Of a stretch of DNA of 64,000 nt, positions 1 to 64,000 are shown piece after piece. Where the stretch lies: contig NZ_SNZV01000002.1 of NCBI RefSeq assembly GCF_004364125.1, positions 1 to 64,000 of the forward strand, read 5' to 3'. Position 1 is the first letter of the stretch. Each line of letters opens with the position of its first letter. The notes under the pieces are model-generated. The model worked only from the letters and a program-made list of their open reading frames with translations, had not been told where the DNA came from and ran no database searches. A program made the translations under genes and the position numbers. This stretch comes from Sphingobacterium paludis. GTDB lineage: Bacteria; Bacteroidota; Bacteroidia; Sphingobacteriales; Sphingobacteriaceae.

Positions 1-31
1 TAACAGGTGGGAGAGTAGGTCGGTGCCGAAT
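1..31 (+). rRNA. rrf: 5S rRNA, 3' end only (partial)
   Basis: The first 30 or so bases carry the conserved 3' segment of bacterial 5S rRNA (GTGGGAGAGTAGGTCGGTGCC), as in Bacteroidota. The 5' part and the rest of the rRNA operon lie outside the window to the left. A strong hairpin terminator follows directly, which fits the end of an rRNA operon. The exact 3' end is uncertain by a few bases. Confidence 0.88.
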
Positions 32-40
32 TTAATACGG

Positions 41-76
41 AGCCCGTTGTCGAAAGATAACGGGCTTTTGTTTTTT
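41..76 (+). terminator. rRNA operon terminator
   Basis: A 10-bp stem (41-50 with 57-66, one G-U pair) closes on a CGAAAG loop and is followed by a T-rich run. It lies about ten bases after the 5S rRNA end. Confidence 0.88.
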
Positions 77-600
77 AAAAAGTAAAAAGTAAAAATTCAA
101 AAGGATTGTGCACTGTACCAGATCTTACTCCACACGCAAGATTGCCGCGCCCTCGTACCTCCGGCTCGCAAGGACGTCCACTTTAAGACACTTCATATAT
201 CAATTCGCATTACCCACTACTCACTACGCCATACGCATTACCCACTACTCACTACCCACCACGCATTACTCACTATCCCAATCTACCTACTACGTACTAT
301 CTACTAACATCTAATCTCATTACCCATTACCCACTACGCACTACTCCACACGCAAGATTGCCGCGCCCTCGTTCCTCCGGCTCGCAAGGACGTCCACTTT
401 AACACACTTCGTATCTCAAATCGCATTACCCACTACTCACTACGCCATACGCATTACCCACTATCCCAGTCTACATACTACGTACTATCTACTAACATCT
501 AATCTCAATACGCATTACCCACTACCCAATCTACCTACTAGTACTATCTACTAAAATCTATACTATCTCATTACGCATTACGCACTACCCGTTTATCATA
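76..600. repeat. degenerate heptamer repeat block with two REP-like units
   Basis: There is no gene here. Two nearly identical 69-bp units (126-194 and 342-410, differing at two positions) contain CAAGATTGCCGCGCCCTCGT and CTCCGGCTCGCAAGGACGTC. Each is followed by runs of 7-bp words such as ATTACCC, ACTACTC, ACTACGC and TACTATC. The whole block is a direct duplication with a 216-bp period plus a third partial copy near 525-590. An AAAAGTA-type run (about 76-103) precedes it. The same repeat type recurs at 60955-61713. The one open frame inside (108-314) is translated repeat and not a gene. Confidence 0.9.
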
Positions 601-608
601 TACTTTTT

Positions 609-616
609 TAAATTTG
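609..616 (+). promoter_or_regulatory. candidate -7 promoter box (TAAATTTG)
   Basis: This matches the Bacteroidota -7 consensus TAnnTTTG. It ends only 5 bp before the ATG at 622, so a transcript starting here would have almost no leader. No clear -33 TTG was seen at the usual spacing. Confidence 0.5.
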
Positions 617-621
617 CAGCT

Positions 622-1164
622 ATGGCAATATATGTATATGGTGCTACGGCACAGGCAAAAATGACTATAGACCTTTTGGAGCGGCTTGATATTGCTGTTG
701 AAGGATGTATAGACAAATCCTTACTGTTAGATAGCGTGCTAGGTTATTATGTGGAGTTAAACCATCAGTACGATAGCGAGGCTAATTATGTACTGGCTAT
801 TCGAAATGCAGGGTTACGTAAGCGCACATTCGAGGATCTGTCGTTGCGCAATTTCCCGGTATTGGTGGATCCCGATGCATATGTCTCCAAACATACGGAG
901 GTGGAAGCCGGAACGGTGATTTTTGCGAAGGCCGTGCTGATGCCAGATGTACAAATTGGCCAGCAGGTCTTAATCGATTCGGGTGCCGTTATACACAGCA
1001 ATACCATTATTGAAGATTTCGTAAACATCGGCGCTAACGTACACATCGGATCAAATGTATTGGTAGGTGAAGGAGTGGAAATCGGGGCAAACAGTGTCGT
1101 TGATAACGAGGTTACTTTAGCTCCATTTACAATCATTCCCCCGAATAGCCACATTTCCGGCTAA
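622..1164 (+). CDS. NeuD/PglD-like sugar O-acyltransferase, left-handed beta-helix
   Basis: A 180-aa protein. The N-terminal 80 residues look like a PglD-type Rossmann domain: a beta-strand and glycine turn (IYVYGATAQA) open the protein. Residues from about 85 onward carry hexapeptide repeats ([IV]-G-x-x-x-x patterns such as VNIGANVHIGSNVLVGEG), the left-handed beta-helix of acyltransferases. Family members acetylate amino- or nonulosonic-acid sugars for surface glycans using acetyl-CoA. No glycan biosynthesis genes are next to it, so the substrate is unknown. It stands alone upstream of dnaG with a 95-bp gap. The start is fixed by the first beta-strand beginning at residue 2. Confidence 0.8.
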   Translation: MAIYVYGATAQAKMTIDLLERLDIAVEGCIDKSLLLDSVLGYYVELNHQYDSEANYVLAIRNAGLRKRTFEDLSLRNFPVLVDPDAYVSKHTEVEAGTVIFAKAVLMPDVQIGQQVLIDSGAVIHSNTIIEDFVNIGANVHIGSNVLVGEGVEIGANSVVDNEVTLAPFTIIPPNSHISG

Positions 1165-1259
1165 GTTTCCTTGTTGCTTTTTATTTTTCATCTGTGTAAC
1201 TTGCTTTAGTTTTTAAAGGATGCTCAGGCTTAACAAACGTATAGGGATATAGTAGATTC

Positions 1260-3248
1260 ATGATTACAAAGGAAACGATTGAGAAGGTGTTAGACACGGC
1301 GAGGATCGAAGAGGTCGTTGGTGATTTTGTGGATTTAAAGAAACGAGGTACATCCTTAATAGGCAATTGCCCATTTCACAATGAAAAAACGCCATCCTTC
1401 CACGTCTCTGTGGCAAAGGGTATATATAAATGTTTTGGTTGTGGTGCAGGCGGTGATTCGCTCAAGTTTGTCATGGAGCTGGAAAAATATTCCTATCCCG
1501 AGGCAATTCGCTATTTAGCCGATAAATACCATGTGCCTATTGAAGAGGTACAACGCTCTCCGGCTCAGCTTGCCGCACAAGATAAGCGCGAGAGTCTCTA
1601 CGTTCTTAGCGCCTGGGCGGGTAAATACTTTAAAGAGCAACTCTGGAACACTGAAGTAGGGCAGTCCATAGGTTTGTCCTATTTCAAAGAGCGCGGATAC
1701 CGCGAGGAGATTATCAAGAAATTCGATTTAGGCTATTCGCCAGATCAATGGACTATTATGTCTGATGCCGCCGTTGCCGCCGGATTTCATAAAGATTACC
1801 TCAAAGAAATCGGGCTATCTATAGAGCGTGATGACGGTAGTATCTACGATCGCTTCCGGGGGCGGGTGATGTTTCCTATCCATAATTTGACGGGCCGTAT
1901 TATCGGTTATGGTGGCCGAACCTTAAAGACGGAAAAATCCGTTCCGAAGTATGTTAACTCGCCGGAAAGTGAGATTTACCATAAGTCTGATGTGCTGTAT
2001 GGCCTGAATTTCGCGAAGAAGGCAATCATGGACAAAGATACGTGTTATCTCGTGGAAGGCTACGCCGACGTGATATCCATGCATCAAGCGGGGGTAGAGA
2101 ACGTCGTCTCTTCATCGGGAACATCGCTAACCACTGGCCAGATTCGGTTAATAGCGCGTTTCACTAAAAATGTCGTTATCCTTTACGATGGTGATGCAGC
2201 AGGTATAAAGGCCTCCCTACGCGGAACGGACATGCTCTTGGAAGAGGGGTTAAATGTGAAGGTGCTGCTATTTCCGGATGGCAATGACCCAGATTCCTAT
2301 GTACAGAAATATGGATCTACGGCATTTAAAGAGTACATCGACAAACATCAGGAAGATTTCATTTTCTATAAAACCAGTATCCTTTTAAAAGACACTGGCG
2401 GAGACCCTATAAAGCGGGCCGAGGTTATACGCGAGGTGGTGCAGAGTATAGCACTCATTCCGGATGAAATAAAGGTATCAGTCTTCATTCAACAATGTTC
2501 GAGACTGTTGGATATCGAAGAACGGGTACTGCTCACCGAACTGAACAAGATGCGCCTGCAAAAGGCGAAGGCGCAGGAAAAGAAAGAGCAGGCCGCACCA
2601 AGACCCTCTTTCGGCGATGGTCCGCCGCTGGATATGCCTCCGGCAGATTTCTTTTTGACGGAAGCCGAACGAACAGAGATCGGATTGCCGCCCAGCGAAA
2701 GCCCGCAGGTCATCACGGCGGAAATCCTTCAGGAACGGGAAATCGTGCGTATCTTGTTAAACTATGGTGCGGAAATGGCCACTTGGGAAGGGGATGGCGA
2801 TGTGCCGGTGGCGCCATTATTGTTGAGCGCCCTTGACGATGTCACTTTTGAAGATAAGCCCAGTGCGTTCATTGTCGATGTGTTTAAGAAAAAGGCCGAG
2901 GATTTCGAAATACCCGAAGCGAAGTTTTTCTTCTCCCACGAAGATAAAGAGGTGCAGGATTTGGCAATCACCTGCGTATCCACACCCTACGAGCTGAGTC
3001 CAAATTGGAATGACGATAAACGTAAAATTTATGTCTCCTTGGAACGGGAACATTTAAAAGAATTGACGATCCAAGCAGTCTATAGAATCAAAAAACGCAA
3101 GGTAGAACGCGAGATGATCAAAGTACGGGACGAACTTAAAGCGGGGGGAGCAGATGCAGATATGGAAATCTTGATTTCAAAATACCAGAAATTGAAAGAA
3201 GCAGAGAAACTTTTAGGTACATTTTTGGGAAATATCGTAGTAAAATAA
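1260..3248 (+). CDS. dnaG: DNA primase
   Basis: A 662-aa replication primase that makes RNA primers at the fork. The N-terminal CHC2 zinc ribbon has Cys37, His40, Cys58 and Cys61 (CPFH...CFGC). The basic motif DRFRGRVMFPI lies at 197-207. The TOPRIM catalytic core shows LVEGYAD (Glu266) and YDGDAAG (Asp310, Asp312). The C-terminal third is the family's usual helicase-binding region. The length is normal for Bacteroidota. The yraN gene starts 4 bp after its stop, so the two are probably co-transcribed. Confidence 0.97.
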   Translation: MITKETIEKVLDTARIEEVVGDFVDLKKRGTSLIGNCPFHNEKTPSFHVSVAKGIYKCFGCGAGGDSLKFVMELEKYSYPEAIRYLADKYHVPIEEVQRSPAQLAAQDKRESLYVLSAWAGKYFKEQLWNTEVGQSIGLSYFKERGYREEIIKKFDLGYSPDQWTIMSDAAVAAGFHKDYLKEIGLSIERDDGSIYDRFRGRVMFPIHNLTGRIIGYGGRTLKTEKSVPKYVNSPESEIYHKSDVLYGLNFAKKAIMDKDTCYLVEGYADVISMHQAGVENVVSSSGTSLTTGQIRLIARFTKNVVILYDGDAAGIKASLRGTDMLLEEGLNVKVLLFPDGNDPDSYVQKYGSTAFKEYIDKHQEDFIFYKTSILLKDTGGDPIKRAEVIREVVQSIALIPDEIKVSVFIQQCSRLLDIEERVLLTELNKMRLQKAKAQEKKEQAAPRPSFGDGPPLDMPPADFFLTEAERTEIGLPPSESPQVITAEILQEREIVRILLNYGAEMATWEGDGDVPVAPLLLSALDDVTFEDKPSAFIVDVFKKKAEDFEIPEAKFFFSHEDKEVQDLAITCVSTPYELSPNWNDDKRKIYVSLEREHLKELTIQAVYRIKKRKVEREMIKVRDELKAGGADADMEILISKYQKLKEAEKLLGTFLGNIVVK

Positions 3249-3252
3249 GGAT

Positions 3253-3609
3253 ATGGCAAAGCACTTGGATGACGGCAAACGTGGAGAGGCAATGGCCGCG
3301 GATTTCTTGCGCAGTCAAGGCTACAAGATCGTTACCACGAATTGGCGGGATCGCTACTGCGAGGTAGATATCATTGCGAAAGACGGGGGAACCTTAGTTT
3401 TTGTTGAAGTGAAAGCCAGAACGTCTATACACTACGGAACCCCTGAGACCTTTGTTGATGGCCGTAAGCAAGCTTTATTGATACGAGCTGCAGACACCTA
3501 CTTGGCACTTTCTAACCATGAAGGGGAAATTCGTTTTGATATTGTATCGGTGTATTTAGGTCAAGAACACCAAATAGAATTAATTAAAGATGCTTTTTGG
3601 AGTAATTAA
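3253..3609 (+). CDS. yraN: YraN/UPF0102 nuclease-fold protein
   Basis: A 118-aa protein of the UPF0102 family with a restriction-endonuclease-like fold. The motif CEVDIIAKD followed by LVFVEVKAR gives the family's D...ExK arrangement. The biochemical role is not established, although the fold suggests DNA binding or cleavage. It lies 4 bp after dnaG and 7 bp before the next gene, so it probably sits in the middle of a three-gene transcript. Confidence 0.9.
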   Translation: MAKHLDDGKRGEAMAADFLRSQGYKIVTTNWRDRYCEVDIIAKDGGTLVFVEVKARTSIHYGTPETFVDGRKQALLIRAADTYLALSNHEGEIRFDIVSVYLGQEHQIELIKDAFWSN

Positions 3610-3616
3610 ATAGAAG

Positions 3617-4675
3617 ATGAAAATAAATAAAATAGCAGGCGTATTCGCGGCAGGTGCATTGTTGTTTATCGGATGTAAATCCCAACAAGGCAAATTTGAG
3701 TTTTTGTCTCCCAAGTCGGGAGAGACAATTGTCTTAGGACAGAAGGTTGCCGTGCGGATGCAATTTCCCGATACAACCATCGATTCCGTCATTTACTCAG
3801 TTGATGGGGAGCTTTTGGATAGAAAGCAGGATACCTCCGTTGTGATGTTAGATACCGAAACTGTGGGTTTGGGAGCACGGAATCTTGTGGCGAAAGTATA
3901 TAAAGCGGGTAAAGAAGAAATTGCCTACAGCAATGTCACCATTGTTCCGGAATCACCGAAGCAATATGCCTTCGAAAAGATCAACGAATACCCGCATGAT
4001 ACAAAGGCCTTTACACAAGGCTTAGAATATAATGGCGGCTTCTTGTACGAGTCAACGGGAGCGGGTAGCCAACTGATCTCATCAGTCCGCCGTGTCGATC
4101 TAAAATCGGGCAACGTCTTGCAGAAGAAAGAGTTTGTGGGGAAAAGCGCAAATGGCCAAGACTACTTCGGAGAAGGAATGACTATTGTGGGCAACAACAT
4201 CGTCATGTTAATGTGGCTCAATAACGAGGGATTAGTGCTCAACAAAACAACATTCGAACAAGTCGCATCTTTCGCTTACCAAAATAGTAAAGAGGGGTGG
4301 GGGCTTTGTTACGACGGCGAGCGGCTGATCAAGTCTGATGGTTCCAACAAGCTGTATTTCCTGGATGCGAAGACTTATCAGGAAACAGGCTTTGTATCCG
4401 TTTACAACAGTGAGGGCGCGCAAGATGCCTTAAACGAATTGGAATACATCGACGGTAAAGTATATGCAAATGTGTACGGGAAAGATATCATTGTGATTAT
4501 CAACCCTAAAACAGGCGTCGTAGAAGGGCAGCTAAACCTGATGGGTCTGCACACCCACGCCTCGCAAACCGATAAAGAGCTTAACGGTATTGCCTATGAC
4601 AGCGCGACCAAAAATGTTTTGGTAACTGGAAAACAGTGGGATAAAGTTTATGAAATAAAAGTGGTAGAACGCTAG
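3617..4675 (+). CDS. glutaminyl-peptide cyclotransferase lipoprotein
   Basis: A 352-aa protein with a lipoprotein signal peptide (LLFIGC, acylated Cys near residue 20). An Ig-like stretch of about 100 residues follows. From about residue 115 it matches the glutamine cyclotransferase beta-propeller family (FTQGLEY, QDYFGEG, EGWGLCYDG, LNELEYIDG, KELNGIAYD). These plant/bacterial-type cyclases turn N-terminal Gln into pyroglutamate. In Bacteroidota this could act on exported proteins whose mature N-terminus is Gln, which is common after signal peptidase I cleavage. That link is inference. The N-terminal extra domain is typical of lipoprotein forms in this phylum. Confidence 0.9.
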   Translation: MKINKIAGVFAAGALLFIGCKSQQGKFEFLSPKSGETIVLGQKVAVRMQFPDTTIDSVIYSVDGELLDRKQDTSVVMLDTETVGLGARNLVAKVYKAGKEEIAYSNVTIVPESPKQYAFEKINEYPHDTKAFTQGLEYNGGFLYESTGAGSQLISSVRRVDLKSGNVLQKKEFVGKSANGQDYFGEGMTIVGNNIVMLMWLNNEGLVLNKTTFEQVASFAYQNSKEGWGLCYDGERLIKSDGSNKLYFLDAKTYQETGFVSVYNSEGAQDALNELEYIDGKVYANVYGKDIIVIINPKTGVVEGQLNLMGLHTHASQTDKELNGIAYDSATKNVLVTGKQWDKVYEIKVVER

Positions 4676-4682
4676 TATAAAA

Positions 4683-4724
4683 ATTGCCTTCAGCAGGTTT
4701 CTTGCTACACCTGCTGAAGGCAAT
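4683..4724. terminator. bidirectional terminator between convergent genes
   Basis: A perfect 16-bp stem (4683-4698 with 4709-4724) has a 10-base loop. The best T-run (TTTTATA) follows on the minus strand, so it mainly ends the deformylase fusion transcript. It also sits directly after the cyclotransferase gene. Confidence 0.88.
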
Positions 4725-4735
4725 ATCTTCGTCCG

Positions 4736-5962
4736 CTAAGGCACAATAGTTCCTTTGCCCATATAAAATTCCAAACGCTCATTAAGCAAAACCGATTCTT
4801 TTTGTTCCTGCTCTTCCAAGCGATCAGGGAAAAGAATGCCGTAAAGATGATCAACCTCGTGTTGGAAGATGACAGCCGTAAACCCTTCGATCAACTCCTC
4901 CACATTTTTCCCGGTCTTTTTATCGACATGCTGTAGTTTTATACTATAGTTTCGGATCACATCTTCCCTTCGATTGGGTATGGATAGACAGCCCTCAGCG
5001 CCTTTGCGCAACAGCTGTGAACGCCAAACTATCTTTGGATTAATATACAATTCGAACGGCTCATCCACCTTATCTAGCCGCTGCACCCATATGAGGTTTT
5101 TGTTGATGCCCACCTGCGGAGCAGCTATACCTACACCGGGATGGTCCGGGTCTTGCACGGTAGCCAGCATCCGTGCGGCCAACAGATCCAGCGTCGTATC
5201 ATCATATTTTACGTCTTCTGATTGCGTGCGTAAGATCGTGGAGTCTTTTGCTACAGTGGTCTGCAGTACGTACATTTTTTCTTCAGCTTTGCCGGCCGAA
5301 ATAAGCTTCTTTTCTTGATCGTTGAAATTCTTCGCCATGCTGTTGTCTTGTTCCCGTTGATTTTTTGGTCCTGTGTACTTTTTCTCTCCGGCTTCTACGG
5401 CAATGTCCAAATAATTTTCCTTTGGTGGCTGTGGGCACCTGTAACCGGAGCTGTAGGCACAATATGGGTTGTAGGCCTTATTAAAGTCAATAAGCAACTT
5501 GCCTTGTTTGATATCCTCCTTTTTTACATCGATGTAGCGACCACTCTCGTAAGTCGTTTCGCCGGTAGTACGATCTAAGATAGGAAAAAATAGGTAAGAT
5601 GATGCTAGGTTTGATTGAAATAGGCTTACGTTTTCGTAAATAGGCAAGGTAAATTGCTGCCCCTTTAATGTGAACGTTAGCTCGGCAAACCGCTTAAATT
5701 CCTTACTTGTGCCGTCCGATGTAGGCATGCGAAAAGTCGGTTCATCATACAGATACGACACGTTGGCGACCGTCTTGTATGTTGTATCGGGAAGGAAGTA
5801 ATGGAGGAACTGCAGATTCTGCGCTGCGATGGGCCCTTTGTTTTCTTGCGATAAGGCTTTCCGTTGTTGTTGTCTAAACGATTCAATCTGTTGGGAATGG
5901 CTTTGCCCGAATGCAAGACCCAAATTGATCAACAGGAATGTAAAAATATACGTATATCTCAT
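4736..5962 (-). CDS. exported DUF1684-peptide deformylase fusion
   Basis: A 408-aa two-domain protein. Residues 1-20 are a signal peptide (MRYTYIFTFLLINLGLAFGQ). Residues 24-195 match DUF1684: FFPILDRTTGETTY, SGRYIDV, DFNKAYNPYCAYSSGYRCP and AVEAGEKKY. Residues 228-400 are a complete peptide deformylase with GVGIAAPQVG (276-285), EGCLS (323-327, metal ligand Cys325) and HEVDH (368-372, two His ligands and catalytic Glu). Deformylase normally removes the formyl group from nascent proteins in the cytoplasm. An exported copy fused to DUF1684 is unexpected. A promoter box at 5982-5989 leaves a leader of about 15 bases and supports this start. A second, ordinary deformylase presumably lies elsewhere in the genome. 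Confidence 0.88.
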   Translation of the reverse strand: MRYTYIFTFLLINLGLAFGQSHSQQIESFRQQQRKALSQENKGPIAAQNLQFLHYFLPDTTYKTVANVSYLYDEPTFRMPTSDGTSKEFKRFAELTFTLKGQQFTLPIYENVSLFQSNLASSYLFFPILDRTTGETTYESGRYIDVKKEDIKQGKLLIDFNKAYNPYCAYSSGYRCPQPPKENYLDIAVEAGEKKYTGPKNQREQDNSMAKNFNDQEKKLISAGKAEEKMYVLQTTVAKDSTILRTQSEDVKYDDTTLDLLAARMLATVQDPDHPGVGIAAPQVGINKNLIWVQRLDKVDEPFELYINPKIVWRSQLLRKGAEGCLSIPNRREDVIRNYSIKLQHVDKKTGKNVEELIEGFTAVIFQHEVDHLYGILFPDRLEEQEQKESVLLNERLEFYMGKGTIVP

Positions 5963-5981
5963 GTGTCTTTTAAAAATCTAT

Positions 5982-5989
5982 CAAATATA
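5982..5989 (-). promoter_or_regulatory. -7 box for the DUF1684-deformylase gene
   Basis: TATATTTG on the minus strand matches TAnnTTTG about 20 bp before the ATG. It is divergent from the ruvX promoter 50 bp away. Confidence 0.6.
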
Positions 5990-6037
5990 TAGATTATTTT
6001 ATTTCCTTTCTCTGTCGGGATGATGCATCGGGATTTG

Positions 6038-6045
6038 TATTTTTG
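6038..6045 (+). promoter_or_regulatory. -7 box for ruvX-ybeY
   Basis: TATTTTTG matches TAnnTTTG. It lies downstream of the first possible ATG (6020) and 20 bp before the ATG at 6065, so it decides the ruvX start in favour of 6065. Confidence 0.65.
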
Positions 6046-6064
6046 TACAAAACGGACAGGGAAT

Positions 6065-6475
6065 ATGCGCATCATGGCTTTTGATTACGGAACGAAAAGG
6101 ATTGGCATCGCAGTCACCGACCCTATGCAGATTATTGCGACCGCCTTAACCACAGTACACCCCGATGAAATTTTCCGCTTTTTACAAGATTACCTCAGGA
6201 CAGAGCAGGTCGAAACATTTGTCGTCGGCAAGCCGCTGCAGATGGATGGCTCGGCTTCCCAATCTGCGCAGTACGTCGTGGGTTTCGTGCGTAAACTGCG
6301 GAAAACCTTTCCTACGATCAACGTAGTAGAAGTGGACGAACGCTTCACTTCTAAAATGGCTTCACAAGTCATCGCGCAAAGCGGGAAGAACAAAAGCAAA
6401 CGACAGGATAAGAGCTTGATAGACACCGTATCGGCCACCATTATTCTACAAACATTTATGGAAACAAAAATTTAA
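6065..6475 (+). CDS. ruvX: RuvX/YqgF pre-16S rRNA nuclease family (Holliday junction resolvase fold)
   Basis: 137 aa. The RNase H-like fold is recognised by MAFDYGTKRIGIAV near the N-terminus, VVGKPLQMDGS, VDERFTS and KSLIDTVSATIIL, whose acidic residues form the active site. Family members process the 5' end of 16S rRNA. The start at 6065 is chosen over 6020 because a TAnnTTTG promoter box lies between the two and the family normally begins just before this first beta-strand. The ybeY gene starts 3 bp after its stop, which suggests a shared role in rRNA maturation. Confidence 0.92.
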   Translation: MRIMAFDYGTKRIGIAVTDPMQIIATALTTVHPDEIFRFLQDYLRTEQVETFVVGKPLQMDGSASQSAQYVVGFVRKLRKTFPTINVVEVDERFTSKMASQVIAQSGKNKSKRQDKSLIDTVSATIILQTFMETKI

Positions 6476-6478
6476 TAT

Positions 6479-6913
6479 ATGGCATTGAAGGATATTTTAT
6501 TCTTTAGCGAAGGCATTAATTATACCATTAAAGAAAAACAGAATCTTCGACGCTGGATCGCCAACGTGGTCAAGGCGGAAGGGTTTAGACGGATTGGCGA
6601 ACTTAATTTTATCTTATGCGATGATACCTATCTACTGGAGATAAACAAGCAATACCTTGATCATGACACCTACACAGATATCGTTACATTTGATTCTTCT
6701 GAACACGAGGATGTGATAGCTGGCGATATCTTTATTTCAGTCGAGCGTACGGCAGAGAATGCAGCAAAATTTTCCGTTTCGGAGAGAGATGAATTGCATC
6801 GCGTCATTATACACGGTGTGCTTCATCTTTGCGGCTTTCTAGATAAGAGCAAAGCCGATAAAGAGCAGATGACTAGGAAAGAAAACGAATACCTGAAGAA
6901 GCGCGATTTTTAA
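6479..6913 (+). CDS. ybeY: endoribonuclease YbeY
   Basis: 144 aa. The metal-binding motif HGVLHLCGFLD (His112, His116, then Asp122 where many phyla have a third His) and YTDIVTFD identify YbeY, which takes part in 16S rRNA 3'-end maturation and ribosome quality control. The Asp variant is what I expect for Bacteroidota. It forms a tight operon with ruvX (3-bp gap). No clear terminator follows. Confidence 0.93.
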   Translation: MALKDILFFSEGINYTIKEKQNLRRWIANVVKAEGFRRIGELNFILCDDTYLLEINKQYLDHDTYTDIVTFDSSEHEDVIAGDIFISVERTAENAAKFSVSERDELHRVIIHGVLHLCGFLDKSKADKEQMTRKENEYLKKRDF

Positions 6914-7022
6914 TTGCCAGACCAACTCTGTGCCGAAGCTTAACGCGCTCCGTTCGCCTATAAATATATGTTGTACAAGCATATTGTTACAGGCAGGCGC
7001 CTTCATTGCTCACATTGATGGA

Positions 7023-7030
7023 TATCTTTG
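7023..7030 (+). promoter_or_regulatory. -7 box for the DUF2490 gene
   Basis: TATCTTTG lies 20 bp before the ATG at 7051. It lies inside the longer open frame that would begin at 7006, which argues that the protein starts at 7051. Confidence 0.5.
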
Positions 7031-7050
7031 TGTCGTCAACTAGGCTTTCT

Positions 7051-7722
7051 ATGGTTCATTTTTGCGTGTGGCTTACAGCCTTATTTATCTTTTTTACGCC
7101 CATTTTACTGCATGGGCAAAGCGTGCAGGGATGGGGTATCTATTTCGGAAATACAGCCATTCCAAACAGCAAGTTTTCCATTCATCATGAATTGCAGCTT
7201 CGGGATTATAAGATAATAGGCGACCACCAGCAGACCTTGCTTCGCTTCGGTCTACAATATCGTGCTGCCAGAGCCATAAACTTAACGATGGGCTATGCGT
7301 ACGTTTATAGCGAAAGCGAAGGCTCGCCAAACCTGCCGTTTTCTGAAAACAGAATCTATCAGGAAGCGCTTATTCAGCATAATTGGGATATCTTACGTTT
7401 TAGGCACCGCGTCCGCACCGAAGAACGATTTATGAAAGGAAATTTGCGGGGTCGAGCACGGTATTGCCTATTTCTTGACGTTCCCCTGACCCAATCAAAA
7501 ATGATGAAGGGCGGAACATATCTGGCATTCTATAATGAAGTGTTCGTGAATGTTTTTGCAGGCGGTGCCGATGTATTTGATCGCAATCGACTTTATGGCG
7601 GCGTTGGCTACAAGCTTGCTGATAATTTGGGTATACAGCTAGGGTACATGCGGCAACATATAGGAAGCAATGCTGGCACAAACAATCTTTTGTTATCGTT
7701 GCACCATCAATTTAAATTATAA
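7051..7722 (+). CDS. DUF2490 outer-membrane beta-barrel-like protein
   Basis: A 223-aa protein with a signal peptide (VWLTALFIFFTPILLHGQS). The mature part alternates aromatic and polar residues in short amphipathic strands and contains the DUF2490 signature (HHELQLRDY, RFRHRVRTEERF, YNEVFVN, DRNRLYGGVGYKL, LGYMRQH). This family is predicted to be an outer-membrane barrel of unknown function. The ATG at 7051 is preferred to 7006 because of the promoter box between them and because it starts directly at the signal peptide. No functional link to the neighbours is evident. Confidence 0.82.
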   Translation: MVHFCVWLTALFIFFTPILLHGQSVQGWGIYFGNTAIPNSKFSIHHELQLRDYKIIGDHQQTLLRFGLQYRAARAINLTMGYAYVYSESEGSPNLPFSENRIYQEALIQHNWDILRFRHRVRTEERFMKGNLRGRARYCLFLDVPLTQSKMMKGGTYLAFYNEVFVNVFAGGADVFDRNRLYGGVGYKLADNLGIQLGYMRQHIGSNAGTNNLLLSLHHQFKL

Positions 7723-7758
7723 CAACCCATTTAAATCAGGCTTTTAATTCAGAAGGGC

Positions 7759-7783
7759 AAAAAAAAAGAGGCCTAAGCCTCTT
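7759..7783 (-). terminator. ndk terminator
   Basis: A 7-bp stem (AAGAGGC/GCCTCTT) with a 4-base loop is followed on the minus strand by a run of nine T. It lies 4 bp after the ndk stop codon. Confidence 0.85.
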
Positions 7784-7786
7784 GTG

Positions 7787-8206
7787 TTAAAATCTTTCGA
7801 ATTGAGAGAAGTAGAAGTTTCCTTCAATTTCGGCATTTTCGTCCGAGTCTGAACCGTGAACAGCATTTGCCTCGATCGACTCTGCATATTTATTGCGAAT
7901 CGTACCTTCTTCTGCTTTTTTAGGATCGGTAGCACCTATCAATGTACGGAAATCTTCGACAGCATTATCTTTTTCCAAGATCGCTGCTACGATAGGGCCC
8001 GAAGTCATGAATTTAACCAGATCAGCATAAAAAGGACGCTCTTTGTGCACGGCGTAGAAGTTGCCAGCTGACTCTGAAGTTAGTTGAATATATTTCATAG
8101 CCACGATCTTAAAACCGCCAGCAATAATGTCATTTAAAATGGATCCGATATGCCCGTTTGCCACCGCATCGGGTTTAATCATGGTAAAAGTTCTATTTGT
8201 TGCCAT
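7787..8206 (-). CDS. ndk: nucleoside diphosphate kinase
   Basis: 139 aa. It transfers phosphate from ATP to nucleoside diphosphates through a phospho-histidine. His117 sits in the signature NAVHGSDS, and the N-terminus has the typical FTMIKPDAV. The start at 8206 (MATNRT) is preferred over an in-frame ATG at 8224 because a TAnnTTTG box covers 8224-8231, so transcription must begin downstream of it. It is monocistronic with its own terminator. Confidence 0.97.
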
Positions 8207-8223
8207 TGTATCAATAATTTTCA

Positions 8224-8231
8224 CAAAGTTA
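8224..8231 (-). promoter_or_regulatory. -7 box for ndk
   Basis: TAACTTTG on the minus strand, 17 bp upstream of the chosen ndk start. No -33 TTG was found at normal spacing. Confidence 0.5.
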
Positions 8232-8466
8232 GCAAAAACCTTGTTCTTTACCGTACATCAATCGCATGAAAGTGGCAGCTTTTTCGCTATTAAAGGGATG
8301 CTGTTAAGGCTTGTTGACCCTTTTTCATAGCGCGGGCTTCACGTATTCCCCCATGGACATCTGATATTGGGTAACTGCTGACGGGTCAAACGATTAACTT
8401 TTTTTGCGGGCTAAAAAAGTTGAATAGCATAAAAACAATCCTAGGAAATAGTAGTTAGTTCTTTTA
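8232..8466. other. intergenic region between ndk and the hydrolase gene
   Basis: No gene, tRNA or strong hairpin seen. It should hold the upstream parts of the divergent promoters for ndk (left) and the dienelactone-hydrolase-like gene (right). Confidence 0.6.
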
Positions 8467-8522
8467 TAGATAATAGATAATAGATAATAGATAATAGATA
8501 ATAGATAATAGATAATAGATAA
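8467..8522 (+). repeat. eight perfect TAGATAA heptamers
   Basis: Eight uninterrupted copies of TAGATAA are followed by a ninth, altered copy, TAGATTTG (8523-8530), that matches the -7 promoter consensus. The array occupies the place where the -33 element and spacer should be. Perfect tandem arrays of this length are prone to copy-number change by slippage. Confidence 0.95.
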
Positions 8523-8530
8523 TAGATTTG
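8523..8530 (+). promoter_or_regulatory. -7 box formed by the last heptamer
   Basis: TAGATTTG fits TAnnTTTG exactly and ends 2 bp before the ATG at 8533. If used, the transcript starts at or within that ATG, and translation might instead begin at the in-frame ATG at 8545. Confidence 0.5.
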
Positions 8531-8532
8531 AT

Positions 8533-9276
8533 ATGTATAAGCTTATGATAATGATATGCTTAGTTGGACTAAGCGTTGGGCTGTCGGCTCAGGAATTGAA
8601 ACAGGTAAAGTATAGTGACGGTGCGCAAAAATTGAATGGTTTGGTAACTACCGCAGTCGGAAATAATAAACCTGGTGTGCTTATTCTTCCGGCATGGAAA
8701 GGAATTGATCAAGAAGCCAAAGACGCTGCCCTAGCGTTGGAAAAAGAAGGGTATGTTGCCTTTATCGCGGATATCTATGGCGAAGGTAACGTTCCCAAGG
8801 ATAACGCCGCCGCGGGCAAAATTGCGGGAACATACAAAAGTGACTATAAAGCCTATCAACAGCGCATACATTTGGCGTTGGAGGAGCTTAAAAAAGCTGG
8901 AGCACAAGCCGATAAAATCGCCGTGATCGGCTATTGTTTTGGTGGAACCGGCGCGCTGGAAGCAGCGCGTGCCCAATTTCCGGTCAAGGGTGTCATCTCT
9001 ATTCACGGCGGACTAGCCAAAGATCCAGCAAGACCTAATGCTGCTCTTACAACCAAAATATTGGTTGAAAATCCAGCGGAGGATAAAGGCGTGACGCCGG
9101 AAATATTAGAGGCGCTAAAAAAAGAGTTGAACGATGGAAAAGCCGATTGGCAATTGATTACCTATGCGCATTCGGGGCATACCTTTACAGATCCAGCTTC
9201 AGCAGATTATAATAAAGTAATGGCCGACAGAGCGTGGCAGCATACCCTCCTTTTTTTAGCGGAAGTGTTGCAGTAG
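8533..9276 (+). CDS. exported dienelactone hydrolase-like alpha/beta hydrolase
   Basis: 247 aa with a signal peptide (MICLVGLSVGLSAQ). The alpha/beta-hydrolase core has the DLH-type nucleophile elbow GYCFGG (Cys135), a candidate acid at Asp184 (PAEDKGVT) and the His region YAHSGHTF (His213/His216). The family contains dienelactone hydrolases and many esterases, and the natural substrate of this periplasmic branch is unknown. The start could be 8533 or, given the promoter box right before it, 8545 (MIMICLVG). Both leave an intact signal peptide. The gene stands alone between ndk and the pectin locus. Confidence 0.87.
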   Translation: MYKLMIMICLVGLSVGLSAQELKQVKYSDGAQKLNGLVTTAVGNNKPGVLILPAWKGIDQEAKDAALALEKEGYVAFIADIYGEGNVPKDNAAAGKIAGTYKSDYKAYQQRIHLALEELKKAGAQADKIAVIGYCFGGTGALEAARAQFPVKGVISIHGGLAKDPARPNAALTTKILVENPAEDKGVTPEILEALKKELNDGKADWQLITYAHSGHTFTDPASADYNKVMADRAWQHTLLFLAEVLQ

Positions 9277-9650
9277 AAAGCCCGCCCTTAGATTGAGAAT
9301 TGTAGACACCAGTTCCTTTTAAAAACAAAGGATAGGGCACGCTTATGCTGCCCTTATTTTTTGGATACAGCATTAACAGCTATCCATGCCAATATATAGT
9401 CATTGACTGTCAGTGGTATACATCTATCGCGATCCAGATCGGTTACAATATCGCATCCACACGTTTCTCTTCACGTAGCATAACAAATTTATTACAAATG
9501 TATAAATACACCTGACGAGCAGATACGAGCCCCTTATCCGATAAAACAATTCACATGCTCGTGAAAACAGGACAGCACAGGTTGCCCGTGCCCTCCTTAC
9601 TTGATAGCTTAGTAGTTATAAACTAGGCAGCGCTTGTGCTAACCCGAGTG
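9277..9650. other. intergenic region upstream of the pectin locus
   Basis: No credible coding frame. It holds a weak hairpin after the hydrolase gene, an imperfect palindrome near 9412-9426 (CATTGACTGTCAGTG) and the motif CAGGACAGCACAGG (9568-9581), which recurs upstream of the GH43-like gene. Confidence 0.6.
9334..9362 (+). terminator. weak candidate terminator of the hydrolase gene
   Basis: A 6-bp stem (AGGGCA/TGCCCT) has a 9-base loop and is followed by TATTTTTT, about 60 bp after the stop codon. Confidence 0.5.
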
Positions 9651-9664
9651 TTGGAATATTCCAA
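9651..9664. promoter_or_regulatory. palindrome upstream of GH28, candidate operator
   Basis: TTGGAATATTCCAA is a perfect 14-bp palindrome 35 bp before the first ATG of the pectin locus. No binding protein is known, and the assignment rests on symmetry and position only. Confidence 0.35.
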
Positions 9665-9698
9665 TACGCTGCTTTATACGCTATCAATTAAACGAAAG

Positions 9699-11036
9699 AT
9701 GAGAAGAAACAAAATCGTCATACTAAGTTGGGTATTCCTGTTTGTCTGTTTTCGAGAACGCATATTCGCGCAAGATCGGTTCCCCGATGGCAGCGTCATT
9801 ACGCCCTGGTTCAAGCAAATCGAGCCTACACGCATAGGCAATCTGGGTAAAGTTTATCGAATCACGGATTTTGCCGTGGTGCAAGATAGCACGATTTTAC
9901 AAACCGAAAAGATCCAAGCCGTGATTGACAAGGCATATCAAGCGGGCGGTGGGGTCATCGTTATACCGCGCGGAACCTTCCTGAGTGGTTCTCTCTTTTT
10001 TAAACCGCATACACACCTGCATCTCGAAGAAGGCGCAACCTTGAAAGGAAGTGATGATATTGCTGATTTTTCCCTGCGGACGACGCGTATGGAAGGGCAA
10101 ACATTAACGTACTTTTCAGCCCTAGTAAATGCAGATCGTGTGGATGGATTTACCGTGTCGGGGAAAGGAACCTTGGACGGTAATGGACTGCGCTATTGGA
10201 AGGCGTTTTGGCTACGCCGCACATTCAACCCAAAATGCACCAATATGGATGAAATGCGGCCACGCATTTTGTATGTTTCCAATAGCAAAGACGTGCAGGT
10301 ATCGGGCATACACATGAAAAACTCACCATTTTGGACATCACACTATTATAAAGTGGAAAATTTGAAACTGCTAGATTTACGCATCACGGCTCCAGAAAAG
10401 CCCGTCAAAGCACCCAGTTCCGACGCCATAGACCTGGATGTTTGCAAAAATGTACTGATTAAAAACTGTTACTTATCGGTAAACGATGATGCCATCGCGC
10501 TAAAGGGCGGCAAAGGGCCACAAGCGGATAAAGACCCCAATAACGGAGAAAACGCAAATATTATTATCGAAGATTGCGCATTCGGATTCTGTCATAGTGC
10601 ATTGACCTGCGGCAGCGAATCTATCCATAGTTACAACATCATCTTCCGGAATAACACGTTGGATAAAGCAAAAAAAATGCTACAGCTAAAGATGCGGCCA
10701 GATACACCTCAAGAATACGAGCATATCTTGATCGAGAACGTGACCGGCAATGCCAAAAGCCTGTTGTTTGTAAAGCCGTGGACGCAGTTTTTCGATCTGA
10801 AAGGCGAGAAGGACATCAAACTATCTTATGCACGCAATATCACGCTGCGCCATGTCACGTTGGATTGCGATATCCTGTTCGACGTAAATAAGTCTGATCA
10901 ATATCGATTGTCCAATTTCACTTTTGATAATCTGACGGTAAACGCGTCGAAGCAGTCCGATATTCGGCAAACGTACATTACAAATTTTCGATTGAATAAT
11001 GTACGGGTGAATGGAAAACCAGTGCTCCAAAAATAG
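9699..11036 (+). CDS. GH28-family glycoside hydrolase (polygalacturonase/RG-hydrolase-like), divergent active site
   Basis: A 445-aa exported protein with signal peptide ending near Ala24. The right-handed parallel beta-helix typical of GH28 is seen from about residue 50 (LHLEEGATLKGS, GKGTLDGNG). The catalytic region has SSDAIDLD (240-247) and NDDAIALKGG (262-271), matching the acidic motifs. The usual GHG is replaced by CHSALTCGSES (298-308) and the RIK motif by LQLKMRP. It therefore belongs to an atypical GH28 branch rather than a classical endo-polygalacturonase. The start at 9699 is chosen because it begins the signal peptide. It is first in a run with PL11 and GH106. Confidence 0.85.
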   Translation: MRRNKIVILSWVFLFVCFRERIFAQDRFPDGSVITPWFKQIEPTRIGNLGKVYRITDFAVVQDSTILQTEKIQAVIDKAYQAGGGVIVIPRGTFLSGSLFFKPHTHLHLEEGATLKGSDDIADFSLRTTRMEGQTLTYFSALVNADRVDGFTVSGKGTLDGNGLRYWKAFWLRRTFNPKCTNMDEMRPRILYVSNSKDVQVSGIHMKNSPFWTSHYYKVENLKLLDLRITAPEKPVKAPSSDAIDLDVCKNVLIKNCYLSVNDDAIALKGGKGPQADKDPNNGENANIIIEDCAFGFCHSALTCGSESIHSYNIIFRNNTLDKAKKMLQLKMRPDTPQEYEHILIENVTGNAKSLLFVKPWTQFFDLKGEKDIKLSYARNITLRHVTLDCDILFDVNKSDQYRLSNFTFDNLTVNASKQSDIRQTYITNFRLNNVRVNGKPVLQK

Positions 11037-11045
11037 CGAAGATCT

Positions 11046-12992
11046 ATGCAACCATTCGCTATCCTTTTAAGAATCCGGCGCTGTAGATTATCTCCACACG
11101 TGTTGCTGCTTTTGCTGCTCGGCATGGTGCAGACGGTCAATGCACAACGTTTGGTTGAATTTCTTGATCGCGGCTTAGTAGCGCTTAAGACTTCGGAAAA
11201 ATCAACGTTTTTGAGCTGGAGGCTGCTCGCGACCGATGCTTTCGATAAGCAATTTTCCGTGTATAGGCAATACCCTGGCGAACAGCGTGTGCGACTCCAT
11301 AAACTGCCCTTAAGTAAAGGGACAAACCTTCAGGATAACAGTGCAGATCATGGTAAAGACATCACCTACACACTGATGGAGGTGCAAAATGAGCAAGAGA
11401 TAGAAGCCGCTTCAATCCATTTACTCGCAAAGGATCCCGTTCGCCCATACTTGGAAATTCCGTTGCGCACGCCCCTAGGCTATACCCCGGGCGATGCCTC
11501 CGTGGCCGACTTAGATGGTGATGGCAGCTATGAAATCGTGCTCCATCAAACGGGCAAAGCACGCGATAATGCCCACAACGGTTTAACCGACGAGCCCATC
11601 TTTCAAGCCTACAAACTGGATGGTACACTACTATGGGAAATAAATTTGGGCAAGAATATCAGGGAGGGGGCACACTACACCCAATTCCTGCTGTATGACC
11701 TGGATGGCGATGGCCGAGCCGAATTGGTTTGCAAAACGGCTGATGGAACGAAGGACGGACTAGGCAATATTATTGGAGATGCGCAAGCCGATTGGCGCGA
11801 TACAACGGTACAGTCGCCAACGTTTGGACGTATTGTGGAAGGCCCAGAGTTTCTAACAGTCTTCGATGGCCTAACGGGCGAAGCGCTACATACCGTAGAC
11901 TACTTACCTCTTCGAGGGGATCTGCGCAGCTGGGGCGATAGCAAAGCAAACCGCTCGGATCGCTTTCTAGCTGCAGTTGCGTATTTGGATGGTAAAAATC
12001 CGTCTATCGTCATGACACGAGGGTACTATGCACGCACGGCCCTAGTCGCTTGGGATTTTAAGGACAAAAAACTGCAACGCCGTTGGATTTTTGATACCCA
12101 AAAGGCAGAACACCCTTATTCTGGGCAGGGTTACCACAATCTCTCCGTTGCCGATGTTGATCAAGACGGGAAAGACGAAATAATTTTTGGCGCGATGACC
12201 ATTGATGATGATGGTACAGGATTATACAGTACGGGGTTAGGTCATGGCGATGCACTCCATGTCTCCGATCTGGACCCCGATAGGCCCGGACTGGAGGTCT
12301 TTGGAATCCATGAGCTTAAAGGTGGACGCAAAGGCATTGGCGCAGCCTTGCGTGATGCCCGTACGGGCGAGATTATTTTCCAGGGCGCAATCGACCAAGA
12401 CGTGCCACGCGGAGTTGCGGGGAACATAGATCCTGAACATAGGGGCGCTTATATGTGGTGGTTGGGATCAAAATCCTTATATGATATGAAGGGAAACGCG
12501 ATAGGTATAGCGCCGAGTTCGGCGAATTTTCTCATTTGGTGGGATGGAGACCTGAGCCGAGAACTACTGAATAGCAACTATATCGAAAAGTACAAAGAAG
12601 GCATTATTTTCAGGGCAGATGGCGCTTCATCCATCAATGGAACCAAAAGCACGCCCAATTTAAGTGCCGATATCTTGGGTGATTGGCGGGAAGAACTTAT
12701 TCTGCGGGCCGACGACAACCAATCTTTACGCATTTACAGCACCACTATTCCTACAGAACATCGACTGTACACCTTAATGCATGACCCGCAATACCGTTTA
12801 AGTGTCGTGTGGCAAAATGTTGCTTATAACCAACCCCCACACACGGGCTATTATCTCGGTGTCGGAATGGATAAGCCGTCACCACCGCCCGTTAAAATTG
12901 TCCATCCCGAGCGAGGGGAGAAGGCGGCAGCGGGTAGGCCCCAACCTCCTACGGTGCCTAAACGGTCATCATTGCCCCACCAATACGAATGA
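11046..12992 (+). CDS. PL11 rhamnogalacturonan lyase
   Basis: A 648-aa exported protein whose signal peptide ends at about residue 33 (VQTVNA). It matches PL11 over its whole length: RLVEFLDRGLVA and STFLSWRLLATD at the start, an eight-bladed propeller with repeated calcium-binding motifs (DLDGDG near 160 and again near 220, DVDQDGKDE), and GDWREELI near the end. PL11 enzymes cleave the rhamnose-galacturonate backbone of RG-I by beta-elimination, leaving an unsaturated uronate that GH105 removes. It starts 9 bp after the GH28 gene, so they share a transcript. Confidence 0.95.
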   Translation: MQPFAILLRIRRCRLSPHVLLLLLLGMVQTVNAQRLVEFLDRGLVALKTSEKSTFLSWRLLATDAFDKQFSVYRQYPGEQRVRLHKLPLSKGTNLQDNSADHGKDITYTLMEVQNEQEIEAASIHLLAKDPVRPYLEIPLRTPLGYTPGDASVADLDGDGSYEIVLHQTGKARDNAHNGLTDEPIFQAYKLDGTLLWEINLGKNIREGAHYTQFLLYDLDGDGRAELVCKTADGTKDGLGNIIGDAQADWRDTTVQSPTFGRIVEGPEFLTVFDGLTGEALHTVDYLPLRGDLRSWGDSKANRSDRFLAAVAYLDGKNPSIVMTRGYYARTALVAWDFKDKKLQRRWIFDTQKAEHPYSGQGYHNLSVADVDQDGKDEIIFGAMTIDDDGTGLYSTGLGHGDALHVSDLDPDRPGLEVFGIHELKGGRKGIGAALRDARTGEIIFQGAIDQDVPRGVAGNIDPEHRGAYMWWLGSKSLYDMKGNAIGIAPSSANFLIWWDGDLSRELLNSNYIEKYKEGIIFRADGASSINGTKSTPNLSADILGDWREELILRADDNQSLRIYSTTIPTEHRLYTLMHDPQYRLSVVWQNVAYNQPPHTGYYLGVGMDKPSPPPVKIVHPERGEKAAAGRPQPPTVPKRSSLPHQYE

Positions 12993-13068
12993 ATAACCGA
13001 ACGTAGCGCGTTCATTGAAAATAATCTGAACAATCCATATGGCCTGTAATAAACACATTGATTCACGT

Positions 13069-15807
13069 ATGAAAAAGAAATGGTTAACGCTGCTTTGCAT
13101 GGGCATCATGCTGAACGCTGCTCTTGCGCAAGAGGGATGGCCCGCTGTAACAAAAGAAATGAAGCCATGGACCCGCTGGTGGTGGATGGGATCTGCCGTA
13201 GATAAGCCCAATCTAGCAAGAGAGTTGCAAGATCTTTCTGATATTGGGATTGGCGGCGTGGAAGTTACACCGATTTATGGGGCGAAGGGGTATGAGTCGC
13301 GCTACACTCCCTATTTATCTGGTAACTGGATGGATATGTTGGCATTTACCGCCCAGAAAACAAGCAGCTTGGGTCTTGGCCTAGATATGAACTTAGGCAC
13401 AGGATGGCCGTTCGGTGGAGCGCAGGTAACGGAGCAGGATGCAGCGACCAAGTTTTTTTTGGATGAAGTCGTTTTGAAGCAGGGTGATCAGCTGCGCTTC
13501 CCCTTAATACCATCAGATGGCAAGCAAACTTTTGCCCATTTGCAGGCACTCCGCGCGTTTAAGGCAAATGGCGAAGAGATTAATTTGGATCAATACATCG
13601 GAAAAACAACGGGGCACTGGTCTACGAATGAAGCGGTGCGTGTCATCGCGCTATTTGCGGGTCGCACGAAACAAAAAGTGAAACGTGCAGCACCAGGTGG
13701 GGAAGGTTTTACGCTGGATCATTTAGGCGCAATTCCGGTACAGCATTACCTAGGCTCATTTGCACAAGTGTTTCAAGGAAGGCAAATATCCATACGCTCG
13801 TTTTTTAACGATAGCTATGAAGTGTATGGCGCGAATTGGACCGATAGTTTTCTTCAGGAATTCCACAAGCGAAAACGCTATAGATTGGAAGATTATCTCT
13901 TGGATTTTGCAGGAAAGGGGGCTGATAAAGATCGGGAAGCGAGGGTGAAGTCCGACTATCGGGAAGTAGTGAGTGCCGTGCTCCGCGATAATTTTTTGAT
14001 ACCCTTCACAAAATTTGCGCACCAGCGGGGAGCTCTGTCTCGCAATCAGGCACATGGGTCGCCCGGGAATTTAATAGACCTGTATGCGAGCACTGATATT
14101 GCAGAATGCGAAACCTTTGGTTCCAGCTTCTTTAGTATCCCGAACCTGCGCCGAGACTCGGCAGATGTTCGTAACGTAGATCCAGATCCTATGATGTTTA
14201 AGTTCGCCTCTTCCGCAACCAATACACACGGGAAAAAATATACCTCTTCGGAAACCTTTACTTGGCTTACTGAGCATTTCCGAACGGCGTTGTCACAAAC
14301 GAAGCCGGAGGTTGAGCAACTATTTTTGGCAGGTGTAAATCATGTTTTCTACCATGGTACGACGTATTCGCCAACCGATGTCGCCTTCCCGGGCTGGCTT
14401 TTTTATGCATCGGTCAATTTCACGAGCGACAACCCCTTATGGACACACATGGCTGGCTTAAACCAGTACATTACGCGAGTACAATCGATCTTGCAATCCA
14501 CGCAAGCCGATAATGAGCTGTTGGTCTATTGGCCTATTTATGATGTATGGCATGATACGGATGGTGCTTTTAAAACACTCGGTGTGCACCATGTCGACCG
14601 TTGGCTGCATCCCACAGATTTCTATAAACAGAGCATTGCTCTCCAGCAATCGGGATATAGTTTTGATTTTGTAACGGATGCAATTCTTGACCAAACAACG
14701 GTCGATAGCGAGAGGCTGGTCACGGCGAAAAATGCACGCCCCTATAAAGCGGTCATCGTCCCGAAAAGTCAGTATTTTTCGGAAGTAACGTTGGCCAATT
14801 TGCTCGATTTAGCCAAACAAGGCGCAACCGTCATATTTCAAGGATTGCCTGAAGATGTTCATGGCTTTCATCATGTGGAAGAAAGAAGGAAGCAGCTAAA
14901 CGATCTTCTTGCCACGCTAAAATTGTCCGCAACAGAAAACAACCAATACACCGCTTACGGGAAAGGCAAAATTTATGTGACCACAGATGTACACTCTGCG
15001 CTGGAAACGGAGCAGATTTCTGCAGAGCGCCTAGTACGTTCCGGCCTGAAATTTAGCAGGCGTTTTCATGATGGAAAAAGATACTACTATCTCGTGAATC
15101 ATAGCAACAAAACGGTTGACGATGTATTCCGCTTCAATGCATGGGGTGCAAGCTGTACCCTGTTAGACCCGCAGACCGGTAAAATATTTAAGCTGCCTAT
15201 CCAACAAGGAAATGTCCGGCTGCAGATTCCTCCCGGCTATGCTTGGCTTGTCGCTCTATCCGACGAGCCGGTGGCCAACACACCTTACCCCTATATCAGC
15301 AAAAAAACAGAGCTTCCTGTCTTTAAACAGCCTTGGAAGGTAACGTTCATTAGTGGCGGGCCTGAATTACCGAAAAGCCGCACATTACAACAACCCTCTT
15401 TTTGGACGGCGTGGAACGACGCCGACGCCAATCGTTTCTCGGGCATCGCCCATTATGAAACAACCGTCCAATTGGATAAGCAGCGCCACAAGTCTTATCT
15501 CCTGACCTTGGGCGCCGTGGGCGAAAGTGCGCGTATATTGGTGAACAATCAAGAGGCCGGTATTTTATGGGCACATCCATTCCAGTTAGAAATTAGTGAC
15601 CTGTTGCGAAAGGGAAAAAATACCATCCGGATTGAGGTTGCCAACCTCATGGCCAACCGCGTGCGCGACTTAGACCAACGTAAGGTGTCTTGGCGCAATT
15701 ATCACGAGATCAATTTCGTGAATATCGACTACGAGGGCTTCGATGCCGCTTCTTGGCAAGTGATGGATAGCGGATTGCAAGGACCAGTAAAATTGTTTGC
15801 CTATTAA
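13069..15807 (+). CDS. GH106 alpha-L-rhamnosidase
   Basis: A 912-aa exported protein with signal peptide MKKKWLTLLCMGIMLNAALAQ. The N-terminus has the GH106 hallmark PWTRWWWMGSAVD followed by GIGGVEVTPIYG. A TIM-barrel and a C-terminal beta-sandwich (LGAVGESARILVNNQEAGILW) complete the family's layout. GH106 enzymes remove alpha-linked L-rhamnose from pectin. The start at 13069 is chosen at the signal peptide rather than the in-frame ATG 30 bp upstream. It is the last gene before a strong terminator, 76 bp after PL11. Confidence 0.92.
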   Translation: MKKKWLTLLCMGIMLNAALAQEGWPAVTKEMKPWTRWWWMGSAVDKPNLARELQDLSDIGIGGVEVTPIYGAKGYESRYTPYLSGNWMDMLAFTAQKTSSLGLGLDMNLGTGWPFGGAQVTEQDAATKFFLDEVVLKQGDQLRFPLIPSDGKQTFAHLQALRAFKANGEEINLDQYIGKTTGHWSTNEAVRVIALFAGRTKQKVKRAAPGGEGFTLDHLGAIPVQHYLGSFAQVFQGRQISIRSFFNDSYEVYGANWTDSFLQEFHKRKRYRLEDYLLDFAGKGADKDREARVKSDYREVVSAVLRDNFLIPFTKFAHQRGALSRNQAHGSPGNLIDLYASTDIAECETFGSSFFSIPNLRRDSADVRNVDPDPMMFKFASSATNTHGKKYTSSETFTWLTEHFRTALSQTKPEVEQLFLAGVNHVFYHGTTYSPTDVAFPGWLFYASVNFTSDNPLWTHMAGLNQYITRVQSILQSTQADNELLVYWPIYDVWHDTDGAFKTLGVHHVDRWLHPTDFYKQSIALQQSGYSFDFVTDAILDQTTVDSERLVTAKNARPYKAVIVPKSQYFSEVTLANLLDLAKQGATVIFQGLPEDVHGFHHVEERRKQLNDLLATLKLSATENNQYTAYGKGKIYVTTDVHSALETEQISAERLVRSGLKFSRRFHDGKRYYYLVNHSNKTVDDVFRFNAWGASCTLLDPQTGKIFKLPIQQGNVRLQIPPGYAWLVALSDEPVANTPYPYISKKTELPVFKQPWKVTFISGGPELPKSRTLQQPSFWTAWNDADANRFSGIAHYETTVQLDKQRHKSYLLTLGAVGESARILVNNQEAGILWAHPFQLEISDLLRKGKNTIRIEVANLMANRVRDLDQRKVSWRNYHEINFVNIDYEGFDAASWQVMDSGLQGPVKLFAY

Positions 15808-15827
15808 GCGACTTGAGGCAAGTTGAG

Positions 15828-15865
15828 AGCGGCCGTCCCATGATTTTTGGACGGCCGCTTTTGTT
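15828..15865 (+). terminator. terminator between GH106 and susC
   Basis: An 11-bp GC-rich stem (15828-15838 with 15849-15859), a 10-base loop and TTTTGTT. It separates the enzyme genes from susCD, so susC needs its own promoter or readthrough. Confidence 0.92.
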
Positions 15866-15880
15866 AAAATTTTCAGGCAT

Positions 15881-15895
15881 TTCATTGTCAATGAA
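15881..15895. promoter_or_regulatory. palindrome upstream of susC, candidate operator
   Basis: TTCATTG-T-CAATGAA is a perfect 15-bp interrupted palindrome 123 bp before the susC ATG. It could be a regulator-binding site for the second transcript of the locus. This is symmetry only; no regulator is assigned. Confidence 0.4.
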
Positions 15896-16017
15896 CCCCT
15901 TTCCGTGTAACGTTCTTGTTGCAACGCATGAAAGCGCAGGACGGTTGTACCAGTTTAACTCGCTACATTGTAGGTGATAACCACATAAATCTATACATAA
16001 TACAAAAAGTTAAGGCT

Positions 16018-19000
16018 ATGAAAACAACGATTCAGTTTCGTTTTCTATTAACAATTCTGCTCGGCTTCGGCTACGAAGCTTTTGCGCAAGAATCATGGAA
16101 AGGGAAGGTCGTGGACGCATCGCAACAACCTATTGCGGGGGTTTCCATAACCATTAAAGGTGATGCCGCGCGTGCTGTATCCTCGGATGCAAACGGCGCA
16201 TTTGAATTATCTGCTAGGAAGGGCGAGATTCTGCTCTTCTCCTCAATTGAATATGAAAGTCGAGAATTTCAGCTTGGCGATTCGCAACCGCTTACCATCA
16301 CGCTCAAAAGCAAAGAAGAGGTGATTGATGAGGTGGTCGTTATTGGATACGGTACGCAAAGGCGTTCCAATGTTATTGCGCCAATTTCCAAATTTAACAC
16401 CGAAGGATTACAGGAGCGCCCCGTGATACGTGTCGATCAAGCGTTGGTGGGGCAGATGTCTGGCGTACGGGTGAAGCAAACGACAGGAATCCCGGGAAAG
16501 GGCCTCAGCGTTCAAGTTCGTGGCTCAGGCTCTATCAGCGCGGGAAGCGAACCACTGTACGTTATTGATGGATTTCCCCTAACCGTATCTTCTCCAAATG
16601 GCTCGGGTAATTACGCGGCGGGAAATCCTTTAGACAATATCAATCCGAACGACATCGAATCTATCGAAGTATTAAAGGATGCCTCCTCCGCAGCCATCTA
16701 TGGATCCAGAGCGGCAAACGGTGTTGTGCTCGTCACGACAAAGCGCGGGAAAACCGGGCAGGCAAGATTGAACTTCAATACCTATCTGGGCGCGTCAGAA
16801 GCGTACAGAAAACTGGATATGTTAAACGGCGAAGAGTGGATTGACCGGGCCATAGAGATGATTAATGCACAATGGGTGGCGTCTGGTAGCGGCCGCACGG
16901 CTAGTCAAACTACGGAGCAGCGAAGAGCGATTTTGGGATTGTCACCAGGGACCGTCAATGCATCGTTTATGTATGATGATCGATGGCTGCAGGCCGGCTA
17001 CCCGGGACTTCACTTGATGAATTGGCAGGACGAGGCTTACCGAAAGGGATTCGTGCAAAATTATCAATTGTCGGCATCGGGCGGAACCGATTTCGTAAAC
17101 TACTACATCTCGGGGAACTACATGGATCAAAAGGGTATCGTACAGGGGCTAGACTATAAAAATTACGCCCTGCGAGCCAACGTGGACGTCAAGCCTACAA
17201 AAAAATTGGCTTTCGGACTAAACTTGGCGCCAACCTATTCCGTAGCGAATGATCCGGGCGTCGAAGGGAAGGATAATATTATGCATCAGATCTATTCCAT
17301 GTCGCCCGTGCAAGACCATCCTGCGGGAACAGTGAATGTTTTCGAGAACGAAAAATACCCTTGGAGTGTTTCTACCAATGATCCTATTGCGAAGCTGAAT
17401 AACTATGTCGGTGAAAGTAAAATTGCACGTGTGCTAGCCAGTATGTATGGGCAATACGAAATTCTGGATCGATTAACCTTCAAGACAACCCTGAACGTAG
17501 ACCATACCGATCGCCAAGCAACAAGCTTTGTGCCTTACACCGTATCGGGGACGTTGGCTAGCCGCATCAACAATCCAAATCTTGCCACCTCCGGATCGGC
17601 GAATGGCTATCGCCGGCAGACTGTCGTGAACGAGAATACCTTGCATTATGATCTCGATATAGGCAAACACAATATCAGTGCCTTACTCGGGCATGCCTAT
17701 AATTACGATCGCTTGGATATCTCTTCAATCAGCTCGCAAGGCGGCTACACGAACAGCTCCATCCCGACGCTCAATGCTGCCGTGAGGACTGTTTCTTCCA
17801 CCGAAGCGAGCAAAAACTTAATGCTTTCCTACTTCGGCCGCTTGCAATACGCCTTTGCTAATAAGTATCTTTTTTCGGCAAGCTTGCGTCGCGATGGTTC
17901 ATCCCGCTTCGGTGCCAACACCAAATGGGGATGGTTTCCTTCCGTTTCTGCGGGTTGGCGTATGTCTGATGAAGCTTTCCTGAATTCGCTGACCTTCTTA
18001 AATGACTTCAAAATTCGAGGAAGCTATGGGGAGTCTGGAAATAATAATATTGGGGATTACAGCGGGATATCCGTTTTGGGCTTTAGCAACTACACGTTTA
18101 ATGGCGCGGTAGCGCCTGGGCAAGCTCCAGCGAATATCATTAACCCGAACCTTACCTGGGAAAAATCGCGTACGTTTGACCTCGGGGTCGATTTTGCGGT
18201 GTTCAATTCGCGTCTTTCGGGGTCGTTTGACTGGTATCAACGTACCAGTAGCAGTCTATTGCTGAATGTTCCGGCAATGTTTGCTTCAGGTTTTTCCAAC
18301 TACCTGGATAACGCTGGAGAAGTGAAAAGCCGCGGCTGGGATCTGGAATTGACCTCCCGCAATTTTGCCAGATCCAACTTTACTTGGTCAACCTCTTTCA
18401 ATCTCAGTCACAATAGTAATAAAGTAACCAAGTTGATTGGGAACCAGCAAGAGATCTTAATTCCATCTTCTTTTGACATCGAGCATAGCGTACTTCGTAT
18501 TGGCGAGCCGATGTATTCCATCTATGTGGTGCAACAGAACGGCGTATTAAGTCAGCAGGATATCAACAATGGTGCGCCTCTTTTTGGTAACCAAGTTGCC
18601 GGAGATCCGCGCTACGTCGATGCCAACGGCGATGGCGTAATTGATGCCAACGATCGGGTAATCGTTGGTCACCCCAATCCGGATTATGTATGGGGCATCA
18701 CGAATGATTTTCGATATAAGAATTTTGACCTCAGTGTATTGTTTCAGGGGCAAAGCGGCGGGCATATTTATTCCTTGCTGGGGCGTGCATTGGGAAGAAC
18801 CGGCCAAGAATCGACCGATAATGCCCTTGGTTTTTACCGTGATCGCTGGCGTTCGGAAGATGATCCGGGAGAAGGCCGTGTGGGTAAAGCTTCCTCCACA
18901 TTTGGGCGTATAAAAAACACCGACTGGTTGTACTCCTCCGATTACTGGCGCCTACGAAACGTTACTTTCGGCTACAACTTCAAAGATTTGCGCCTCGGCG

Positions 19001-19197
19001 GTAATAGCAAATTGAATAACGGCCGTCTCTACCTTACGCTGGAAAATTTTTGGGGACAGGATCAATATGATGGCGGCGTCAATCCGGAATCAGCAAACAC
19101 AAACCTGAGCGGGAGCAGCAGTTATCTCGAACCAGGCGATTATGGTGGGCTAGCACTTCCGAAGACAATCACTTTTGGTATTAACTTGACATTCTAA
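16018..19197 (+). CDS. SusC-like TonB-dependent outer-membrane transporter (first pair)
   Basis: 1059 aa. It starts with a signal peptide (LLTILLGFGYEAFAQ), then a carboxypeptidase-regulatory-like domain (GKVVDASQQPIAGVSITIKG), then the TonB-box region DEVVVIGYGTQRR, then a plug domain (VRGSGSISAGSEPLYVIDGF, GSRAANGVVLVTTK) and a C-terminal beta-barrel ending in aromatic FGINLTF. SusC proteins import oligosaccharides bound by their SusD partner. The start at 16018 is preferred over the longer frame from 15916 because it begins the signal peptide. The susD gene starts 4 bp after its stop. The substrate is inferred as a rhamnogalacturonan fragment from the neighbours. Confidence 0.96.
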   Translation: MKTTIQFRFLLTILLGFGYEAFAQESWKGKVVDASQQPIAGVSITIKGDAARAVSSDANGAFELSARKGEILLFSSIEYESREFQLGDSQPLTITLKSKEEVIDEVVVIGYGTQRRSNVIAPISKFNTEGLQERPVIRVDQALVGQMSGVRVKQTTGIPGKGLSVQVRGSGSISAGSEPLYVIDGFPLTVSSPNGSGNYAAGNPLDNINPNDIESIEVLKDASSAAIYGSRAANGVVLVTTKRGKTGQARLNFNTYLGASEAYRKLDMLNGEEWIDRAIEMINAQWVASGSGRTASQTTEQRRAILGLSPGTVNASFMYDDRWLQAGYPGLHLMNWQDEAYRKGFVQNYQLSASGGTDFVNYYISGNYMDQKGIVQGLDYKNYALRANVDVKPTKKLAFGLNLAPTYSVANDPGVEGKDNIMHQIYSMSPVQDHPAGTVNVFENEKYPWSVSTNDPIAKLNNYVGESKIARVLASMYGQYEILDRLTFKTTLNVDHTDRQATSFVPYTVSGTLASRINNPNLATSGSANGYRRQTVVNENTLHYDLDIGKHNISALLGHAYNYDRLDISSISSQGGYTNSSIPTLNAAVRTVSSTEASKNLMLSYFGRLQYAFANKYLFSASLRRDGSSRFGANTKWGWFPSVSAGWRMSDEAFLNSLTFLNDFKIRGSYGESGNNNIGDYSGISVLGFSNYTFNGAVAPGQAPANIINPNLTWEKSRTFDLGVDFAVFNSRLSGSFDWYQRTSSSLLLNVPAMFASGFSNYLDNAGEVKSRGWDLELTSRNFARSNFTWSTSFNLSHNSNKVTKLIGNQQEILIPSSFDIEHSVLRIGEPMYSIYVVQQNGVLSQQDINNGAPLFGNQVAGDPRYVDANGDGVIDANDRVIVGHPNPDYVWGITNDFRYKNFDLSVLFQGQSGGHIYSLLGRALGRTGQESTDNALGFYRDRWRSEDDPGEGRVGKASSTFGRIKNTDWLYSSDYWRLRNVTFGYNFKDLRLGGNSKLNNGRLYLTLENFWGQDQYDGGVNPESANTNLSGSSSYLEPGDYGGLALPKTITFGINLTF

Positions 19198-19201
19198 GAT
19201 A

Positions 19202-20710
19202 ATGAAAAAGACACTGTATATAGCACTTGGTTGCGTGCTGCTGAGCTCTTGTGATATGGATCTCGGCCAACAACCTATATCCGAAGGGACTTCGGAAACA
19301 TACTTCCAAACGGTTAATGATTTCACCCAAGGCCTCACAGCCATCTATAGTGCCGCGCGCACCTATCCCGATCGTTTGCTTAACCTCTCCGAAACCCGTT
19401 CCGACAATCTTTACGCCGTGTCTGACGGTGGTGTTCGTGATTGGGAAGGCGTAAACAGCTTTCAAAAAAACATCAATGCCAATCCTTATGTGGTTGAGGC
19501 GTGGGAAGATAATTACGTCGGCGTCTTTCGCGCCAACAATTATTTGGAGCAGCTGGCCACAAAGGGAGAAAATGTAGTGACAGATGCCGTGCTTCGAAGA
19601 AGGATGGAAGCCGAGGCACGTTTCTTAAGAGCCTTCTTTTATTTTGATTTGGTTCGCTATTTTGGGCAGGTGCCGCTTATCGATCGTGTGGTGTCCGATG
19701 CAGAAGCCAAAACCATTGGGCGAAGCCCCGTGCCAGAGCTATGCAATTTTATTGAACAAGATTTAGTATTCGCTATCGAAAATTTGCCGAAATCGAGTGA
19801 CTATGCTGCGGTAGATGCCGGTAGAGTAAATACCTACGCAGCAAAAATGCTTTTAGGCTTATTGTATATGAGTAAGTCGGGTCCGACATTAGGTGTAGAT
19901 GGTATCGGCCAAAACAGCAACGAGTGGAGTAAGGCGATGAGCCAGTTTAACGAGATCATTGCAAGTGGTGAATTTGCTAGCTTAGAAAACTACGCATCCA
20001 TCTTTGATTACGGCAACGAACGAAACAGGGAAGTGATCTTCAATATCGAATATGTAAGTGGGGGAAACCCTGTTGTTGGTGCTACATTTCCGTGGGTCTT
20101 GGTGCCCGATAGGTATTTTCAGTCCCTTGGCTTCACCGCACAAGGGGGCTTAACCATCCGCCCGGTCTCTACAGATTTGATTAATACATATGCAGCGGAG
20201 GATGTACGCGCGTCGTTTAGCATTCAAAATGGTTTTACAGACGGACCTGTCGTTGAAAACCGGCCTTTTGTCAAAAAATTTGTGGATATAAGCAAGGTGC
20301 CCACAACAAGCAGACTAGATTGGCCGATTAATTTTATTGTTTTTCGATATACGGATCTCCTGTTGTTAAAAGCGGAATGTATACTGAACGGTGCTGAAGG
20401 AGCTGCGACAGCAGACGTAGATGCTGTGGTTAATGCGGTTCGTCGACGTGCTGGCTTGACGGCCCCTTTGGTCGGCGTTACGATGGAACAGTTGCTTAAG
20501 GAGCGCCGTCGCGAATTTATCGGCGAGGGATCCCGCTGGTTCGATCTTATCCGTTCAGGAACGGTAGAATCCACCATGAAAACATGGATTGCAGCGGAAG
20601 ATCGTGGTCGGCAGATGGAAGACTTTATCATCGACTATGTTCTTTACCCTGTACCGCAATCGGAACTGAACAAAAGCCCTGGACTTTACACACAAAATAA
20701 GGGATATTAG
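19202..20710 (+). CDS. SusD-like glycan-binding lipoprotein (first pair)
   Basis: 502 aa. The signal peptide ends in the lipobox LLSSC. The SusD/RagB fold shows the N-terminal domain (TYFQTVNDFTQGLTAIYSA) and the TPR-like helices (EARFLRAFFYFDLVRYFGQVPLI). The C-terminal signature (LLKAECILNG, LLKERRREFIGEGSRWFDLIRSG) completes it. It would sit on the outer surface as the lid of the SusC barrel and capture oligosaccharides. It lies 4 bp after susC and is followed by a candidate terminator. Confidence 0.96.
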   Translation: MKKTLYIALGCVLLSSCDMDLGQQPISEGTSETYFQTVNDFTQGLTAIYSAARTYPDRLLNLSETRSDNLYAVSDGGVRDWEGVNSFQKNINANPYVVEAWEDNYVGVFRANNYLEQLATKGENVVTDAVLRRRMEAEARFLRAFFYFDLVRYFGQVPLIDRVVSDAEAKTIGRSPVPELCNFIEQDLVFAIENLPKSSDYAAVDAGRVNTYAAKMLLGLLYMSKSGPTLGVDGIGQNSNEWSKAMSQFNEIIASGEFASLENYASIFDYGNERNREVIFNIEYVSGGNPVVGATFPWVLVPDRYFQSLGFTAQGGLTIRPVSTDLINTYAAEDVRASFSIQNGFTDGPVVENRPFVKKFVDISKVPTTSRLDWPINFIVFRYTDLLLLKAECILNGAEGAATADVDAVVNAVRRRAGLTAPLVGVTMEQLLKERRREFIGEGSRWFDLIRSGTVESTMKTWIAAEDRGRQMEDFIIDYVLYPVPQSELNKSPGLYTQNKGY

Positions 20711-20720
20711 GAAACGGTTT
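20711..20720. promoter_or_regulatory. candidate operator 1 of the GntR-type regulator
   Basis: GAAACGGTTT starts at the base after the susD stop. Its inverted copy lies at 20830-20839. The AAAC-S-GTTT core is itself a near-palindrome like many LacI/GntR operators. Confidence 0.5.
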
Positions 20721-20725
20721 GGCGA

Positions 20726-20772
20726 ACAGCACCGTATGAACATGATAACACAGTTTTGTACGGTGTTGTTTC
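20726..20772 (+). terminator. candidate terminator after susD
   Basis: An 11-bp stem (20726-20736 with 20759-20769, one G-U) has a 22-base loop and only a short T-run. It may be a terminator or a regulatory hairpin. Confidence 0.5.
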
Positions 20773-20829
20773 CATTTAAAGCTTTACCAAGAAAATTACA
20801 CAAGAACGAAAATTGTATTTTTATTTAAA

Positions 20830-20839
20830 AAACCGTTTC
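20830..20839. promoter_or_regulatory. candidate operator 2 of the GntR-type regulator
   Basis: AAACCGTTTC is the exact reverse complement of the site at 20711-20720. The pair flanks the 110 bp that should hold the regulator's promoter, which suggests autoregulation, possibly with looping. Confidence 0.5.
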
Positions 20840-20867
20840 TTTAGCCCATCACCTAGATGACGTAAGC

Positions 20868-21899
20868 ATGAACAATCAGGAATTCATAAAGAGTATTCAG
20901 ATCAGTGACTTTTCCTCCACACCCAAATATCTTCAGTTGGCCGATGCCGTAATTGATGGCGTAAAGAACAGCCACCTGCGACAAGGGGATATTTTACCGT
21001 CGATAAATGAGCTGAGCGTACATCTAGATATTTCTCGTGATACTGTAGAAAAGGGCTATAAGCACTTGAAAAGTTTAGAGATCATCTCGTCTACGCCCGG
21101 CAAAGGCTACTTTGTGGAGAAGTCTGATGTGATCCACAAGCAGAAAATAGCACTCTTTCTGAATAAGTTAAGCGCTCACAAGAAGATTGTTTACGACGCT
21201 TTTGCCGATGAACTTGGCTCAGAAGCGTCATTGGATCTTTTCGTTTACAACAGCGATATCTCGCACCTTCGCACCTTACTGCTGAACTTAACCAAACAAT
21301 ACGATCGATACGTGATCTTTCCGCATTTTAAAGAGGGGCGCGATCAAGCTCCCGAGGTGCTTGCACTCATGCCCGCTGAGAAGCTACTGTTGCTCGGCAA
21401 AATGGTAGACGGTGTAGCCGGCGAATTTGACGCCGTGTATGAAAACTACGAAAAGGACATTTATGAGGCGTTGGAGAAAGCGCTAGAGCCCTTATCCAAA
21501 TACAGAACACTTAAATTGGTATTTCCAGATAACAGCGACTATCCAAAAGCGATCATTAAGGGCTTTTACAAGTTTTGTCAGCAATATGCATTCGACCATA
21601 TGTTGGTCGGAAACCTCACTAAAGAGCCGCTGAAAAAGGGCGAGTGTTACATCAATATCGCAGAAGATGATCTGGTACTTATCCTAGAAAAATGCATCGC
21701 TAAAAATTATAAGGTGGGCAAGGATGTCGGCATCATCTCCTACAATGAAACACCCTTAAAGAAATTTATACTGAACGGTATTACCACCATCTCCACAGAT
21801 TTCGAACTCATGGGCAAGTATGCAGCGCAGATCGTAAAATCGAAAGAAACAAAACAACTCGAAGTACCTTTTTACGTCAACATTAGACCTTCTATTTAA
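20868..21899 (+). CDS. GntR-family regulator with LacI-type sugar-binding sensor domain
   Basis: 343 aa. Residues 15-85 are a GntR winged helix (KYLQLADAVIDGV, GDILPSINELS, ISRDTVEKGYKHLKSL, TPGKGYFVE). Residues from about 90 on resemble a periplasmic-binding/LacI effector domain (LLLNLTKQYDRYVIFPHF, DVGIISYNETPLKKFILNGITTIS). Such proteins bind a sugar or sugar phosphate and release or engage DNA. It sits between the two halves of the pectin locus and is the only regulator inside it, so it is the best candidate for controlling it. The perfect inverted operator-like pair around its own promoter suggests autoregulation. Ligand unknown. Confidence 0.88.
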   Translation: MNNQEFIKSIQISDFSSTPKYLQLADAVIDGVKNSHLRQGDILPSINELSVHLDISRDTVEKGYKHLKSLEIISSTPGKGYFVEKSDVIHKQKIALFLNKLSAHKKIVYDAFADELGSEASLDLFVYNSDISHLRTLLLNLTKQYDRYVIFPHFKEGRDQAPEVLALMPAEKLLLLGKMVDGVAGEFDAVYENYEKDIYEALEKALEPLSKYRTLKLVFPDNSDYPKAIIKGFYKFCQQYAFDHMLVGNLTKEPLKKGECYINIAEDDLVLILEKCIAKNYKVGKDVGIISYNETPLKKFILNGITTISTDFELMGKYAAQIVKSKETKQLEVPFYVNIRPSI

Positions 21900-22184
21900 A
21901 GTGCGCCTATCCATGATGCCACTATAGCCTGCCCTACGGGCTGTTCCTTGGCGGAGCAGTGACGGTATCAATAATTTTCTATTACAGCCATCTACGTCAT
22001 CGGTAACCTGTTGGGCGCTATGCCGCGTTAAAAACGGCAGTCTTCTGGCGCACCCTTTAGCGTGTGTGGAACGTTTTTGGCTGTCCCATTACATTCCTCT
22101 CAGGACAGCGCAGGACACCTTTCGTGCTAGTTTTTAATATCTTGTGGATGTAAACCTACAACGCTAACTGTAAAGACGTAAACC

Positions 22185-23294
22185 ATGATTCGTAAAAGAG
22201 GGAACGACGTACGATCATTTTCCAGAAGACATTTCATCCAATCGGGGCTGTATACCCTCTCGGGTGTGCTTTTTATGCAACCTTTGTTTGGTAATACCCA
22301 GAAGTATTTACCCGAAGCAGCCTTTACGTTAAAACCCATCGGCCGATCTTTTCAGCTCGCAGATTATTACATCTGGTGCTCATCACCCATTTGGGGCGAT
22401 GACGGCAAGGTCCATCTCTTTTATTCACGTTGGCGAAAAGAGCGTGGAATGAGTGGTTGGATTCGCGGGTCTGAGATTGCACATGCAGTGGCCGATAGTC
22501 CTTTCGACAGCTTTCAGCATCAATCGGTGGTGTTGGCACCACGCGAAGGATATTGGGATGGCACGACCTGCCATAACCCACTGATCAAAAAAATAGGAGA
22601 TACCTACTACCTGTTCTACATGGGCAATGCCAATGGAAAAACCGACACGAAACGCATCGGCATCGCAACGGCCAAAACTATTAATGGTCCTTGGAAACGG
22701 AGGGATGAGCCGTGCTTATTGCCAGGCGAGGCCGGTGCTTGGGATGATCATTGCACCACCAATCCGGCTTTTATAAAAGGGGATGACGGAAAATACTGGT
22801 TGTTTTATAAGTCATGGAATACTGCAGAATACCAACAGGCAAAAGGAGCCGTCCGAGGTAATCGAAAATACGGACTAGCAAAGGCCAATCATCCGGCAGG
22901 ACCTTATGAGCGCGTGTCAGAAAATCCTGTACTCGATTTTTCGGATCAGCCCAATAATGCGCAACTGGAAGATGCCTTCGTTTGGAAAGAGCAGGGAACC
23001 TATTACATGATCGCGCGCGACATGGGCTTTTTCAACCACGAATTTGGATTACTGCTCTCCTCAAAAGATGGCTTGAACTGGTCTCCTCCAGGGGTCTCCT
23101 ACCTTGCCATGAAAGATTATGTGACACAGCCTATGCCCGCAGCTCATTTGAAGCGATTTGGTCGTTTAGAACGCCCGATGTTGCTTCTGGACCCGGTAAC
23201 GGAGAAGCCGCAATTTTTATTTGGTGCCACGCAAGGCGGGGAGTATGACAGCGCAACAACCTTTGTATTTGAAATTGTATCGTATACACTTTGA
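22185..23294 (+). CDS. GH43-like five-bladed beta-propeller glycosidase
   Basis: 369 aa. A twin-arginine-like signal (SRRHFIQSGLYTLSG) is near the N-terminus. The rest repeats blade-like strands of a five-bladed propeller (HLFYSRW, TYYLFYMGNANG, YWLFYKSW, TYYMIARDM) with acidic residues placed as in GH43/GH32-type glycosidases (DYYIWCSSPIWGDDG, AWDDHCTTNPAF, QLEDAFVW). The exact CAZy family cannot be fixed by eye. The context suggests removal of a side-chain sugar from rhamnogalacturonan. It starts a five-gene run (GH43-like, GH28, DUF4450, GH65-like, GH105) with gaps of 28 bp or less. Confidence 0.75.
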   Translation: MIRKRGNDVRSFSRRHFIQSGLYTLSGVLFMQPLFGNTQKYLPEAAFTLKPIGRSFQLADYYIWCSSPIWGDDGKVHLFYSRWRKERGMSGWIRGSEIAHAVADSPFDSFQHQSVVLAPREGYWDGTTCHNPLIKKIGDTYYLFYMGNANGKTDTKRIGIATAKTINGPWKRRDEPCLLPGEAGAWDDHCTTNPAFIKGDDGKYWLFYKSWNTAEYQQAKGAVRGNRKYGLAKANHPAGPYERVSENPVLDFSDQPNNAQLEDAFVWKEQGTYYMIARDMGFFNHEFGLLLSSKDGLNWSPPGVSYLAMKDYVTQPMPAAHLKRFGRLERPMLLLDPVTEKPQFLFGATQGGEYDSATTFVFEIVSYTL

Positions 23295-23311
23295 TTTAAC
23301 TATAAACCACT

Positions 23312-24715
23312 ATGATGAAGAAATTAATCGGAAGCATCCTTCTTTGTTTGAGCCTGATATGCGCAATGGCGCAAGAGACAAAATGGACAGCAGCTTCGCA
23401 ACCGCTTGCAGAGGTTAAAGCGTTAAAAAAGCAGATTGTCGCACCGAAATTCCGCAATAAAGATTATGCCGTTACCAGCTTTGGAGCAAAGGGAGATGGA
23501 ATAACAAAAAATACTGAAGCCATTCGAAAAGCTATAGAGCAGTGCAATAAAGACGGCGGCGGGCGCGTCGTCGTACCCGAAGGCATCTTTTTGACCGGCG
23601 CTATTTATCTAAAAAGCAATGTGAATTTACACATTCAGGAAGGTGCTACCATCTTGTTTAGTCGCGATAGTGCAGACTACCCGATGGTCTTCACCCGATG
23701 GGAAGGCATGGAATGCATGAATTTCTCTCCCTTTATCTATGCGTATGGCGAAGAGAACATCGCTATTACGGGAAAAGGCCTTTTGGATGGTAATTCCGAC
23801 AACGACCATTGGTGGTATTGGTGCGGCGCGCGCAAGTATGGCTGGAATGAAAGTAAACCCGGCGAGCAAAAGCCTGCAAGAGCCCTTCTGCACCAACAGA
23901 TGGCTGAAGAGATGGATCCTCGTAAAAGGATATATGGCGATGGACATTTCCTACGGCCCAACTTTGTGCAGCCCTATCACTGTAAAAATGTGTGGATTGC
24001 CGATGTGAAGATGATCAATTCGCCGATGTGGAACCTTAATCCGGTATTGTGTGAGAATGTGCTTATCGAGCGGGTTAAAGTCGTAAGTCATGGACCGAAT
24101 AACGACGGATGCGATCCAGAAGCATGCAAAAACGTGTGGATCAAAGATTGTTATTTTGATACGGGAGATGATTGTATTGCCATCAAATCTGGGCGAGACG
24201 AGGATGGCCGTAATATAGGTCGCCCTGCGGAAAATCACATTATCGAAAATTGTATGATGAAAGATGGCCATGGTGGTGTGGTCATCGGTAGCGAGATAGC
24301 GGGTGGTGCAAGAAACATCTATGCGCTTAACAATGTGATGGATAGCCCAAATCTAGACCGCGCTCTGCGCATAAAAACAAGCTCTAGCCGCGGAGGCACC
24401 ATTGAAAATGTCTTTTTCTATAACACCGAAGTAGGGCAATACAAGGAGGCTGCCGTACGGTTTAATATGTTTTACGAAAAGCCGGGCAAGCATATCCCGA
24501 CGATCCGCAATATATGGGTGGAAAACCTAGAAGTTAAGGGCGGCGGTAAGTATGCCGTGCTATCCAATGCCTACGAATCATCGCCGGTGACCAACTTTAC
24601 GATGATTAATTGTAAGATCGACGGTGTTCAAGAACCCTACAAGGTGGACTACTTGAAGCAAGTGACGCTTAAGGAAGTGGTCATTAATGGCAAACCACTC
24701 TCATCATTTGACTAA
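23312..24715 (+). CDS. GH28 polygalacturonase / rhamnogalacturonan hydrolase
   Basis: A 467-aa exported protein with signal peptide ending at about Ala20. The GH28 active-site motifs are all present in order: PNNDGCDP (262-269, a variant of NTDG), GDDCIAIKSG (285-294), GHGGVVIGSE (319-328) and RIK (353-355). It hydrolyses alpha-1,4 or alpha-1,2 galacturonosyl bonds, probably as an exo-acting enzyme in the periplasm (inference). It begins 17 bp after the GH43-like gene, and its TAA overlaps the next ATG by one base (TAATG), which indicates translational coupling. Confidence 0.93.
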   Translation: MMKKLIGSILLCLSLICAMAQETKWTAASQPLAEVKALKKQIVAPKFRNKDYAVTSFGAKGDGITKNTEAIRKAIEQCNKDGGGRVVVPEGIFLTGAIYLKSNVNLHIQEGATILFSRDSADYPMVFTRWEGMECMNFSPFIYAYGEENIAITGKGLLDGNSDNDHWWYWCGARKYGWNESKPGEQKPARALLHQQMAEEMDPRKRIYGDGHFLRPNFVQPYHCKNVWIADVKMINSPMWNLNPVLCENVLIERVKVVSHGPNNDGCDPEACKNVWIKDCYFDTGDDCIAIKSGRDEDGRNIGRPAENHIIENCMMKDGHGGVVIGSEIAGGARNIYALNNVMDSPNLDRALRIKTSSSRGGTIENVFFYNTEVGQYKEAAVRFNMFYEKPGKHIPTIRNIWVENLEVKGGGKYAVLSNAYESSPVTNFTMINCKIDGVQEPYKVDYLKQVTLKEVVINGKPLSSFD

Positions 24716-27700
24716 TGAGGTATAAACTACTGCTAGCTGCACTAGTACTGGGTTCTTTGTTACAAGGGCCATGTTATGCGCAAGCCAAACATTGGCAAAA
24801 ACAAGAACGCCAACTACACTATACGGCGGATCAGGGCGACTTTTTGTTGGTGAATGGCCGATACCGATTTAATCGGGCACTCTATGGTGATAACCGCGCG
24901 TCACGCGTTGAAGCGGGAGACTTGCCGGAATTTGCCCTGTATCTTCCCGGGATGGGCGGTAATTTACAGTTCGTCCTGGCACGGGATGGTCGGTATAAAA
25001 AGCTCATTGATGTCGATCGTATAGAAACACGCTACCGAGCAGGCAAAATGACGTACCGCATTCATGACGAACTTCTTGGGAGCGGGAGCCTGACCTTGAC
25101 GCTGCTTGCCCAATATAAAGAGGAAGGTTTGGTGTTGAAAGTATCCGGCGAAGGTGTGGATCCAAAAGCACTTTTGTATAGTATATATGGTGGTGCTAGT
25201 GGTAAAACGTTCAGCCGAAATGGTGATATCGGTGCCGATCCGGAGTCTAGCTTCTATCTGTTGCCTGCATACGCCAAGGGCAATATTTTTGATGTGCAGA
25301 AGACAGGGTTCACCTTGCGCTATGTGGGCAAGCGAAATGAAGAACAGGTTGTACACGGCGACTTCGGAGGCGCGCAACAGCTAGCCTTAGCGGATGCTGC
25401 GGTGCTGCAGTCCATAGCTGATCTGGAGCAGCGCGAGCCTACAAATAGCCCGATCGTCTATGCGAAATATACAGTGCTGAACAAGCCTGTATATATTCAA
25501 GTAGCAAAGGGGCCGCTAGCTGGAAAAGTAAAGACCAACAAAGCACTATCTGAGCTGTTTGCCGAGGCTGACCAAGCCCGGCAGGCGGTGGCCAGTCGCG
25601 TCAAACTGCGCACGCCCGATCAACACATCAACACTATTGGCGAGACGCTAGCGCTGGCAGCAGACGCTATTTGGGAAAGCCCCAGTTACCTGCATGGCGC
25701 TGTCGCATGGCGCATGCGGCTCAATGCTTGGCGAGGGGCTTATGCCGCCGATGCGCTCGGTTGGCATGATCGGGCCAAAGAGCATTTTTCCGGCTATCTG
25801 CGGTCCCAAGTATTGGAGCCAAACGCCGGCCCCGTGGTTATGGACACCGCCTTGAATTTAGCACGGCACATCGAAAAAATGGGAACCTCGGTGTTTAGTA
25901 GTGGTTATATATCACGAAATCCTAATAACAATCAAGTGCCTCACCATTATGATATGAATTTGGTGTTCTTCGATCAATTGTTTACCCATTTCGATTACAC
26001 CGGCGACAAGAGCTATTTAAAGGAGGTTTGGCCTAGTATCTTGCGGCATTTGGCTTGGGAAAAGCGCAACTTCGATACCGATAACGATGGCCTTTATGAT
26101 GCCTATTGTGCTATTTGGGCGAGTGATGGCCTGCAGTATTCGGGAGGCGGCGTGACCCACAGTAGTGCTTACAACTATCGGGCGAATCGTGCTGCTGCCA
26201 AGCTAGCAGCTATCTTGGGCATCGATCCGCAGCCCTTTACCGCGGAGGCCGATAAAATTGCAAATGCATTAAAAGCCCGGTTGTGGATCGCAAATCAAGG
26301 TCACTTTGCGGAATTTGAGGATCAATTGGGAAACAGATTACGGCACGAAAGCCCAGGGTTGTGGACAATCTACCATATCGCCGATGCCTTTCTGTTGGAT
26401 GATTTTGAAAGCTACCAGAACACGCAATACATACATAACCATTTGCCGCATATCCCTATACGGGTTAAAGAACAAACGGAGCCAAATTTATATACCCTGG
26501 CAACAAGCACCTGGCAGCCTTATACTTGGTCGGTCAATAATGTGGCGCTAGCCGAAAATTTGCAAGCCGCACTGGCATTCTGGCAATCTGGCCGTCATGA
26601 GGATGCTTACCTACTTTGGAAAAGCAATTTGATAGAGAGTATGTACCATGGCATCAGCCCAGGTAACTTCCAGCAATTGTCGCATTACGATGCTTTTCGG
26701 GGAGAACTATACCGCGACTTCGCAGATCCTATTGGCGTAGCATCGCGCACGTTAGTGGAAGGACTGTTTGGATTCTTACCGCGCTTAATGGACAAGGAGA
26801 TCCTTGTCCGTCCTGGTTTTCCTCCATCTTGGGATTTTGCTGAAATAGCATTGCCGCAATGGCAGTATACGTACCGCAAGACAAAAAGTGAAACGCATTT
26901 CGATATCCGTACCCAATTTGGACAGCCGCTCAAAATGAAAATGGAGCTCCCAATACGTTATACGAAAGTAACAGCAGTAACTGTAAATGGAAAAGATGTG
27001 CCATGGTCGCTGAAATCTACCGCTATAAACATGCCTGTCATCATTTTCGAAACCACGGCATCAGCCAATTTTCAGGTTGAGATCAAGGGAGAAGGTACAT
27101 TGGATCTTTCTGCAGCAGCTGTTTACGAACAACCCTACAGTGAAGATTTTGTTTTGCCTTTGGGCAAAGATCAGGTGATGGGCGAGGTTTACGATCCGCA
27201 GCAGCTATTACGTGGTCATCAGGGAAATCGGTTTCAACTGCAGTCAGCGATGCGGAAAGGCACCTTTTTCGTGCAGGTACAAGCCGGGCAAATGAACTAT
27301 TGGCGAGCCGTCGATCTAGCGCTTGTGGAGCCGGTACAACATTATTTTTTTAGTCAGGATGGTAAGCATACGTTACGTTTGAAAAATATAGGCACACAAG
27401 CCTATAACCTAGCGCTGAAGGCAGGAGCTTTCGAACGAAAGGTAGTGTTGACATCCGGCGAAGAATGTACCATGGACATCTCGAGTGCCATACTGACGAA
27501 AGGTGCCAACACTTTTGATCTAAGGGCAGGTGATGCCACTTGGACCATAGCCAATAGCTACTGGGAAATCGATCATCCGCAAGCATATGCTCCTCAAGAT
27601 CTTTCTACATTTTACAACGCACGTGTAAGCGATATTTTTGAACAACGCTACCTGTCGCCACGGCCTGTAGGACCGACGTTGCAATTGCCTTGGCAAGGAA

Positions 27701-28329
27701 TAGGCAACTGGTGCTATCCGTTAACAACAGCAAATATTGATGATCAAGGATTGATGGACCAGCGAAAAGATGATATCGTTACCTACCTCGGTATTCCGTT
27801 TCTGATCAAGGGAACACAGCGCAATATCATGTTCACCAGCCAGTGGGATAACTATCCGACCAAAGTGGAAGTTCCACTTTCAGGAAAAGCAGAAAAGCTG
27901 TATCTACTCATGGCCGGCTCCACGAACCCGATGCAGTCGCAAATCGTGAACGCAAAGGTCCGCGTACACTATATGGATGGACATGAGTCGATCTTGGAAT
28001 TACGTAACCCAACCAATTGGTGGCCTATTGAGCAGGATTACTTGGACGACAATTATGCCTTTGAGTTACCCGATGCCACGATTCCTTATCGGGTACAGCT
28101 AAAGACAGGGGTCTTATATAAAGGGGGCAGCCTGAGTCAATATGATGATATCAAAGGTCTTTCTTCGCGTGCAATAGATGGCGGTGCCGCCAGCATCTTG
28201 GATCTTCCACTTGATCCTTCTAGGGAACTGAAATCCTTAAGCCTGATCTGTGAAGCCAATGATGTCGTAATCGGCATTATGGCGGCTACCCTATTACAAA
28301 ATAATGGACATAAAATAGTGAACAGATAG
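24715..28329 (+). CDS. DUF4450 multidomain (alpha/alpha)6-barrel glycosidase-like protein
   Basis: A 1204-aa exported protein (signal peptide to CYAQ). The N-terminal section (DFLLVNGRYRFNRALYGDN, GDLPEFALYLPGMGGNLQFVL) matches DUF4450. The middle (about 300-710) has helical-hairpin repeats with aromatic/acidic pockets typical of (alpha/alpha)6 glycosidases: RMRLNAWRGAYAADALGWHD, NFDTDNDGLYDAYCAIWASD, WQPYTWSVNN. The last 400 residues look like beta-sandwich modules. No activity is known to me for this type. Its place inside a pectin operon, coupled to GH28, suggests action on an RG-I side chain or decorated backbone. One of the best unknown-function candidates here. Confidence 0.7.
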   Translation: MRYKLLLAALVLGSLLQGPCYAQAKHWQKQERQLHYTADQGDFLLVNGRYRFNRALYGDNRASRVEAGDLPEFALYLPGMGGNLQFVLARDGRYKKLIDVDRIETRYRAGKMTYRIHDELLGSGSLTLTLLAQYKEEGLVLKVSGEGVDPKALLYSIYGGASGKTFSRNGDIGADPESSFYLLPAYAKGNIFDVQKTGFTLRYVGKRNEEQVVHGDFGGAQQLALADAAVLQSIADLEQREPTNSPIVYAKYTVLNKPVYIQVAKGPLAGKVKTNKALSELFAEADQARQAVASRVKLRTPDQHINTIGETLALAADAIWESPSYLHGAVAWRMRLNAWRGAYAADALGWHDRAKEHFSGYLRSQVLEPNAGPVVMDTALNLARHIEKMGTSVFSSGYISRNPNNNQVPHHYDMNLVFFDQLFTHFDYTGDKSYLKEVWPSILRHLAWEKRNFDTDNDGLYDAYCAIWASDGLQYSGGGVTHSSAYNYRANRAAAKLAAILGIDPQPFTAEADKIANALKARLWIANQGHFAEFEDQLGNRLRHESPGLWTIYHIADAFLLDDFESYQNTQYIHNHLPHIPIRVKEQTEPNLYTLATSTWQPYTWSVNNVALAENLQAALAFWQSGRHEDAYLLWKSNLIESMYHGISPGNFQQLSHYDAFRGELYRDFADPIGVASRTLVEGLFGFLPRLMDKEILVRPGFPPSWDFAEIALPQWQYTYRKTKSETHFDIRTQFGQPLKMKMELPIRYTKVTAVTVNGKDVPWSLKSTAINMPVIIFETTASANFQVEIKGEGTLDLSAAAVYEQPYSEDFVLPLGKDQVMGEVYDPQQLLRGHQGNRFQLQSAMRKGTFFVQVQAGQMNYWRAVDLALVEPVQHYFFSQDGKHTLRLKNIGTQAYNLALKAGAFERKVVLTSGEECTMDISSAILTKGANTFDLRAGDATWTIANSYWEIDHPQAYAPQDLSTFYNARVSDIFEQRYLSPRPVGPTLQLPWQGIGNWCYPLTTANIDDQGLMDQRKDDIVTYLGIPFLIKGTQRNIMFTSQWDNYPTKVEVPLSGKAEKLYLLMAGSTNPMQSQIVNAKVRVHYMDGHESILELRNPTNWWPIEQDYLDDNYAFELPDATIPYRVQLKTGVLYKGGSLSQYDDIKGLSSRAIDGGAASILDLPLDPSRELKSLSLICEANDVVIGIMAATLLQNNGHKIVNR

Positions 28330-28356
28330 ATAACGTGTGAACTTTTAATACATACT

Positions 28357-30501
28357 ATGAAAAAGAATATCATCTTCGGAATTGCGTTGCTGCTCTTTGC
28401 AGCCTGTCAAACGCAGCAGTCGAACAAAATAGACCGGAAAGCCGTGGTGCAACGACACAACGTTTTTAATAACAGCATGGATACGCTAGCCTCTTTGACC
28501 GTTGGCAATGGTGCTTTTGCCTATACCGTGGATGCTACGGGTCTGCAATCTTTTCCGGCATATTATAAAAATGGGGTTTCTTTAGGCACGCAATCCGAAT
28601 GGGGCTGGAATAGTTTTCCAAACACCGGAAAGTTTAGCTTTGAGGAAACGCTTAAATCGTACGATTTTAATGGGGAAGGTCGTGAGGCGAAGTACAGCAT
28701 ACAACACAAGGAGCCGGGTCGGCATCGGGATGCAACGGAGTATTATCGGGTTAATCCGCATCGTTTGCAACTAGGGAATGTTGGCTTTGAGATTCAGCTC
28801 AAAAATGGCGCATTAGCCAACGTCCAGGATATTCAGGACATTAAACAAACCATTGATCTTTGGACAGGTTTGATCCACAGCGTTTTTCAAGTAGAAGGTG
28901 AACCTGTGGAGGTGTGGACCGCTGCTGGGCAGACCAGCGACCACGTTGCGGTAAAGGTGTCTTCGCCTTTACTTGCTGCAAGGCGTATCAAGGTATCCGT
29001 CCGTTACCCTTACCCTACGGGCAAGTTTTTAGATGAGGCGGCTTATTACGACGAGGAGGCAAAACATACCTCCACGTTGTTGATGCAAAATAGCACGACG
29101 GCGCTGCTGGAACATCGCTTGCCGGGAACGAGCTATTTTACCCGGCTGCATTTTTCTGAAGGACAATTTGCCGAGCAATCCAAACACCATTTTGTCTTGA
29201 CGCCGTCACCGCAATCGGATACGTTTGAATTGGCTTTTGCCTTTGCCCAAAAAAATGAATTTGATGAAAATAAGCTCGGTTATGCACTCACCCAACAGGA
29301 GAGTGCCGACGCTTGGGAAAGGTACTGGCAGAGCGGTGCTGCGGTAGACTTCGCCGGTAGTACGGATCCGCGCGCCCATGAGCTCGAGCGTCGCGTGGTG
29401 CTGTCGCAATACTTGACGAAAGTGCAGTGCGGCGGAAGCAACCCGCCGCAGGAAACCGGGTTGACGTTCAACAGTTGGTATGGAAAGCCGCACACCGAGA
29501 TGCATTGGTGGCATGGCGTGCATTATGCCCTGTGGGGGCGTCCAGAGATTATGGAGAAAACCCTCGGTTATTACTTCAAAACCTTCGATAAGGCAAAGCT
29601 TTTGGCGGAGCGACAAGGATACCAAGGTGTTCGCTGGATTAAAATGTCTGATAATAAAGGCAACGAAAGCCCGTCATCCGTTGCTGCATTTCTCATTTGG
29701 CAACAGCCACACATCATTTATATGACCGAATTAGCGTATCGAGACCAAACCGATACGGCCCTATTGCACAAGTATAAAGAATTGGTTTTCGCTACCGCTG
29801 ATTTTATGGCAGACTATGCATACTACGACAAAGAAAAAGACCGCTATAACCTGGGTCTGGGTGTCATTCCTGCACAAGAGGTGTTTAAAGCGGCAGAGAC
29901 GAGAAATCCCACCTATGAAGTGGCCTATTGGGATTGGGCATTGCGGATTGCACAAAAGTGGAAAGAACGCCTCGGCGAGCCTCCTGTACAAAAATGGAAC
30001 GATGTAATCGATAAATTGGCACCGCTACCGGTGCAAGGCAACGTGTACTTGGCCACCGAAACCGCTACGGATTCCTACACCTTTCCAAAGTGGATGACCG
30101 ATCATCCGGCGGTTTTGGGTGCGCTTGGTATGGTGCCCGAGTCGCCCAAACTTGACAAGACCATCATGAAAAATACATTGGATACCGTGTGGGCAAAATG
30201 GTCATGGAAAGATACTTGGGGCTGGGATTTTCCCATGACGGCTATGAATGCCGCTCGGCTAAACTTGCCTGAAAAAGCGTTGGATGCTCTTTTTATGGAT
30301 ATTCAAACAAACACCTACCTAAAAAATGGACATAATTATCAGGATGATAGGCTGCGTATATACTTACCTGGAAACGGTGGGCTACTGACAGCGGTCGCTA
30401 TGATGTTGGAAGGTTGGGATGCCTCCACCGAAGAGCTGCCCGGATTTCCGAAAAACGGGTCATGGAAAATAAAGAAAGAAGGTTTTAAGAAAATGCCCTA
30501 A
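28357..30501 (+). CDS. GH65/GH95-like six-hairpin glycosidase lipoprotein, substrate unknown
   Basis: 714 aa. It has a lipoprotein signal (LLLFAAC) and then an N-terminal beta-sandwich (SLTVGNGAFAYTVDATGLQ, a pattern shared with GH65/GH95 enzymes). A six-hairpin barrel follows (TEMHWWHGVHYALWGRPEIM, QGVRWIKMSDNKGNESPSS, TWGWDFPMTAMNAARL). The barrel places it in the GH65/GH95/GH15 superfamily, but I cannot confirm catalytic residues or family. Bacterial GH65 members are mostly disaccharide phosphorylases, whereas a lipid-anchored, exported form points to a hydrolase. It sits 4 bp before GH105 and 27 bp after DUF4450. Confidence 0.7.
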   Translation: MKKNIIFGIALLLFAACQTQQSNKIDRKAVVQRHNVFNNSMDTLASLTVGNGAFAYTVDATGLQSFPAYYKNGVSLGTQSEWGWNSFPNTGKFSFEETLKSYDFNGEGREAKYSIQHKEPGRHRDATEYYRVNPHRLQLGNVGFEIQLKNGALANVQDIQDIKQTIDLWTGLIHSVFQVEGEPVEVWTAAGQTSDHVAVKVSSPLLAARRIKVSVRYPYPTGKFLDEAAYYDEEAKHTSTLLMQNSTTALLEHRLPGTSYFTRLHFSEGQFAEQSKHHFVLTPSPQSDTFELAFAFAQKNEFDENKLGYALTQQESADAWERYWQSGAAVDFAGSTDPRAHELERRVVLSQYLTKVQCGGSNPPQETGLTFNSWYGKPHTEMHWWHGVHYALWGRPEIMEKTLGYYFKTFDKAKLLAERQGYQGVRWIKMSDNKGNESPSSVAAFLIWQQPHIIYMTELAYRDQTDTALLHKYKELVFATADFMADYAYYDKEKDRYNLGLGVIPAQEVFKAAETRNPTYEVAYWDWALRIAQKWKERLGEPPVQKWNDVIDKLAPLPVQGNVYLATETATDSYTFPKWMTDHPAVLGALGMVPESPKLDKTIMKNTLDTVWAKWSWKDTWGWDFPMTAMNAARLNLPEKALDALFMDIQTNTYLKNGHNYQDDRLRIYLPGNGGLLTAVAMMLEGWDASTEELPGFPKNGSWKIKKEGFKKMP

Positions 30502-30505
30502 CACA

Positions 30506-31633
30506 ATGAAAAAGATCTATTTATTACTCTGTGCAGCAACACTGCTACAAACGCTCCATGCACAGCAATTTACAGATAAGAAGGAGCTATTACAAAAGCT
30601 GCGGACGGCGAATGACTATTTTATGAAAAAATGGCCAGACCCCGCCAAGCGAATCGTGACCAACAAAGATCGCGCAGCAAATATTTGGACGCGAGGTGTT
30701 TACTATGAAGGTCTCCTCGCTTTCTATACCATAGATAAGCAAAAGAACTATTATGACTATGCTGTGGAATGGGGTGAGAAGCATGATTGGAAGCCCGTTC
30801 GAGGCGAGGTCTACACCAGACATGCCGACAATCAAAATTGCGGGATGACGTATATCGATCTCTATCGTATTGATCCCCAGCCCGAACGTATAGCGGCTAT
30901 CAAAATGAATATTGATTCGCTTATTCGGAGTGGACGCGTTGACGATTGGACCTGGATCGATGCTATCCAAATGGCGATGCCGATATTCGTAAAACTCGGT
31001 GTAACCTTGAAAGATACGGCATACTTTAATCATATGTACAAAATGTACCAGCACATCAAGTATGTTGAAGGAGGGCATGGCCTGTATAATCCGAAAGACC
31101 AGCTGTGGTGGCGCGATAAAGATTTTATTCCGCCATATAAAGAGCCTAATGGCGAGGATTGCTATTGGTCGCGCGGGAATGGCTGGGTGTTGGCTGCATT
31201 GGCGCTTGTCCTACAGGAACTGCCAAAATCTGACCCACATTACAAGGAATATCTGCAAGACTTTAAAAGCTTAGCGACAGCGTTGTTACCGCTTCAAAGA
31301 GCGGACGGCTTTTGGAACGTAAGTTTGCATGACCCTAAACATTACGGCGGAAAAGAAGCTTCGGGGACAGCGCTATTCGTCTACGGTATGGCTTGGGGAA
31401 TCAATAACGGCCTGCTCGATAAAAGCGCGTTTTTACCAAGTATAGAGAAAGCTTGGCTGGCCTTGGCTAATGAAACCATTCAACCCTCCGGCTTTCTAAG
31501 TTATGTACAATCCACCGGCAAAGAACCCAAAGATGGTCAGCCCGTGACAGCGGAGAAGATGCCAGATTTTGAAGACTATGGCTTGGGCTGCGTGCTCTTA
31601 GCCGGAACGGAAGTATATAAGATGCTCGAATAA
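30506..31633 (+). CDS. GH105 unsaturated rhamnogalacturonyl hydrolase (first copy)
   Basis: A 375-aa exported protein (signal peptide to LHAQ). The six-hairpin fold of the YteR/YesR family shows WTWIDAIQMAMPIFVKLG with the expected catalytic Asp152 and YWSRGNGWVLAALALVL. It removes the unsaturated galacturonate that PL11 leaves at the non-reducing end. It is the last gene of the five-gene run. The second GH105 (36864-38036) differs in its active-site neighbourhood, so the two probably prefer different oligomers. Confidence 0.92.
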   Translation: MKKIYLLLCAATLLQTLHAQQFTDKKELLQKLRTANDYFMKKWPDPAKRIVTNKDRAANIWTRGVYYEGLLAFYTIDKQKNYYDYAVEWGEKHDWKPVRGEVYTRHADNQNCGMTYIDLYRIDPQPERIAAIKMNIDSLIRSGRVDDWTWIDAIQMAMPIFVKLGVTLKDTAYFNHMYKMYQHIKYVEGGHGLYNPKDQLWWRDKDFIPPYKEPNGEDCYWSRGNGWVLAALALVLQELPKSDPHYKEYLQDFKSLATALLPLQRADGFWNVSLHDPKHYGGKEASGTALFVYGMAWGINNGLLDKSAFLPSIEKAWLALANETIQPSGFLSYVQSTGKEPKDGQPVTAEKMPDFEDYGLGCVLLAGTEVYKMLE

Positions 31634-31710
31634 AATCACACTGTGCTATTGTTCTGCTACCCGGAAGATCGCCTAACCACGATCTAAACCTATTGATATA
31701 CGCTAACATC

Positions 31711-31728
31711 GCGGAGCGCTTGCTCCGC
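31711..31728 (+). promoter_or_regulatory. hairpin in front of the second susC
   Basis: A perfect 7-bp stem (GCGGAGC/GCTCCGC) has a GCTT loop, 27 bp before the susC ATG. No T-run follows, so it is more likely a leader hairpin or stabiliser than a terminator. Confidence 0.45.
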
Positions 31729-31754
31729 AAATTATAACACCAAAAACTATATTT

Positions 31755-34700
31755 ATGAGAAAATCGCATCACAACAGTATGCTTAAAGGCATTCTAATCG
31801 TACTGTTTTTTTGGGGAACGCTGCCCATGATTCGGGCGCAGAGCTTCTCTGCTACAGGGAAGGTAATAGACGAGAATAATCGGCCCATTCAAGGGGCGAG
31901 TGTGCAAGTAAAAGGAAAGCCGAACAGTACGCATACCGACGCAGCCGGGGCCTTTACACTAACGTTGAATGACAATGACGTATTACAGGTCAGTTTTGTA
32001 GGGTATGCCGCAAAGGAAATTCCCATCACGAACCGTCAACCCCTTGTTGTCACGTTGGTCAGTACGAATAATGATCTAGATGAAGTTGTCGTGATCGGCT
32101 ACGGCACATCCAGAAAGAGGGATTTAACAGGAGCCGTAGGATCGATCAAGGCGGATGAGATCCGAAACTTGCCCGTTACGACCGCTGCTCAAGCCATTAC
32201 AGGCAGGGTTGCTGGCGTGAATGTAGTGACCCAGAGTGGCGCCCCCGGGGCGGGTGTCAACATCTTGGTGCGTGGCGGAACCTCCATTACCGGATCAACA
32301 AAACCGCTATACGTGGTAGATGGTTTTGTGATGGAAGATGCCCTGATGAAAATAGATATCAACGATGTAGAAAACATCGATATTTTGAAAGATGCATCGG
32401 CCACGGCAATTTATGGTGCCCGTGGAGCTAACGGTGTGGTATTGATCACCACGAAGTCAGGAAAATCTGGGCGCACCACGATCGATTACAATGCCTACGC
32501 CAGTTTCGAAGGGTTGAGCCGTAAGCTAGACATGCTGCAGGTGGAAGACTATGTAAAATATCAGTACGAATACCAAACCTTGGCCGGGCGGCAACAAGAC
32601 TACGCTAATATGTTTGGTGGCAATGTCAATGATCCTGATTTTGCTACCGGAGCCTACGAACGCATCCGTCGCGATTACGGTACAAGGCCAGGCATCGATT
32701 GGCAAGAGGAAGTTTTTGGTGGGCAGGCGATGCTGCAGGCACATAATGTCAATGTATCCGGCGGGAGTGAGAAAACGAAACTGCTCCTTTCCTACAACAA
32801 CACCAATCAAGATGGCATCTTGGCCAAATCGGGCTTCCGCCGAAACAGCGTGCGCGCGAAGGTAAACCATGAACTACGCGAAGGCGTCAACATCGACTTT
32901 AATTCCCTATTTCAAGATGCAAACACCCAAGGTGGGGGCTCGCTCAATGGAATGCTAAAAATGTCGCTCTTGCAACCAGCCACAGGCGGAGCCCGCTTTA
33001 CGGACGAGCAGTTGCTGTATACCGATATTGCGGAAGAACTGCAGCTTATCAACTCGCAGTATGACGTGTACAACCCGATTATTATGAATGATGCCCTTAA
33101 TCGCGCCAAGGCAGCTCGCCTGGCCAACATCAACGTCGGGTTGACGGCCAACTTCTTAGAAGATTTTACCTTTCGAACATCAGGATCCTACCAATGGGGA
33201 CAAACGCGTACAGATTTTTGGGATGACGGACGAACCATCAACGCCCGCAATAACAAAGGTCCTTTTGGATCTATCAAAAACGCAGAAGGCTTTGAATGGC
33301 AATGGACAAATACCCTATCGTGGATGAAAGATTTTGGTAAGCACCATATAAATTTGCTAGCCGGTCATGAAGTCCGCTATGAGGAAAGTCAATCGCTCGC
33401 CCATCAGTATTATGAGTTTCCCAACAGTAACTTTGGCTTGAAAGATGTGAGTCTGGCTGGGCGCACCGAAAGAGGGGAGTCCGAAGCGGTTCGATACGGT
33501 CTTGTTTCCGGATTTTTTAGGGCTATCTACAATTATGATGACCGGTACCTTTTCACAGCCACCATGCGGGCCGATGGGGTATCCACATTTAGGGAGGGCA
33601 ACAAGTGGGGGGCTTTTCCTTCGGCTTCTGCGGCCTGGAATATCCATAATGAATCTTTCTTGAAAGACTCCGAGTTCGTTAACCAACTGAAACTGCGGGT
33701 TGGCTATGGCACAACGGGGAACGACAAAATCGGGAATACGCGCTATGCAACCTTATATGGGTCTACAGTTGCCGCTATGGGAAATACCACATTAGTGGGC
33801 GTTAAGCCAAGTTCGACGTTAGGAAACCCGATGTTGGTATGGGAGAAAACCCAAACCACCAATATAGCCGTTGACCTGTCCCTGTTTAACAGTCGGGTAA
33901 ATTTAACCACAGATTTCTACAACAATGAATCTAAAAATTTATTGCTGGAAGTCAATATCCCCACATCCACGGGCTATAGCAAGCAGTTTCAAAATATAGC
34001 AGAACTGCGAAACCGTGGGGTCGAATTTTCCCTGAATACACTAAATATCCGGCGCGACAATTTTCAATGGAAAACGGTGCTGAACTTGACGTTTAATCGA
34101 TCCAAAGTGAAAAGTCTTTACGGCAGTGGCGGAAACGACTATATGATCAATTCGTATGAATCCCGAATCAATTTTTATACGCAAGTGGGTGGCCCCGTCA
34201 GTACATTTTATGGATATCAGTACGATGGCGTATACACGACCGATGATTTCACCCAGCAGGCAGATGGAAGCTATCTGCTGAATGACGGTGTGGCTTCACT
34301 CAAAGGAAAAAACAGGTCAAGTATCAAGCCTGGAGATGTGAAGTACGTCCCTGTGGCCGGGGAAACAGACGCCAATGGTAACCCGGTTTGGTCTACCAAT
34401 GACCGTACGGAAATTGGCAGCCCTGAGCCCAAGTTCTTCGGCGGGTTCAACAACGAATTTATTTACAAAAGCTTCGATCTAAGCATCTTCCTCAATTTCG
34501 CTTATGGCAATAAGGCATTCAATATGAACACGCAACGGTTCATGGGGCCCTATCTCCCCAATCAAAATTCATTAGGACTGATGGCCGACCGCTTTACGTT
34601 GATTGATCCGGCTACGGGTGCGGAAACCACGGATTTGAATCGTCTTGCCACCTTAAACCCGAATCAACAGGATAAGAAGCAAATATGGAGCTTAAATTCT

Positions 34701-34991
34701 ACAAACAACATTGCGATATCGGACCCTTTGGATTATTACCTGGAGGATGCATCGTTTCTACGGGTTAATAATGTGACATTGGGTTACACACTACCGTCCG
34801 ATCTGTCGAAGAAGCTCTTCGTGCAACGCTTTCGCGTGTACCTCACCCTAAATAATATCCATACGTTCACCAACTATTCGGGGTACGATCCGGAAGTATC
34901 GGCCACTGATGCTATTTTAACACGAGGCGTCGATAATTCGGCCTATCCGCGTACGAGAAGCGTTGTGGCTGGCGTTAATTTAACCTTTTAA
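31755..34991 (+). CDS. SusC-like TonB-dependent transporter (second pair)
   Basis: 1078 aa with signal peptide (VLFFWGTLPMIRAQ), a regulatory-like domain (GKVIDENNRPIQGASVQVKG) and the TonB-box region DEVVVIGYGTSRKRDLTG. Plug domain and C-terminal barrel (VVAGVNLTF) follow. It differs clearly from the first SusC in its plug sequence (LTGAVGSIKADEIRNLPV), so it is a separate lineage and not a recent duplication. The ATG at 31779 is an alternative start. It is followed by susD after 11 bp. The substrate is inferred as another pectic oligosaccharide. Confidence 0.96.
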   Translation: MRKSHHNSMLKGILIVLFFWGTLPMIRAQSFSATGKVIDENNRPIQGASVQVKGKPNSTHTDAAGAFTLTLNDNDVLQVSFVGYAAKEIPITNRQPLVVTLVSTNNDLDEVVVIGYGTSRKRDLTGAVGSIKADEIRNLPVTTAAQAITGRVAGVNVVTQSGAPGAGVNILVRGGTSITGSTKPLYVVDGFVMEDALMKIDINDVENIDILKDASATAIYGARGANGVVLITTKSGKSGRTTIDYNAYASFEGLSRKLDMLQVEDYVKYQYEYQTLAGRQQDYANMFGGNVNDPDFATGAYERIRRDYGTRPGIDWQEEVFGGQAMLQAHNVNVSGGSEKTKLLLSYNNTNQDGILAKSGFRRNSVRAKVNHELREGVNIDFNSLFQDANTQGGGSLNGMLKMSLLQPATGGARFTDEQLLYTDIAEELQLINSQYDVYNPIIMNDALNRAKAARLANINVGLTANFLEDFTFRTSGSYQWGQTRTDFWDDGRTINARNNKGPFGSIKNAEGFEWQWTNTLSWMKDFGKHHINLLAGHEVRYEESQSLAHQYYEFPNSNFGLKDVSLAGRTERGESEAVRYGLVSGFFRAIYNYDDRYLFTATMRADGVSTFREGNKWGAFPSASAAWNIHNESFLKDSEFVNQLKLRVGYGTTGNDKIGNTRYATLYGSTVAAMGNTTLVGVKPSSTLGNPMLVWEKTQTTNIAVDLSLFNSRVNLTTDFYNNESKNLLLEVNIPTSTGYSKQFQNIAELRNRGVEFSLNTLNIRRDNFQWKTVLNLTFNRSKVKSLYGSGGNDYMINSYESRINFYTQVGGPVSTFYGYQYDGVYTTDDFTQQADGSYLLNDGVASLKGKNRSSIKPGDVKYVPVAGETDANGNPVWSTNDRTEIGSPEPKFFGGFNNEFIYKSFDLSIFLNFAYGNKAFNMNTQRFMGPYLPNQNSLGLMADRFTLIDPATGAETTDLNRLATLNPNQQDKKQIWSLNSTNNIAISDPLDYYLEDASFLRVNNVTLGYTLPSDLSKKLFVQRFRVYLTLNNIHTFTNYSGYDPEVSATDAILTRGVDNSAYPRTRSVVAGVNLTF

Positions 34992-35002
34992 TTAGAAAAC
35001 CC

Positions 35003-36814
35003 ATGAAAAAATATATGTTATACATCGCATGTTCGCTGTCGGTTTTGACAGTGTCATCGTGTAAAGATTGGTTAGAGCTGCCCTCGGAAAAAGATTTTGA
35101 TAGCTCTACTATTTTTGAGGATGTGGGCAAAGTAGAAATGGCGATACTCGGAGCGTATACCAGCACATTCAATTCCGAGCTTTACTATCAGTTTGGTATG
35201 GGAACCGATGAGTGTTTTTCCACGGAGGGAGAGACCAATTCGAAAAATCAAGTGTCAAACTACGTGTACAATCCTGCAACAAGCCCATCATCCACCTACA
35301 CCGCCATGTATGCAGGTGTAGAACAAGCCAATGTATTGATTAAAAATATACCGCTGATGACGGGGCTTTCCGACGCAGAAAAGGCGAAGCTGGACATGCT
35401 CTTAGGCGAGGCCTACGCGATTCGCGCAAAGAATATGCTGAATGTTGTGCGTTTTTTTGGCGATGTCCCTTACCCGCGTGTTCCTGTTATCGATATGCCT
35501 AGCTTTTCGTCCTCCCGCGTAAACCGCGATACGATCATTGACGGTTGTATAGCCGATCTGCAAGCGGCCATTCAGCTTTTGCCTTGGAAAGGTGAATCGG
35601 GACTTCCTGTTGAACGAATCTCCAAAAACGCAGCACACGGTTTATTAGCACGAATGGCCCTATACGGCGCAGGCTATTCGCTACGCTGGGATTTAAATTC
35701 GTATTCACCGTCCAGTGTGCAGTTGGCCAGAAGGCCGGATGCAGCACGCATTCAGGAGCTGTATCAAATCGCTCGCGATGCCTGTAAGGCCGTCGTGGAT
35801 AGGGGGGAAAATTCCCTCATTGATTATGAAACGATCTTTCGGGATCTGGTTAACGGAAGGTATAATCAGGAATCGATGTTGGAATATGGTCAGAAAGGCA
35901 TTGATCGCAATGACGCACAGGTGGGCTATACGAATGGCATTTTTGCACATACGCAATCTTTTTATTTAAAGGCGCAGCCCGCTATGGCGGCACTACCGAC
36001 TTACTATTTTGAATTCCAACCGGATGATAGTCGACGAGATGTGACAATTGCTAGTTATGCCATTACAGCAGATAGCAAACATCAAATGAATACCTATGCC
36101 AGCAATACCATTGGCAAGTTTCGCGTCAATTGGAAGGCTGAATTAGGTCCTGCCGTAAATCGAAGGGATATAAACTGGATCGAGCTCCGGTACGCGGATA
36201 TCCTGTTGATGTATGCCGAAGCGGAAAATGAACTGAACGCCGGCCCTACGAGCATCGCCAAGACGCTCCTTGAGGAAGTGCGACTTCGCGCTTTTAAGGG
36301 TGATCGATCTAAAATCGGTGCTACACCAGCTGATTATGGTAGCTTTCAAAACGCGCTGATTCAGGAGCGCAAATTGGAGTTGGGCTTTGAGGGCTGGCGT
36401 AGAACAGACTTGATCCGTTGGGGCATCCTTTTCGAAAAATTGACGGCCACGAAACAGGAAATTTTAGACCTTGCCAATCGCAGCGGTAAATATGCAGATG
36501 CAGATCGTTTCCGAGCATACAAGAAAACCGATGCTAGGGTGTTCAACGACCCTACAGTTGCCTTGCCCTTTATTGGGTTTAAGTCGGAGCCCAGCGCCGC
36601 AGAGAAAGCCAGTCTAGAAGCGGAGGGATATACGCTTCTGAATATGTATAGCTCCACATCCGCCTTTTTCGCCAATACGTTTACGGCTAACGCCATCTGG
36701 GTGCGCAATATTTACCGGGGGCTGGAAAAAAATAAGGTGGAATTGTTCCCCTTAGCTACGACGACAATTGATAACAATCCAGGACTACGCGGTCAGCAAC
36801 ATCCGTTGTATTAA
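35003..36814 (+). CDS. SusD-like glycan-binding lipoprotein (second pair)
   Basis: 603 aa, longer than the first SusD. Lipobox VSSC, then CKDWLELPSEKDFDSSTIFED and the characteristic helices (GEAYAIRAKNMLNVVRFFGDVPYP). The C-terminal signature is LRYADILLMYAEAENELN and LIQERKLELGFEGWRRTDLIRWG. It partners the SusC encoded just upstream at the outer membrane. It is followed by GH105 after 49 bp, so this is a susC-susD-GH105 unit. Confidence 0.96.
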   Translation: MKKYMLYIACSLSVLTVSSCKDWLELPSEKDFDSSTIFEDVGKVEMAILGAYTSTFNSELYYQFGMGTDECFSTEGETNSKNQVSNYVYNPATSPSSTYTAMYAGVEQANVLIKNIPLMTGLSDAEKAKLDMLLGEAYAIRAKNMLNVVRFFGDVPYPRVPVIDMPSFSSSRVNRDTIIDGCIADLQAAIQLLPWKGESGLPVERISKNAAHGLLARMALYGAGYSLRWDLNSYSPSSVQLARRPDAARIQELYQIARDACKAVVDRGENSLIDYETIFRDLVNGRYNQESMLEYGQKGIDRNDAQVGYTNGIFAHTQSFYLKAQPAMAALPTYYFEFQPDDSRRDVTIASYAITADSKHQMNTYASNTIGKFRVNWKAELGPAVNRRDINWIELRYADILLMYAEAENELNAGPTSIAKTLLEEVRLRAFKGDRSKIGATPADYGSFQNALIQERKLELGFEGWRRTDLIRWGILFEKLTATKQEILDLANRSGKYADADRFRAYKKTDARVFNDPTVALPFIGFKSEPSAAEKASLEAEGYTLLNMYSSTSAFFANTFTANAIWVRNIYRGLEKNKVELFPLATTTIDNNPGLRGQQHPLY

Positions 36815-36863
36815 GGGGTATGGTTAGCGCGGTTTAGTAAGGATACAATAAAAGATTTAAACG

Positions 36864-38036
36864 ATGTTATTCACAACAAAAACAACCTATATACTGGTCT
36901 TCCTGATTTTTCAGGTGCTGTGCCTGCAGGCGCAACCCGTAAAGCTATATCAGCAATTTGCAGATTCTGAAATAAAGCGTTTCCCAGAAGCCTGGCAGCT
37001 GGATCACGGGAAGCGGCTTTATTTTGGTTACGCACAAGGGCTAGGCTGTTTAGCCATGCTGAAGCTATGGGAGAAAACTACGGATCAGCGTTATTTCGAC
37101 TATGTAGAAGCCTGGGCAGACACGATAATTAACGAAAATGGCGATATCCACCTGTACAAAATAGAAGCCTATAATATCGACTATATCAATCCCGCAAAGA
37201 TCTTGTTCACGCTTTACGACAAGACGGGCAAAGCCAAGTATCAACGTGCGATCGAGAAATTGATGGGGCAATTGAAACATCACCCGCGAACTTTGGAAGG
37301 TGTATATTGGCATAAACTTATTTATCCCCATCAGATTTGGCTAGATGGCATTTACATGGGCGATCCTTTTGTCGCTGCCTATGGAAAGTTCGTCAACGAT
37401 TCGACGTATTTTGACGATGTGCTCAACCAGATATTGGTGACCGCAAAGCATACCCGCGACAAAAAAACAGGACTCTATTACCACGCTTGGGATGAAAGCA
37501 GAAAACAGCAATGGGCGAACAAAGAAACAGGTCAATCCCCTAATTTTTGGGGGCGCAGTGTGGGGTGGTGGTTTATGGCCTTGGTGGATGTGCTTGACTT
37601 TATACCCGCAGATTATCCCAAACGGGACAGCGTAACAACCTTGCTTGCTGACTTAGCCGATACCCTTCCTCGCTATCAAGATGAAGAGGGCCTGTGGTGG
37701 CAGGTCTTGGATAAACCCCACGCGGATGGAAACTACCAAGAGGCATCTGTGAATGCCATGTTTATGTATGCCTATGCCAAAGCTGTAAACAAGGGCTATA
37801 TCGCTAAAAAATACAAACGTATTGCCGAAAAAACGTGGTCGGGCATCGAGCGGAAGTTGCTTAAACGAGAGGCTGATGGAAGCTTAACCTTGATGCAATG
37901 CAATGCCGTAGCCGGTCTGGGCGGGCATCCATACCGCGACGGCAGCTATGGGTATTACGTTAATGAACGGGTGCGTGAAAACGACAGTAAGGCCACTGGT
38001 CCGCTGATCATGGGGCTGCTGGAATTGGATAAGTAA
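36864..38036 (+). CDS. GH105 unsaturated rhamnogalacturonyl hydrolase (second copy)
   Basis: A 390-aa exported protein (signal peptide to LQAQ). It carries the YteR-type core: YPHQIWLDGIYMGDPFVAAYG with catalytic Asp161, and FWGRSVGWWFMALVDVLDFIP. It acts on unsaturated uronate-capped oligosaccharides from the lyase reaction. It ends the pectin locus, and a strong terminator follows 17 bp after the stop. Confidence 0.95.
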   Translation: MLFTTKTTYILVFLIFQVLCLQAQPVKLYQQFADSEIKRFPEAWQLDHGKRLYFGYAQGLGCLAMLKLWEKTTDQRYFDYVEAWADTIINENGDIHLYKIEAYNIDYINPAKILFTLYDKTGKAKYQRAIEKLMGQLKHHPRTLEGVYWHKLIYPHQIWLDGIYMGDPFVAAYGKFVNDSTYFDDVLNQILVTAKHTRDKKTGLYYHAWDESRKQQWANKETGQSPNFWGRSVGWWFMALVDVLDFIPADYPKRDSVTTLLADLADTLPRYQDEEGLWWQVLDKPHADGNYQEASVNAMFMYAYAKAVNKGYIAKKYKRIAEKTWSGIERKLLKREADGSLTLMQCNAVAGLGGHPYRDGSYGYYVNERVRENDSKATGPLIMGLLELDK

Positions 38037-38053
38037 ATTGCTGCAACAAATTC

Positions 38054-38094
38054 GCCTCCTATTCGATTCCGTGAAATCGAATAGGAGGCTTTTT
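38054..38094 (+). terminator. terminator of the second susCD-GH105 unit
   Basis: A 15-bp perfect stem (38054-38068 with 38075-38089), a 6-base loop and TTTTT. Confidence 0.95.
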
Positions 38095-38127
38095 ATACCC
38101 TAATTTAGAGTCAACAAACTACTTGCA

Positions 38128-38835
38128 TTAGTCTTTTTCCACTGACCAGCTCGGAAGGTAACGCAGGAACGACATGATCTTTTCCTTATAGATATCCGTG
38201 TTAAGCCGGTAGTAGAACGCACCTTTCTTCGAATTCTCCTTGTCTTTTTCCTTTTGTTTGATAATTAAATCAGAAGCCAATAGCTTTCTACTAAAATTTC
38301 GCTTATCCAGCTGAATATTGTAAACACATTCATACAGCGAGGCTATCTGAGGAATGGTAAATTTATCAGGCAATAGTTCAAACAGGATCGGATAGAGCGC
38401 GGCCTTGGTACGCAATTCCCTTTTCGCCGATGCAATCATATCCTTGTGGTCAAATATCAGTTCCGGATGTTCATCCAGCGGAAACCACTTGGCCTCATAT
38501 TGATCGCTGATAATATGCTGGTACTGTTGGGTATCTATTAAGGCAAAATAGGTAATACTGACCACCCGTCTGTGGCTTTCCCGCTGGGGGTTACCGAATA
38601 TGCCGCAATGGTTCATATATACATCCTCCAGTCCCGTAAGCTCCTTCAAAACGCGCGTCGCCGCGCCTTCCGGGCTTTCCTCGGGTTTCACAAATCCACC
38701 CATCAAGCTCCATTTATTTCGCTCAGGCTCCATCGCCCGCTTGACCAAAAGAATTTCTAACGACTCCCCGTTAAACCCAAAAATAATACAATCAACCGCT
38801 AGGAGTATGCTAGGTTCACCTGTGTAAAAGACCAT
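38128..38835 (-). CDS. araR: Nudix-domain arabinose regulator AraR (NrtR-like)
   Basis: 235 aa. The N-terminal two thirds is a Nudix fold (CIIFGFNGESLEILLVKR, WSLMGGFVKPEESPEGAATRVLKELTGL). The catalytic REUxEE part of the Nudix box is replaced by RVLKEL, so hydrolase activity is unlikely and the domain should sense a ligand. The C-terminal 75 residues form a winged helix (FTIPQIASLYECVYNIQLDKRNFSRKLL). In Bacteroidetes such proteins repress arabinose genes and respond to L-arabinose. It is divergent from araB across 350 bp, as expected. No GntR- or AraC-type arabinose regulator is present. Confidence 0.9.
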   Translation of the reverse strand: MVFYTGEPSILLAVDCIIFGFNGESLEILLVKRAMEPERNKWSLMGGFVKPEESPEGAATRVLKELTGLEDVYMNHCGIFGNPQRESHRRVVSITYFALIDTQQYQHIISDQYEAKWFPLDEHPELIFDHKDMIASAKRELRTKAALYPILFELLPDKFTIPQIASLYECVYNIQLDKRNFSRKLLASDLIIKQKEKDKENSKKGAFYYRLNTDIYKEKIMSFLRYLPSWSVEKD

Positions 38836-39185
38836 ACTGATTTCTCTTCATCATGACGTTATTGGATAGGCATTGTTCTGACATGCGTTTCAAATCTAAA
38901 AAATAGATTGTGTAATTTATAGTTTTTTATTGTCTATAAGGGCGAGCGGTAACGTTTGCCAGCTAACAGTAGCGTATTGTTGCACCTGCCGCCGGAACCA
39001 AAAATTAGGCGACGTAGCGGATTTAGCAAAAAATAAAGTTAAAAATTTCATTTTGTAAAAATATAAATGTTAATTTGACACTAATAATCTAAGGATAATT
39101 TCCATCTATGGTTTTAATAGAGACGAATTCTGGGATTATGTTGTTTTATGAATCAGTGTTATAAACCAAAAAGGTATTAAAAATA
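38836..39185. promoter_or_regulatory. divergent araR-araB regulatory region
   Basis: 350 bp without a gene. Two inverted copies of ACACTRAT lie at about 39078-39085 (plus) and 39155-39162 (minus) in the A/T-rich half near araB. They are candidate AraR operators. The sequence was not matched to a published AraR motif. Confidence 0.5.
38891..38898 (-). promoter_or_regulatory. -7 box for araR
   Basis: TAGATTTG on the minus strand, about 55 bp upstream of the araR ATG. No good -33 element is visible. Confidence 0.5.
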
Positions 39186-40865
39186 ATGAGTAAATCGTAT
39201 GTGATCGGCGTGGACTATGGAAGCGATTCTGTTCGGTCGGTTTTGGTAGATGCGAGCAATGGCCAAGAAATTTCATCCTCGGTATTTTACTATCCACGAT
39301 GGAAAAGAGGTGCTTTTTGCGATGCTTCGTCCAGTCAGTTTCGCCAACATCCCCTAGATTATATTGAGGGATTGGAGGCCACGGTCAAAGAGTGCTTGTC
39401 TAAAGCCGGCGGCGCATCCATTGCGAAAGATGTAAAAGCTATTTCAGTAGATACTACAGGATCTACGCCCGTAGCGGTCAACGAAAATGGTGTGCCTTTG
39501 GCCTTGCTGGACGAATTTTCGGAAAACCCCAATGCGATGTTTGTCTTGTGGAAAGACCATACATCCGTGCAGGAAGCACAGCAGATCAACGACCATGCAA
39601 AAAAATACGATACAGACTATTTACAATATGTAGGCGGTATCTATTCTTCGGAATGGTTTTGGGCAAAGCTACTGCATATCTTGCGCGTCGACGAGAAAGT
39701 ACGCCAGTCGCTCTACACTTGGGTAGAACATTGTGATTATATTCCTTTCTTACTGACGGGAGGCACGCGCGCTGTCGATATAAAGCGTAGCGTTTGTGCA
39801 GCTGGTCATAAATCCTTGTGGTCTGCGGACTTCGAAGGCGGGCTGCCTCCGAATGATTTCTTTAAGGCGTTAGATCCGTTGCTCGATGGAATAACGGCAC
39901 GCTTATTTACAGAGACCTACACCTCTGCGGAGTCTGCTGGCAACCTGTCTAGCGAATGGGCTTCACGGTTGGGTTTGTCTACCGATGTCGTTATCGGCGT
40001 AGGCGCATTTGATTGCCATATGGGCGCAGTAGGCGGACAAATAGAGCCTTACTACCTCAGCAAGGTGATGGGCACCTCGACCTGCGATATGCTTGTTGCT
40101 CCGAAGGATGAGGTAGCCGATACGTTAGTTCGTGGTATCTGTGGCCAGGTCGATGGATCGATTATCCCCGGCTTGATCGGGATGGAAGCCGGGCAATCCG
40201 CTTTTGGCGATGCCTATGCCTGGTTCAAGCAAATTTTGATGTGGCCGGTGGCCAATCTGCTGGCCGAAGCCCAAGGTATTGCTGAAGATGATATTGCAAA
40301 GATCACCGCACTGATCGACAATCAGCTGATCCCGAAATTAAGTGCAAAGGCAGAAGCCTTGCCGGTCACCGTACATACCGAGCTGGCTATTGATTGGTTT
40401 AATGGGCGCCGCACACCCGATGCCGATCAAACGTTGAAAGGCGCCCTTCAAGGCCTGCATTTAGGAACGGACGCACCGCGTATCTTTCGCGCCATTGTAG
40501 AAGCAACATGCTTCGGTGCAAAAAGTATTGCCGATCGATTTGTCGAACAAGGCATTCCCGTGAAAGGCCTGATCGGGTTAGGAGGTGTCGCGAAGAAATC
40601 ACCCTATATTATGCAAACCATGGCTGATGTGATGAATATGCCGATCCGGATTCATAAAACAGAGCAAACCTGTGCTATTGGTGCGGCTATGTTTGCCGCA
40701 ACAGCAGCGGGAATATACCCTCGTGTGGAAGACGCCATGTCGGCTATGGGGCAGGGCTTCGAAAAAACGTATGAACCTAGACCAGAAATGGTCGCGATTT
40801 ATGCGGCCCGCTATGCGAGGTACCAAGAACTAGGTCAATTCATTGAATCACATCCAACGGAATAG
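39186..40865 (+). CDS. araB: ribulokinase
   Basis: 559 aa, normal for AraB. The FGGY-kinase N-terminus (VIGVDYGSDSVRSVLVDA) and the AraB features ISVDTTGSTPVAVNENG, FVLWKDHTSVQEAQQIN and GAFDCHMGAVGGQ identify it. The C-terminal ATP-binding region has IGLGGVAKKSPYIMQTMADVMN. It phosphorylates L-ribulose in the cytoplasm. It is first in the arabinose operon but separated from araD by an unusual 217-bp repeat-filled gap. Confidence 0.97.
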   Translation: MSKSYVIGVDYGSDSVRSVLVDASNGQEISSSVFYYPRWKRGAFCDASSSQFRQHPLDYIEGLEATVKECLSKAGGASIAKDVKAISVDTTGSTPVAVNENGVPLALLDEFSENPNAMFVLWKDHTSVQEAQQINDHAKKYDTDYLQYVGGIYSSEWFWAKLLHILRVDEKVRQSLYTWVEHCDYIPFLLTGGTRAVDIKRSVCAAGHKSLWSADFEGGLPPNDFFKALDPLLDGITARLFTETYTSAESAGNLSSEWASRLGLSTDVVIGVGAFDCHMGAVGGQIEPYYLSKVMGTSTCDMLVAPKDEVADTLVRGICGQVDGSIIPGLIGMEAGQSAFGDAYAWFKQILMWPVANLLAEAQGIAEDDIAKITALIDNQLIPKLSAKAEALPVTVHTELAIDWFNGRRTPDADQTLKGALQGLHLGTDAPRIFRAIVEATCFGAKSIADRFVEQGIPVKGLIGLGGVAKKSPYIMQTMADVMNMPIRIHKTEQTCAIGAAMFAATAAGIYPRVEDAMSAMGQGFEKTYEPRPEMVAIYAARYARYQELGQFIESHPTE

Positions 40866-40882
40866 GTCGTTGATGTTAGGGG

Positions 40883-41078
40883 TGACTTTTTTAGTCTTTA
40901 GTTTTAACTTGTTACTTCTAACTTTTGACTTTTTTAATTTTGACTTCTAACTTATCACTTTTGAATTTTAACTTGTCACTTCTAACTTTTTTTACTTTTC
41001 AATTTTGACTTATCACTTATCACTTTTGACTTATCACTTCTAACTTTTTTTACTTTTTAATTTTGACTTTTTAATTTC
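40883..41078 (+). repeat. ACTTNNN heptamer tract between araB and araD
   Basis: A pyrimidine-rich strand repeats ACTT plus three bases (ACTTCTA, ACTTATC, ACTTTTG, ACTTGTC) in a 7-bp period, with interspersed TTTTTAATTTTG. No gene or clear hairpin is present. Its position inside an operon is unusual and may reduce araD-araA expression relative to araB. Confidence 0.85.
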
Positions 41079-41082
41079 TATA

Positions 41083-41778
41083 ATGTATCAATCAATCAAA
41101 GAAGAGGCCTACCACTGCAATATGCAGTTGCCCAAACTGGGGTTAGTACTTTTTACATTTGGCAATGTGAGTGTCGCCGACCGCTCGCAAGGTGTTTTCG
41201 CGATAAAGCCCAGTGGCGTGCCTTACGAAGATCTTGCTGCTGATCAAATGGTCATCGTGGACTTTGACGGCAATATCGTTGAGGGCAAGTTGCGGCCTTC
41301 TTCAGATACCAAAACACACGCCGTACTCTATAAACATTGGGAGGGAATTGGCGGGATCACCCATACCCACTCCACGTACGGCACGGCCTGGGCACAAAGC
41401 CAACGTGATATTCCTATCTTCGGGACGACCCACGCCGATCATTTAACTACGGATATTCCCTGCGCGCCGCCGATGAGCGACGAAATGATTCAGGGAAATT
41501 ATGAATATGAAACCGGTTTTCAGATCATCAACCACTTCGAATCGCAAAAACTCGATTACAAAGAAGTCGAGATGGTGTTGGTAGGCAATCACGCGCCATT
41601 TGCTTGGGGCAAAACGGGTATCAAATCGGTTTACAATAGTGCTGTTTTGGAGACAGTAGCGCAGATGGCTGCCTTGACGGAGCAAATAAATCCGCAGGCG
41701 CCACGCTTAAAGGAGGCATTAATCAGAAAACACTGGGAACGCAAGCACGGTGGCGAAGCGTATTACGGACAGGAATAA
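41083..41778 (+). CDS. araD: L-ribulose-5-phosphate 4-epimerase
   Basis: 231 aa. The class II aldolase/AraD fold shows the metal-binding histidines in [14 protein letters not shown] and FGTTHADHL, plus [12 protein letters not shown]. It converts L-ribulose-5-phosphate to D-xylulose-5-phosphate, the entry to the pentose phosphate pathway. The repeat tract ends 4 bp before its ATG, so the tract supplies the whole translation-initiation region. Confidence 0.96.
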
Positions 41779-41852
41779 AAGCGATACAGGATAAAAATGC
41801 AGCGCATGGTGTGCAAGCCGCCGCGCATGATCAATATAACAAAACTATTCAA

Positions 41853-43355
41853 ATGAGCATTGACTTAAAAAAACTAGAGGTTTGGTTTGTCACAGGCAGC
41901 CAAGATCTATACGGTGAAGAAACACTTCGCCAAGTTGCGGTACACGCGGAAGAAATTGCGCAGTATCTTTCATCACATGAAGGAATTCCAGTGCGCGTGC
42001 TGTACAAACCTATTGTAAAAAATACCGATGAGATCTACAACACAATTGTAGAAGCGAATACCGCAAAAAACTGTGTTGGGGTAATTACCTGGATGCACAC
42101 CTTCTCTCCAGCAAAAATGTGGATCAGAGGATTAAAGGCTTTGCAAAAGCCGCTATTGCACTTGCACACGCAATACAACCGCGATATTCCTTGGGACAGC
42201 ATGGATATGGATTTCATGAACTTGAATCAAAGTGCGCACGGCGATCGCGAATTCGGACATATCGTTAGCCGCCTGAACATCCCTCGTAAAGTTGTTACTG
42301 GCTATTGGAAAGACGAAGAATTGATCGAACGGATCAACGTTTGGGCGCGTGCCGCTGCCGCTTGGCAAGATTGGCAAGGCGCTAAGTTTGTACGTTTTGG
42401 TGATAATATGCGCTATGTTGCTGTTACCGATGGCGATAAGGTCTCTGCAGAGAGCCAGTTTGGATTTTCAGTGAATACCTACCCAATAGGCGATTTAGTC
42501 GCCGTAATCAATGCGGTTAGCGAAGCGGAAATTGAAAGCTTATTAAAAGAATACGAAGAAAGCTATACGTTGGCAGCAAATGTTGTGGAGGGGGGAGCAC
42601 AGCGCGACAGCTTGATCGAAGCCGCTAAGATCGAGATTGGTCTGCGCAAATTTTTAGAAGCCGGAAATTACAAAGGATTTACCGATACATTTGAAGATCT
42701 GCACGGGATGGTTCAGCTTCCAGGATTAGCCGTTCAACGGTTGATGGCCGACGGCTATGGATTTGCAGGGGAAGGCGACTGGAAAACACCAGCATTAGTG
42801 CGTGCCTGTAAGGTGATGGGTGCCGGACTGCCAGGAGCATCTGCTTTTATGGAAGACTATACCTATAATTTTGATCCGGAAAATGCGATGGTCTTAGGTT
42901 CGCATATGTTGGAAGTTGATGCAGCATTAGCTGCGGATAAGCCCAGCATCGAAGTGCACCCACTTGGTATTGGTGGTAAAGCAGATCCAGCGCGACTAGT
43001 ATTCAATGGCATCAGCGGAGCTGCTTTAAATGCATCCTTGGTAGACATGGGCACACGATTCCGGTTGATCGTTAACAAAGTGGAAGGCGTGCCGGTAGAG
43101 CAAGAATTACCAAAACTACCTGTTGCGCGCGTATTATGGAAGCCCCTGCCTGATATGAAGACGGGCTGTAGCGCCTGGATACTCGCTGGTGGCGCTCACC
43201 ACACCGCATACAGCCTTAGTCTTACCCCAGAATACCTGGAAGACTTCGCGCGAATTGCAGGTTTGGAATATGTTGTGATTGATGAAAATACAACCTTAAC
43301 CAGCCTAGAAAATCAGCTGAAGTGGAATGAATTATACTATTTGCTGAAAAAATAA
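41853..43355 (+). CDS. araA: L-arabinose isomerase
   Basis: 500 aa. The family features are [17 protein letters not shown] at the N-terminus, [36 protein letters not shown] and [24 protein letters not shown]. It converts L-arabinose to L-ribulose. The start at 41853 (MSIDLKK) is chosen over an in-frame ATG at 41811 because it matches the family's N-terminus. It lies 74 bp after araD. Confidence 0.97.
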
Positions 43356-43362
43356 ACCTACG

Positions 43363-43407
43363 CAGGCCTTCCGATTTTACGCCTTGGCGCTGAAGTCGGA
43401 AAGCCTG
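43363..43407 (+). promoter_or_regulatory. intercistronic stem-loop between araA and araP
   Basis: A 15-bp stem (43363-43377 with 43393-43407) has one C/A mismatch, one G-U pair and a 15-base loop. No T-run follows, so it may set the araA:transporter mRNA ratio or stabilise the 3' end of araA. Confidence 0.55.
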
Positions 43408-43430
43408 TATCATAGCCAGCACACAAAAAC

Positions 43431-45131
43431 ATGGAAAAATTCGCATCGGTAGACTACGTTATCTTCGTGATCTACTTCTTTATTGTAGCCGGATACGGCT
43501 ATTGGATCTATCGGAAGAAAACGAGCGCGCAAAGTAGCAGTAAAGATTATTTTCTTGCCGAAGGATCCCTTACCTGGTGGGCCATTGGCGCTTCGTTGAT
43601 TGCGTCAAACATATCCGCCGAACAATTTATTGGGATGAGCGGTAACGGCTTTGAGGTCGGTATTGCGGTGGCAGCCTACGAGCTCATTGCTGCGGTCGCC
43701 CTCATTATCGTCGCCGTATGGTTTATACCGGTGTATCTGAAGAATAAAATCTTCACCATGCCGCAGTTTCTTAACAATAGGTACAATGAAACCACCAGCC
43801 TGATCATGGCTGTATTCTGGTTATTTTTGTATGTTTTTGTAAACTTGACATCCATTTTATACTTAGGAGCTATAGCCATATCGAGTATGGCAGGTGGGGC
43901 TGAAAGCTTCCATATGATTATGGTTGCACTGGCGGTTTTCTCTGTGATCATCACCTTAGGCGGCATGCGTGTCATTGGTTTTACCGATGTCATCCAGGTG
44001 GTCGTGCTGATTATAGGGGGTATCGCAACCACCTACGTTGCGTTAACGATGGTGAGCGAGCATTTTGGATTAGGCAAAGATGTTTTGGCTGGTTTCAATA
44101 TGTTGATGCAAGATTCGCCAAATCACTTCCAAATGATCGTGGATAAGCCCGGACCAGGCGCCTCGCAGGAAGATATCAACAAGTATCTTATGCTGCCTGG
44201 AATCGGGATGTACCTCGCCGGTATATGGATCGTAAACCTGAACTATTGGGGATGTAATCAATACATCACCCAGCGCGCACTCGGTGCCGATTTAAAGACA
44301 GCGCGTACAGGTATTTTGTTCGCCGGTTTGCTAAAATTGTTGATGCCTATTATCGTCATGCTGCCGGGTATTGCGGCGTATGTGCTTTACAAGAATGGTG
44401 CTTTGCAGCAAGAAATGGCACCGGGCGGCGTCTTCCATGCCGATAATGCCTATTCCGCTATATTGGGATACTTGCCAAATGGCATGAAGGGACTTGCTTT
44501 GGCAGCGTTAACAGCAGCTATTGTAGCCGGATTAGCCGGTAAAGCAAATAGTATAGCTACTATTTTTACCTTGGATATCTACAAAAAATACATCAGCAAA
44601 GAAGCCAGCGAAAGCAAAATGGTATGGGTAGGGAAGATCACCATTGTGGTTTCGATTCTTGTATCCGTGCTATTTACATGGAATGACACGCTTGGCATCG
44701 GTGGTGCGGGCGGCTTTACGTTTATACAGAAATACACCGGCTTTATCAGTCCAGGTGTTTTTGCGATGTTTTTACTGGGCATGTTTTGGAAGCGTACCAC
44801 CGGTGCGGCGGCAATAACTGGCCTGGTGACAGGATTTGGCCTTTCGGTATTTTTTAATGAATTTGCAACAAAAGTATTTGGCCCTGAAACCTGGATATAC
44901 ACCGCATACCTCAACAAACATGGCGTGTATGAAATACCTTTTCAGATTTGTATGGGCTTGGCCTTCGCGTTCACGCTCTTGCTGATGGTGCTCGTCAGCC
45001 TATTTGGTCCTAAAGAAAATCCAAAAGCATTTGAGCTGGACAAGAAAATGTTCAAAGTCGAGCCGTCCGTCATGGTGTTGATCGTTGTTACGCTGTTATT
45101 GGTTACCGCGATTTACGTACGGTTTTGGTAA
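43431..45131 (+). CDS. sodium/solute symporter, probable L-arabinose transporter
   Basis: 566 aa with about 14 hydrophobic segments. It matches the SSS family: YFLAEGSLTWWAIGASLIASNISAEQFIGMSGNGFEVG at the N-terminus (quoted here as the SLTWW and NISAEQFIGMSG motifs), and LAALTAAIVAGLAGKANS further on. This is the SGLT-like branch that moves sugars with sodium. Its place as the last gene of the arabinose operon, before a strong terminator, supports arabinose import across the inner membrane. The substrate is inferred from context. Confidence 0.92.
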   Translation: MEKFASVDYVIFVIYFFIVAGYGYWIYRKKTSAQSSSKDYFLAEGSLTWWAIGASLIASNISAEQFIGMSGNGFEVGIAVAAYELIAAVALIIVAVWFIPVYLKNKIFTMPQFLNNRYNETTSLIMAVFWLFLYVFVNLTSILYLGAIAISSMAGGAESFHMIMVALAVFSVIITLGGMRVIGFTDVIQVVVLIIGGIATTYVALTMVSEHFGLGKDVLAGFNMLMQDSPNHFQMIVDKPGPGASQEDINKYLMLPGIGMYLAGIWIVNLNYWGCNQYITQRALGADLKTARTGILFAGLLKLLMPIIVMLPGIAAYVLYKNGALQQEMAPGGVFHADNAYSAILGYLPNGMKGLALAALTAAIVAGLAGKANSIATIFTLDIYKKYISKEASESKMVWVGKITIVVSILVSVLFTWNDTLGIGGAGGFTFIQKYTGFISPGVFAMFLLGMFWKRTTGAAAITGLVTGFGLSVFFNEFATKVFGPETWIYTAYLNKHGVYEIPFQICMGLAFAFTLLLMVLVSLFGPKENPKAFELDKKMFKVEPSVMVLIVVTLLLVTAIYVRFW

Positions 45132-45190
45132 TATGCTATGCGTATGTGTAGTGTCGCACTAGGCTATTCGCAATACTCATTATCCATAAA

Positions 45191-45225
45191 AAAGCCGCGT
45201 TGCCATGCAACGCGGCTTTCTTTAT
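45191..45225. terminator. bidirectional terminator
   Basis: A 13-bp stem (45191-45203 with 45207-45219) has a CAT loop. It is T-rich on both strands, between the arabinose transporter and the convergent DUF4136 gene. Confidence 0.92.
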
Positions 45226-45235
45226 TTCAAATCGT

Positions 45236-45814
45236 CTAGCGGCGACCTTTAGTAGGGTATTCTTTAAATATACCGTTTACAACATGAGGCAGTTTATTGA
45301 TAGCGCGTTCGGGAGCTTTCGTATCGAAAGAACCTCTTGCTTGCCACACCACGGCATTGGTGCGTCTGTCTAAGGCTTCGATAATAAGGTGCGCGTAACG
45401 GAACTTTTCGCTGCCAACTGGGTAGCTATAGCCGCCTCCCCAGCCCATGCCCCAGCTCCAGCCCATTCCCCAACCCCATGGGCCCATGCCACCCCAACCT
45501 ACATTGGAGTGGTAAACCAAACGGCTTTTGTTGTTGACAATAGGGATATAGCGAAACAGAATGTCAGGATTATCTTTCGAATACGTAAGACCTAAAGATT
45601 CAAGCTCTTTGTTCGCCGTATTCAAAATATTGGCCTTGGCAATGTCGTTGTTAAAGTAATTTTTAGATAGCGAGTCTACCGGTGGTAGCCAGCCATACGT
45701 CTTGTACTGCCCGAAGTCTTGGGTTTGCATTTTCGTGGTGTTATACTGCACCGAAGCACAGGAAGCCAGAAGTGCCAGCACGCTGAAAGCGAAAATATAT
45801 CCTAACTTTTTCAT
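45236..45814 (-). CDS. DUF4136 lipoprotein with Gly/Trp/Met-rich insert
   Basis: 192 aa. The lipobox LLASC, then QDFGQYKTYGWLPP and NILNTANKELESLGLTYSKDNPDILFRY, identify DUF4136, a family of small envelope lipoproteins of unknown function. An insert at about 107-131 is almost purely Gly, Trp and Met (GGMGPWGWGMGWSWGMGWGG). It has the look of a surface loop or adhesive segment. It is separated from nadE by 54 bp and shares its orientation. Confidence 0.85.
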   Translation of the reverse strand: MKKLGYIFAFSVLALLASCASVQYNTTKMQTQDFGQYKTYGWLPPVDSLSKNYFNNDIAKANILNTANKELESLGLTYSKDNPDILFRYIPIVNNKSRLVYHSNVGWGGMGPWGWGMGWSWGMGWGGGYSYPVGSEKFRYAHLIIEALDRRTNAVVWQARGSFDTKAPERAINKLPHVVNGIFKEYPTKGRR

Positions 45815-45868
45815 AAAATATCGTCTATTAATATGGGTTAGACCACCTATTTACACCAAGGTTTAATC

Positions 45869-47497
45869 TTAAAATATATATTTTGCAACGAGTGGCATAG
45901 CGCGTCCACTGCCAAACGCTTTTTGGCTAACACGCAGGATGGGAGGCGCCTGAAAGCGCTTAAACTCCGCGTTGTGGAGCAGCTTTGCAATACGTGTCAC
46001 CAACGTTTCATCAAAACCGGATTGCACGACTTCACTTCCAGATTTCTCCAACTCGATCAGCTGAAACAATATACTGTCCAACATGTCGTATTCAGGCAAG
46101 GCATCGGAATCTTTCTGATCCGGGCGCAACTCGGCGGAAGGCGGTTTGACAATCGTATTTAGCGGTATAATCTCCCGCTCGCGATTGATATGCTTTGCCA
46201 AAGCGTAGGCCTGTGTTTTATACACATCACCGATAACGCTTAAGGAACCAGCCATATCGCCATACAGCGTGCCATAGCCAACTGCAGCTTCGCTCTTGTT
46301 CGATGTATTGAGCAAGATGTGTCCAAACTTATTGGAGACGGCCATCAAGATCGTTCCCCGGATACGTGCTTGTATATTTTCCTCTGTGAGGTCAGGCTCT
46401 CTTCCGGAAAAGGTTTCGGAGAGCGTTTCCTCAAAGGAGCTGGCGATGTCTTTAATGGGGACGATGCGGTGTGCACAGCCGGTATTGTTTACGAGATCCA
46501 ACGCATCTTTTAACGAATGATCGCTGGAATAGATAGACGGCATCAGCACGGCGAGCACGTTGTCTGCACCCAGCGCTTCGCAGGCTAGTGCCGCGACGAT
46601 AGCAGAGTCCAATCCGCCTGAGAGCCCCAACACGGCTTTTGTAAAGCCTGATTTCTGGAAATAGTCGCGGATGCCAAGTATCAGCGCTTGATGGATTAAA
46701 GCGATCTCACTATCCGCTGTATGGGTATGGGCATCCGCGAGTGCAAAAATATCGACAATGCGGAAATCTTCTTCAAAGCCCTTCAGCTCCGCAAGGATTT
46801 CCCCTTTACGATCAAAAGCCAATGAGCGGCCGTCAAAAACAATATCGGTATGTGCGCCAACTTGATTTACATAGACCAACGGACAGCCTGCCTTGATCAC
46901 ATTCCGGCGGAGTACGTTCAACCGATTTTCAAAGTGTATGTACGAAAAGGGTGAGGCCGCTATATTAACAATTACCGAAGGGTTTTCTTTCCGCAGCTCG
47001 CCCATCAAGTCGCCTACATAGTTATTCGATGTTTCATCGTCCCAAAGATCTTCACAGATGGTTAGTGCCACCTTGGTCCCTTGGATGTCGATGCAGGAAA
47101 CATTGCTGTTGGGCTCAAAGTAGCGATACTCATCAAAAACATCATAATCGGGAAGCAAACTCTTTTTACAAATGAGCTTGATCACGCCATCTTCGAGTAG
47201 TATAGCCGCGTTATATAAAGGTTTCCCTTCTGGATCGGTATTGCGCACAGGGGCGCCGATGATGCAACTGATCCCTTGGCACAGCGTGGCGATCTCCTTC
47301 AAGCTTTCATCGCATAAATCAAGAAAGCGCTGGTTGCGCAGCAGATCCTTCGCTGGATAGCCACTCACAGCCAATTCTGCAAAGACGATGAGGTTTGCGC
47401 CTTCTGTTTTGGCGCGCTGGATTTGGTCTTTTATCTTTTTATTGTTTTCGGCAAAGTTGCCAATATGGTAGTTGAGTTGTGCTAATGCTATTTTCAT
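45869..47497 (-). CDS. nadE: glutamine-dependent NAD+ synthetase
   Basis: 542 aa. The N-terminal nitrilase-type glutaminase (KIALAQLNYHIGNF, VFAELAVSGYPAKDLL, LTICEDLWDD with the nucleophile Cys) feeds ammonia to the C-terminal synthetase, recognised by the ATP-binding loop GLSGGLDSAIVAALA and NKSEAAVGYGTLYGD. It makes NAD+ from nicotinic acid adenine dinucleotide. The layout and length are normal for the two-domain form. Confidence 0.97.
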   Translation of the reverse strand: MKIALAQLNYHIGNFAENNKKIKDQIQRAKTEGANLIVFAELAVSGYPAKDLLRNQRFLDLCDESLKEIATLCQGISCIIGAPVRNTDPEGKPLYNAAILLEDGVIKLICKKSLLPDYDVFDEYRYFEPNSNVSCIDIQGTKVALTICEDLWDDETSNNYVGDLMGELRKENPSVIVNIAASPFSYIHFENRLNVLRRNVIKAGCPLVYVNQVGAHTDIVFDGRSLAFDRKGEILAELKGFEEDFRIVDIFALADAHTHTADSEIALIHQALILGIRDYFQKSGFTKAVLGLSGGLDSAIVAALACEALGADNVLAVLMPSIYSSDHSLKDALDLVNNTGCAHRIVPIKDIASSFEETLSETFSGREPDLTEENIQARIRGTILMAVSNKFGHILLNTSNKSEAAVGYGTLYGDMAGSLSVIGDVYKTQAYALAKHINREREIIPLNTIVKPPSAELRPDQKDSDALPEYDMLDSILFQLIELEKSGSEVVQSGFDETLVTRIAKLLHNAEFKRFQAPPILRVSQKAFGSGRAMPLVAKYIF

Positions 47498-47514
47498 TGT
47501 TTGCTGTCAATTTC

Positions 47515-48159
47515 TTAAAATAATAAGCCGATGTTAAACGACGCATAAGATAGCCTGGGATTTCCGCTTTTCATAGTACGGGTGAAACCATTGTTATAGG
47601 ACAGCCCTGTAAGTGCGGAAAGACTATTGCTTATTCGCCATTCTGCGCCGGCGCCAATCAATAGTCCCAGTCGGAAGATATCGTCGCCCTCGATAGCACG
47701 GTAATCCGTACTCGATTCAAGCCGCTCTTTGCCCGATACTTTAACCCCCGCCGTAAAGCCAAACTGACCATAGAATCTTCCTGCTCCACCTTCGTTCGTC
47801 TTTAGCTTGATGGCTAGGGGTACTTCGGCATATTGCAGCCTAAAAACATTGTTTAAGGTTCCCGTTGCACCATCAAGCGGAAGCTTGGATCCGCTGTAAA
47901 GCGTGTTGATCAATAGGCCCGTAGAAAAGTAGTAATTCCGCGCAAAGCCGAGATCCGCAATCAGTCCATAAGCATAGCCTAGCTTAGGTTCGCCATCGAA
48001 TGAACTTCCATCCTCGTAATTTAACCAACCTACATTAGGGCTAAATGTCAAGCCTAATGACATGTTTCTATCGTAGTTGTAGTACTGTGCCTTTACAGAA
48101 TGAACGGTCAGCAGCAGAAAAAGGATGGGGAAAAATAAAATTTTAAAAAATGGAGCCAT
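47515..48159 (-). CDS. PorT-like outer-membrane beta-barrel protein
   Basis: 214 aa with a signal peptide (LFLLLTVHSVKAQ). Amphipathic strands with alternating aromatic and Gly residues (LGLTFSPNVGWL, YYFSTGLLINTLYSGS, LQYAEVPLAIKLKTN, GQFGFTAGVKVSG) end in a terminal FNIGLLF. This fits the PorT family of 8-stranded barrels, which includes type IX secretion components, but I cannot say that this copy is one. It lies 17 bp upstream of nadE and is likely co-transcribed with it. Confidence 0.8.
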   Translation of the reverse strand: MAPFFKILFFPILFLLLTVHSVKAQYYNYDRNMSLGLTFSPNVGWLNYEDGSSFDGEPKLGYAYGLIADLGFARNYYFSTGLLINTLYSGSKLPLDGATGTLNNVFRLQYAEVPLAIKLKTNEGGAGRFYGQFGFTAGVKVSGKERLESSTDYRAIEGDDIFRLGLLIGAGAEWRISNSLSALTGLSYNNGFTRTMKSGNPRLSYASFNIGLLF

Positions 48160-48508
48160 TGTTTGCGGATTTAAATGGGTAAAAATACAAATTACTTTCG
48201 GCGTAACGTAACAAATCCGAAGGAAGGTAGAAAAAGATGGTAAGTTGCCGTGCTAACTGAAGTTTCGCAGATTAAACGGATTGATAGAGCCAAGAAAAAG
48301 CTCTTAGACGACTATCCAGAGGTTTCATTTCCATTGGAGATCTGATCGTGGAGATGGAAGGAATAGGGGAAAAGAAAACTGGCTCTACCTAATTTTCTAT
48401 TGCGGCAACCGAGGGACTTCCTTTTCGTTTTATGCGTTAGTGCTGTAGGCTTTGTGCTTAATGTTTAAGGCAAAATACGCTTAAAAATGCACCGTTGCGC
48501 AAAAAAAT
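48160..48508. other. intergenic region with no recognised gene
   Basis: No convincing coding frame. A short GTG-initiated frame from 48250 gives about 31 residues (VLTEVSQIKRIDRAKKKLLD and onward) without recognisable similarity. It may be a remnant. Repeat sequence begins at 48509. Confidence 0.5.
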
Positions 48509-48550
48509 GACGGAGCAATCTTGATTATAAAAATGTAAGATTGCTCCGTC
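48500..48550 (-). terminator. repeat-derived hairpin terminator of the FKBP genes
   Basis: A 14-bp perfect stem (48509-48522 with 48537-48550, GACGGAGCAATCTT) has a 14-base loop and is followed on the minus strand by TTTTTTT. The right arm is also the start of a repeat copy (48537-48575). Confidence 0.8.
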
Positions 48551-48575
48551 GTTGTTGGTACTTCTCGCAATGAAG
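48537..48575 (+). repeat. degenerate copy of the AGATTGCTTCGTCG-type repeat
   Basis: AAGATTGCTCCGTCGTTG...CTTCTCGCAATGAAG parallels the units in the array near 61041-61713. It shows that the family also occurs as single copies away from RNA genes. Confidence 0.65.
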
Positions 48576-48677
48576 TCAACTTCTTGCGGGAATTTCAGTA
48601 TTTCAAGAGTTAAATTTGGAACGAAAATCTACTTTAGTCTTACTAAAGACCAAAAATTATGTAGAATAAGAAATATC

Positions 48678-49304
48678 CTAGTTGGTGGTGGATCGTTGTC
48701 TTAAGGGTCTCATTTCAAGAACCTCTACTTCGAAATCCAGAGGGGAGTTTGCAGGAATTCCGCCCTGAGCCATGTTGCCATATCCATATCCCGACGGGGA
48801 TATTATCCTGAACTTCGATCCACGTTGTGCTCCTTGATCAAATAGCGCACCCAATGAAATTTCCCGTGTATCAACCGTAATCGTCTTTGGGAAAAAAGCT
48901 AATGTCCAAGCCTGTATAACTGTTGCTTGGCCAGTATTTAGATTCATACTAACTGAAAGTGTATCGCCGGTCGTGACATTGTCTGTTTTGTCAAAAACTG
49001 TTCCGTCCGCTACTAATTTTCCTGTGTAATTTACGACTGCCTCCGAAAAGATAAATTTTTGGTTCAAACTGTCTTTGACCGTGTATTGAAAGCTATTGGC
49101 TTCTCCTTGACTTATTATTTCATACCAAATGCCTGAATTTTCAAGTTGTTGAGCATTCGGATAATTTCTCTTCACATAAGCTTCGATAACCGGCTTTTCC
49201 AATTCCAATTGTTGTTGTGGGTCGAACACATCATCATTGGAACAGGATGTGAAACTTATAGCAGCAATAACTATTGCAATCAGCACTTTGCATATTTTTT
49301 TCAT
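48678..49304 (-). CDS. FKBP-type peptidyl-prolyl isomerase lipoprotein (second of tandem pair)
   Basis: 208 aa. Lipobox ISFTSC, a charged N-terminal helix (LEKPVIEAYVKRNYPNAQQL) and an FKBP-like domain: VNYTGKLVADGTVFDKT, GSKFRIISPSGYGYG, IPANSPLDFEVEVLEM. These exported FKBPs help fold envelope proteins by proline isomerisation. It resembles the gliding-motility GldI family, but no gld genes are near. The gene upstream (49396-50046) is a diverged paralogue 91 bp away, so they form a tandem pair. Confidence 0.9.
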   Translation of the reverse strand: MKKICKVLIAIVIAAISFTSCSNDDVFDPQQQLELEKPVIEAYVKRNYPNAQQLENSGIWYEIISQGEANSFQYTVKDSLNQKFIFSEAVVNYTGKLVADGTVFDKTDNVTTGDTLSVSMNLNTGQATVIQAWTLAFFPKTITVDTREISLGALFDQGAQRGSKFRIISPSGYGYGNMAQGGIPANSPLDFEVEVLEMRPLRQRSTTN

Positions 49305-49395
49305 GTCGTTTGGTATTGTGAATTAGGAAGAGTGAAGATTTGGTTTATACGAATCAAAGCAGCTGATAATACTACCAACTGCTTCGATTATGTTT

Positions 49396-50046
49396 TTATT
49401 CTATGCCTAGAACTTCAAATTCGTAAGCAATTGGTGAATTGGCTGGGATTTTGTCAACACTAGTGGCTCCAAATGCATAAATTGATGGTGTCACAACTTT
49501 AAATTTATTCCCTTTCTTAAGGCCGCTCTTCGTCAAACCTTCGATTATGCGATCATTTCCATTGAATTTAATCGAATAGGGAAAGAACGATATCTGCCAC
49601 ACATAATTTACTATTGAGGAATTTGAGGCAGAAATGTTTAATAAATAATCAGATCCCGCTATATCAGAACGTACAATTTCACCATTCAATAATGATGCTG
49701 TGTATTTTAGCTTCACTTTTGGAAAGCGCAATACGCCACTGTTATCAAAACCATAGGTGTACGAATTATCAGTTACAGTAGAATCAATCTCAAACCAAAA
49801 ACCTCTTTTCACTTTCTTGTCTAAATATCGGAAAGGGTAGTTTAAAGTGTCTTGTTGCGGGTTAGCAAAGTTACTGCTTACGTAGGATTCGATAAGTGTA
49901 GCCTGTTTAGAAAGCAAAGAGTCAATTTGTCGCTCTTCTTTTAATCGGTCTGCTGCGAAGTCTGTATTATCATCATTATTCATACATGAAGTAAAGGTCA
50001 CAGCAAGGATAGCTAGTACTAATAGTGGTTTAAATAGATTTTTCAT
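49396..50046 (-). CDS. FKBP-like lipoprotein (first of tandem pair), diverged
   Basis: 216 aa. Lipobox VTFTSC, then an FKBP-like fold with weaker motifs than its neighbour: VKLKYTASLLNGEIVRSD, GNKFKVVTPSIYAFGA, VDKIPANSPIAYEFEVLGIE. Several aromatic positions that line the FKBP pocket are changed (GYG is IYAFG here), so isomerase activity is doubtful and a chaperone role is possible. It should be the first gene of a two-gene transcript with the paralogue. The region is noticeably more A/T-rich than the rest of the window. Confidence 0.82.
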   Translation of the reverse strand: MKNLFKPLLVLAILAVTFTSCMNNDDNTDFAADRLKEERQIDSLLSKQATLIESYVSSNFANPQQDTLNYPFRYLDKKVKRGFWFEIDSTVTDNSYTYGFDNSGVLRFPKVKLKYTASLLNGEIVRSDIAGSDYLLNISASNSSIVNYVWQISFFPYSIKFNGNDRIIEGLTKSGLKKGNKFKVVTPSIYAFGATSVDKIPANSPIAYEFEVLGIE

Positions 50047-50403
50047 AAATATCTCTAGTCTTTTTCATGGTGTAGAACGTGGCGTTTCAACATCACGCTA
50101 CAGCAAACATAAATAAATTGATAAATATTCCGATATAATTATTCAAAACAACGGGTCAATAATGTTATGCTTGTCAGAAAATGTATATCGCACACTATAG
50201 ATTGTCCTTTCCTTCTGACAGATAGACTGTACGGAGAGAGTTTGGATGTTGTTATTTTTTATCCCTAGATCGTTTTAAAATAGTTTTTATTGAAATAAAT
50301 ATAATTTAAAATATTGTATTATTGTCATATTTTTATTTTTTGTTTAATTTTTGATTATCTTTATTGCTGTTATTAACTAATTGGTGAACTAAAACTTATT
50401 CTT
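50047..50403. other. A/T-rich intergenic region between divergent genes
   Basis: 357 bp without a gene. It is very A/T-rich toward the right and should hold the promoters of the FKBP pair (minus) and of the M57 protease gene (plus). No clear palindrome or terminator was seen. Confidence 0.6.
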
Positions 50404-51240
50404 ATGAGAACCAGAATTCTATTTTTGGCGGTGATTGCAAGCACAGCAATTAGCCAATCGTGTAAAAAAGACAATGCTGCAATGGTCCCAACGGAGCAAG
50501 ATGAAGTGTCCACTGTGAACTCGGCATTGGCTCAACTTGGATTTGATACCACTAGTGTTATTATTAAGGGTGATAACATCTTTGTGGAAGACGATATCGT
50601 CTTAAAAAAGTCTGAGCTTTTTAAAACGCAGCCGAGGCAGGCCGTTATCCAACCAAACACTTTGTTTTCCGGGATATGGGCCTATCGGTTGCGTTCTTTT
50701 ACGTATTTCATTTCGAACTCTTTAGGTAACCACAGGCACGTAGCTGCCGGTATGGATGAACTGCGTCGTGTCATGCCTAATAACGTTGTAATCACACGCG
50801 TATACAATGAGGCCGCAGCAGATTTGGTTTTTAGAGGGTATAATGAAGTCAGTACAATCTGCGGATTTGCTTCATGGCCTACTATCACGCTTACTCCATC
50901 GGCTATTTCGGAAATGATAGTGGGTGAATCGGTTCATATTAATCTACACAATTGGAGAGACCTGAATGAATCGCAAAGGAAAGCGCTGATTGCGCATGAG
51001 GTCGGGCACGCCATTGGTATAAGGCATACGAATTGGAGGGCTGGCGAACAGGAAGCTACTCCAGGGCCCGGCGGAGCGACTTACGGGGCTTATACAGTGC
51101 CAAATACAAACAATACCGGCACTAACCCAGACCCGTCATCTATTTTTAATGGTGGTAGCTGTGGCAGAAGTTGGGGAGGGGGGTTTACAGAAAATGATAG
51201 GCGAGCAATTGTCTACGTTTCTATCGGATTAACAATTTAA
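50404..51240 (+). CDS. M57-family (HEIGH-type) zinc metallopeptidase lipoprotein
   Basis: 278 aa. A lipoprotein-like signal ends at Cys20 (SQSC). The zinc motif HEVGHAIGIRHTNW (His198, Glu199, His202, His208) is the M57 signature. A C-terminal cap has a Gly-rich loop (GPGGATYGAYTVPN, GGSCGRSWGGGFTENDRRAI). M57 proteases are secreted or surface-bound metalloproteases of Bacteroidota with little known biology. There is no operon partner. Confidence 0.88.
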   Translation: MRTRILFLAVIASTAISQSCKKDNAAMVPTEQDEVSTVNSALAQLGFDTTSVIIKGDNIFVEDDIVLKKSELFKTQPRQAVIQPNTLFSGIWAYRLRSFTYFISNSLGNHRHVAAGMDELRRVMPNNVVITRVYNEAAADLVFRGYNEVSTICGFASWPTITLTPSAISEMIVGESVHINLHNWRDLNESQRKALIAHEVGHAIGIRHTNWRAGEQEATPGPGGATYGAYTVPNTNNTGTNPDPSSIFNGGSCGRSWGGGFTENDRRAIVYVSIGLTI

Positions 51241-51447
51241 GTTAGAAAGCGAATTCGCAAAAAGCCGTTCGTTGCCCCATTACACTATGCCAGCTGCCGT
51301 ACTCCATTTGTTAGATAGGTTCGGTCAAGTCCAGTATTTATTTTTCTGCGTAGCTTTTCGCCTGCCATAGACAAGGATCCTAGGGAGGGTACTTGCATAG
51401 CCGTACGATTTCCACATATTAACGGTTTGTTGCGTTGTCGGGGGTGG

Positions 51448-51909
51448 TTAAAGCATCTTCAAAAGCCTCTTGCGGTCTAGGTATTCAAAATGCCGCTTGC
51501 GCACCGTGAAGTCTGGCGCCAGAAGAATGGTTGTAGGAAAGACAAAGTTGCCGTCTCGCGCCGCCAATATTTTTGCAAGTGCATGGTACCGTCCTGTACG
51601 TTTTTTTGTCACTTCATTTGTTAATATCTGCCCGTCGAAATGTACCGTGTCCACACTTTCTGCATCGAAGCGCACGGCATAATAATCGGCGTTTAATCGT
51701 TGCACAAGCTGTTGGTCGGTGAAAACATCATGTTGCATCTTTCGGCAGTAGGCGCACCAGTCTGTATGAAAAAACAACAACACGGGTTTAGGGTTTGTCT
51801 GTAGCGAATCTGATAATTGTTCAAACGTCATCCAGCGTACGGAATCTTTCGGTTGCGCCATGGCAGACAGGCCAACGTAAAGCAAGCACAAGCAGGCAAA
51901 TAATCTCAT
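51448..51909 (-). CDS. periplasmic thioredoxin-like protein
   Basis: 153 aa with a signal peptide (CLLYVGLSAMAQ). The thioredoxin fold has LLFFHTDWCAYCRKMQ, a CAYC redox pair (Cys52, Cys55), and TTILLAP near the cis-proline region. Small exported thioredoxins of this type reduce or oxidise envelope cysteines. The start at 51909 (MRLFACLC) is chosen at the signal peptide rather than an in-frame ATG at 51939. It lies 155 bp downstream of the TonB receptor gene and is probably in the same transcription unit. Confidence 0.85.
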   Translation of the reverse strand: MRLFACLCLLYVGLSAMAQPKDSVRWMTFEQLSDSLQTNPKPVLLFFHTDWCAYCRKMQHDVFTDQQLVQRLNADYYAVRFDAESVDTVHFDGQILTNEVTKKRTGRYHALAKILAARDGNFVFPTTILLAPDFTVRKRHFEYLDRKRLLKML

Positions 51910-52064
51910 TAAGTATTTGTGGCGCGATGGATTTATCATAATGTTATGTTTTTTATTCCCATGCGATGTAGGCTATATATCTGTTTTGGGCGTTTAACCT
52001 GCTATTTAGGAACCAAGAGAAAGCCTTGTGCGACAAGCCTTCTCCTGGTTTAAATGTATTCTTC

Positions 52065-54410
52065 TTAATGGAAATGCCCGATCTTAACCCCGAAGGTAAA
52101 GGTTCGCGGCTTCGTTGGGCCATACACATAGTCGGAATCCCGTAGAGGGCCGCTGTCAAAATCTTTCTGGAACGCGTTGAACATATTTTGTACACCGGTA
52201 AACACTTCGACATTAAAGTTCTTTTTTACGGCAAAGGTGTAGCCCAGGCGCAAGTTAAGCTCCATAAAATCGGGAGCGTCCTTAATGATCATCCGGCCAT
52301 CCGGTTGGTAATGCGGTACCAGCATATGACCGGTATACACACCGGTCAAGTCGACGGCAAATTGCTTGGTCGCTTTGATGTTGGTGTTGAGGTAGCCGTA
52401 TACATTTGGCGTACGCATGTAGCGAGATGTTAATATATTGTCTGCGGGATCTTCGCCTTCAAAAATAAGCTGCTGCTCATTATATTTCGCACGCTGGATC
52501 GTTCCGCCGGCTTGTATGCTCAGCGCGTTGGAAGGTGCCACGCTAAGCTCGATGTTGCTTCCATAAACGCGCGAACGACTTCCATTCCGCATTTCCTGCA
52601 GGATGATGTCGGCCTCTTCGGATGTCATCACCGTCGTAAACGGGTTCTGCAGATCGGTAAAAAATCCTTCCACCAATAGGCTGGCCTGTGTGTTTCCAAA
52701 ATTACGCGTGTAGTTCAAGGATCCGGTATACGCATTGGAGTATTCTGTTTCGAGATTCTCGCCCATCAATACAAACACCTGTTGGCCGCCTATAGACGTA
52801 ACGTGCATATCCTCATTAAAAGCCTGCGGCGCACGGAAGCCACGTGCATAGCCTCCTCTAAATTGCAGGGCATCATTGATGTCATATAAAAGGGTTAGCC
52901 GCGGACTGAATGTTCCGAAACTTTGATCCGAGCGACGGTTGTTATTCAGCAAGCTATAGGTGCCGTCAACATAGGTGTAATCGTAGCGTGCACCCATTAA
53001 GGCTTTCAGCTGATCAAACACCTTCCATTCGTATTGCGCGTATGTGCCGATGGCGTGGGTCTTTTGATCGATGCGGCGTTGATAGGCTGGAATTTGGTCT
53101 TCCGTGCGGTTCCCGTTGTATTCTACGCCGGCTGTTATGACATCCCGCTCAAAGTTGTAGTTATATTGCGCTCCGGCAACCATGGCAAAATCATTGGTGG
53201 TGCCATAGGAATTGGCGGCTATCACGCTGTCCTGATGCGTTCTGGCACCACCGAGGCCACCGTAGTAGCTATCGCGGTTGCTTTTTTGCGCAGAAGCGTA
53301 GAGCGATACTTTATGTTTCCAATCTTTGGAATAGTGGTCATACGTGATGCCCCCGATAATAGAATTTGTCTGTATTTGCTCGGTAATATCGGTAAAATGG
53401 GGTGCGAGATCGAGGCGGTCGCCACCTCGGCGAAATTCGTTTAGCACGCTCATATCCACGGTGATCTTATCCTGTTCAGATGGTTTAAAGAATGCTTTAG
53501 CGCCAAAGGTGGTGTTACGCAGCTTCGTGATTTCGGTAAAGCCATCGCCATTTGCATCCCAAGGTTGGCGGTCGCGGTGCATGCCATAAAACGTAACGCC
53601 GTTCATCAAGTCATCTTCTACAAAAGAGGTGTTAAAATCGAGGGTATTATCCCACGAGGTGCCGCCGGTCAAGGAGTTGGTCGACTTAATCTGCCAATCG
53701 TTTTCGACGGGGTCTTTCGTGATGATGTTGATGGTTCCGGCGATTGCATTAGCACCGAAAAGTGCCGATCCGCCGCTCCTGACAACCTCAATACGATCAA
53801 TCATACTGGTCGGTATTTGATCAAGACCATACACGCTATTTAAAGCACTGAATACCGACCGGCTATTGATGAGTATTTGTGAGTAAGCACCTTCCAGCCC
53901 GTTGAGGCGCACTTGGGAAAAGCCGCAATTTTGGCAATTGTTTTCCACGCGCACACCAGGTTGGTAAGCCAACGTCTCGGACATGGCCACGGACTGCGTA
54001 GCGTTAAATAGTTTCTGGCCAAGCACGTTAACGACCACCGGTGCCTCCCGGCGATCCAGGCCATAACGGGTGGCACTAACCACCACTTCGTTAATGTTCA
54101 GATTATCTTCTTGAAGCTGTATCGCAATAGATTCTGCTTTTTGTGCGGCAGTGAGGGTCTTTCTTTGTGTTTGGTAGCCTACCGCGCGGATCACCATGGT
54201 AGACTTATCCTGGGGGACTTTCAAGAGGGTGAATTTTCCTTCGCTATCCGTTGCCGCGGCTATACTGCTGCCGTCTACCAATACCGTTGCCTGTGCGATT
54301 GGCTCGCCTTGTAAATTGCTTACGGTGCCGGTAAGTTGCTGTTGTGCTGCTAGTAAAAAAGGGGTTATAGAAAAAATGGCGGCAACAAGCCATGGGTATA
54401 TTTTTGTCAT
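52065..54410 (-). CDS. TonB-dependent receptor with NCQNCG plug motif
   Basis: 781 aa. Signal peptide (VAAIFSITPFLLAAQ), a carboxypeptidase-regulatory-like domain (LTGTVSNLQGEPIAQATV) and then the plug: NEVVVSATRYGLDRREAPVVV, ENNCQNCGFSQVRLNGLEG (Cys159, Cys162) and LINSRSVFSALNSVYGLDQI. The C-terminal barrel ends FTFGVKIGHFH. It belongs to the CirA/BtuB-like branch for small ligands, not the SusC branch. The NCQNC plug motif, the His-rich neighbour and the thioredoxin suggest metal uptake. The start at 54410 is preferred over 54512 because it begins the signal peptide. Confidence 0.92.
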   Translation of the reverse strand: MTKIYPWLVAAIFSITPFLLAAQQQLTGTVSNLQGEPIAQATVLVDGSSIAAATDSEGKFTLLKVPQDKSTMVIRAVGYQTQRKTLTAAQKAESIAIQLQEDNLNINEVVVSATRYGLDRREAPVVVNVLGQKLFNATQSVAMSETLAYQPGVRVENNCQNCGFSQVRLNGLEGAYSQILINSRSVFSALNSVYGLDQIPTSMIDRIEVVRSGGSALFGANAIAGTINIITKDPVENDWQIKSTNSLTGGTSWDNTLDFNTSFVEDDLMNGVTFYGMHRDRQPWDANGDGFTEITKLRNTTFGAKAFFKPSEQDKITVDMSVLNEFRRGGDRLDLAPHFTDITEQIQTNSIIGGITYDHYSKDWKHKVSLYASAQKSNRDSYYGGLGGARTHQDSVIAANSYGTTNDFAMVAGAQYNYNFERDVITAGVEYNGNRTEDQIPAYQRRIDQKTHAIGTYAQYEWKVFDQLKALMGARYDYTYVDGTYSLLNNNRRSDQSFGTFSPRLTLLYDINDALQFRGGYARGFRAPQAFNEDMHVTSIGGQQVFVLMGENLETEYSNAYTGSLNYTRNFGNTQASLLVEGFFTDLQNPFTTVMTSEEADIILQEMRNGSRSRVYGSNIELSVAPSNALSIQAGGTIQRAKYNEQQLIFEGEDPADNILTSRYMRTPNVYGYLNTNIKATKQFAVDLTGVYTGHMLVPHYQPDGRMIIKDAPDFMELNLRLGYTFAVKKNFNVEVFTGVQNMFNAFQKDFDSGPLRDSDYVYGPTKPRTFTFGVKIGHFH

Positions 54411-54633
54411 GTAAAAAATGTAAAGTGCAACAATCTGCTGTTCCTCTCTACAGAGCCCGCCCTGTCGCCGCTTCGCAAACATGGTCTGCCTAATGCTGTA
54501 TGGACGTTTCAAAAACTACCATAACGATACTCTTCATTTCCTGCCTATCTGACTATAGCAGATACAGGATACGTTCCGGACAGCACCGTGGGTATGGTGG
54601 GTTGTAGAAGGATTAAAAAAGGAAATATGTAAA

Positions 54634-54999
54634 TCAGCCTTGTTGCGGGGGGGCGCGGAGGTTGTAATGAATGATTTCCTGGGAAAGAATTGTTTCTGTT
54701 AGCTCGGCATAGTCTATACGAAGCGTAGTAGGCGTGATGGCCATTTCAAAGACCTGGAGGTCTGGGGCCAAAAACGCGCCGGCAAAGACAACATTCAGGT
54801 ATTGGATCTCCGCATCAGAGTCATGATGATGCGGCTGTCCTTTTTTGGTAAAGTCGTAAGGGTGAACGTGGGTAATAATCTCACCGGTGGAGGTTACCTC
54901 CTTGTGCATAAAAACAACACCACTGATAATAATGGCGACGGTCCACGCGCTTAAGAAATAAGCAATGAGGGAACGGTATGTATGTGTTAATCTATGCAT
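54634..54999 (-). CDS. small membrane protein with His-rich loop
   Basis: 121 aa, family unknown to me. One transmembrane segment (about 10-30, LIAYFLSAWTVAIIISGVVF) is followed by THVHPYDFTKKGQPHHHDSD, with five His close together (44, 46, 57-59), a plausible metal-binding loop outside the membrane. The C-terminal half has no recognised motif. The start at 54999 is chosen over 55020 because the 55020 ATG lies inside the panD terminator hairpin. It is directly upstream of the TonB receptor and is predicted to work with it. The very short space after the terminator leaves its promoter unclear. Confidence 0.7.
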   Translation of the reverse strand: MHRLTHTYRSLIAYFLSAWTVAIIISGVVFMHKEVTSTGEIITHVHPYDFTKKGQPHHHDSDAEIQYLNVVFAGAFLAPDLQVFEMAITPTTLRIDYAELTETILSQEIIHYNLRAPPQQG

Positions 55000-55000
55000 C

Positions 55001-55035
55001 AAAAAATATAGCGCTACCAAACGGATAGCGCTATA
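55001..55035 (-). terminator. panD terminator
   Basis: A 10-bp perfect stem (55007-55016 with 55026-55035, TATAGCGCTA) has a 9-base loop and is followed by TTTTTT on the minus strand. It ends 1 bp before the start of the next gene. Confidence 0.88.
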
Positions 55036-55057
55036 AAATTAGGGAATGCTTTTGATA

Positions 55058-55408
55058 TTATGCAATTAATTTATTGTTATCATCTGGGAAAACTAAGCCT
55101 GGTTTATGCGCTTTGGCCTCTTCGGGCGTCATGTGTGCATACGAAATGATAATGACGATATCACCGACCTGTACCATGCGGGCTGCCGCGCCGTTCAGGC
55201 ATATGGTGCCGGTTCCTCGCTCACCAGGGATGACATACGTTTCCAAACGAGCACCATTGTTGTTGTTTACAATCTGAACTTTCTCATTGGCAACGATGTT
55301 AGCGGCATCCATCAAATCTTCATCTATCGTGATACTCCCCACATAGTTCAATTCAGCCTGCGTAACACGCACACGGTGAATTTTCGATTTCATTACTTCA
55401 ATTAACAT
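55058..55408 (-). CDS. panD: aspartate 1-decarboxylase precursor
   Basis: 116 aa. It has the self-cleavage site Gly24-Ser25 (NYVGSITID) that generates the pyruvoyl cofactor, and [20 protein letters not shown]. It makes beta-alanine from aspartate for pantothenate synthesis. It sits 133 bp downstream of panC in the same direction with its own terminator, so panC-panD is a pantothenate unit. Confidence 0.96.
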
Positions 55409-55541
55409 ACTGCAAAATTACCGTATTTTTTTTGAAAGTCTATATTCTGCTTGTCAGAAAGCAATGCCTTACTAGCCTTGCCATGCCTTTTTGCATTTTT
55501 TTTTATTGGTAAACAGCATTTTGTGCGCGCAAAAATGACAT

Positions 55542-56387
55542 TTACGTTAAGATCATATTGTCGATAAGACGCACACCTTCGATCCACGCGACGACAAGAG
55601 CCACGTAAGTTTCTCCGGGCTCAATTTGGGTTGCTTCTTCTAGGGTGCGGGCCGTGCATACAGCGAGATACTCTACCGTTATTCCCTCGTCTTCCGTAAG
55701 TATATGCAGCGCCTCTTCCTTTACCTCGGGTATAGCATTATTGTGAATATGCGCTTTGATATAAGATAGCGAACGGAAAATGGCAAGCGCTTTTTGTTTT
55801 CCTGTTTCGGAAAGACGCGTATTGCGCGAGCTGAGCGCCAATCCTTCTTTACTGCGTACTGTTGGACAGATATGTATATGAACTGGTAGCTCTTTTAGCT
55901 CTACCAAGCGTTGTATGACCATTACTTGCTGGAAATCTTTCTGACCAAAACAGGCGATATCAGGCTCAACCAAGCGAAAGAGTTTATAAACGATCTGCGT
56001 TACCCCTTGAAAGTGCCCCGGTCGTTTTTCACCTTCCCAAAGGCTATCTAGGCGGCCGAGATCGATATGCCAAGACGCGTCGTCTGATGGGTACATTTCA
56101 TCCACGGTAGGCATAAAGAGGATGTTGCAGCCCGCATCCTTGAGAAGCTTCATGTCATTTTCAATAGGCCGTGGATATTTTTCGAGATCTTTCGGGTCGT
56201 TAAACTGCGTCGGATTCACAAAAATGCTGCAAACCACGATATCGGCCAGCTGCTGTGCTTCCTGAATTAGGGATAGATGCCCTTCGTGCAGGGCGCCCAT
56301 GGTGGGCACTAACGCTATTTTTTGATTTCCCTGTCGGTGAGCGTGCAGTTCGTTCTGCAACCCTTCTTTGCTTTGTATTGTTACCAC
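55542..56387 (-). CDS. panC: pantothenate synthetase
   Basis: 281 aa. The motifs ALVPTMGALHEGHLSLI (HIGH-like) and VCSIFVNPTQFNDPKDLEKYPR are present, with ACFGQKDFQQVMVIQRLV and RSKEGLALSSRNTRL further on. It joins pantoate and beta-alanine using ATP. The start codon is GTG (no in-frame ATG nearby fits the family N-terminus). It is divergent from the GT5-like gene across 144 bp. Confidence 0.95.
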   Translation of the reverse strand: MVTIQSKEGLQNELHAHRQGNQKIALVPTMGALHEGHLSLIQEAQQLADIVVCSIFVNPTQFNDPKDLEKYPRPIENDMKLLKDAGCNILFMPTVDEMYPSDDASWHIDLGRLDSLWEGEKRPGHFQGVTQIVYKLFRLVEPDIACFGQKDFQQVMVIQRLVELKELPVHIHICPTVRSKEGLALSSRNTRLSETGKQKALAIFRSLSYIKAHIHNNAIPEVKEEALHILTEDEGITVEYLAVCTARTLEEATQIEPGETYVALVVAWIEGVRLIDNMILT

Positions 56388-56481
56388 GTTGAAAGCTTAA
56401 AAATGCGTGTAAAATTGCATAAATAAATTGGGAATATAAAGTTGTGAAAACTAAGTAATTGTAAAATCCATAAAATATGTG

Positions 56482-56489
56482 TACCTTTG
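56482..56489 (+). promoter_or_regulatory. promoter of the GT5-like gene
   Basis: TACCTTTG (-7) has a TTG at 56459-56461 some 20 bp upstream. This is the best-matched -33/-7 pair seen in the window. Confidence 0.7.
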
Positions 56490-56531
56490 TGTACCGATTT
56501 TACTATTCGATAAATAAAAAAACAATTGGAG

Positions 56532-57359
56532 ATGGCAAAAACGAAAATATTGTTTGTAACCCATGAGATGTCGCCTTTCCTTGAAATAAGTAAAATTTCT
56601 GAAATTACACGCCAATTACCACAAGCTATGCAGGAGAAAGGATTTGAAATCCGGATTCTAATGCCACGTTTTGGTAATATCAACGAGCGCAGAAATCGTC
56701 TTCATGAAGTGATAAGGTTGTCGGGAATGAACATCGTGGTGGATAACAATGATAATCCGCTCATTATTAAAGTAGCTTCATTACCTGCTGCACGTATGCA
56801 GGTTTATTTTTTGGATAATGAAGAGTATTTCCAGCGGAAAAAAGTTTTTCGTGATGAGAAGGGTGAGTTTTTTGCAGATAATAACGAGCGGTCGTTGTTT
56901 TTCTGTAAGGGCGCGCTAGAGACAGTGAAAAAGCTGGGTTGGTCGCCAGATGTGGTGCATTGTCACGGCTGGTTTGCAGCGATGGTTCCGGCTTATTTAA
57001 AGACGGCGTACAAGGATGATCCGGCTTTCAAAGATGCAAAGGTGATGTATTCGCTTTACGCAAACGAGGAGTTTGGTTCGTTAGGATCCAAGTATGGAGA
57101 AATGGCGGCGCAGGTGGATATGTCTGCCGAAGAAGCTGCTCCGTATGGCGATGGTTCTTACGTTGATCTTTACAAAGGTGCACTATCGTTTACGGATATT
57201 GCCGTATTCCCTGACGGGGAGGTACATCCGGAATTGAAAGCGTACATTGAAGAAAAAGGTATCCGTAGCTTTTCACCCGATGGAGATGAAGACTACGAAG
57301 GATTTTCCGATGTCTTCGACGAGTTTTCAACTGTTGATGCCGAGGTTGCATCAGCCTAA
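56532..57359 (+). CDS. stand-alone degenerate GT5 (glycogen-synthase-like) N-terminal domain
   Basis: 276 aa, compared with about 480 for a full glycogen synthase. It has only the N-terminal half: KILFVTHEMSPFLEISKISE, DVVHCHGWFAAMVPAYLKTA and KGALSFTDIAVF. The KTGGL-type nucleotide-sugar loop is replaced by KISEI, and HDW is HGW. The C-terminal GT-B domain is missing, replaced by a short acidic tail (PDGDEDYEGF). Glycosyltransferase activity is therefore unlikely. It is divergent from panC. The start at 56532 is chosen because the ORF's TTG at 56526 is unneeded and GGAG precedes the ATG. Confidence 0.85.
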   Translation: MAKTKILFVTHEMSPFLEISKISEITRQLPQAMQEKGFEIRILMPRFGNINERRNRLHEVIRLSGMNIVVDNNDNPLIIKVASLPAARMQVYFLDNEEYFQRKKVFRDEKGEFFADNNERSLFFCKGALETVKKLGWSPDVVHCHGWFAAMVPAYLKTAYKDDPAFKDAKVMYSLYANEEFGSLGSKYGEMAAQVDMSAEEAAPYGDGSYVDLYKGALSFTDIAVFPDGEVHPELKAYIEEKGIRSFSPDGDEDYEGFSDVFDEFSTVDAEVASA

Positions 57360-57383
57360 GTTTTTTACTATTAATGATTATAG

Positions 57384-57407
57384 AGGCGCTGCAAAGCGCC
57401 TTTTTTT
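57384..57407 (+). terminator. terminator of the GT5-like gene
   Basis: A 7-bp stem (AGGCGCT/AGCGCCT), GCAA tetraloop and seven T. Confidence 0.92.
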
Positions 57408-57526
57408 GTGTCGCCCCCTAGCGAACTGTGCGCCTTTCTTGTTTACCATGAAGTTTTTACGTATTTTGGATGGATACAACCTGTACATCTAATTCAGGTA
57501 CGCTAATCATGCTAAACCACATAAAC

Positions 57527-58924
57527 ATGGAGAATTTCTCAAGAAGATCATTTTTACAGTCTATTGCGCTGCTTGCTGCCGGATCGGCCGTTTCCTTGCC
57601 TGCCAATGCGTTTGGTTTGTCTCGAAAACTGAGGGTTACCTTGGTAGGCACCGGTATACGAGGTGTTTCCTTTTGGGGGCGCCGCTTGGTGGAACAGTAT
57701 GCCGAGCAGTTGGAATTTGTCGGGCTAAGCGATATCAATCCAGGCCGCTTGCAGTATGGAAAGCAGTTTATGAAAGTAGATTGCCCAACCTTTGTCAGCT
57801 TCACCGACATGCTCCGCAAAACCAAACCCGATTTGGTTATCGTGTGTACGGTAGATGCAACGCACCATGAGCAGATTATTGAGGGTCTGGCCGCAGGCTG
57901 TGATGTGCTCACGGAAAAGCCGCTAACCACCGATGAAATAAAAGCGCAAGCCATTTTGAATGCTGAACGCCAGTATGGCAAGAAATTGATTGTAGGCTTT
58001 AATTATCGTTGGAGCCCATACATGACAAAAATCAAAGAGTTGCTCATGAAAGGCGAAATTGGCGAGATTACATCCGTAGATTTTAATTGGTATCTCAATA
58101 ACCACCATGGAGCATCGTATTTCCGTCGCTGGCACGGGCTGATGAGCAAAGGAGGATCGCTATGGATACACAAAGCTACACACCATTTTGATCTATTGAA
58201 TTGGTGGCTTGATTCGGAGCCTGAGGAGGTCTTTGCGTATGGGGCATTAGAACACTATGGTAAAAATGGGCCTTTTCGTGGCGCCAGTTGCCGGACCTGT
58301 TCCCATACGAAGGAATGCGATTACTACTGGGATATCACAAAAGATTCGCAAGCCATGCATCTGTATGTCGATAACGAAGAGCATGATGGCTACATTCGTG
58401 ATGGCTGTGTATACCGGCAAGAAATTGATATTTATGATAAGATGTCTGCGCAAATTAAATATGCAAATGGCGTTATCGCAAATTACTCCCTAACGACCTA
58501 TTCGCCATTTGAGGGTTGGCGTATCGCCTTCAATGGACAGAAAGGACGTGTCGAAGCCTGGCTAGACATTCCGTGGATGAAAAATGATAGCCTAGATCAA
58601 GAGGAGCTGCATGCGGCGGAAATGGCGCAGCGGGAGCAAACGGATGTGATTCATGAGCCCCTCGTGCTCTACAAGAATTGGGCGGATTATCAGGTTATTC
58701 AGGTGTCTAGCGAACGGGCAGGGCACGGTGGTGGTGACCGGCGCCTGCACGATAAGCTATTCAAGCATCCGGAAGCGGCAGACCCTTATGGCCACGCGGC
58801 CGGGCTGCGCGATGGCGTGATGTCTGTGCTGATTGGTGTAGCGGCAAGAAATAGCATTACGCAAGGAAGACCGATAAAAATTGATTCGTTAACGGATTTA
58901 AAACCTAAACAAAAAAGAGGATAG
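57527..58924 (+). CDS. Tat-exported Gfo/Idh/MocA-family oxidoreductase
   Basis: 465 aa. A Tat signal (FSRRSFLQSIALLAAGS) directs it across the inner membrane folded. The Rossmann NAD-binding domain (VTLVGTGIRG, 38-46) and EKP (130-132) are typical, as is the substrate domain with GGSLWIHKATHHFDLLNWW. A cysteine cluster (CRTCSHTKEC, about 265-274) is unusual and may bind metal. Exported members of this family oxidise or hydrolyse sugars or inositols with a tightly bound cofactor. The start at 57527 is chosen at the Tat signal rather than the earlier in-frame ATG at 57470. The substrate is unknown. Confidence 0.88.
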   Translation: MENFSRRSFLQSIALLAAGSAVSLPANAFGLSRKLRVTLVGTGIRGVSFWGRRLVEQYAEQLEFVGLSDINPGRLQYGKQFMKVDCPTFVSFTDMLRKTKPDLVIVCTVDATHHEQIIEGLAAGCDVLTEKPLTTDEIKAQAILNAERQYGKKLIVGFNYRWSPYMTKIKELLMKGEIGEITSVDFNWYLNNHHGASYFRRWHGLMSKGGSLWIHKATHHFDLLNWWLDSEPEEVFAYGALEHYGKNGPFRGASCRTCSHTKECDYYWDITKDSQAMHLYVDNEEHDGYIRDGCVYRQEIDIYDKMSAQIKYANGVIANYSLTTYSPFEGWRIAFNGQKGRVEAWLDIPWMKNDSLDQEELHAAEMAQREQTDVIHEPLVLYKNWADYQVIQVSSERAGHGGGDRRLHDKLFKHPEAADPYGHAAGLRDGVMSVLIGVAARNSITQGRPIKIDSLTDLKPKQKRG

Positions 58925-59002
58925 GGAAAGCATTTTTTAGCATATGTAAAAGGAATTTGCTACCGGCGTTCGGATATTTGTAGTCGAAAAATAAGAACGA
59001 CT

Positions 59003-59332
59003 ATGAACTGGATTATCTTAATTATTGCGGGTCTATTTGAAGTAGGGTTTACTTCATGCCTAGGGAAAGCGAAAATGACTACTGGAACTGAAATGTACAG
59101 TTGGTATACGGGGTTTGGGATTTGCTTGCTGATTAGTATGCTCTTGTTAATGCGGGCCACACAAACGTTACCGCTAGGAACTGCTTATGCCGTTTGGACA
59201 GGGATTGGTGCCGTGGGAACGGTGCTGGTCGGTATTTTGATTTTCAAAGAACCGGCCGATTTTTGGCGTGTGTTTTTCATCTTTACGTTGATTGCATCCA
59301 TCATCGGGCTGAAAGTTGTTTCGTCACATTAA
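59003..59332 (+). CDS. SMR-family small multidrug/guanidinium transporter (SugE/Gdx-like)
   Basis: 109 aa, four transmembrane segments. The N-terminal NWIILIIAGLFEVGFTSCLG carries the membrane Glu that couples transport in SMR proteins. The third segment contains LPLGTAYAVWTGIGAVGTVLVG. It matches the SugE/Gdx branch, whose characterised members export guanidinium. No guanidine riboswitch was recognised upstream and no partner subunit is adjacent, so a homodimer is expected. Confidence 0.88.
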   Translation: MNWIILIIAGLFEVGFTSCLGKAKMTTGTEMYSWYTGFGICLLISMLLLMRATQTLPLGTAYAVWTGIGAVGTVLVGILIFKEPADFWRVFFIFTLIASIIGLKVVSSH

Positions 59333-59347
59333 TACCAAAATTTTACG

Positions 59348-59355
59348 TACTTTTG
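59348..59355 (+). promoter_or_regulatory. -7 box for prfA
   Basis: TACTTTTG fits TAnnTTTG. The leader would be about 50 bases and contains a 6-bp hairpin (TAGGCT/AGCCTA, about 59371-59391). Confidence 0.55.
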
Positions 59356-59406
59356 TGGCTATAAAAAAGATAGGCTCGCTGTCGCAGCCTAGTAGCTGTA
59401 AGTATT

Positions 59407-60480
59407 ATGTTAGAGAAATTACAAGCCATAAAAGAACGATGGGAAGAGGTGGAAGCTGAACTTAGCAACCCTGATACCATCAACGATATGAAACGCTTTG
59501 CGAAGTTAAACAAGGAATATAAAGACTTGGGAAAAATCGTAGAGCAATATCATATCTATAAAAATATCGTGAGCAACATGGATGCGAACAAAGACATCCT
59601 TGTGAACGAGAAAGATCAGGAATTGCGGGAGATGGCGAAGGAAGAGCAAGATATGCTGTATACCCAAAAGGAAGAGAAAGAAGAGGAAATCCGGTTGATG
59701 CTTATTCCGAAAGATCCCGAAGATGGTAAGAATGCGATTCTCGAAATCCGAGGTGGAACAGGTGGTGATGAAGCGGCTTTGTTTGCTGGTGACCTATACC
59801 GCATGTATACGCGCTATTTCGAAACGAAAGGTTGGCGCAATGAAGTCATGGACGTGACGGAAGGCACTTCTGGTGGCTACAAGGAGGTTATTCTCAAAGT
59901 AATCGGCGAGGATGTATACGGGCAGTTGAAGTATGAATCTGGCGTGCACCGCGTGCAACGGGTGCCAGACACAGAAACGCAAGGTCGCGTGCATACCTCA
60001 GCAGCTTCTGTGGCTGTGTTGCCCGAAGCAGAAGATGTCGACGTGGAAATCAATCCGGGCGATATTGAGCTGCAAACATCACGTTCCGGCGGTGCCGGTG
60101 GGCAGAACGTAAACAAGGTGGAAACCAAGGTACAGTTAACGCACAAACCTTCGGGCATTGTCGTGGTCTGTCAGGTTGAACGTTCGCAATTAGCCAACCG
60201 CGAGCTGGCTATGGAGATGCTGCGTAATAAGCTATATGAGCTAGAAGTACAGAAAAAACATGGCGATGTGGCTGCAAAGCGTAAGACGATGGTCTCCACT
60301 GGTGACCGTTCTGCAAAGGTACGTACCTACAATTATCCGCAAGGCCGGGTTACCGAGCACCGCATAGGAATGACGATGTATAATTTGCCAGCTATTATGG
60401 ATGGTGATATTCAAGGTATTATCGACGCGTTGCAATTTGCGGAAAATGCAGAAAAGATGAAAGAGGGCGCTGTAGAGTAG
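59407..60480 (+). CDS. prfA: peptide chain release factor 1
   Basis: 357 aa. The peptidyl-tRNA hydrolysis motif [21 protein letters not shown] (GGQ) and [27 protein letters not shown] are typical of RF1, which reads UAA and UAG. RF2 would carry the SPF anticodon-like motif and a different N-terminal extension. Three tRNA-Asp genes follow after 70 bp. Confidence 0.95.
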
Positions 60481-60518
60481 TTTTTTCAAAAAAGTTTAGC
60501 GGATATAGAAATAAACAC

Positions 60519-60526
60519 TATATTTG
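60519..60526 (+). promoter_or_regulatory. -7 box for the tRNA-Asp array
   Basis: TATATTTG fits TAnnTTTG. The transcript would start near 60531, where a perfect 6-bp hairpin (CCTTCT-CGCA-AGAAGG, 60531-60546) precedes the first tRNA at 60552. Confidence 0.75.
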
Positions 60527-60551
60527 CACACCTTCTCGCAAGAAGGGTTTA

Positions 60552-60625
60552 GGTCTGGTAGTTCAGCTGGTTAGAATACATGCCTGTCACGCATGGGGTC
60601 GCGGGTTCGAGTCCCGTCCAGACCG
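60552..60625 (+). tRNA. tRNA-Asp (GTC), copy 1
   Basis: 74 nt with a full cloverleaf: acceptor GGTCTGG/CCAGACC, discriminator G, anticodon loop CTGTCAC giving GTC (60586-60588), TTCGAGT T-loop. CCA is not encoded. Confidence 0.97.
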
Positions 60626-60683
60626 CTAAAAAATTAGAAGTTTAGCTTCAAAACGTTCTTAAACATACACTTTAAAAGAAATT

Positions 60684-60757
60684 GGTCTGGTAGTTCAGCT
60701 GGTTAGAATACATGCCTGTCACGCATGGGGTCGCGGGTTCGAGTCCCGTCCAGACCG
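60684..60757 (+). tRNA. tRNA-Asp (GTC), copy 2
   Basis: Identical in all 74 bases to copies 1 and 3. The spacer to copy 1 is 58 bp. Confidence 0.97.
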
Positions 60758-60788
60758 CTCAATTTTTTGTTACTCTTTTAAAGACTTT

Positions 60789-60862
60789 GGTCTGGTAGTT
60801 CAGCTGGTTAGAATACATGCCTGTCACGCATGGGGTCGCGGGTTCGAGTCCCGTCCAGACCG
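60789..60862 (+). tRNA. tRNA-Asp (GTC), copy 3
   Basis: Identical to copies 1 and 2, 31 bp after copy 2. A terminator follows it, so the three are probably processed from one transcript. Confidence 0.97.
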
Positions 60863-60865
60863 CTC

Positions 60866-60901
60866 AAAAAAGCGCCTCTTGTAAAAGAAGCGCTTTTTTT
60901 T
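60866..60901 (+). terminator. tRNA array terminator
   Basis: A stem AAAAAAGCGC/GCGCTTTTTT extends inward by TCTT/AAGA with a GTAA loop and is followed by T-run. Only copy 3 has one. Confidence 0.92.
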
Positions 60902-60954
60902 GTTTATACAGATTGCTGGTAATAGAATTTAGTAAGAAATACGAGCAGCTAAAA

Positions 60955-61713
60955 ATACCTGCTCGTACCTCCGGCTCGTGATGACCGTCATTGTTCTCGC
61001 ACTACGCTGTACGCAATACTCACTACGCACTACTCAATACTGAAGATTGCTTCGTCGTCGTATCGCCTCCTCGCCATGACGCTCATCGTTCTCGCACTAC
61101 GCTGTACGCACTACCCACTACGCTATACGCAATACCCACTACGCACTACTCAATACTGAAGATTGCTTCGTCGTCGTATCGCCTCCTCGCCATGACGCTC
61201 ATCGTTCTCGCATTACGCTATACTCTCTACTCTCTACGCAATACCCAATACTGAAGATTGCTTCGTCGTCGTATCGCCTCCTCGCAATGACGCTCATCGT
61301 TCTCGCACTACGCTGTACGCACTACCCACTACGCACTACTCAATACTGAAGATTGCTTGCTCGTCGTATCTCCTCCTCGCCATGACGCTCATCGTTCTCG
61401 CATTACGCTATACGCAATACTCAATACTGAAGATTGCTTCCTCGTCGTCTTATCGCCTCCTCGCCATGACGCTCATCGTTCTCGCACTACGCTCTACGCA
61501 CTACCCACTACGCTATACCCTACTCAATACTGAAGATTGCTTCCTCGTCTTATCGCCTCCTCGCCATGACGCTCATCGTTCTCGCATTACGCTATACTTT
61601 CTACTCTCTACTCTCTACGCACTACCCAATACTGAAGATTGCTTCGTCGTCTTATCGCCTCCTCGCCATGACGCTCATCGTTCTCGCACTACGCTGTACG
61701 CACTACCCACTAC
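60955..61713. repeat. seven-unit REP-like/heptamer repeat array
   Basis: There is no gene here. Units starting TGAAGATTGCTTCGTCG begin at about 61041, 61157, 61252, 61347, 61428, 61531 and 61633, with spacings of 116, 95, 95, 81, 103 and 102 bp. Each contains ATCGCCTCCTCGCCATGACG followed by TCATCGTTCTCGCACTACGC and runs of 7-bp words (ACTACGC, ACTACCC, ACTACTC). The start of each unit (ATTGC) and its end (CGCAAT/CGCCAT) are inverted, so each can fold as a loose hairpin. Two open frames in it are translated repeats. It stops at the base before the S9 peptidase stop codon. Confidence 0.93.
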
Positions 61714-63864
61714 TCACTTAATCTCTTTGTAATTCAATTGCATATTCTGGAACATGAACGCCCATTTGTCGGTCTGCTCGGCAATGACCATCGCCGTAGA
61801 TTTTCCGGCGCCATGCCCTGCTTTTGTATCGATACGAATCAACACGGGGTTATCGCCAGTGTTGTATTCCTGCAAACGCGCGGCAAACTTAAACGAATGG
61901 GCGGGCACCACACGATCATCATGGTCTGCCGTGGTGACCATCGTGGCCGGATAAGCTGTTCCTTCTTTTAAAGCATGATAGGGCGAGTAGGCGTGCAAGT
62001 ACTCGAACATCTCTTTGCTGTCATCTGCCGTACCATAGTCAAATGCCCAACCCGCCCCTGCAGTGAACTTGTGGTAGCGCAACATGTCGAGCACGCCAAC
62101 AGCAGGGAAGGCCACTTTAAAGAGTTCAGGACGCTGGGTCAGCGCAGCGCCGACCAATAAGCCCCCGTTTGATCCGCCAGATATGGCTAACCTATCCGAT
62201 GACGTATATTTTTCGCTAATAAGATATTCCGCAGCAGCAATAAAGTCGTCAAATACATTCTGCTTTTTCATTTTGGTGCCGGCTAAATGCCAGTTTTCAC
62301 CATATTCGCCACCACCACGTAGATTCGCAACGGCATACACACCACCCTGCTCCAGCAGCATGACATTACTTGTCGAAAATGCTGGGGTAAGGCTAGCGTT
62401 GAATCCACCGTAGCCATAGAGCATCGTCGGATTCGTACCATCCAGCTTTATGCCTTTTTTGTAGGTGATGATCATAGGCACTCGTGTACCATCTTTCGAG
62501 GTGTAGAATACCTGCTTGGATTCATAGCCGGACGGATCAAATTTTATCGCCGATGTTTTATACACATCGGATTTGCCAGAGGCAATATCATATTTGTAAA
62601 TCGTTCCCGGGTTGACGTAGTTGGTAAAGGAATAGTACAGGCTTTTGTCTTTTTGCTTAGCACCGAAGCCTGCTGCCGTGCCTAATCCAGGCAGATCAAT
62701 TTCGCGTTCCAATGTACCACTCCGGTCATACTGTTTTACCAGTGAGGTAGCATCTTTCAGGTAGTTGGCGAAAATCTTACCGCCGCCCGTAGATGGAGAA
62801 AGCACTTGGTCAGTCTCTTTGATCAAGTCTTTCCAGTTTGCACTCGTCGGATTGGTAAAGTCTGCCGTCACAACTTTTCCATTCGGGGCATTCAACTCGG
62901 TATAAATAAATAGTTTTGCGCCGTCATTATCTATGATGTAGTGATTCTTCTCCATGTTATCCACTACCGTAATAAAACCAGCACCTGCATTGCTCAGATC
63001 TTTCACATACAGTTCGTTTCCAGACGTGGTATTAGCGGCAGATACAATCAGAAAGCGCTCGTCTTCGGAGAGGTTCGCTCCAATGTAACGGCGGGGCGTT
63101 GTGCTCCCACCAAAGATTAATTGATCGTCTTTTTGTGCGGTATTCAACTTGTGGAAATACAGTTTGTGCTGATCGGTCATGGCAGATAGCACAGAACCAT
63201 CTTTTGGCTTGTCATAACTGCTGTAATAGAAACCTTCGTTACCATGCCAAGCTAAGCCCGAAAACTTTACATCAATAAGCGTATCCCCTATGACCTGATT
63301 TTTAGCAGCATCAAGCAAAATAACCTTTCGCCAATCGGAACCACCTTCCGAAATTTGATAGGCCGCCAGCGAGCCGTCCTTACTAAATGACACACCCGCT
63401 AAAGAGGTTGTACCATCTTCCGAGAACTTGTTAGGATCGAGGAAAACTTCTTCCTTACCATCTTCGCCTTTTTTTCGGTAAAGGACGTATTGGTTTTGCA
63501 AACCGTCGTTTTTGTAGTAGTAGGTGTAGGCACCTTCTTCAAAGGGAGCGGTCACCTTTTCGAAGTTCCACAAATTTTCCAAACGTTCGCGCATAGCCTC
63601 GCGAAAAGGAATCTGCGCTAGATAATCTTCTGTAACATCATTTTCTGCGGCAACCCATTTTTTTGTGTTCTCCGAGCGGTCGTCTTCCAGCCATCGGTAG
63701 GGATCGTTGACGACGGTACCAAAATAGTTGTCGTTGTGGTCAATCTTTTCCGTCTTTGGATAGGGTTTTAGAAGGATGTCTTTTTTTGATTCCATAGTTT
63801 TTTGCTGTTGACAGGCGCTAAAGCTGATCGCCACAAGCAGGATACTCAAGTTTCTGTTCATCAT
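61714..63864 (-). CDS. prolyl oligopeptidase family (S9A) lipoprotein
   Basis: About 716 aa. The lipoprotein signal (LLVAISFSAC) is followed by a seven-bladed beta-propeller (about 60-430). The C-terminal alpha/beta-hydrolase peptidase has GGSNGG (nucleophile Ser), DHDDRV (Asp) and AGHGAG (His). It cleaves after proline in short peptides, probably in the periplasm. The start near 63864 (MMNRNLSIL) begins at the signal peptide. An in-frame ATG at 63891 is possible but adds residues before the signal. Its stop codon abuts the repeat array and no separate terminator is seen. Confidence 0.93.
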   Translation of the reverse strand: MMNRNLSILLVAISFSACQQQKTMESKKDILLKPYPKTEKIDHNDNYFGTVVNDPYRWLEDDRSENTKKWVAAENDVTEDYLAQIPFREAMRERLENLWNFEKVTAPFEEGAYTYYYKNDGLQNQYVLYRKKGEDGKEEVFLDPNKFSEDGTTSLAGVSFSKDGSLAAYQISEGGSDWRKVILLDAAKNQVIGDTLIDVKFSGLAWHGNEGFYYSSYDKPKDGSVLSAMTDQHKLYFHKLNTAQKDDQLIFGGSTTPRRYIGANLSEDERFLIVSAANTTSGNELYVKDLSNAGAGFITVVDNMEKNHYIIDNDGAKLFIYTELNAPNGKVVTADFTNPTSANWKDLIKETDQVLSPSTGGGKIFANYLKDATSLVKQYDRSGTLEREIDLPGLGTAAGFGAKQKDKSLYYSFTNYVNPGTIYKYDIASGKSDVYKTSAIKFDPSGYESKQVFYTSKDGTRVPMIITYKKGIKLDGTNPTMLYGYGGFNASLTPAFSTSNVMLLEQGGVYAVANLRGGGEYGENWHLAGTKMKKQNVFDDFIAAAEYLISEKYTSSDRLAISGGSNGGLLVGAALTQRPELFKVAFPAVGVLDMLRYHKFTAGAGWAFDYGTADDSKEMFEYLHAYSPYHALKEGTAYPATMVTTADHDDRVVPAHSFKFAARLQEYNTGDNPVLIRIDTKAGHGAGKSTAMVIAEQTDKWAFMFQNMQLNYKEIK

Positions 63865-64000
63865 CTGATTATTTTCTAGCGCATAGCGCATCTGTTCATC
63901 TGCAATTTACGAAAAGGTAAAAGAAAGGCAAATTTTGATAGGCAAAACATCAGGTATTGCCAAGCCTGCGGTGCAAGCTTGTTTATCCGTCAATATTTAT

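What the first reader, a model, noticed from the sequence alone, without database searches (positions are those of the whole stretch)
24715..28329. DUF4450 giant in a pectin operon: probable new glycosidase
A 1204-aa exported protein with an (alpha/alpha)6-like middle region is translationally coupled (TAATG) to a GH28 enzyme and sits between known rhamnogalacturonan enzymes. No activity is known to me for this architecture, so it is a good candidate for an unclassified glycoside hydrolase.
Basis: partly seen in the sequence, partly recalled or inferred. Interest (0 to 1): 0.6.

Follow-up and report, generated by a model that had tools for sequence, protein, structure and literature searches.

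The report
Uncharacterised pectin-backbone glycosidase candidate (DUF4450)
The gene encodes a large exported protein with a sugar-cleaving enzyme fold and a strictly conserved putative active site, almost always found with one particular partner enzyme in gene clusters that digest the pectin backbone rhamnogalacturonan I; it is probably an enzyme of a family nobody has yet assayed.

Summary
ORF 24715-28329 (+) encodes 1204 aa with a signal peptide, a Pfam DUF4450 domain (E 4.5e-43) and a TAATG overlap with a GH28 gene. An AlphaFold2 model (pLDDT 83) gives a beta-sandwich, an (alpha/alpha)6 barrel and a jelly roll.

Asp471 aligns with the GH94 catalytic acid and is kept in 70 of 71 homologues. 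The GH94 phosphate-site Thr-Gly is replaced by a conserved YRDF[AGS]D loop, suggesting an inverting hydrolase, not a phosphorylase. GH78's own catalytic motifs are absent.

All 30 genomes with full-length DUF4450 also carry the downstream GH65-like gene, against 2 of 39 without. In Chryseobacterium both sit in one cluster with PL11, GH106, GH105, GH28 and L-rhamnose catabolism genes. Function is most likely exo-hydrolysis of RG-I oligosaccharides. The sugar released is unresolved: alpha-rhamnosyl is the leading guess, but every genome tested also has GH106. No paper in the held library names the family; no solved structure covers it.

The parts
24715..28329 (+). DUF4450 giant, 1204 aa, exported
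   Evidence: homologues
24715..24780 (+). putative signal peptide (residues 1-22; cut near AQA)
   Evidence: read from sequence; no dedicated predictor run
24943..25569 (+). PF14614 DUF4450 domain (res 77-285), part of the N-terminal beta-sandwich
25567..26784 (+). (alpha/alpha)6 catalytic-type domain (res 285-690); 53 of its 406 columns invariant in 71 sequences
26125..26127 (+). Asp471, putative general acid (WASD motif)
   Evidence: aligned with D492 of chitobiose phosphorylase 1v7v; kept in 70/71
26710..26727 (+). Y666-R-D668-F-A-D671 loop, putative general base (D668 or D671)
   Evidence: R667, D668, D671 invariant in 71; takes the place of the GH94 phosphate Thr-Gly
26785..27099 (+). jelly-roll domain after the barrel (res 691-795)
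27100..27576 (+). variable beta region (res 796-954), shortened or missing in many gut homologues
27577..28299 (+). conserved C-terminal domain (res 955-1195; NWWPIEQDY motif), no sequence match in Pfam or PDB
23312..24715 (+). GH28, related to BT4155-type alpha-galacturonidase (below equivalog cut-off)
28357..30501 (+). GH65-like partner, 714 aa; near-obligate companion; putative acid E437 and base E568
30506..31633 (+). GH88/GH105 unsaturated glycuronyl hydrolase
22185..23294 (+). GH43-like protein (weak)
20868..21899 (+). GntR-LacI-type regulator
9636..11036 (+). GH28 rhamnogalacturonidase, BT4153 equivalog
   Evidence: 757.8 bits, cut-off 650
11046..12992 (+). PL11 rhamnogalacturonan lyase
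13039..15807 (+). GH106, BT4145-like alpha-L-rhamnosidase
15916..20710 (+). first SusC/SusD pair
31755..38036 (+). second SusC, then a SusD-position ORF (35003-36814, no family scan run), then GH105
   Evidence: SusC and GH105; SusD from position and homologous loci only

Best explanation
An exported, probably periplasmic, inverting exo-glycosidase that works on rhamnogalacturonan-I oligosaccharides. Shown here: family, predicted fold, motif conservation, gene context and co-occurrence. Inferred: Asp471 protonates the glycosidic oxygen while a carboxylate of the conserved YRDF[AGS]D loop (Asp668 or Asp671) activates a water molecule, so one sugar is released with inversion. Inferred: it acts in sequence with the GH65-like enzyme encoded next to it and the GH28 exo-galacturonidase, after lyase (PL11), GH105 and acetylesterases have trimmed the oligosaccharide, and feeds monosaccharides (L-rhamnose among them) to the cell. 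Leading but weak guess for its target: an alpha-L-rhamnosyl linkage that GH106 does not accept; a side-chain sugar is about as likely.
For: Fold: AF2 model pLDDT 83, pTM 0.86. VIA-align: GH78 8iwf Z 23.8 over 419 residues, GH94 8bou Z 21.2 over 625 and 1v7v Z 20.8 over 622, GH142-containing BT_1020 5mqr Z 19.7. Remote homology: the family profile matches a GH78 profile (93.7%, E 1.9e-7, local) and a GH94 profile end to end (global 95.3%, 648 columns), while the unrelated GH28 profile and the GH65-like partner give nothing (E-values are for single comparisons). Acid: D471 aligns with Asp492 of chitobiose phosphorylase and is kept in 70 of 71. Base loop: R667, D668, D671 invariant, E664 70/71; GH94 sequences have Thr-Gly there. 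Invariant columns concentrate in the barrel: 53 of 406, against 12 of 260 in the N-domain. Context: 84 of 90 full-length loci have the GH65-like gene on the same strand, 79 of them downstream. Co-occurrence 30/30 versus 2/39 genomes (Fisher 1.6e-17, not corrected for phylogeny). A Chryseobacterium genome holds one cluster: BT4153-type GH28 homologue, BT4156-like GH2, GH106, PL11, GH105, RhaT, RhaD-ADH, RhaI, a rhamnulokinase-like kinase, L-lactate dehydrogenase and then this operon. Flavobacterium and other loci carry BT4151/BT4156-type RG-I galactosidases.
Against: No activity, ligand or mutant data. The catalytic base rests on alignment at about 12% identity, and hhalign itself puts a 3-residue gap at that loop. 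All 20 genomes tested that carry DUF4450 also have GH106, so a rhamnosidase is not missing from the pathway. One divergent homologue (L153) has lost D471, so the family includes at least one probably inactive or altered member. The conserved C-terminal domain is unexplained.
Confidence: 0.68

Rival explanations
1. A GH94-like phosphorylase: same fold and acid, but phosphate is the nucleophile.
For: Whole-module match to GH94 (Z about 21 over about 625 residues) and D471 aligned with the GH94 acid.
Against: The GH94 phosphate-site Thr-Gly (WYTGS) is replaced by the conserved YRDF[AGS]D loop; the GH94 ENGxxxxH His lies in a stretch that does not carry over. The protein has a signal peptide, whereas GH94 enzymes are, to my knowledge, cytosolic.
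Confidence: 0.07
2. An alpha-L-rhamnosidase of GH78 in the strict sense.
For: Best Z-scores are GH78; PF17389 passes its cut-off; rhamnose catabolism genes adjacent in Chryseobacterium.
Against: GH78's acid motif DCPQRDER.GW.GD aligns with a stretch that lacks the Glu, and the TIWE base motif is not present. The PF17389 match covers only 109-221 of 339 positions. GH106 is present in the same genomes.
Confidence: 0.08
3. A side-chain trimming enzyme (for example on a galactosyl, arabinosyl, fucosyl or glucuronosyl branch of RG-I) rather than a backbone enzyme. This overlaps with the best explanation, which leaves the sugar open.
For: GH106 and GH28 already cover the backbone; the partner resembles GH65, GH139 and GH95 enzymes that act on alpha-linked branch sugars; BT_1020, which carries a GH142 domain, is among the structural neighbours; an arabinose operon lies at 39186-43355.
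Against: Nothing specific; context does not separate backbone from branch.
Confidence: 0.3
4. A non-catalytic carbohydrate-binding or scaffold protein.
For: DUF4450 also exists as a stand-alone 256-aa protein in RG-I loci of Bacteroidaceae (L111, L158); L153 lacks the acid.
Against: Barrel residues including D471 and the YRDFAD loop are the most conserved of the protein.
Confidence: 0.1

Closest known systems
GH78 alpha-L-rhamnosidases (e.g. 8iwf, Aspergillus niger Rha-2)
   Same: (alpha/alpha)6 barrel; highest structural Z (23.8, 419 residues); detectable profile homology
   Different: GH78 catalytic motifs absent; only about 13% identity; different domain set
GH94 phosphorylases, clan GH-Q (e.g. 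1v7v, 8bou)
   Same: beta-sandwich, helical linker, barrel and jelly roll in the same order over about 625 residues; catalytic Asp position
   Different: phosphate-site Thr-Gly replaced; exported; extra C-terminal beta domains
GH142 (BT_1020) and GH116 (8ic6)
   Same: barrel fold; 8ic6 is the best sequence match in PDB (E 2e-5, local)
   Different: 8ic6 sequence match limited to about 110 residues; no full-length sequence similarity
Bacteroides thetaiotaomicron RG-I locus BT4145-BT4183 (reviewed in PMC8002723)
   Same: same enzyme types around the gene (GH28, GH106, lyase, GH105-type, GH2); a short DUF4450 protein sits between BT4146- and BT4151-type genes in a Bacteroidaceae relative (L111)
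   Different: that relative's RG-I locus has only a 256-aa DUF4450 protein without the barrel

Membership tests
Pfam PF14614 (DUF4450) | profile score above gathering cut-off | tested here: met
   147.6 bits vs 27, profile 1-211 of 212
GH78 | (alpha/alpha)6 barrel homologous to Bac_rhamnosid6H | tested here: inconclusive
   PF17389 27.8 bits vs 24.5 but only 109-221 of 339; Z 23.8
GH78 | catalytic acid motif D.P.R.E..GW.GD and base motif T.WE | tested here: not met
   aligned stretches lack both; alignment uncertain at this identity
GH94 / clan GH-Q | sandwich-linker-barrel-jelly-roll architecture | tested here: met
   model 9-770 aligned over about 625 residues, Z about 21; collinear profiles
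GH94 / clan GH-Q | catalytic Asp | tested here: met
   D471 = D492 of 1v7v, 70/71 conserved
GH94 / clan GH-Q | phosphate-binding Thr-Gly before the last barrel helix | tested here: not met
   [AGS]670-D671 counted back from the shared LFG/ILG turn, or a gap by hhalign
GH65 / clan GH-L | profile homology to the GH65-like neighbour | tested here: not met
   hhalign 0.0-0.9%; FjGH65A still appears at Z 17.6 as a shared barrel fold
GH116 | PF04685 match | tested here: inconclusive
   27 vs 26.3 bits, 94-211 of 361 only; nucleophile Glu not examined
any CAZy family | listing in CAZy | not testable with these tools
   CAZy/dbCAN not available; no NCBIfam equivalog, no paper in the held library names DUF4450 or PF14614

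The most novel reading that the evidence does not exclude
Founding member of a new glycoside hydrolase family, an exported hydrolase built on the GH94 phosphorylase architecture, which together with a new GH65-like family cleaves an RG-I feature that no characterised pectin enzyme handles.
Probability: 0.5. Interest if true: 0.65.

Novelty: new variant of a known kind. Interest (0 to 1): 0.5.

Why it matters
RG-I is a major part of dietary and soil pectin. A widespread pair of exported enzymes that is retained with the RG-I machinery across Sphingobacterium, Chryseobacterium, Flavobacterium and gut Bacteroidaceae, but has no assigned activity, points to an unassigned step or linkage in its breakdown. 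The case also gives a concrete test of how a GH94 phosphorylase scaffold might become a hydrolase: replacement of the phosphate-site Thr-Gly by an Asp-bearing loop.

Tried and rejected
(1) 'Rhamnosidase by exclusion': the Chryseobacterium operon itself lacks GH106, but a genome search found GH106 in all 20 DUF4450 genomes, so this argument was dropped. (2) GH95-type base Asp (D.NFG motif): hhalign to GH95 is weak and does not place the Asps together. (4) The 16-bp element of Chryseobacterium is not in the window (0 hits). (5) Literature: no relevant hits for DUF4450, PF14614 or BT4148; the key RG-I paper (Luis et al. 2018) is not in the library. (7) GH65-like and DUF4450 proteins are not homologous by profile.

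Full report
What is there. The ORF at 24715-28329 (+) is intact, 1204 aa, starts with a signal peptide-like stretch and overlaps the GH28 stop codon as TAATG. DUF4450 (PF14614) covers residues 77-285 with 147.6 bits; three (alpha/alpha)6 models touch residues 408-539 just above their cut-offs. There is one copy in this genome.

Family. A pattern scan of 84,980 species genomes found 300 stretches that encode relatives; the best 80 loci kept all hold full-length homologues at 45-85% identity, from Sphingobacterium, Chryseobacterium, Flavobacterium, Parapedobacter, Niastella and others. In an even draw of the phylum, 15 of 395 genomes have the domain; in the family of genome G238 (Bacteroidaceae-like), 37 of 201. 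Forms from that family are 980-1140 aa; what they lack is mainly the variable middle beta region.

Structure. AlphaFold2 on 46 homologues: pLDDT 83, pTM 0.86. Foldseek's top hits are GH94 phosphorylases (E 1e-18). VIA-align ranks GH78 rhamnosidases first (8iwf Z 23.8, rmsd 3.0, 419 residues) and GH94 next with far longer coverage (8bou Z 21.2, rmsd 3.7, 625 residues; model 9-768). Residues 780-1182 of the model are barely tested by these searches.

Remote homology by sequence. hmmsearch against PDB finds GH116, GH78 and GH94 chains weakly (E about 1e-4 to 1e-2). Profile-profile comparison with GH78 and GH94 alignments built from session genomes gives 93.7% for GH78 (local, E 1.9e-7) and, in global mode, 96.5% and 95.3%; GH94 in local mode gives 47%. 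The unrelated GH28 profile and the GH65-like partner give under 1%. The GH94 alignment is collinear from the TPD..IN start of the barrel, through D471, to the LFG..P...PGFP..W exit into the jelly roll.

Active site. On 71 sequences, 53 of 406 barrel columns are invariant, against 12 of 260 in the N-domain, 0 of 159 in the middle region and 23 of 241 in the C-terminal domain. D471 (WASD) sits on Asp492 of Vibrio chitobiose phosphorylase in two searches. That D492 is the catalytic acid is my knowledge, not a tool result. The loop Y-R667-D668-F-[AGS]-D671 before the last barrel helix is invariant at R667, D668 and D671; the GH94 sequences carry WxTGS there. My reading is that a base carboxylate has replaced the phosphate grip, making this an inverting hydrolase. 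Which Asp is the base is not settled, because hhalign gaps this loop by three residues. GH78's acid motif and WE base motif are not present at the aligned positions.

Context. In the window: PL11, BT4153-type GH28, GH106, SusCD, GntR-type regulator, GH43-like, GH28, DUF4450, GH65-like, GH105, SusC, a SusD-position gene and GH105, then arabinose catabolism genes. Across 90 full-length loci the GH65-like gene is on the same strand in 84, and a GH28 homologue is present in 75. By genome, 30 of 30 with full-length DUF4450 have the GH65-like gene and 2 of 39 without do (genomes are related, so the p-value overstates independence). The GH65-like model matches FjGH65A (7fe3, Z 32.8) and human PGGHG (Z 28.9); E437 and E568 are its invariant acid-pair candidates, by analogy with PGGHG E430/E574.

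Chryseobacterium. In genome G012 the operon closes an RG-I/rhamnose cluster: BT4153-type GH28 homologue, BT4156-like GH2, GDSL esterase, GH106, PL11, GH105, RhaT, SusCD, RhaD-ADH, RhaI, rhamnulokinase-like kinase, L-lactate dehydrogenase, GntR, and then the convergent operon with GH65-like, DUF4450, GH28, an esterase and GH105. A 16-bp element GACAGTGCAGGATAAT lies upstream of the GH28 gene; its 12-bp core is in 37 of 39 loci. A second copy precedes the GH105 operon in three genomes; these two copies are the only hits with at most one mismatch in each. This ties DUF4450 to deacetylation and trimming of RG-I oligosaccharides.

What remains open. The sugar and linkage. Rhamnose is favoured by fold rank and by the adjacent rhamnose genes, but GH106 occurs in every genome tested, so DUF4450 must do something GH106 does not. 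The near-obligate GH65-like partner suggests a two-step removal. I give about 0.68 to 'inverting exo-glycosidase on RG-I oligosaccharides' and about 0.25 to an alpha-rhamnosyl target.

Novelty. Pfam knows the domain only as DUF4450, no NCBIfam equivalog applies, no solved structure covers it, and no paper in the held library names it. CAZy was not available, so a recent classification cannot be excluded.

Noticed in passing
window 28357-30501: GH65-like protein related to FjGH65A and PGGHG folds (Z 32.8, 28.9) but far below family cut-offs by sequence; near-obligate companion of DUF4450 and a second candidate new enzyme family.
   Followed up: partly
L111:9889-10656 (-), L158:8868-9635 (+): Stand-alone 256-aa DUF4450 proteins next to GH28 genes in Bacteroidaceae-like RG-I loci; in L111 between BT4146- and BT4151-type genes. 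The barrel is absent, so they are probably accessory or binding proteins.
   Followed up: partly
L153:7633-10920 (+): Divergent DUF4450 homologue that lost the putative acid (WASD to NSSP) and the HHYDMN motif (RIYNNN): likely altered or inactive paralogue.
   Followed up: no
upstream of GH28 in Chryseobacterium loci, e.g. L020:7562: Highly conserved non-palindromic element GACAGTGCAGGATAAT about 100 bp before the operon and again before the GH105 operon; role (operator or promoter element) unknown.
   Followed up: partly
window 27577-28299: C-terminal domain with NWWPIEQDY motif, nearly as conserved as the catalytic barrel, without any sequence match in Pfam or PDB.
   Followed up: partly
window 39186-45131: L-ribulokinase, L-arabinose isomerase and sodium-solute symporter genes directly downstream of the pectin cluster.
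   Followed up: no
L110: Relatives of the window's arabinose-region genes (64% and 75% identity) also lie near DUF4450 in a different family (genome G150).
   Followed up: no
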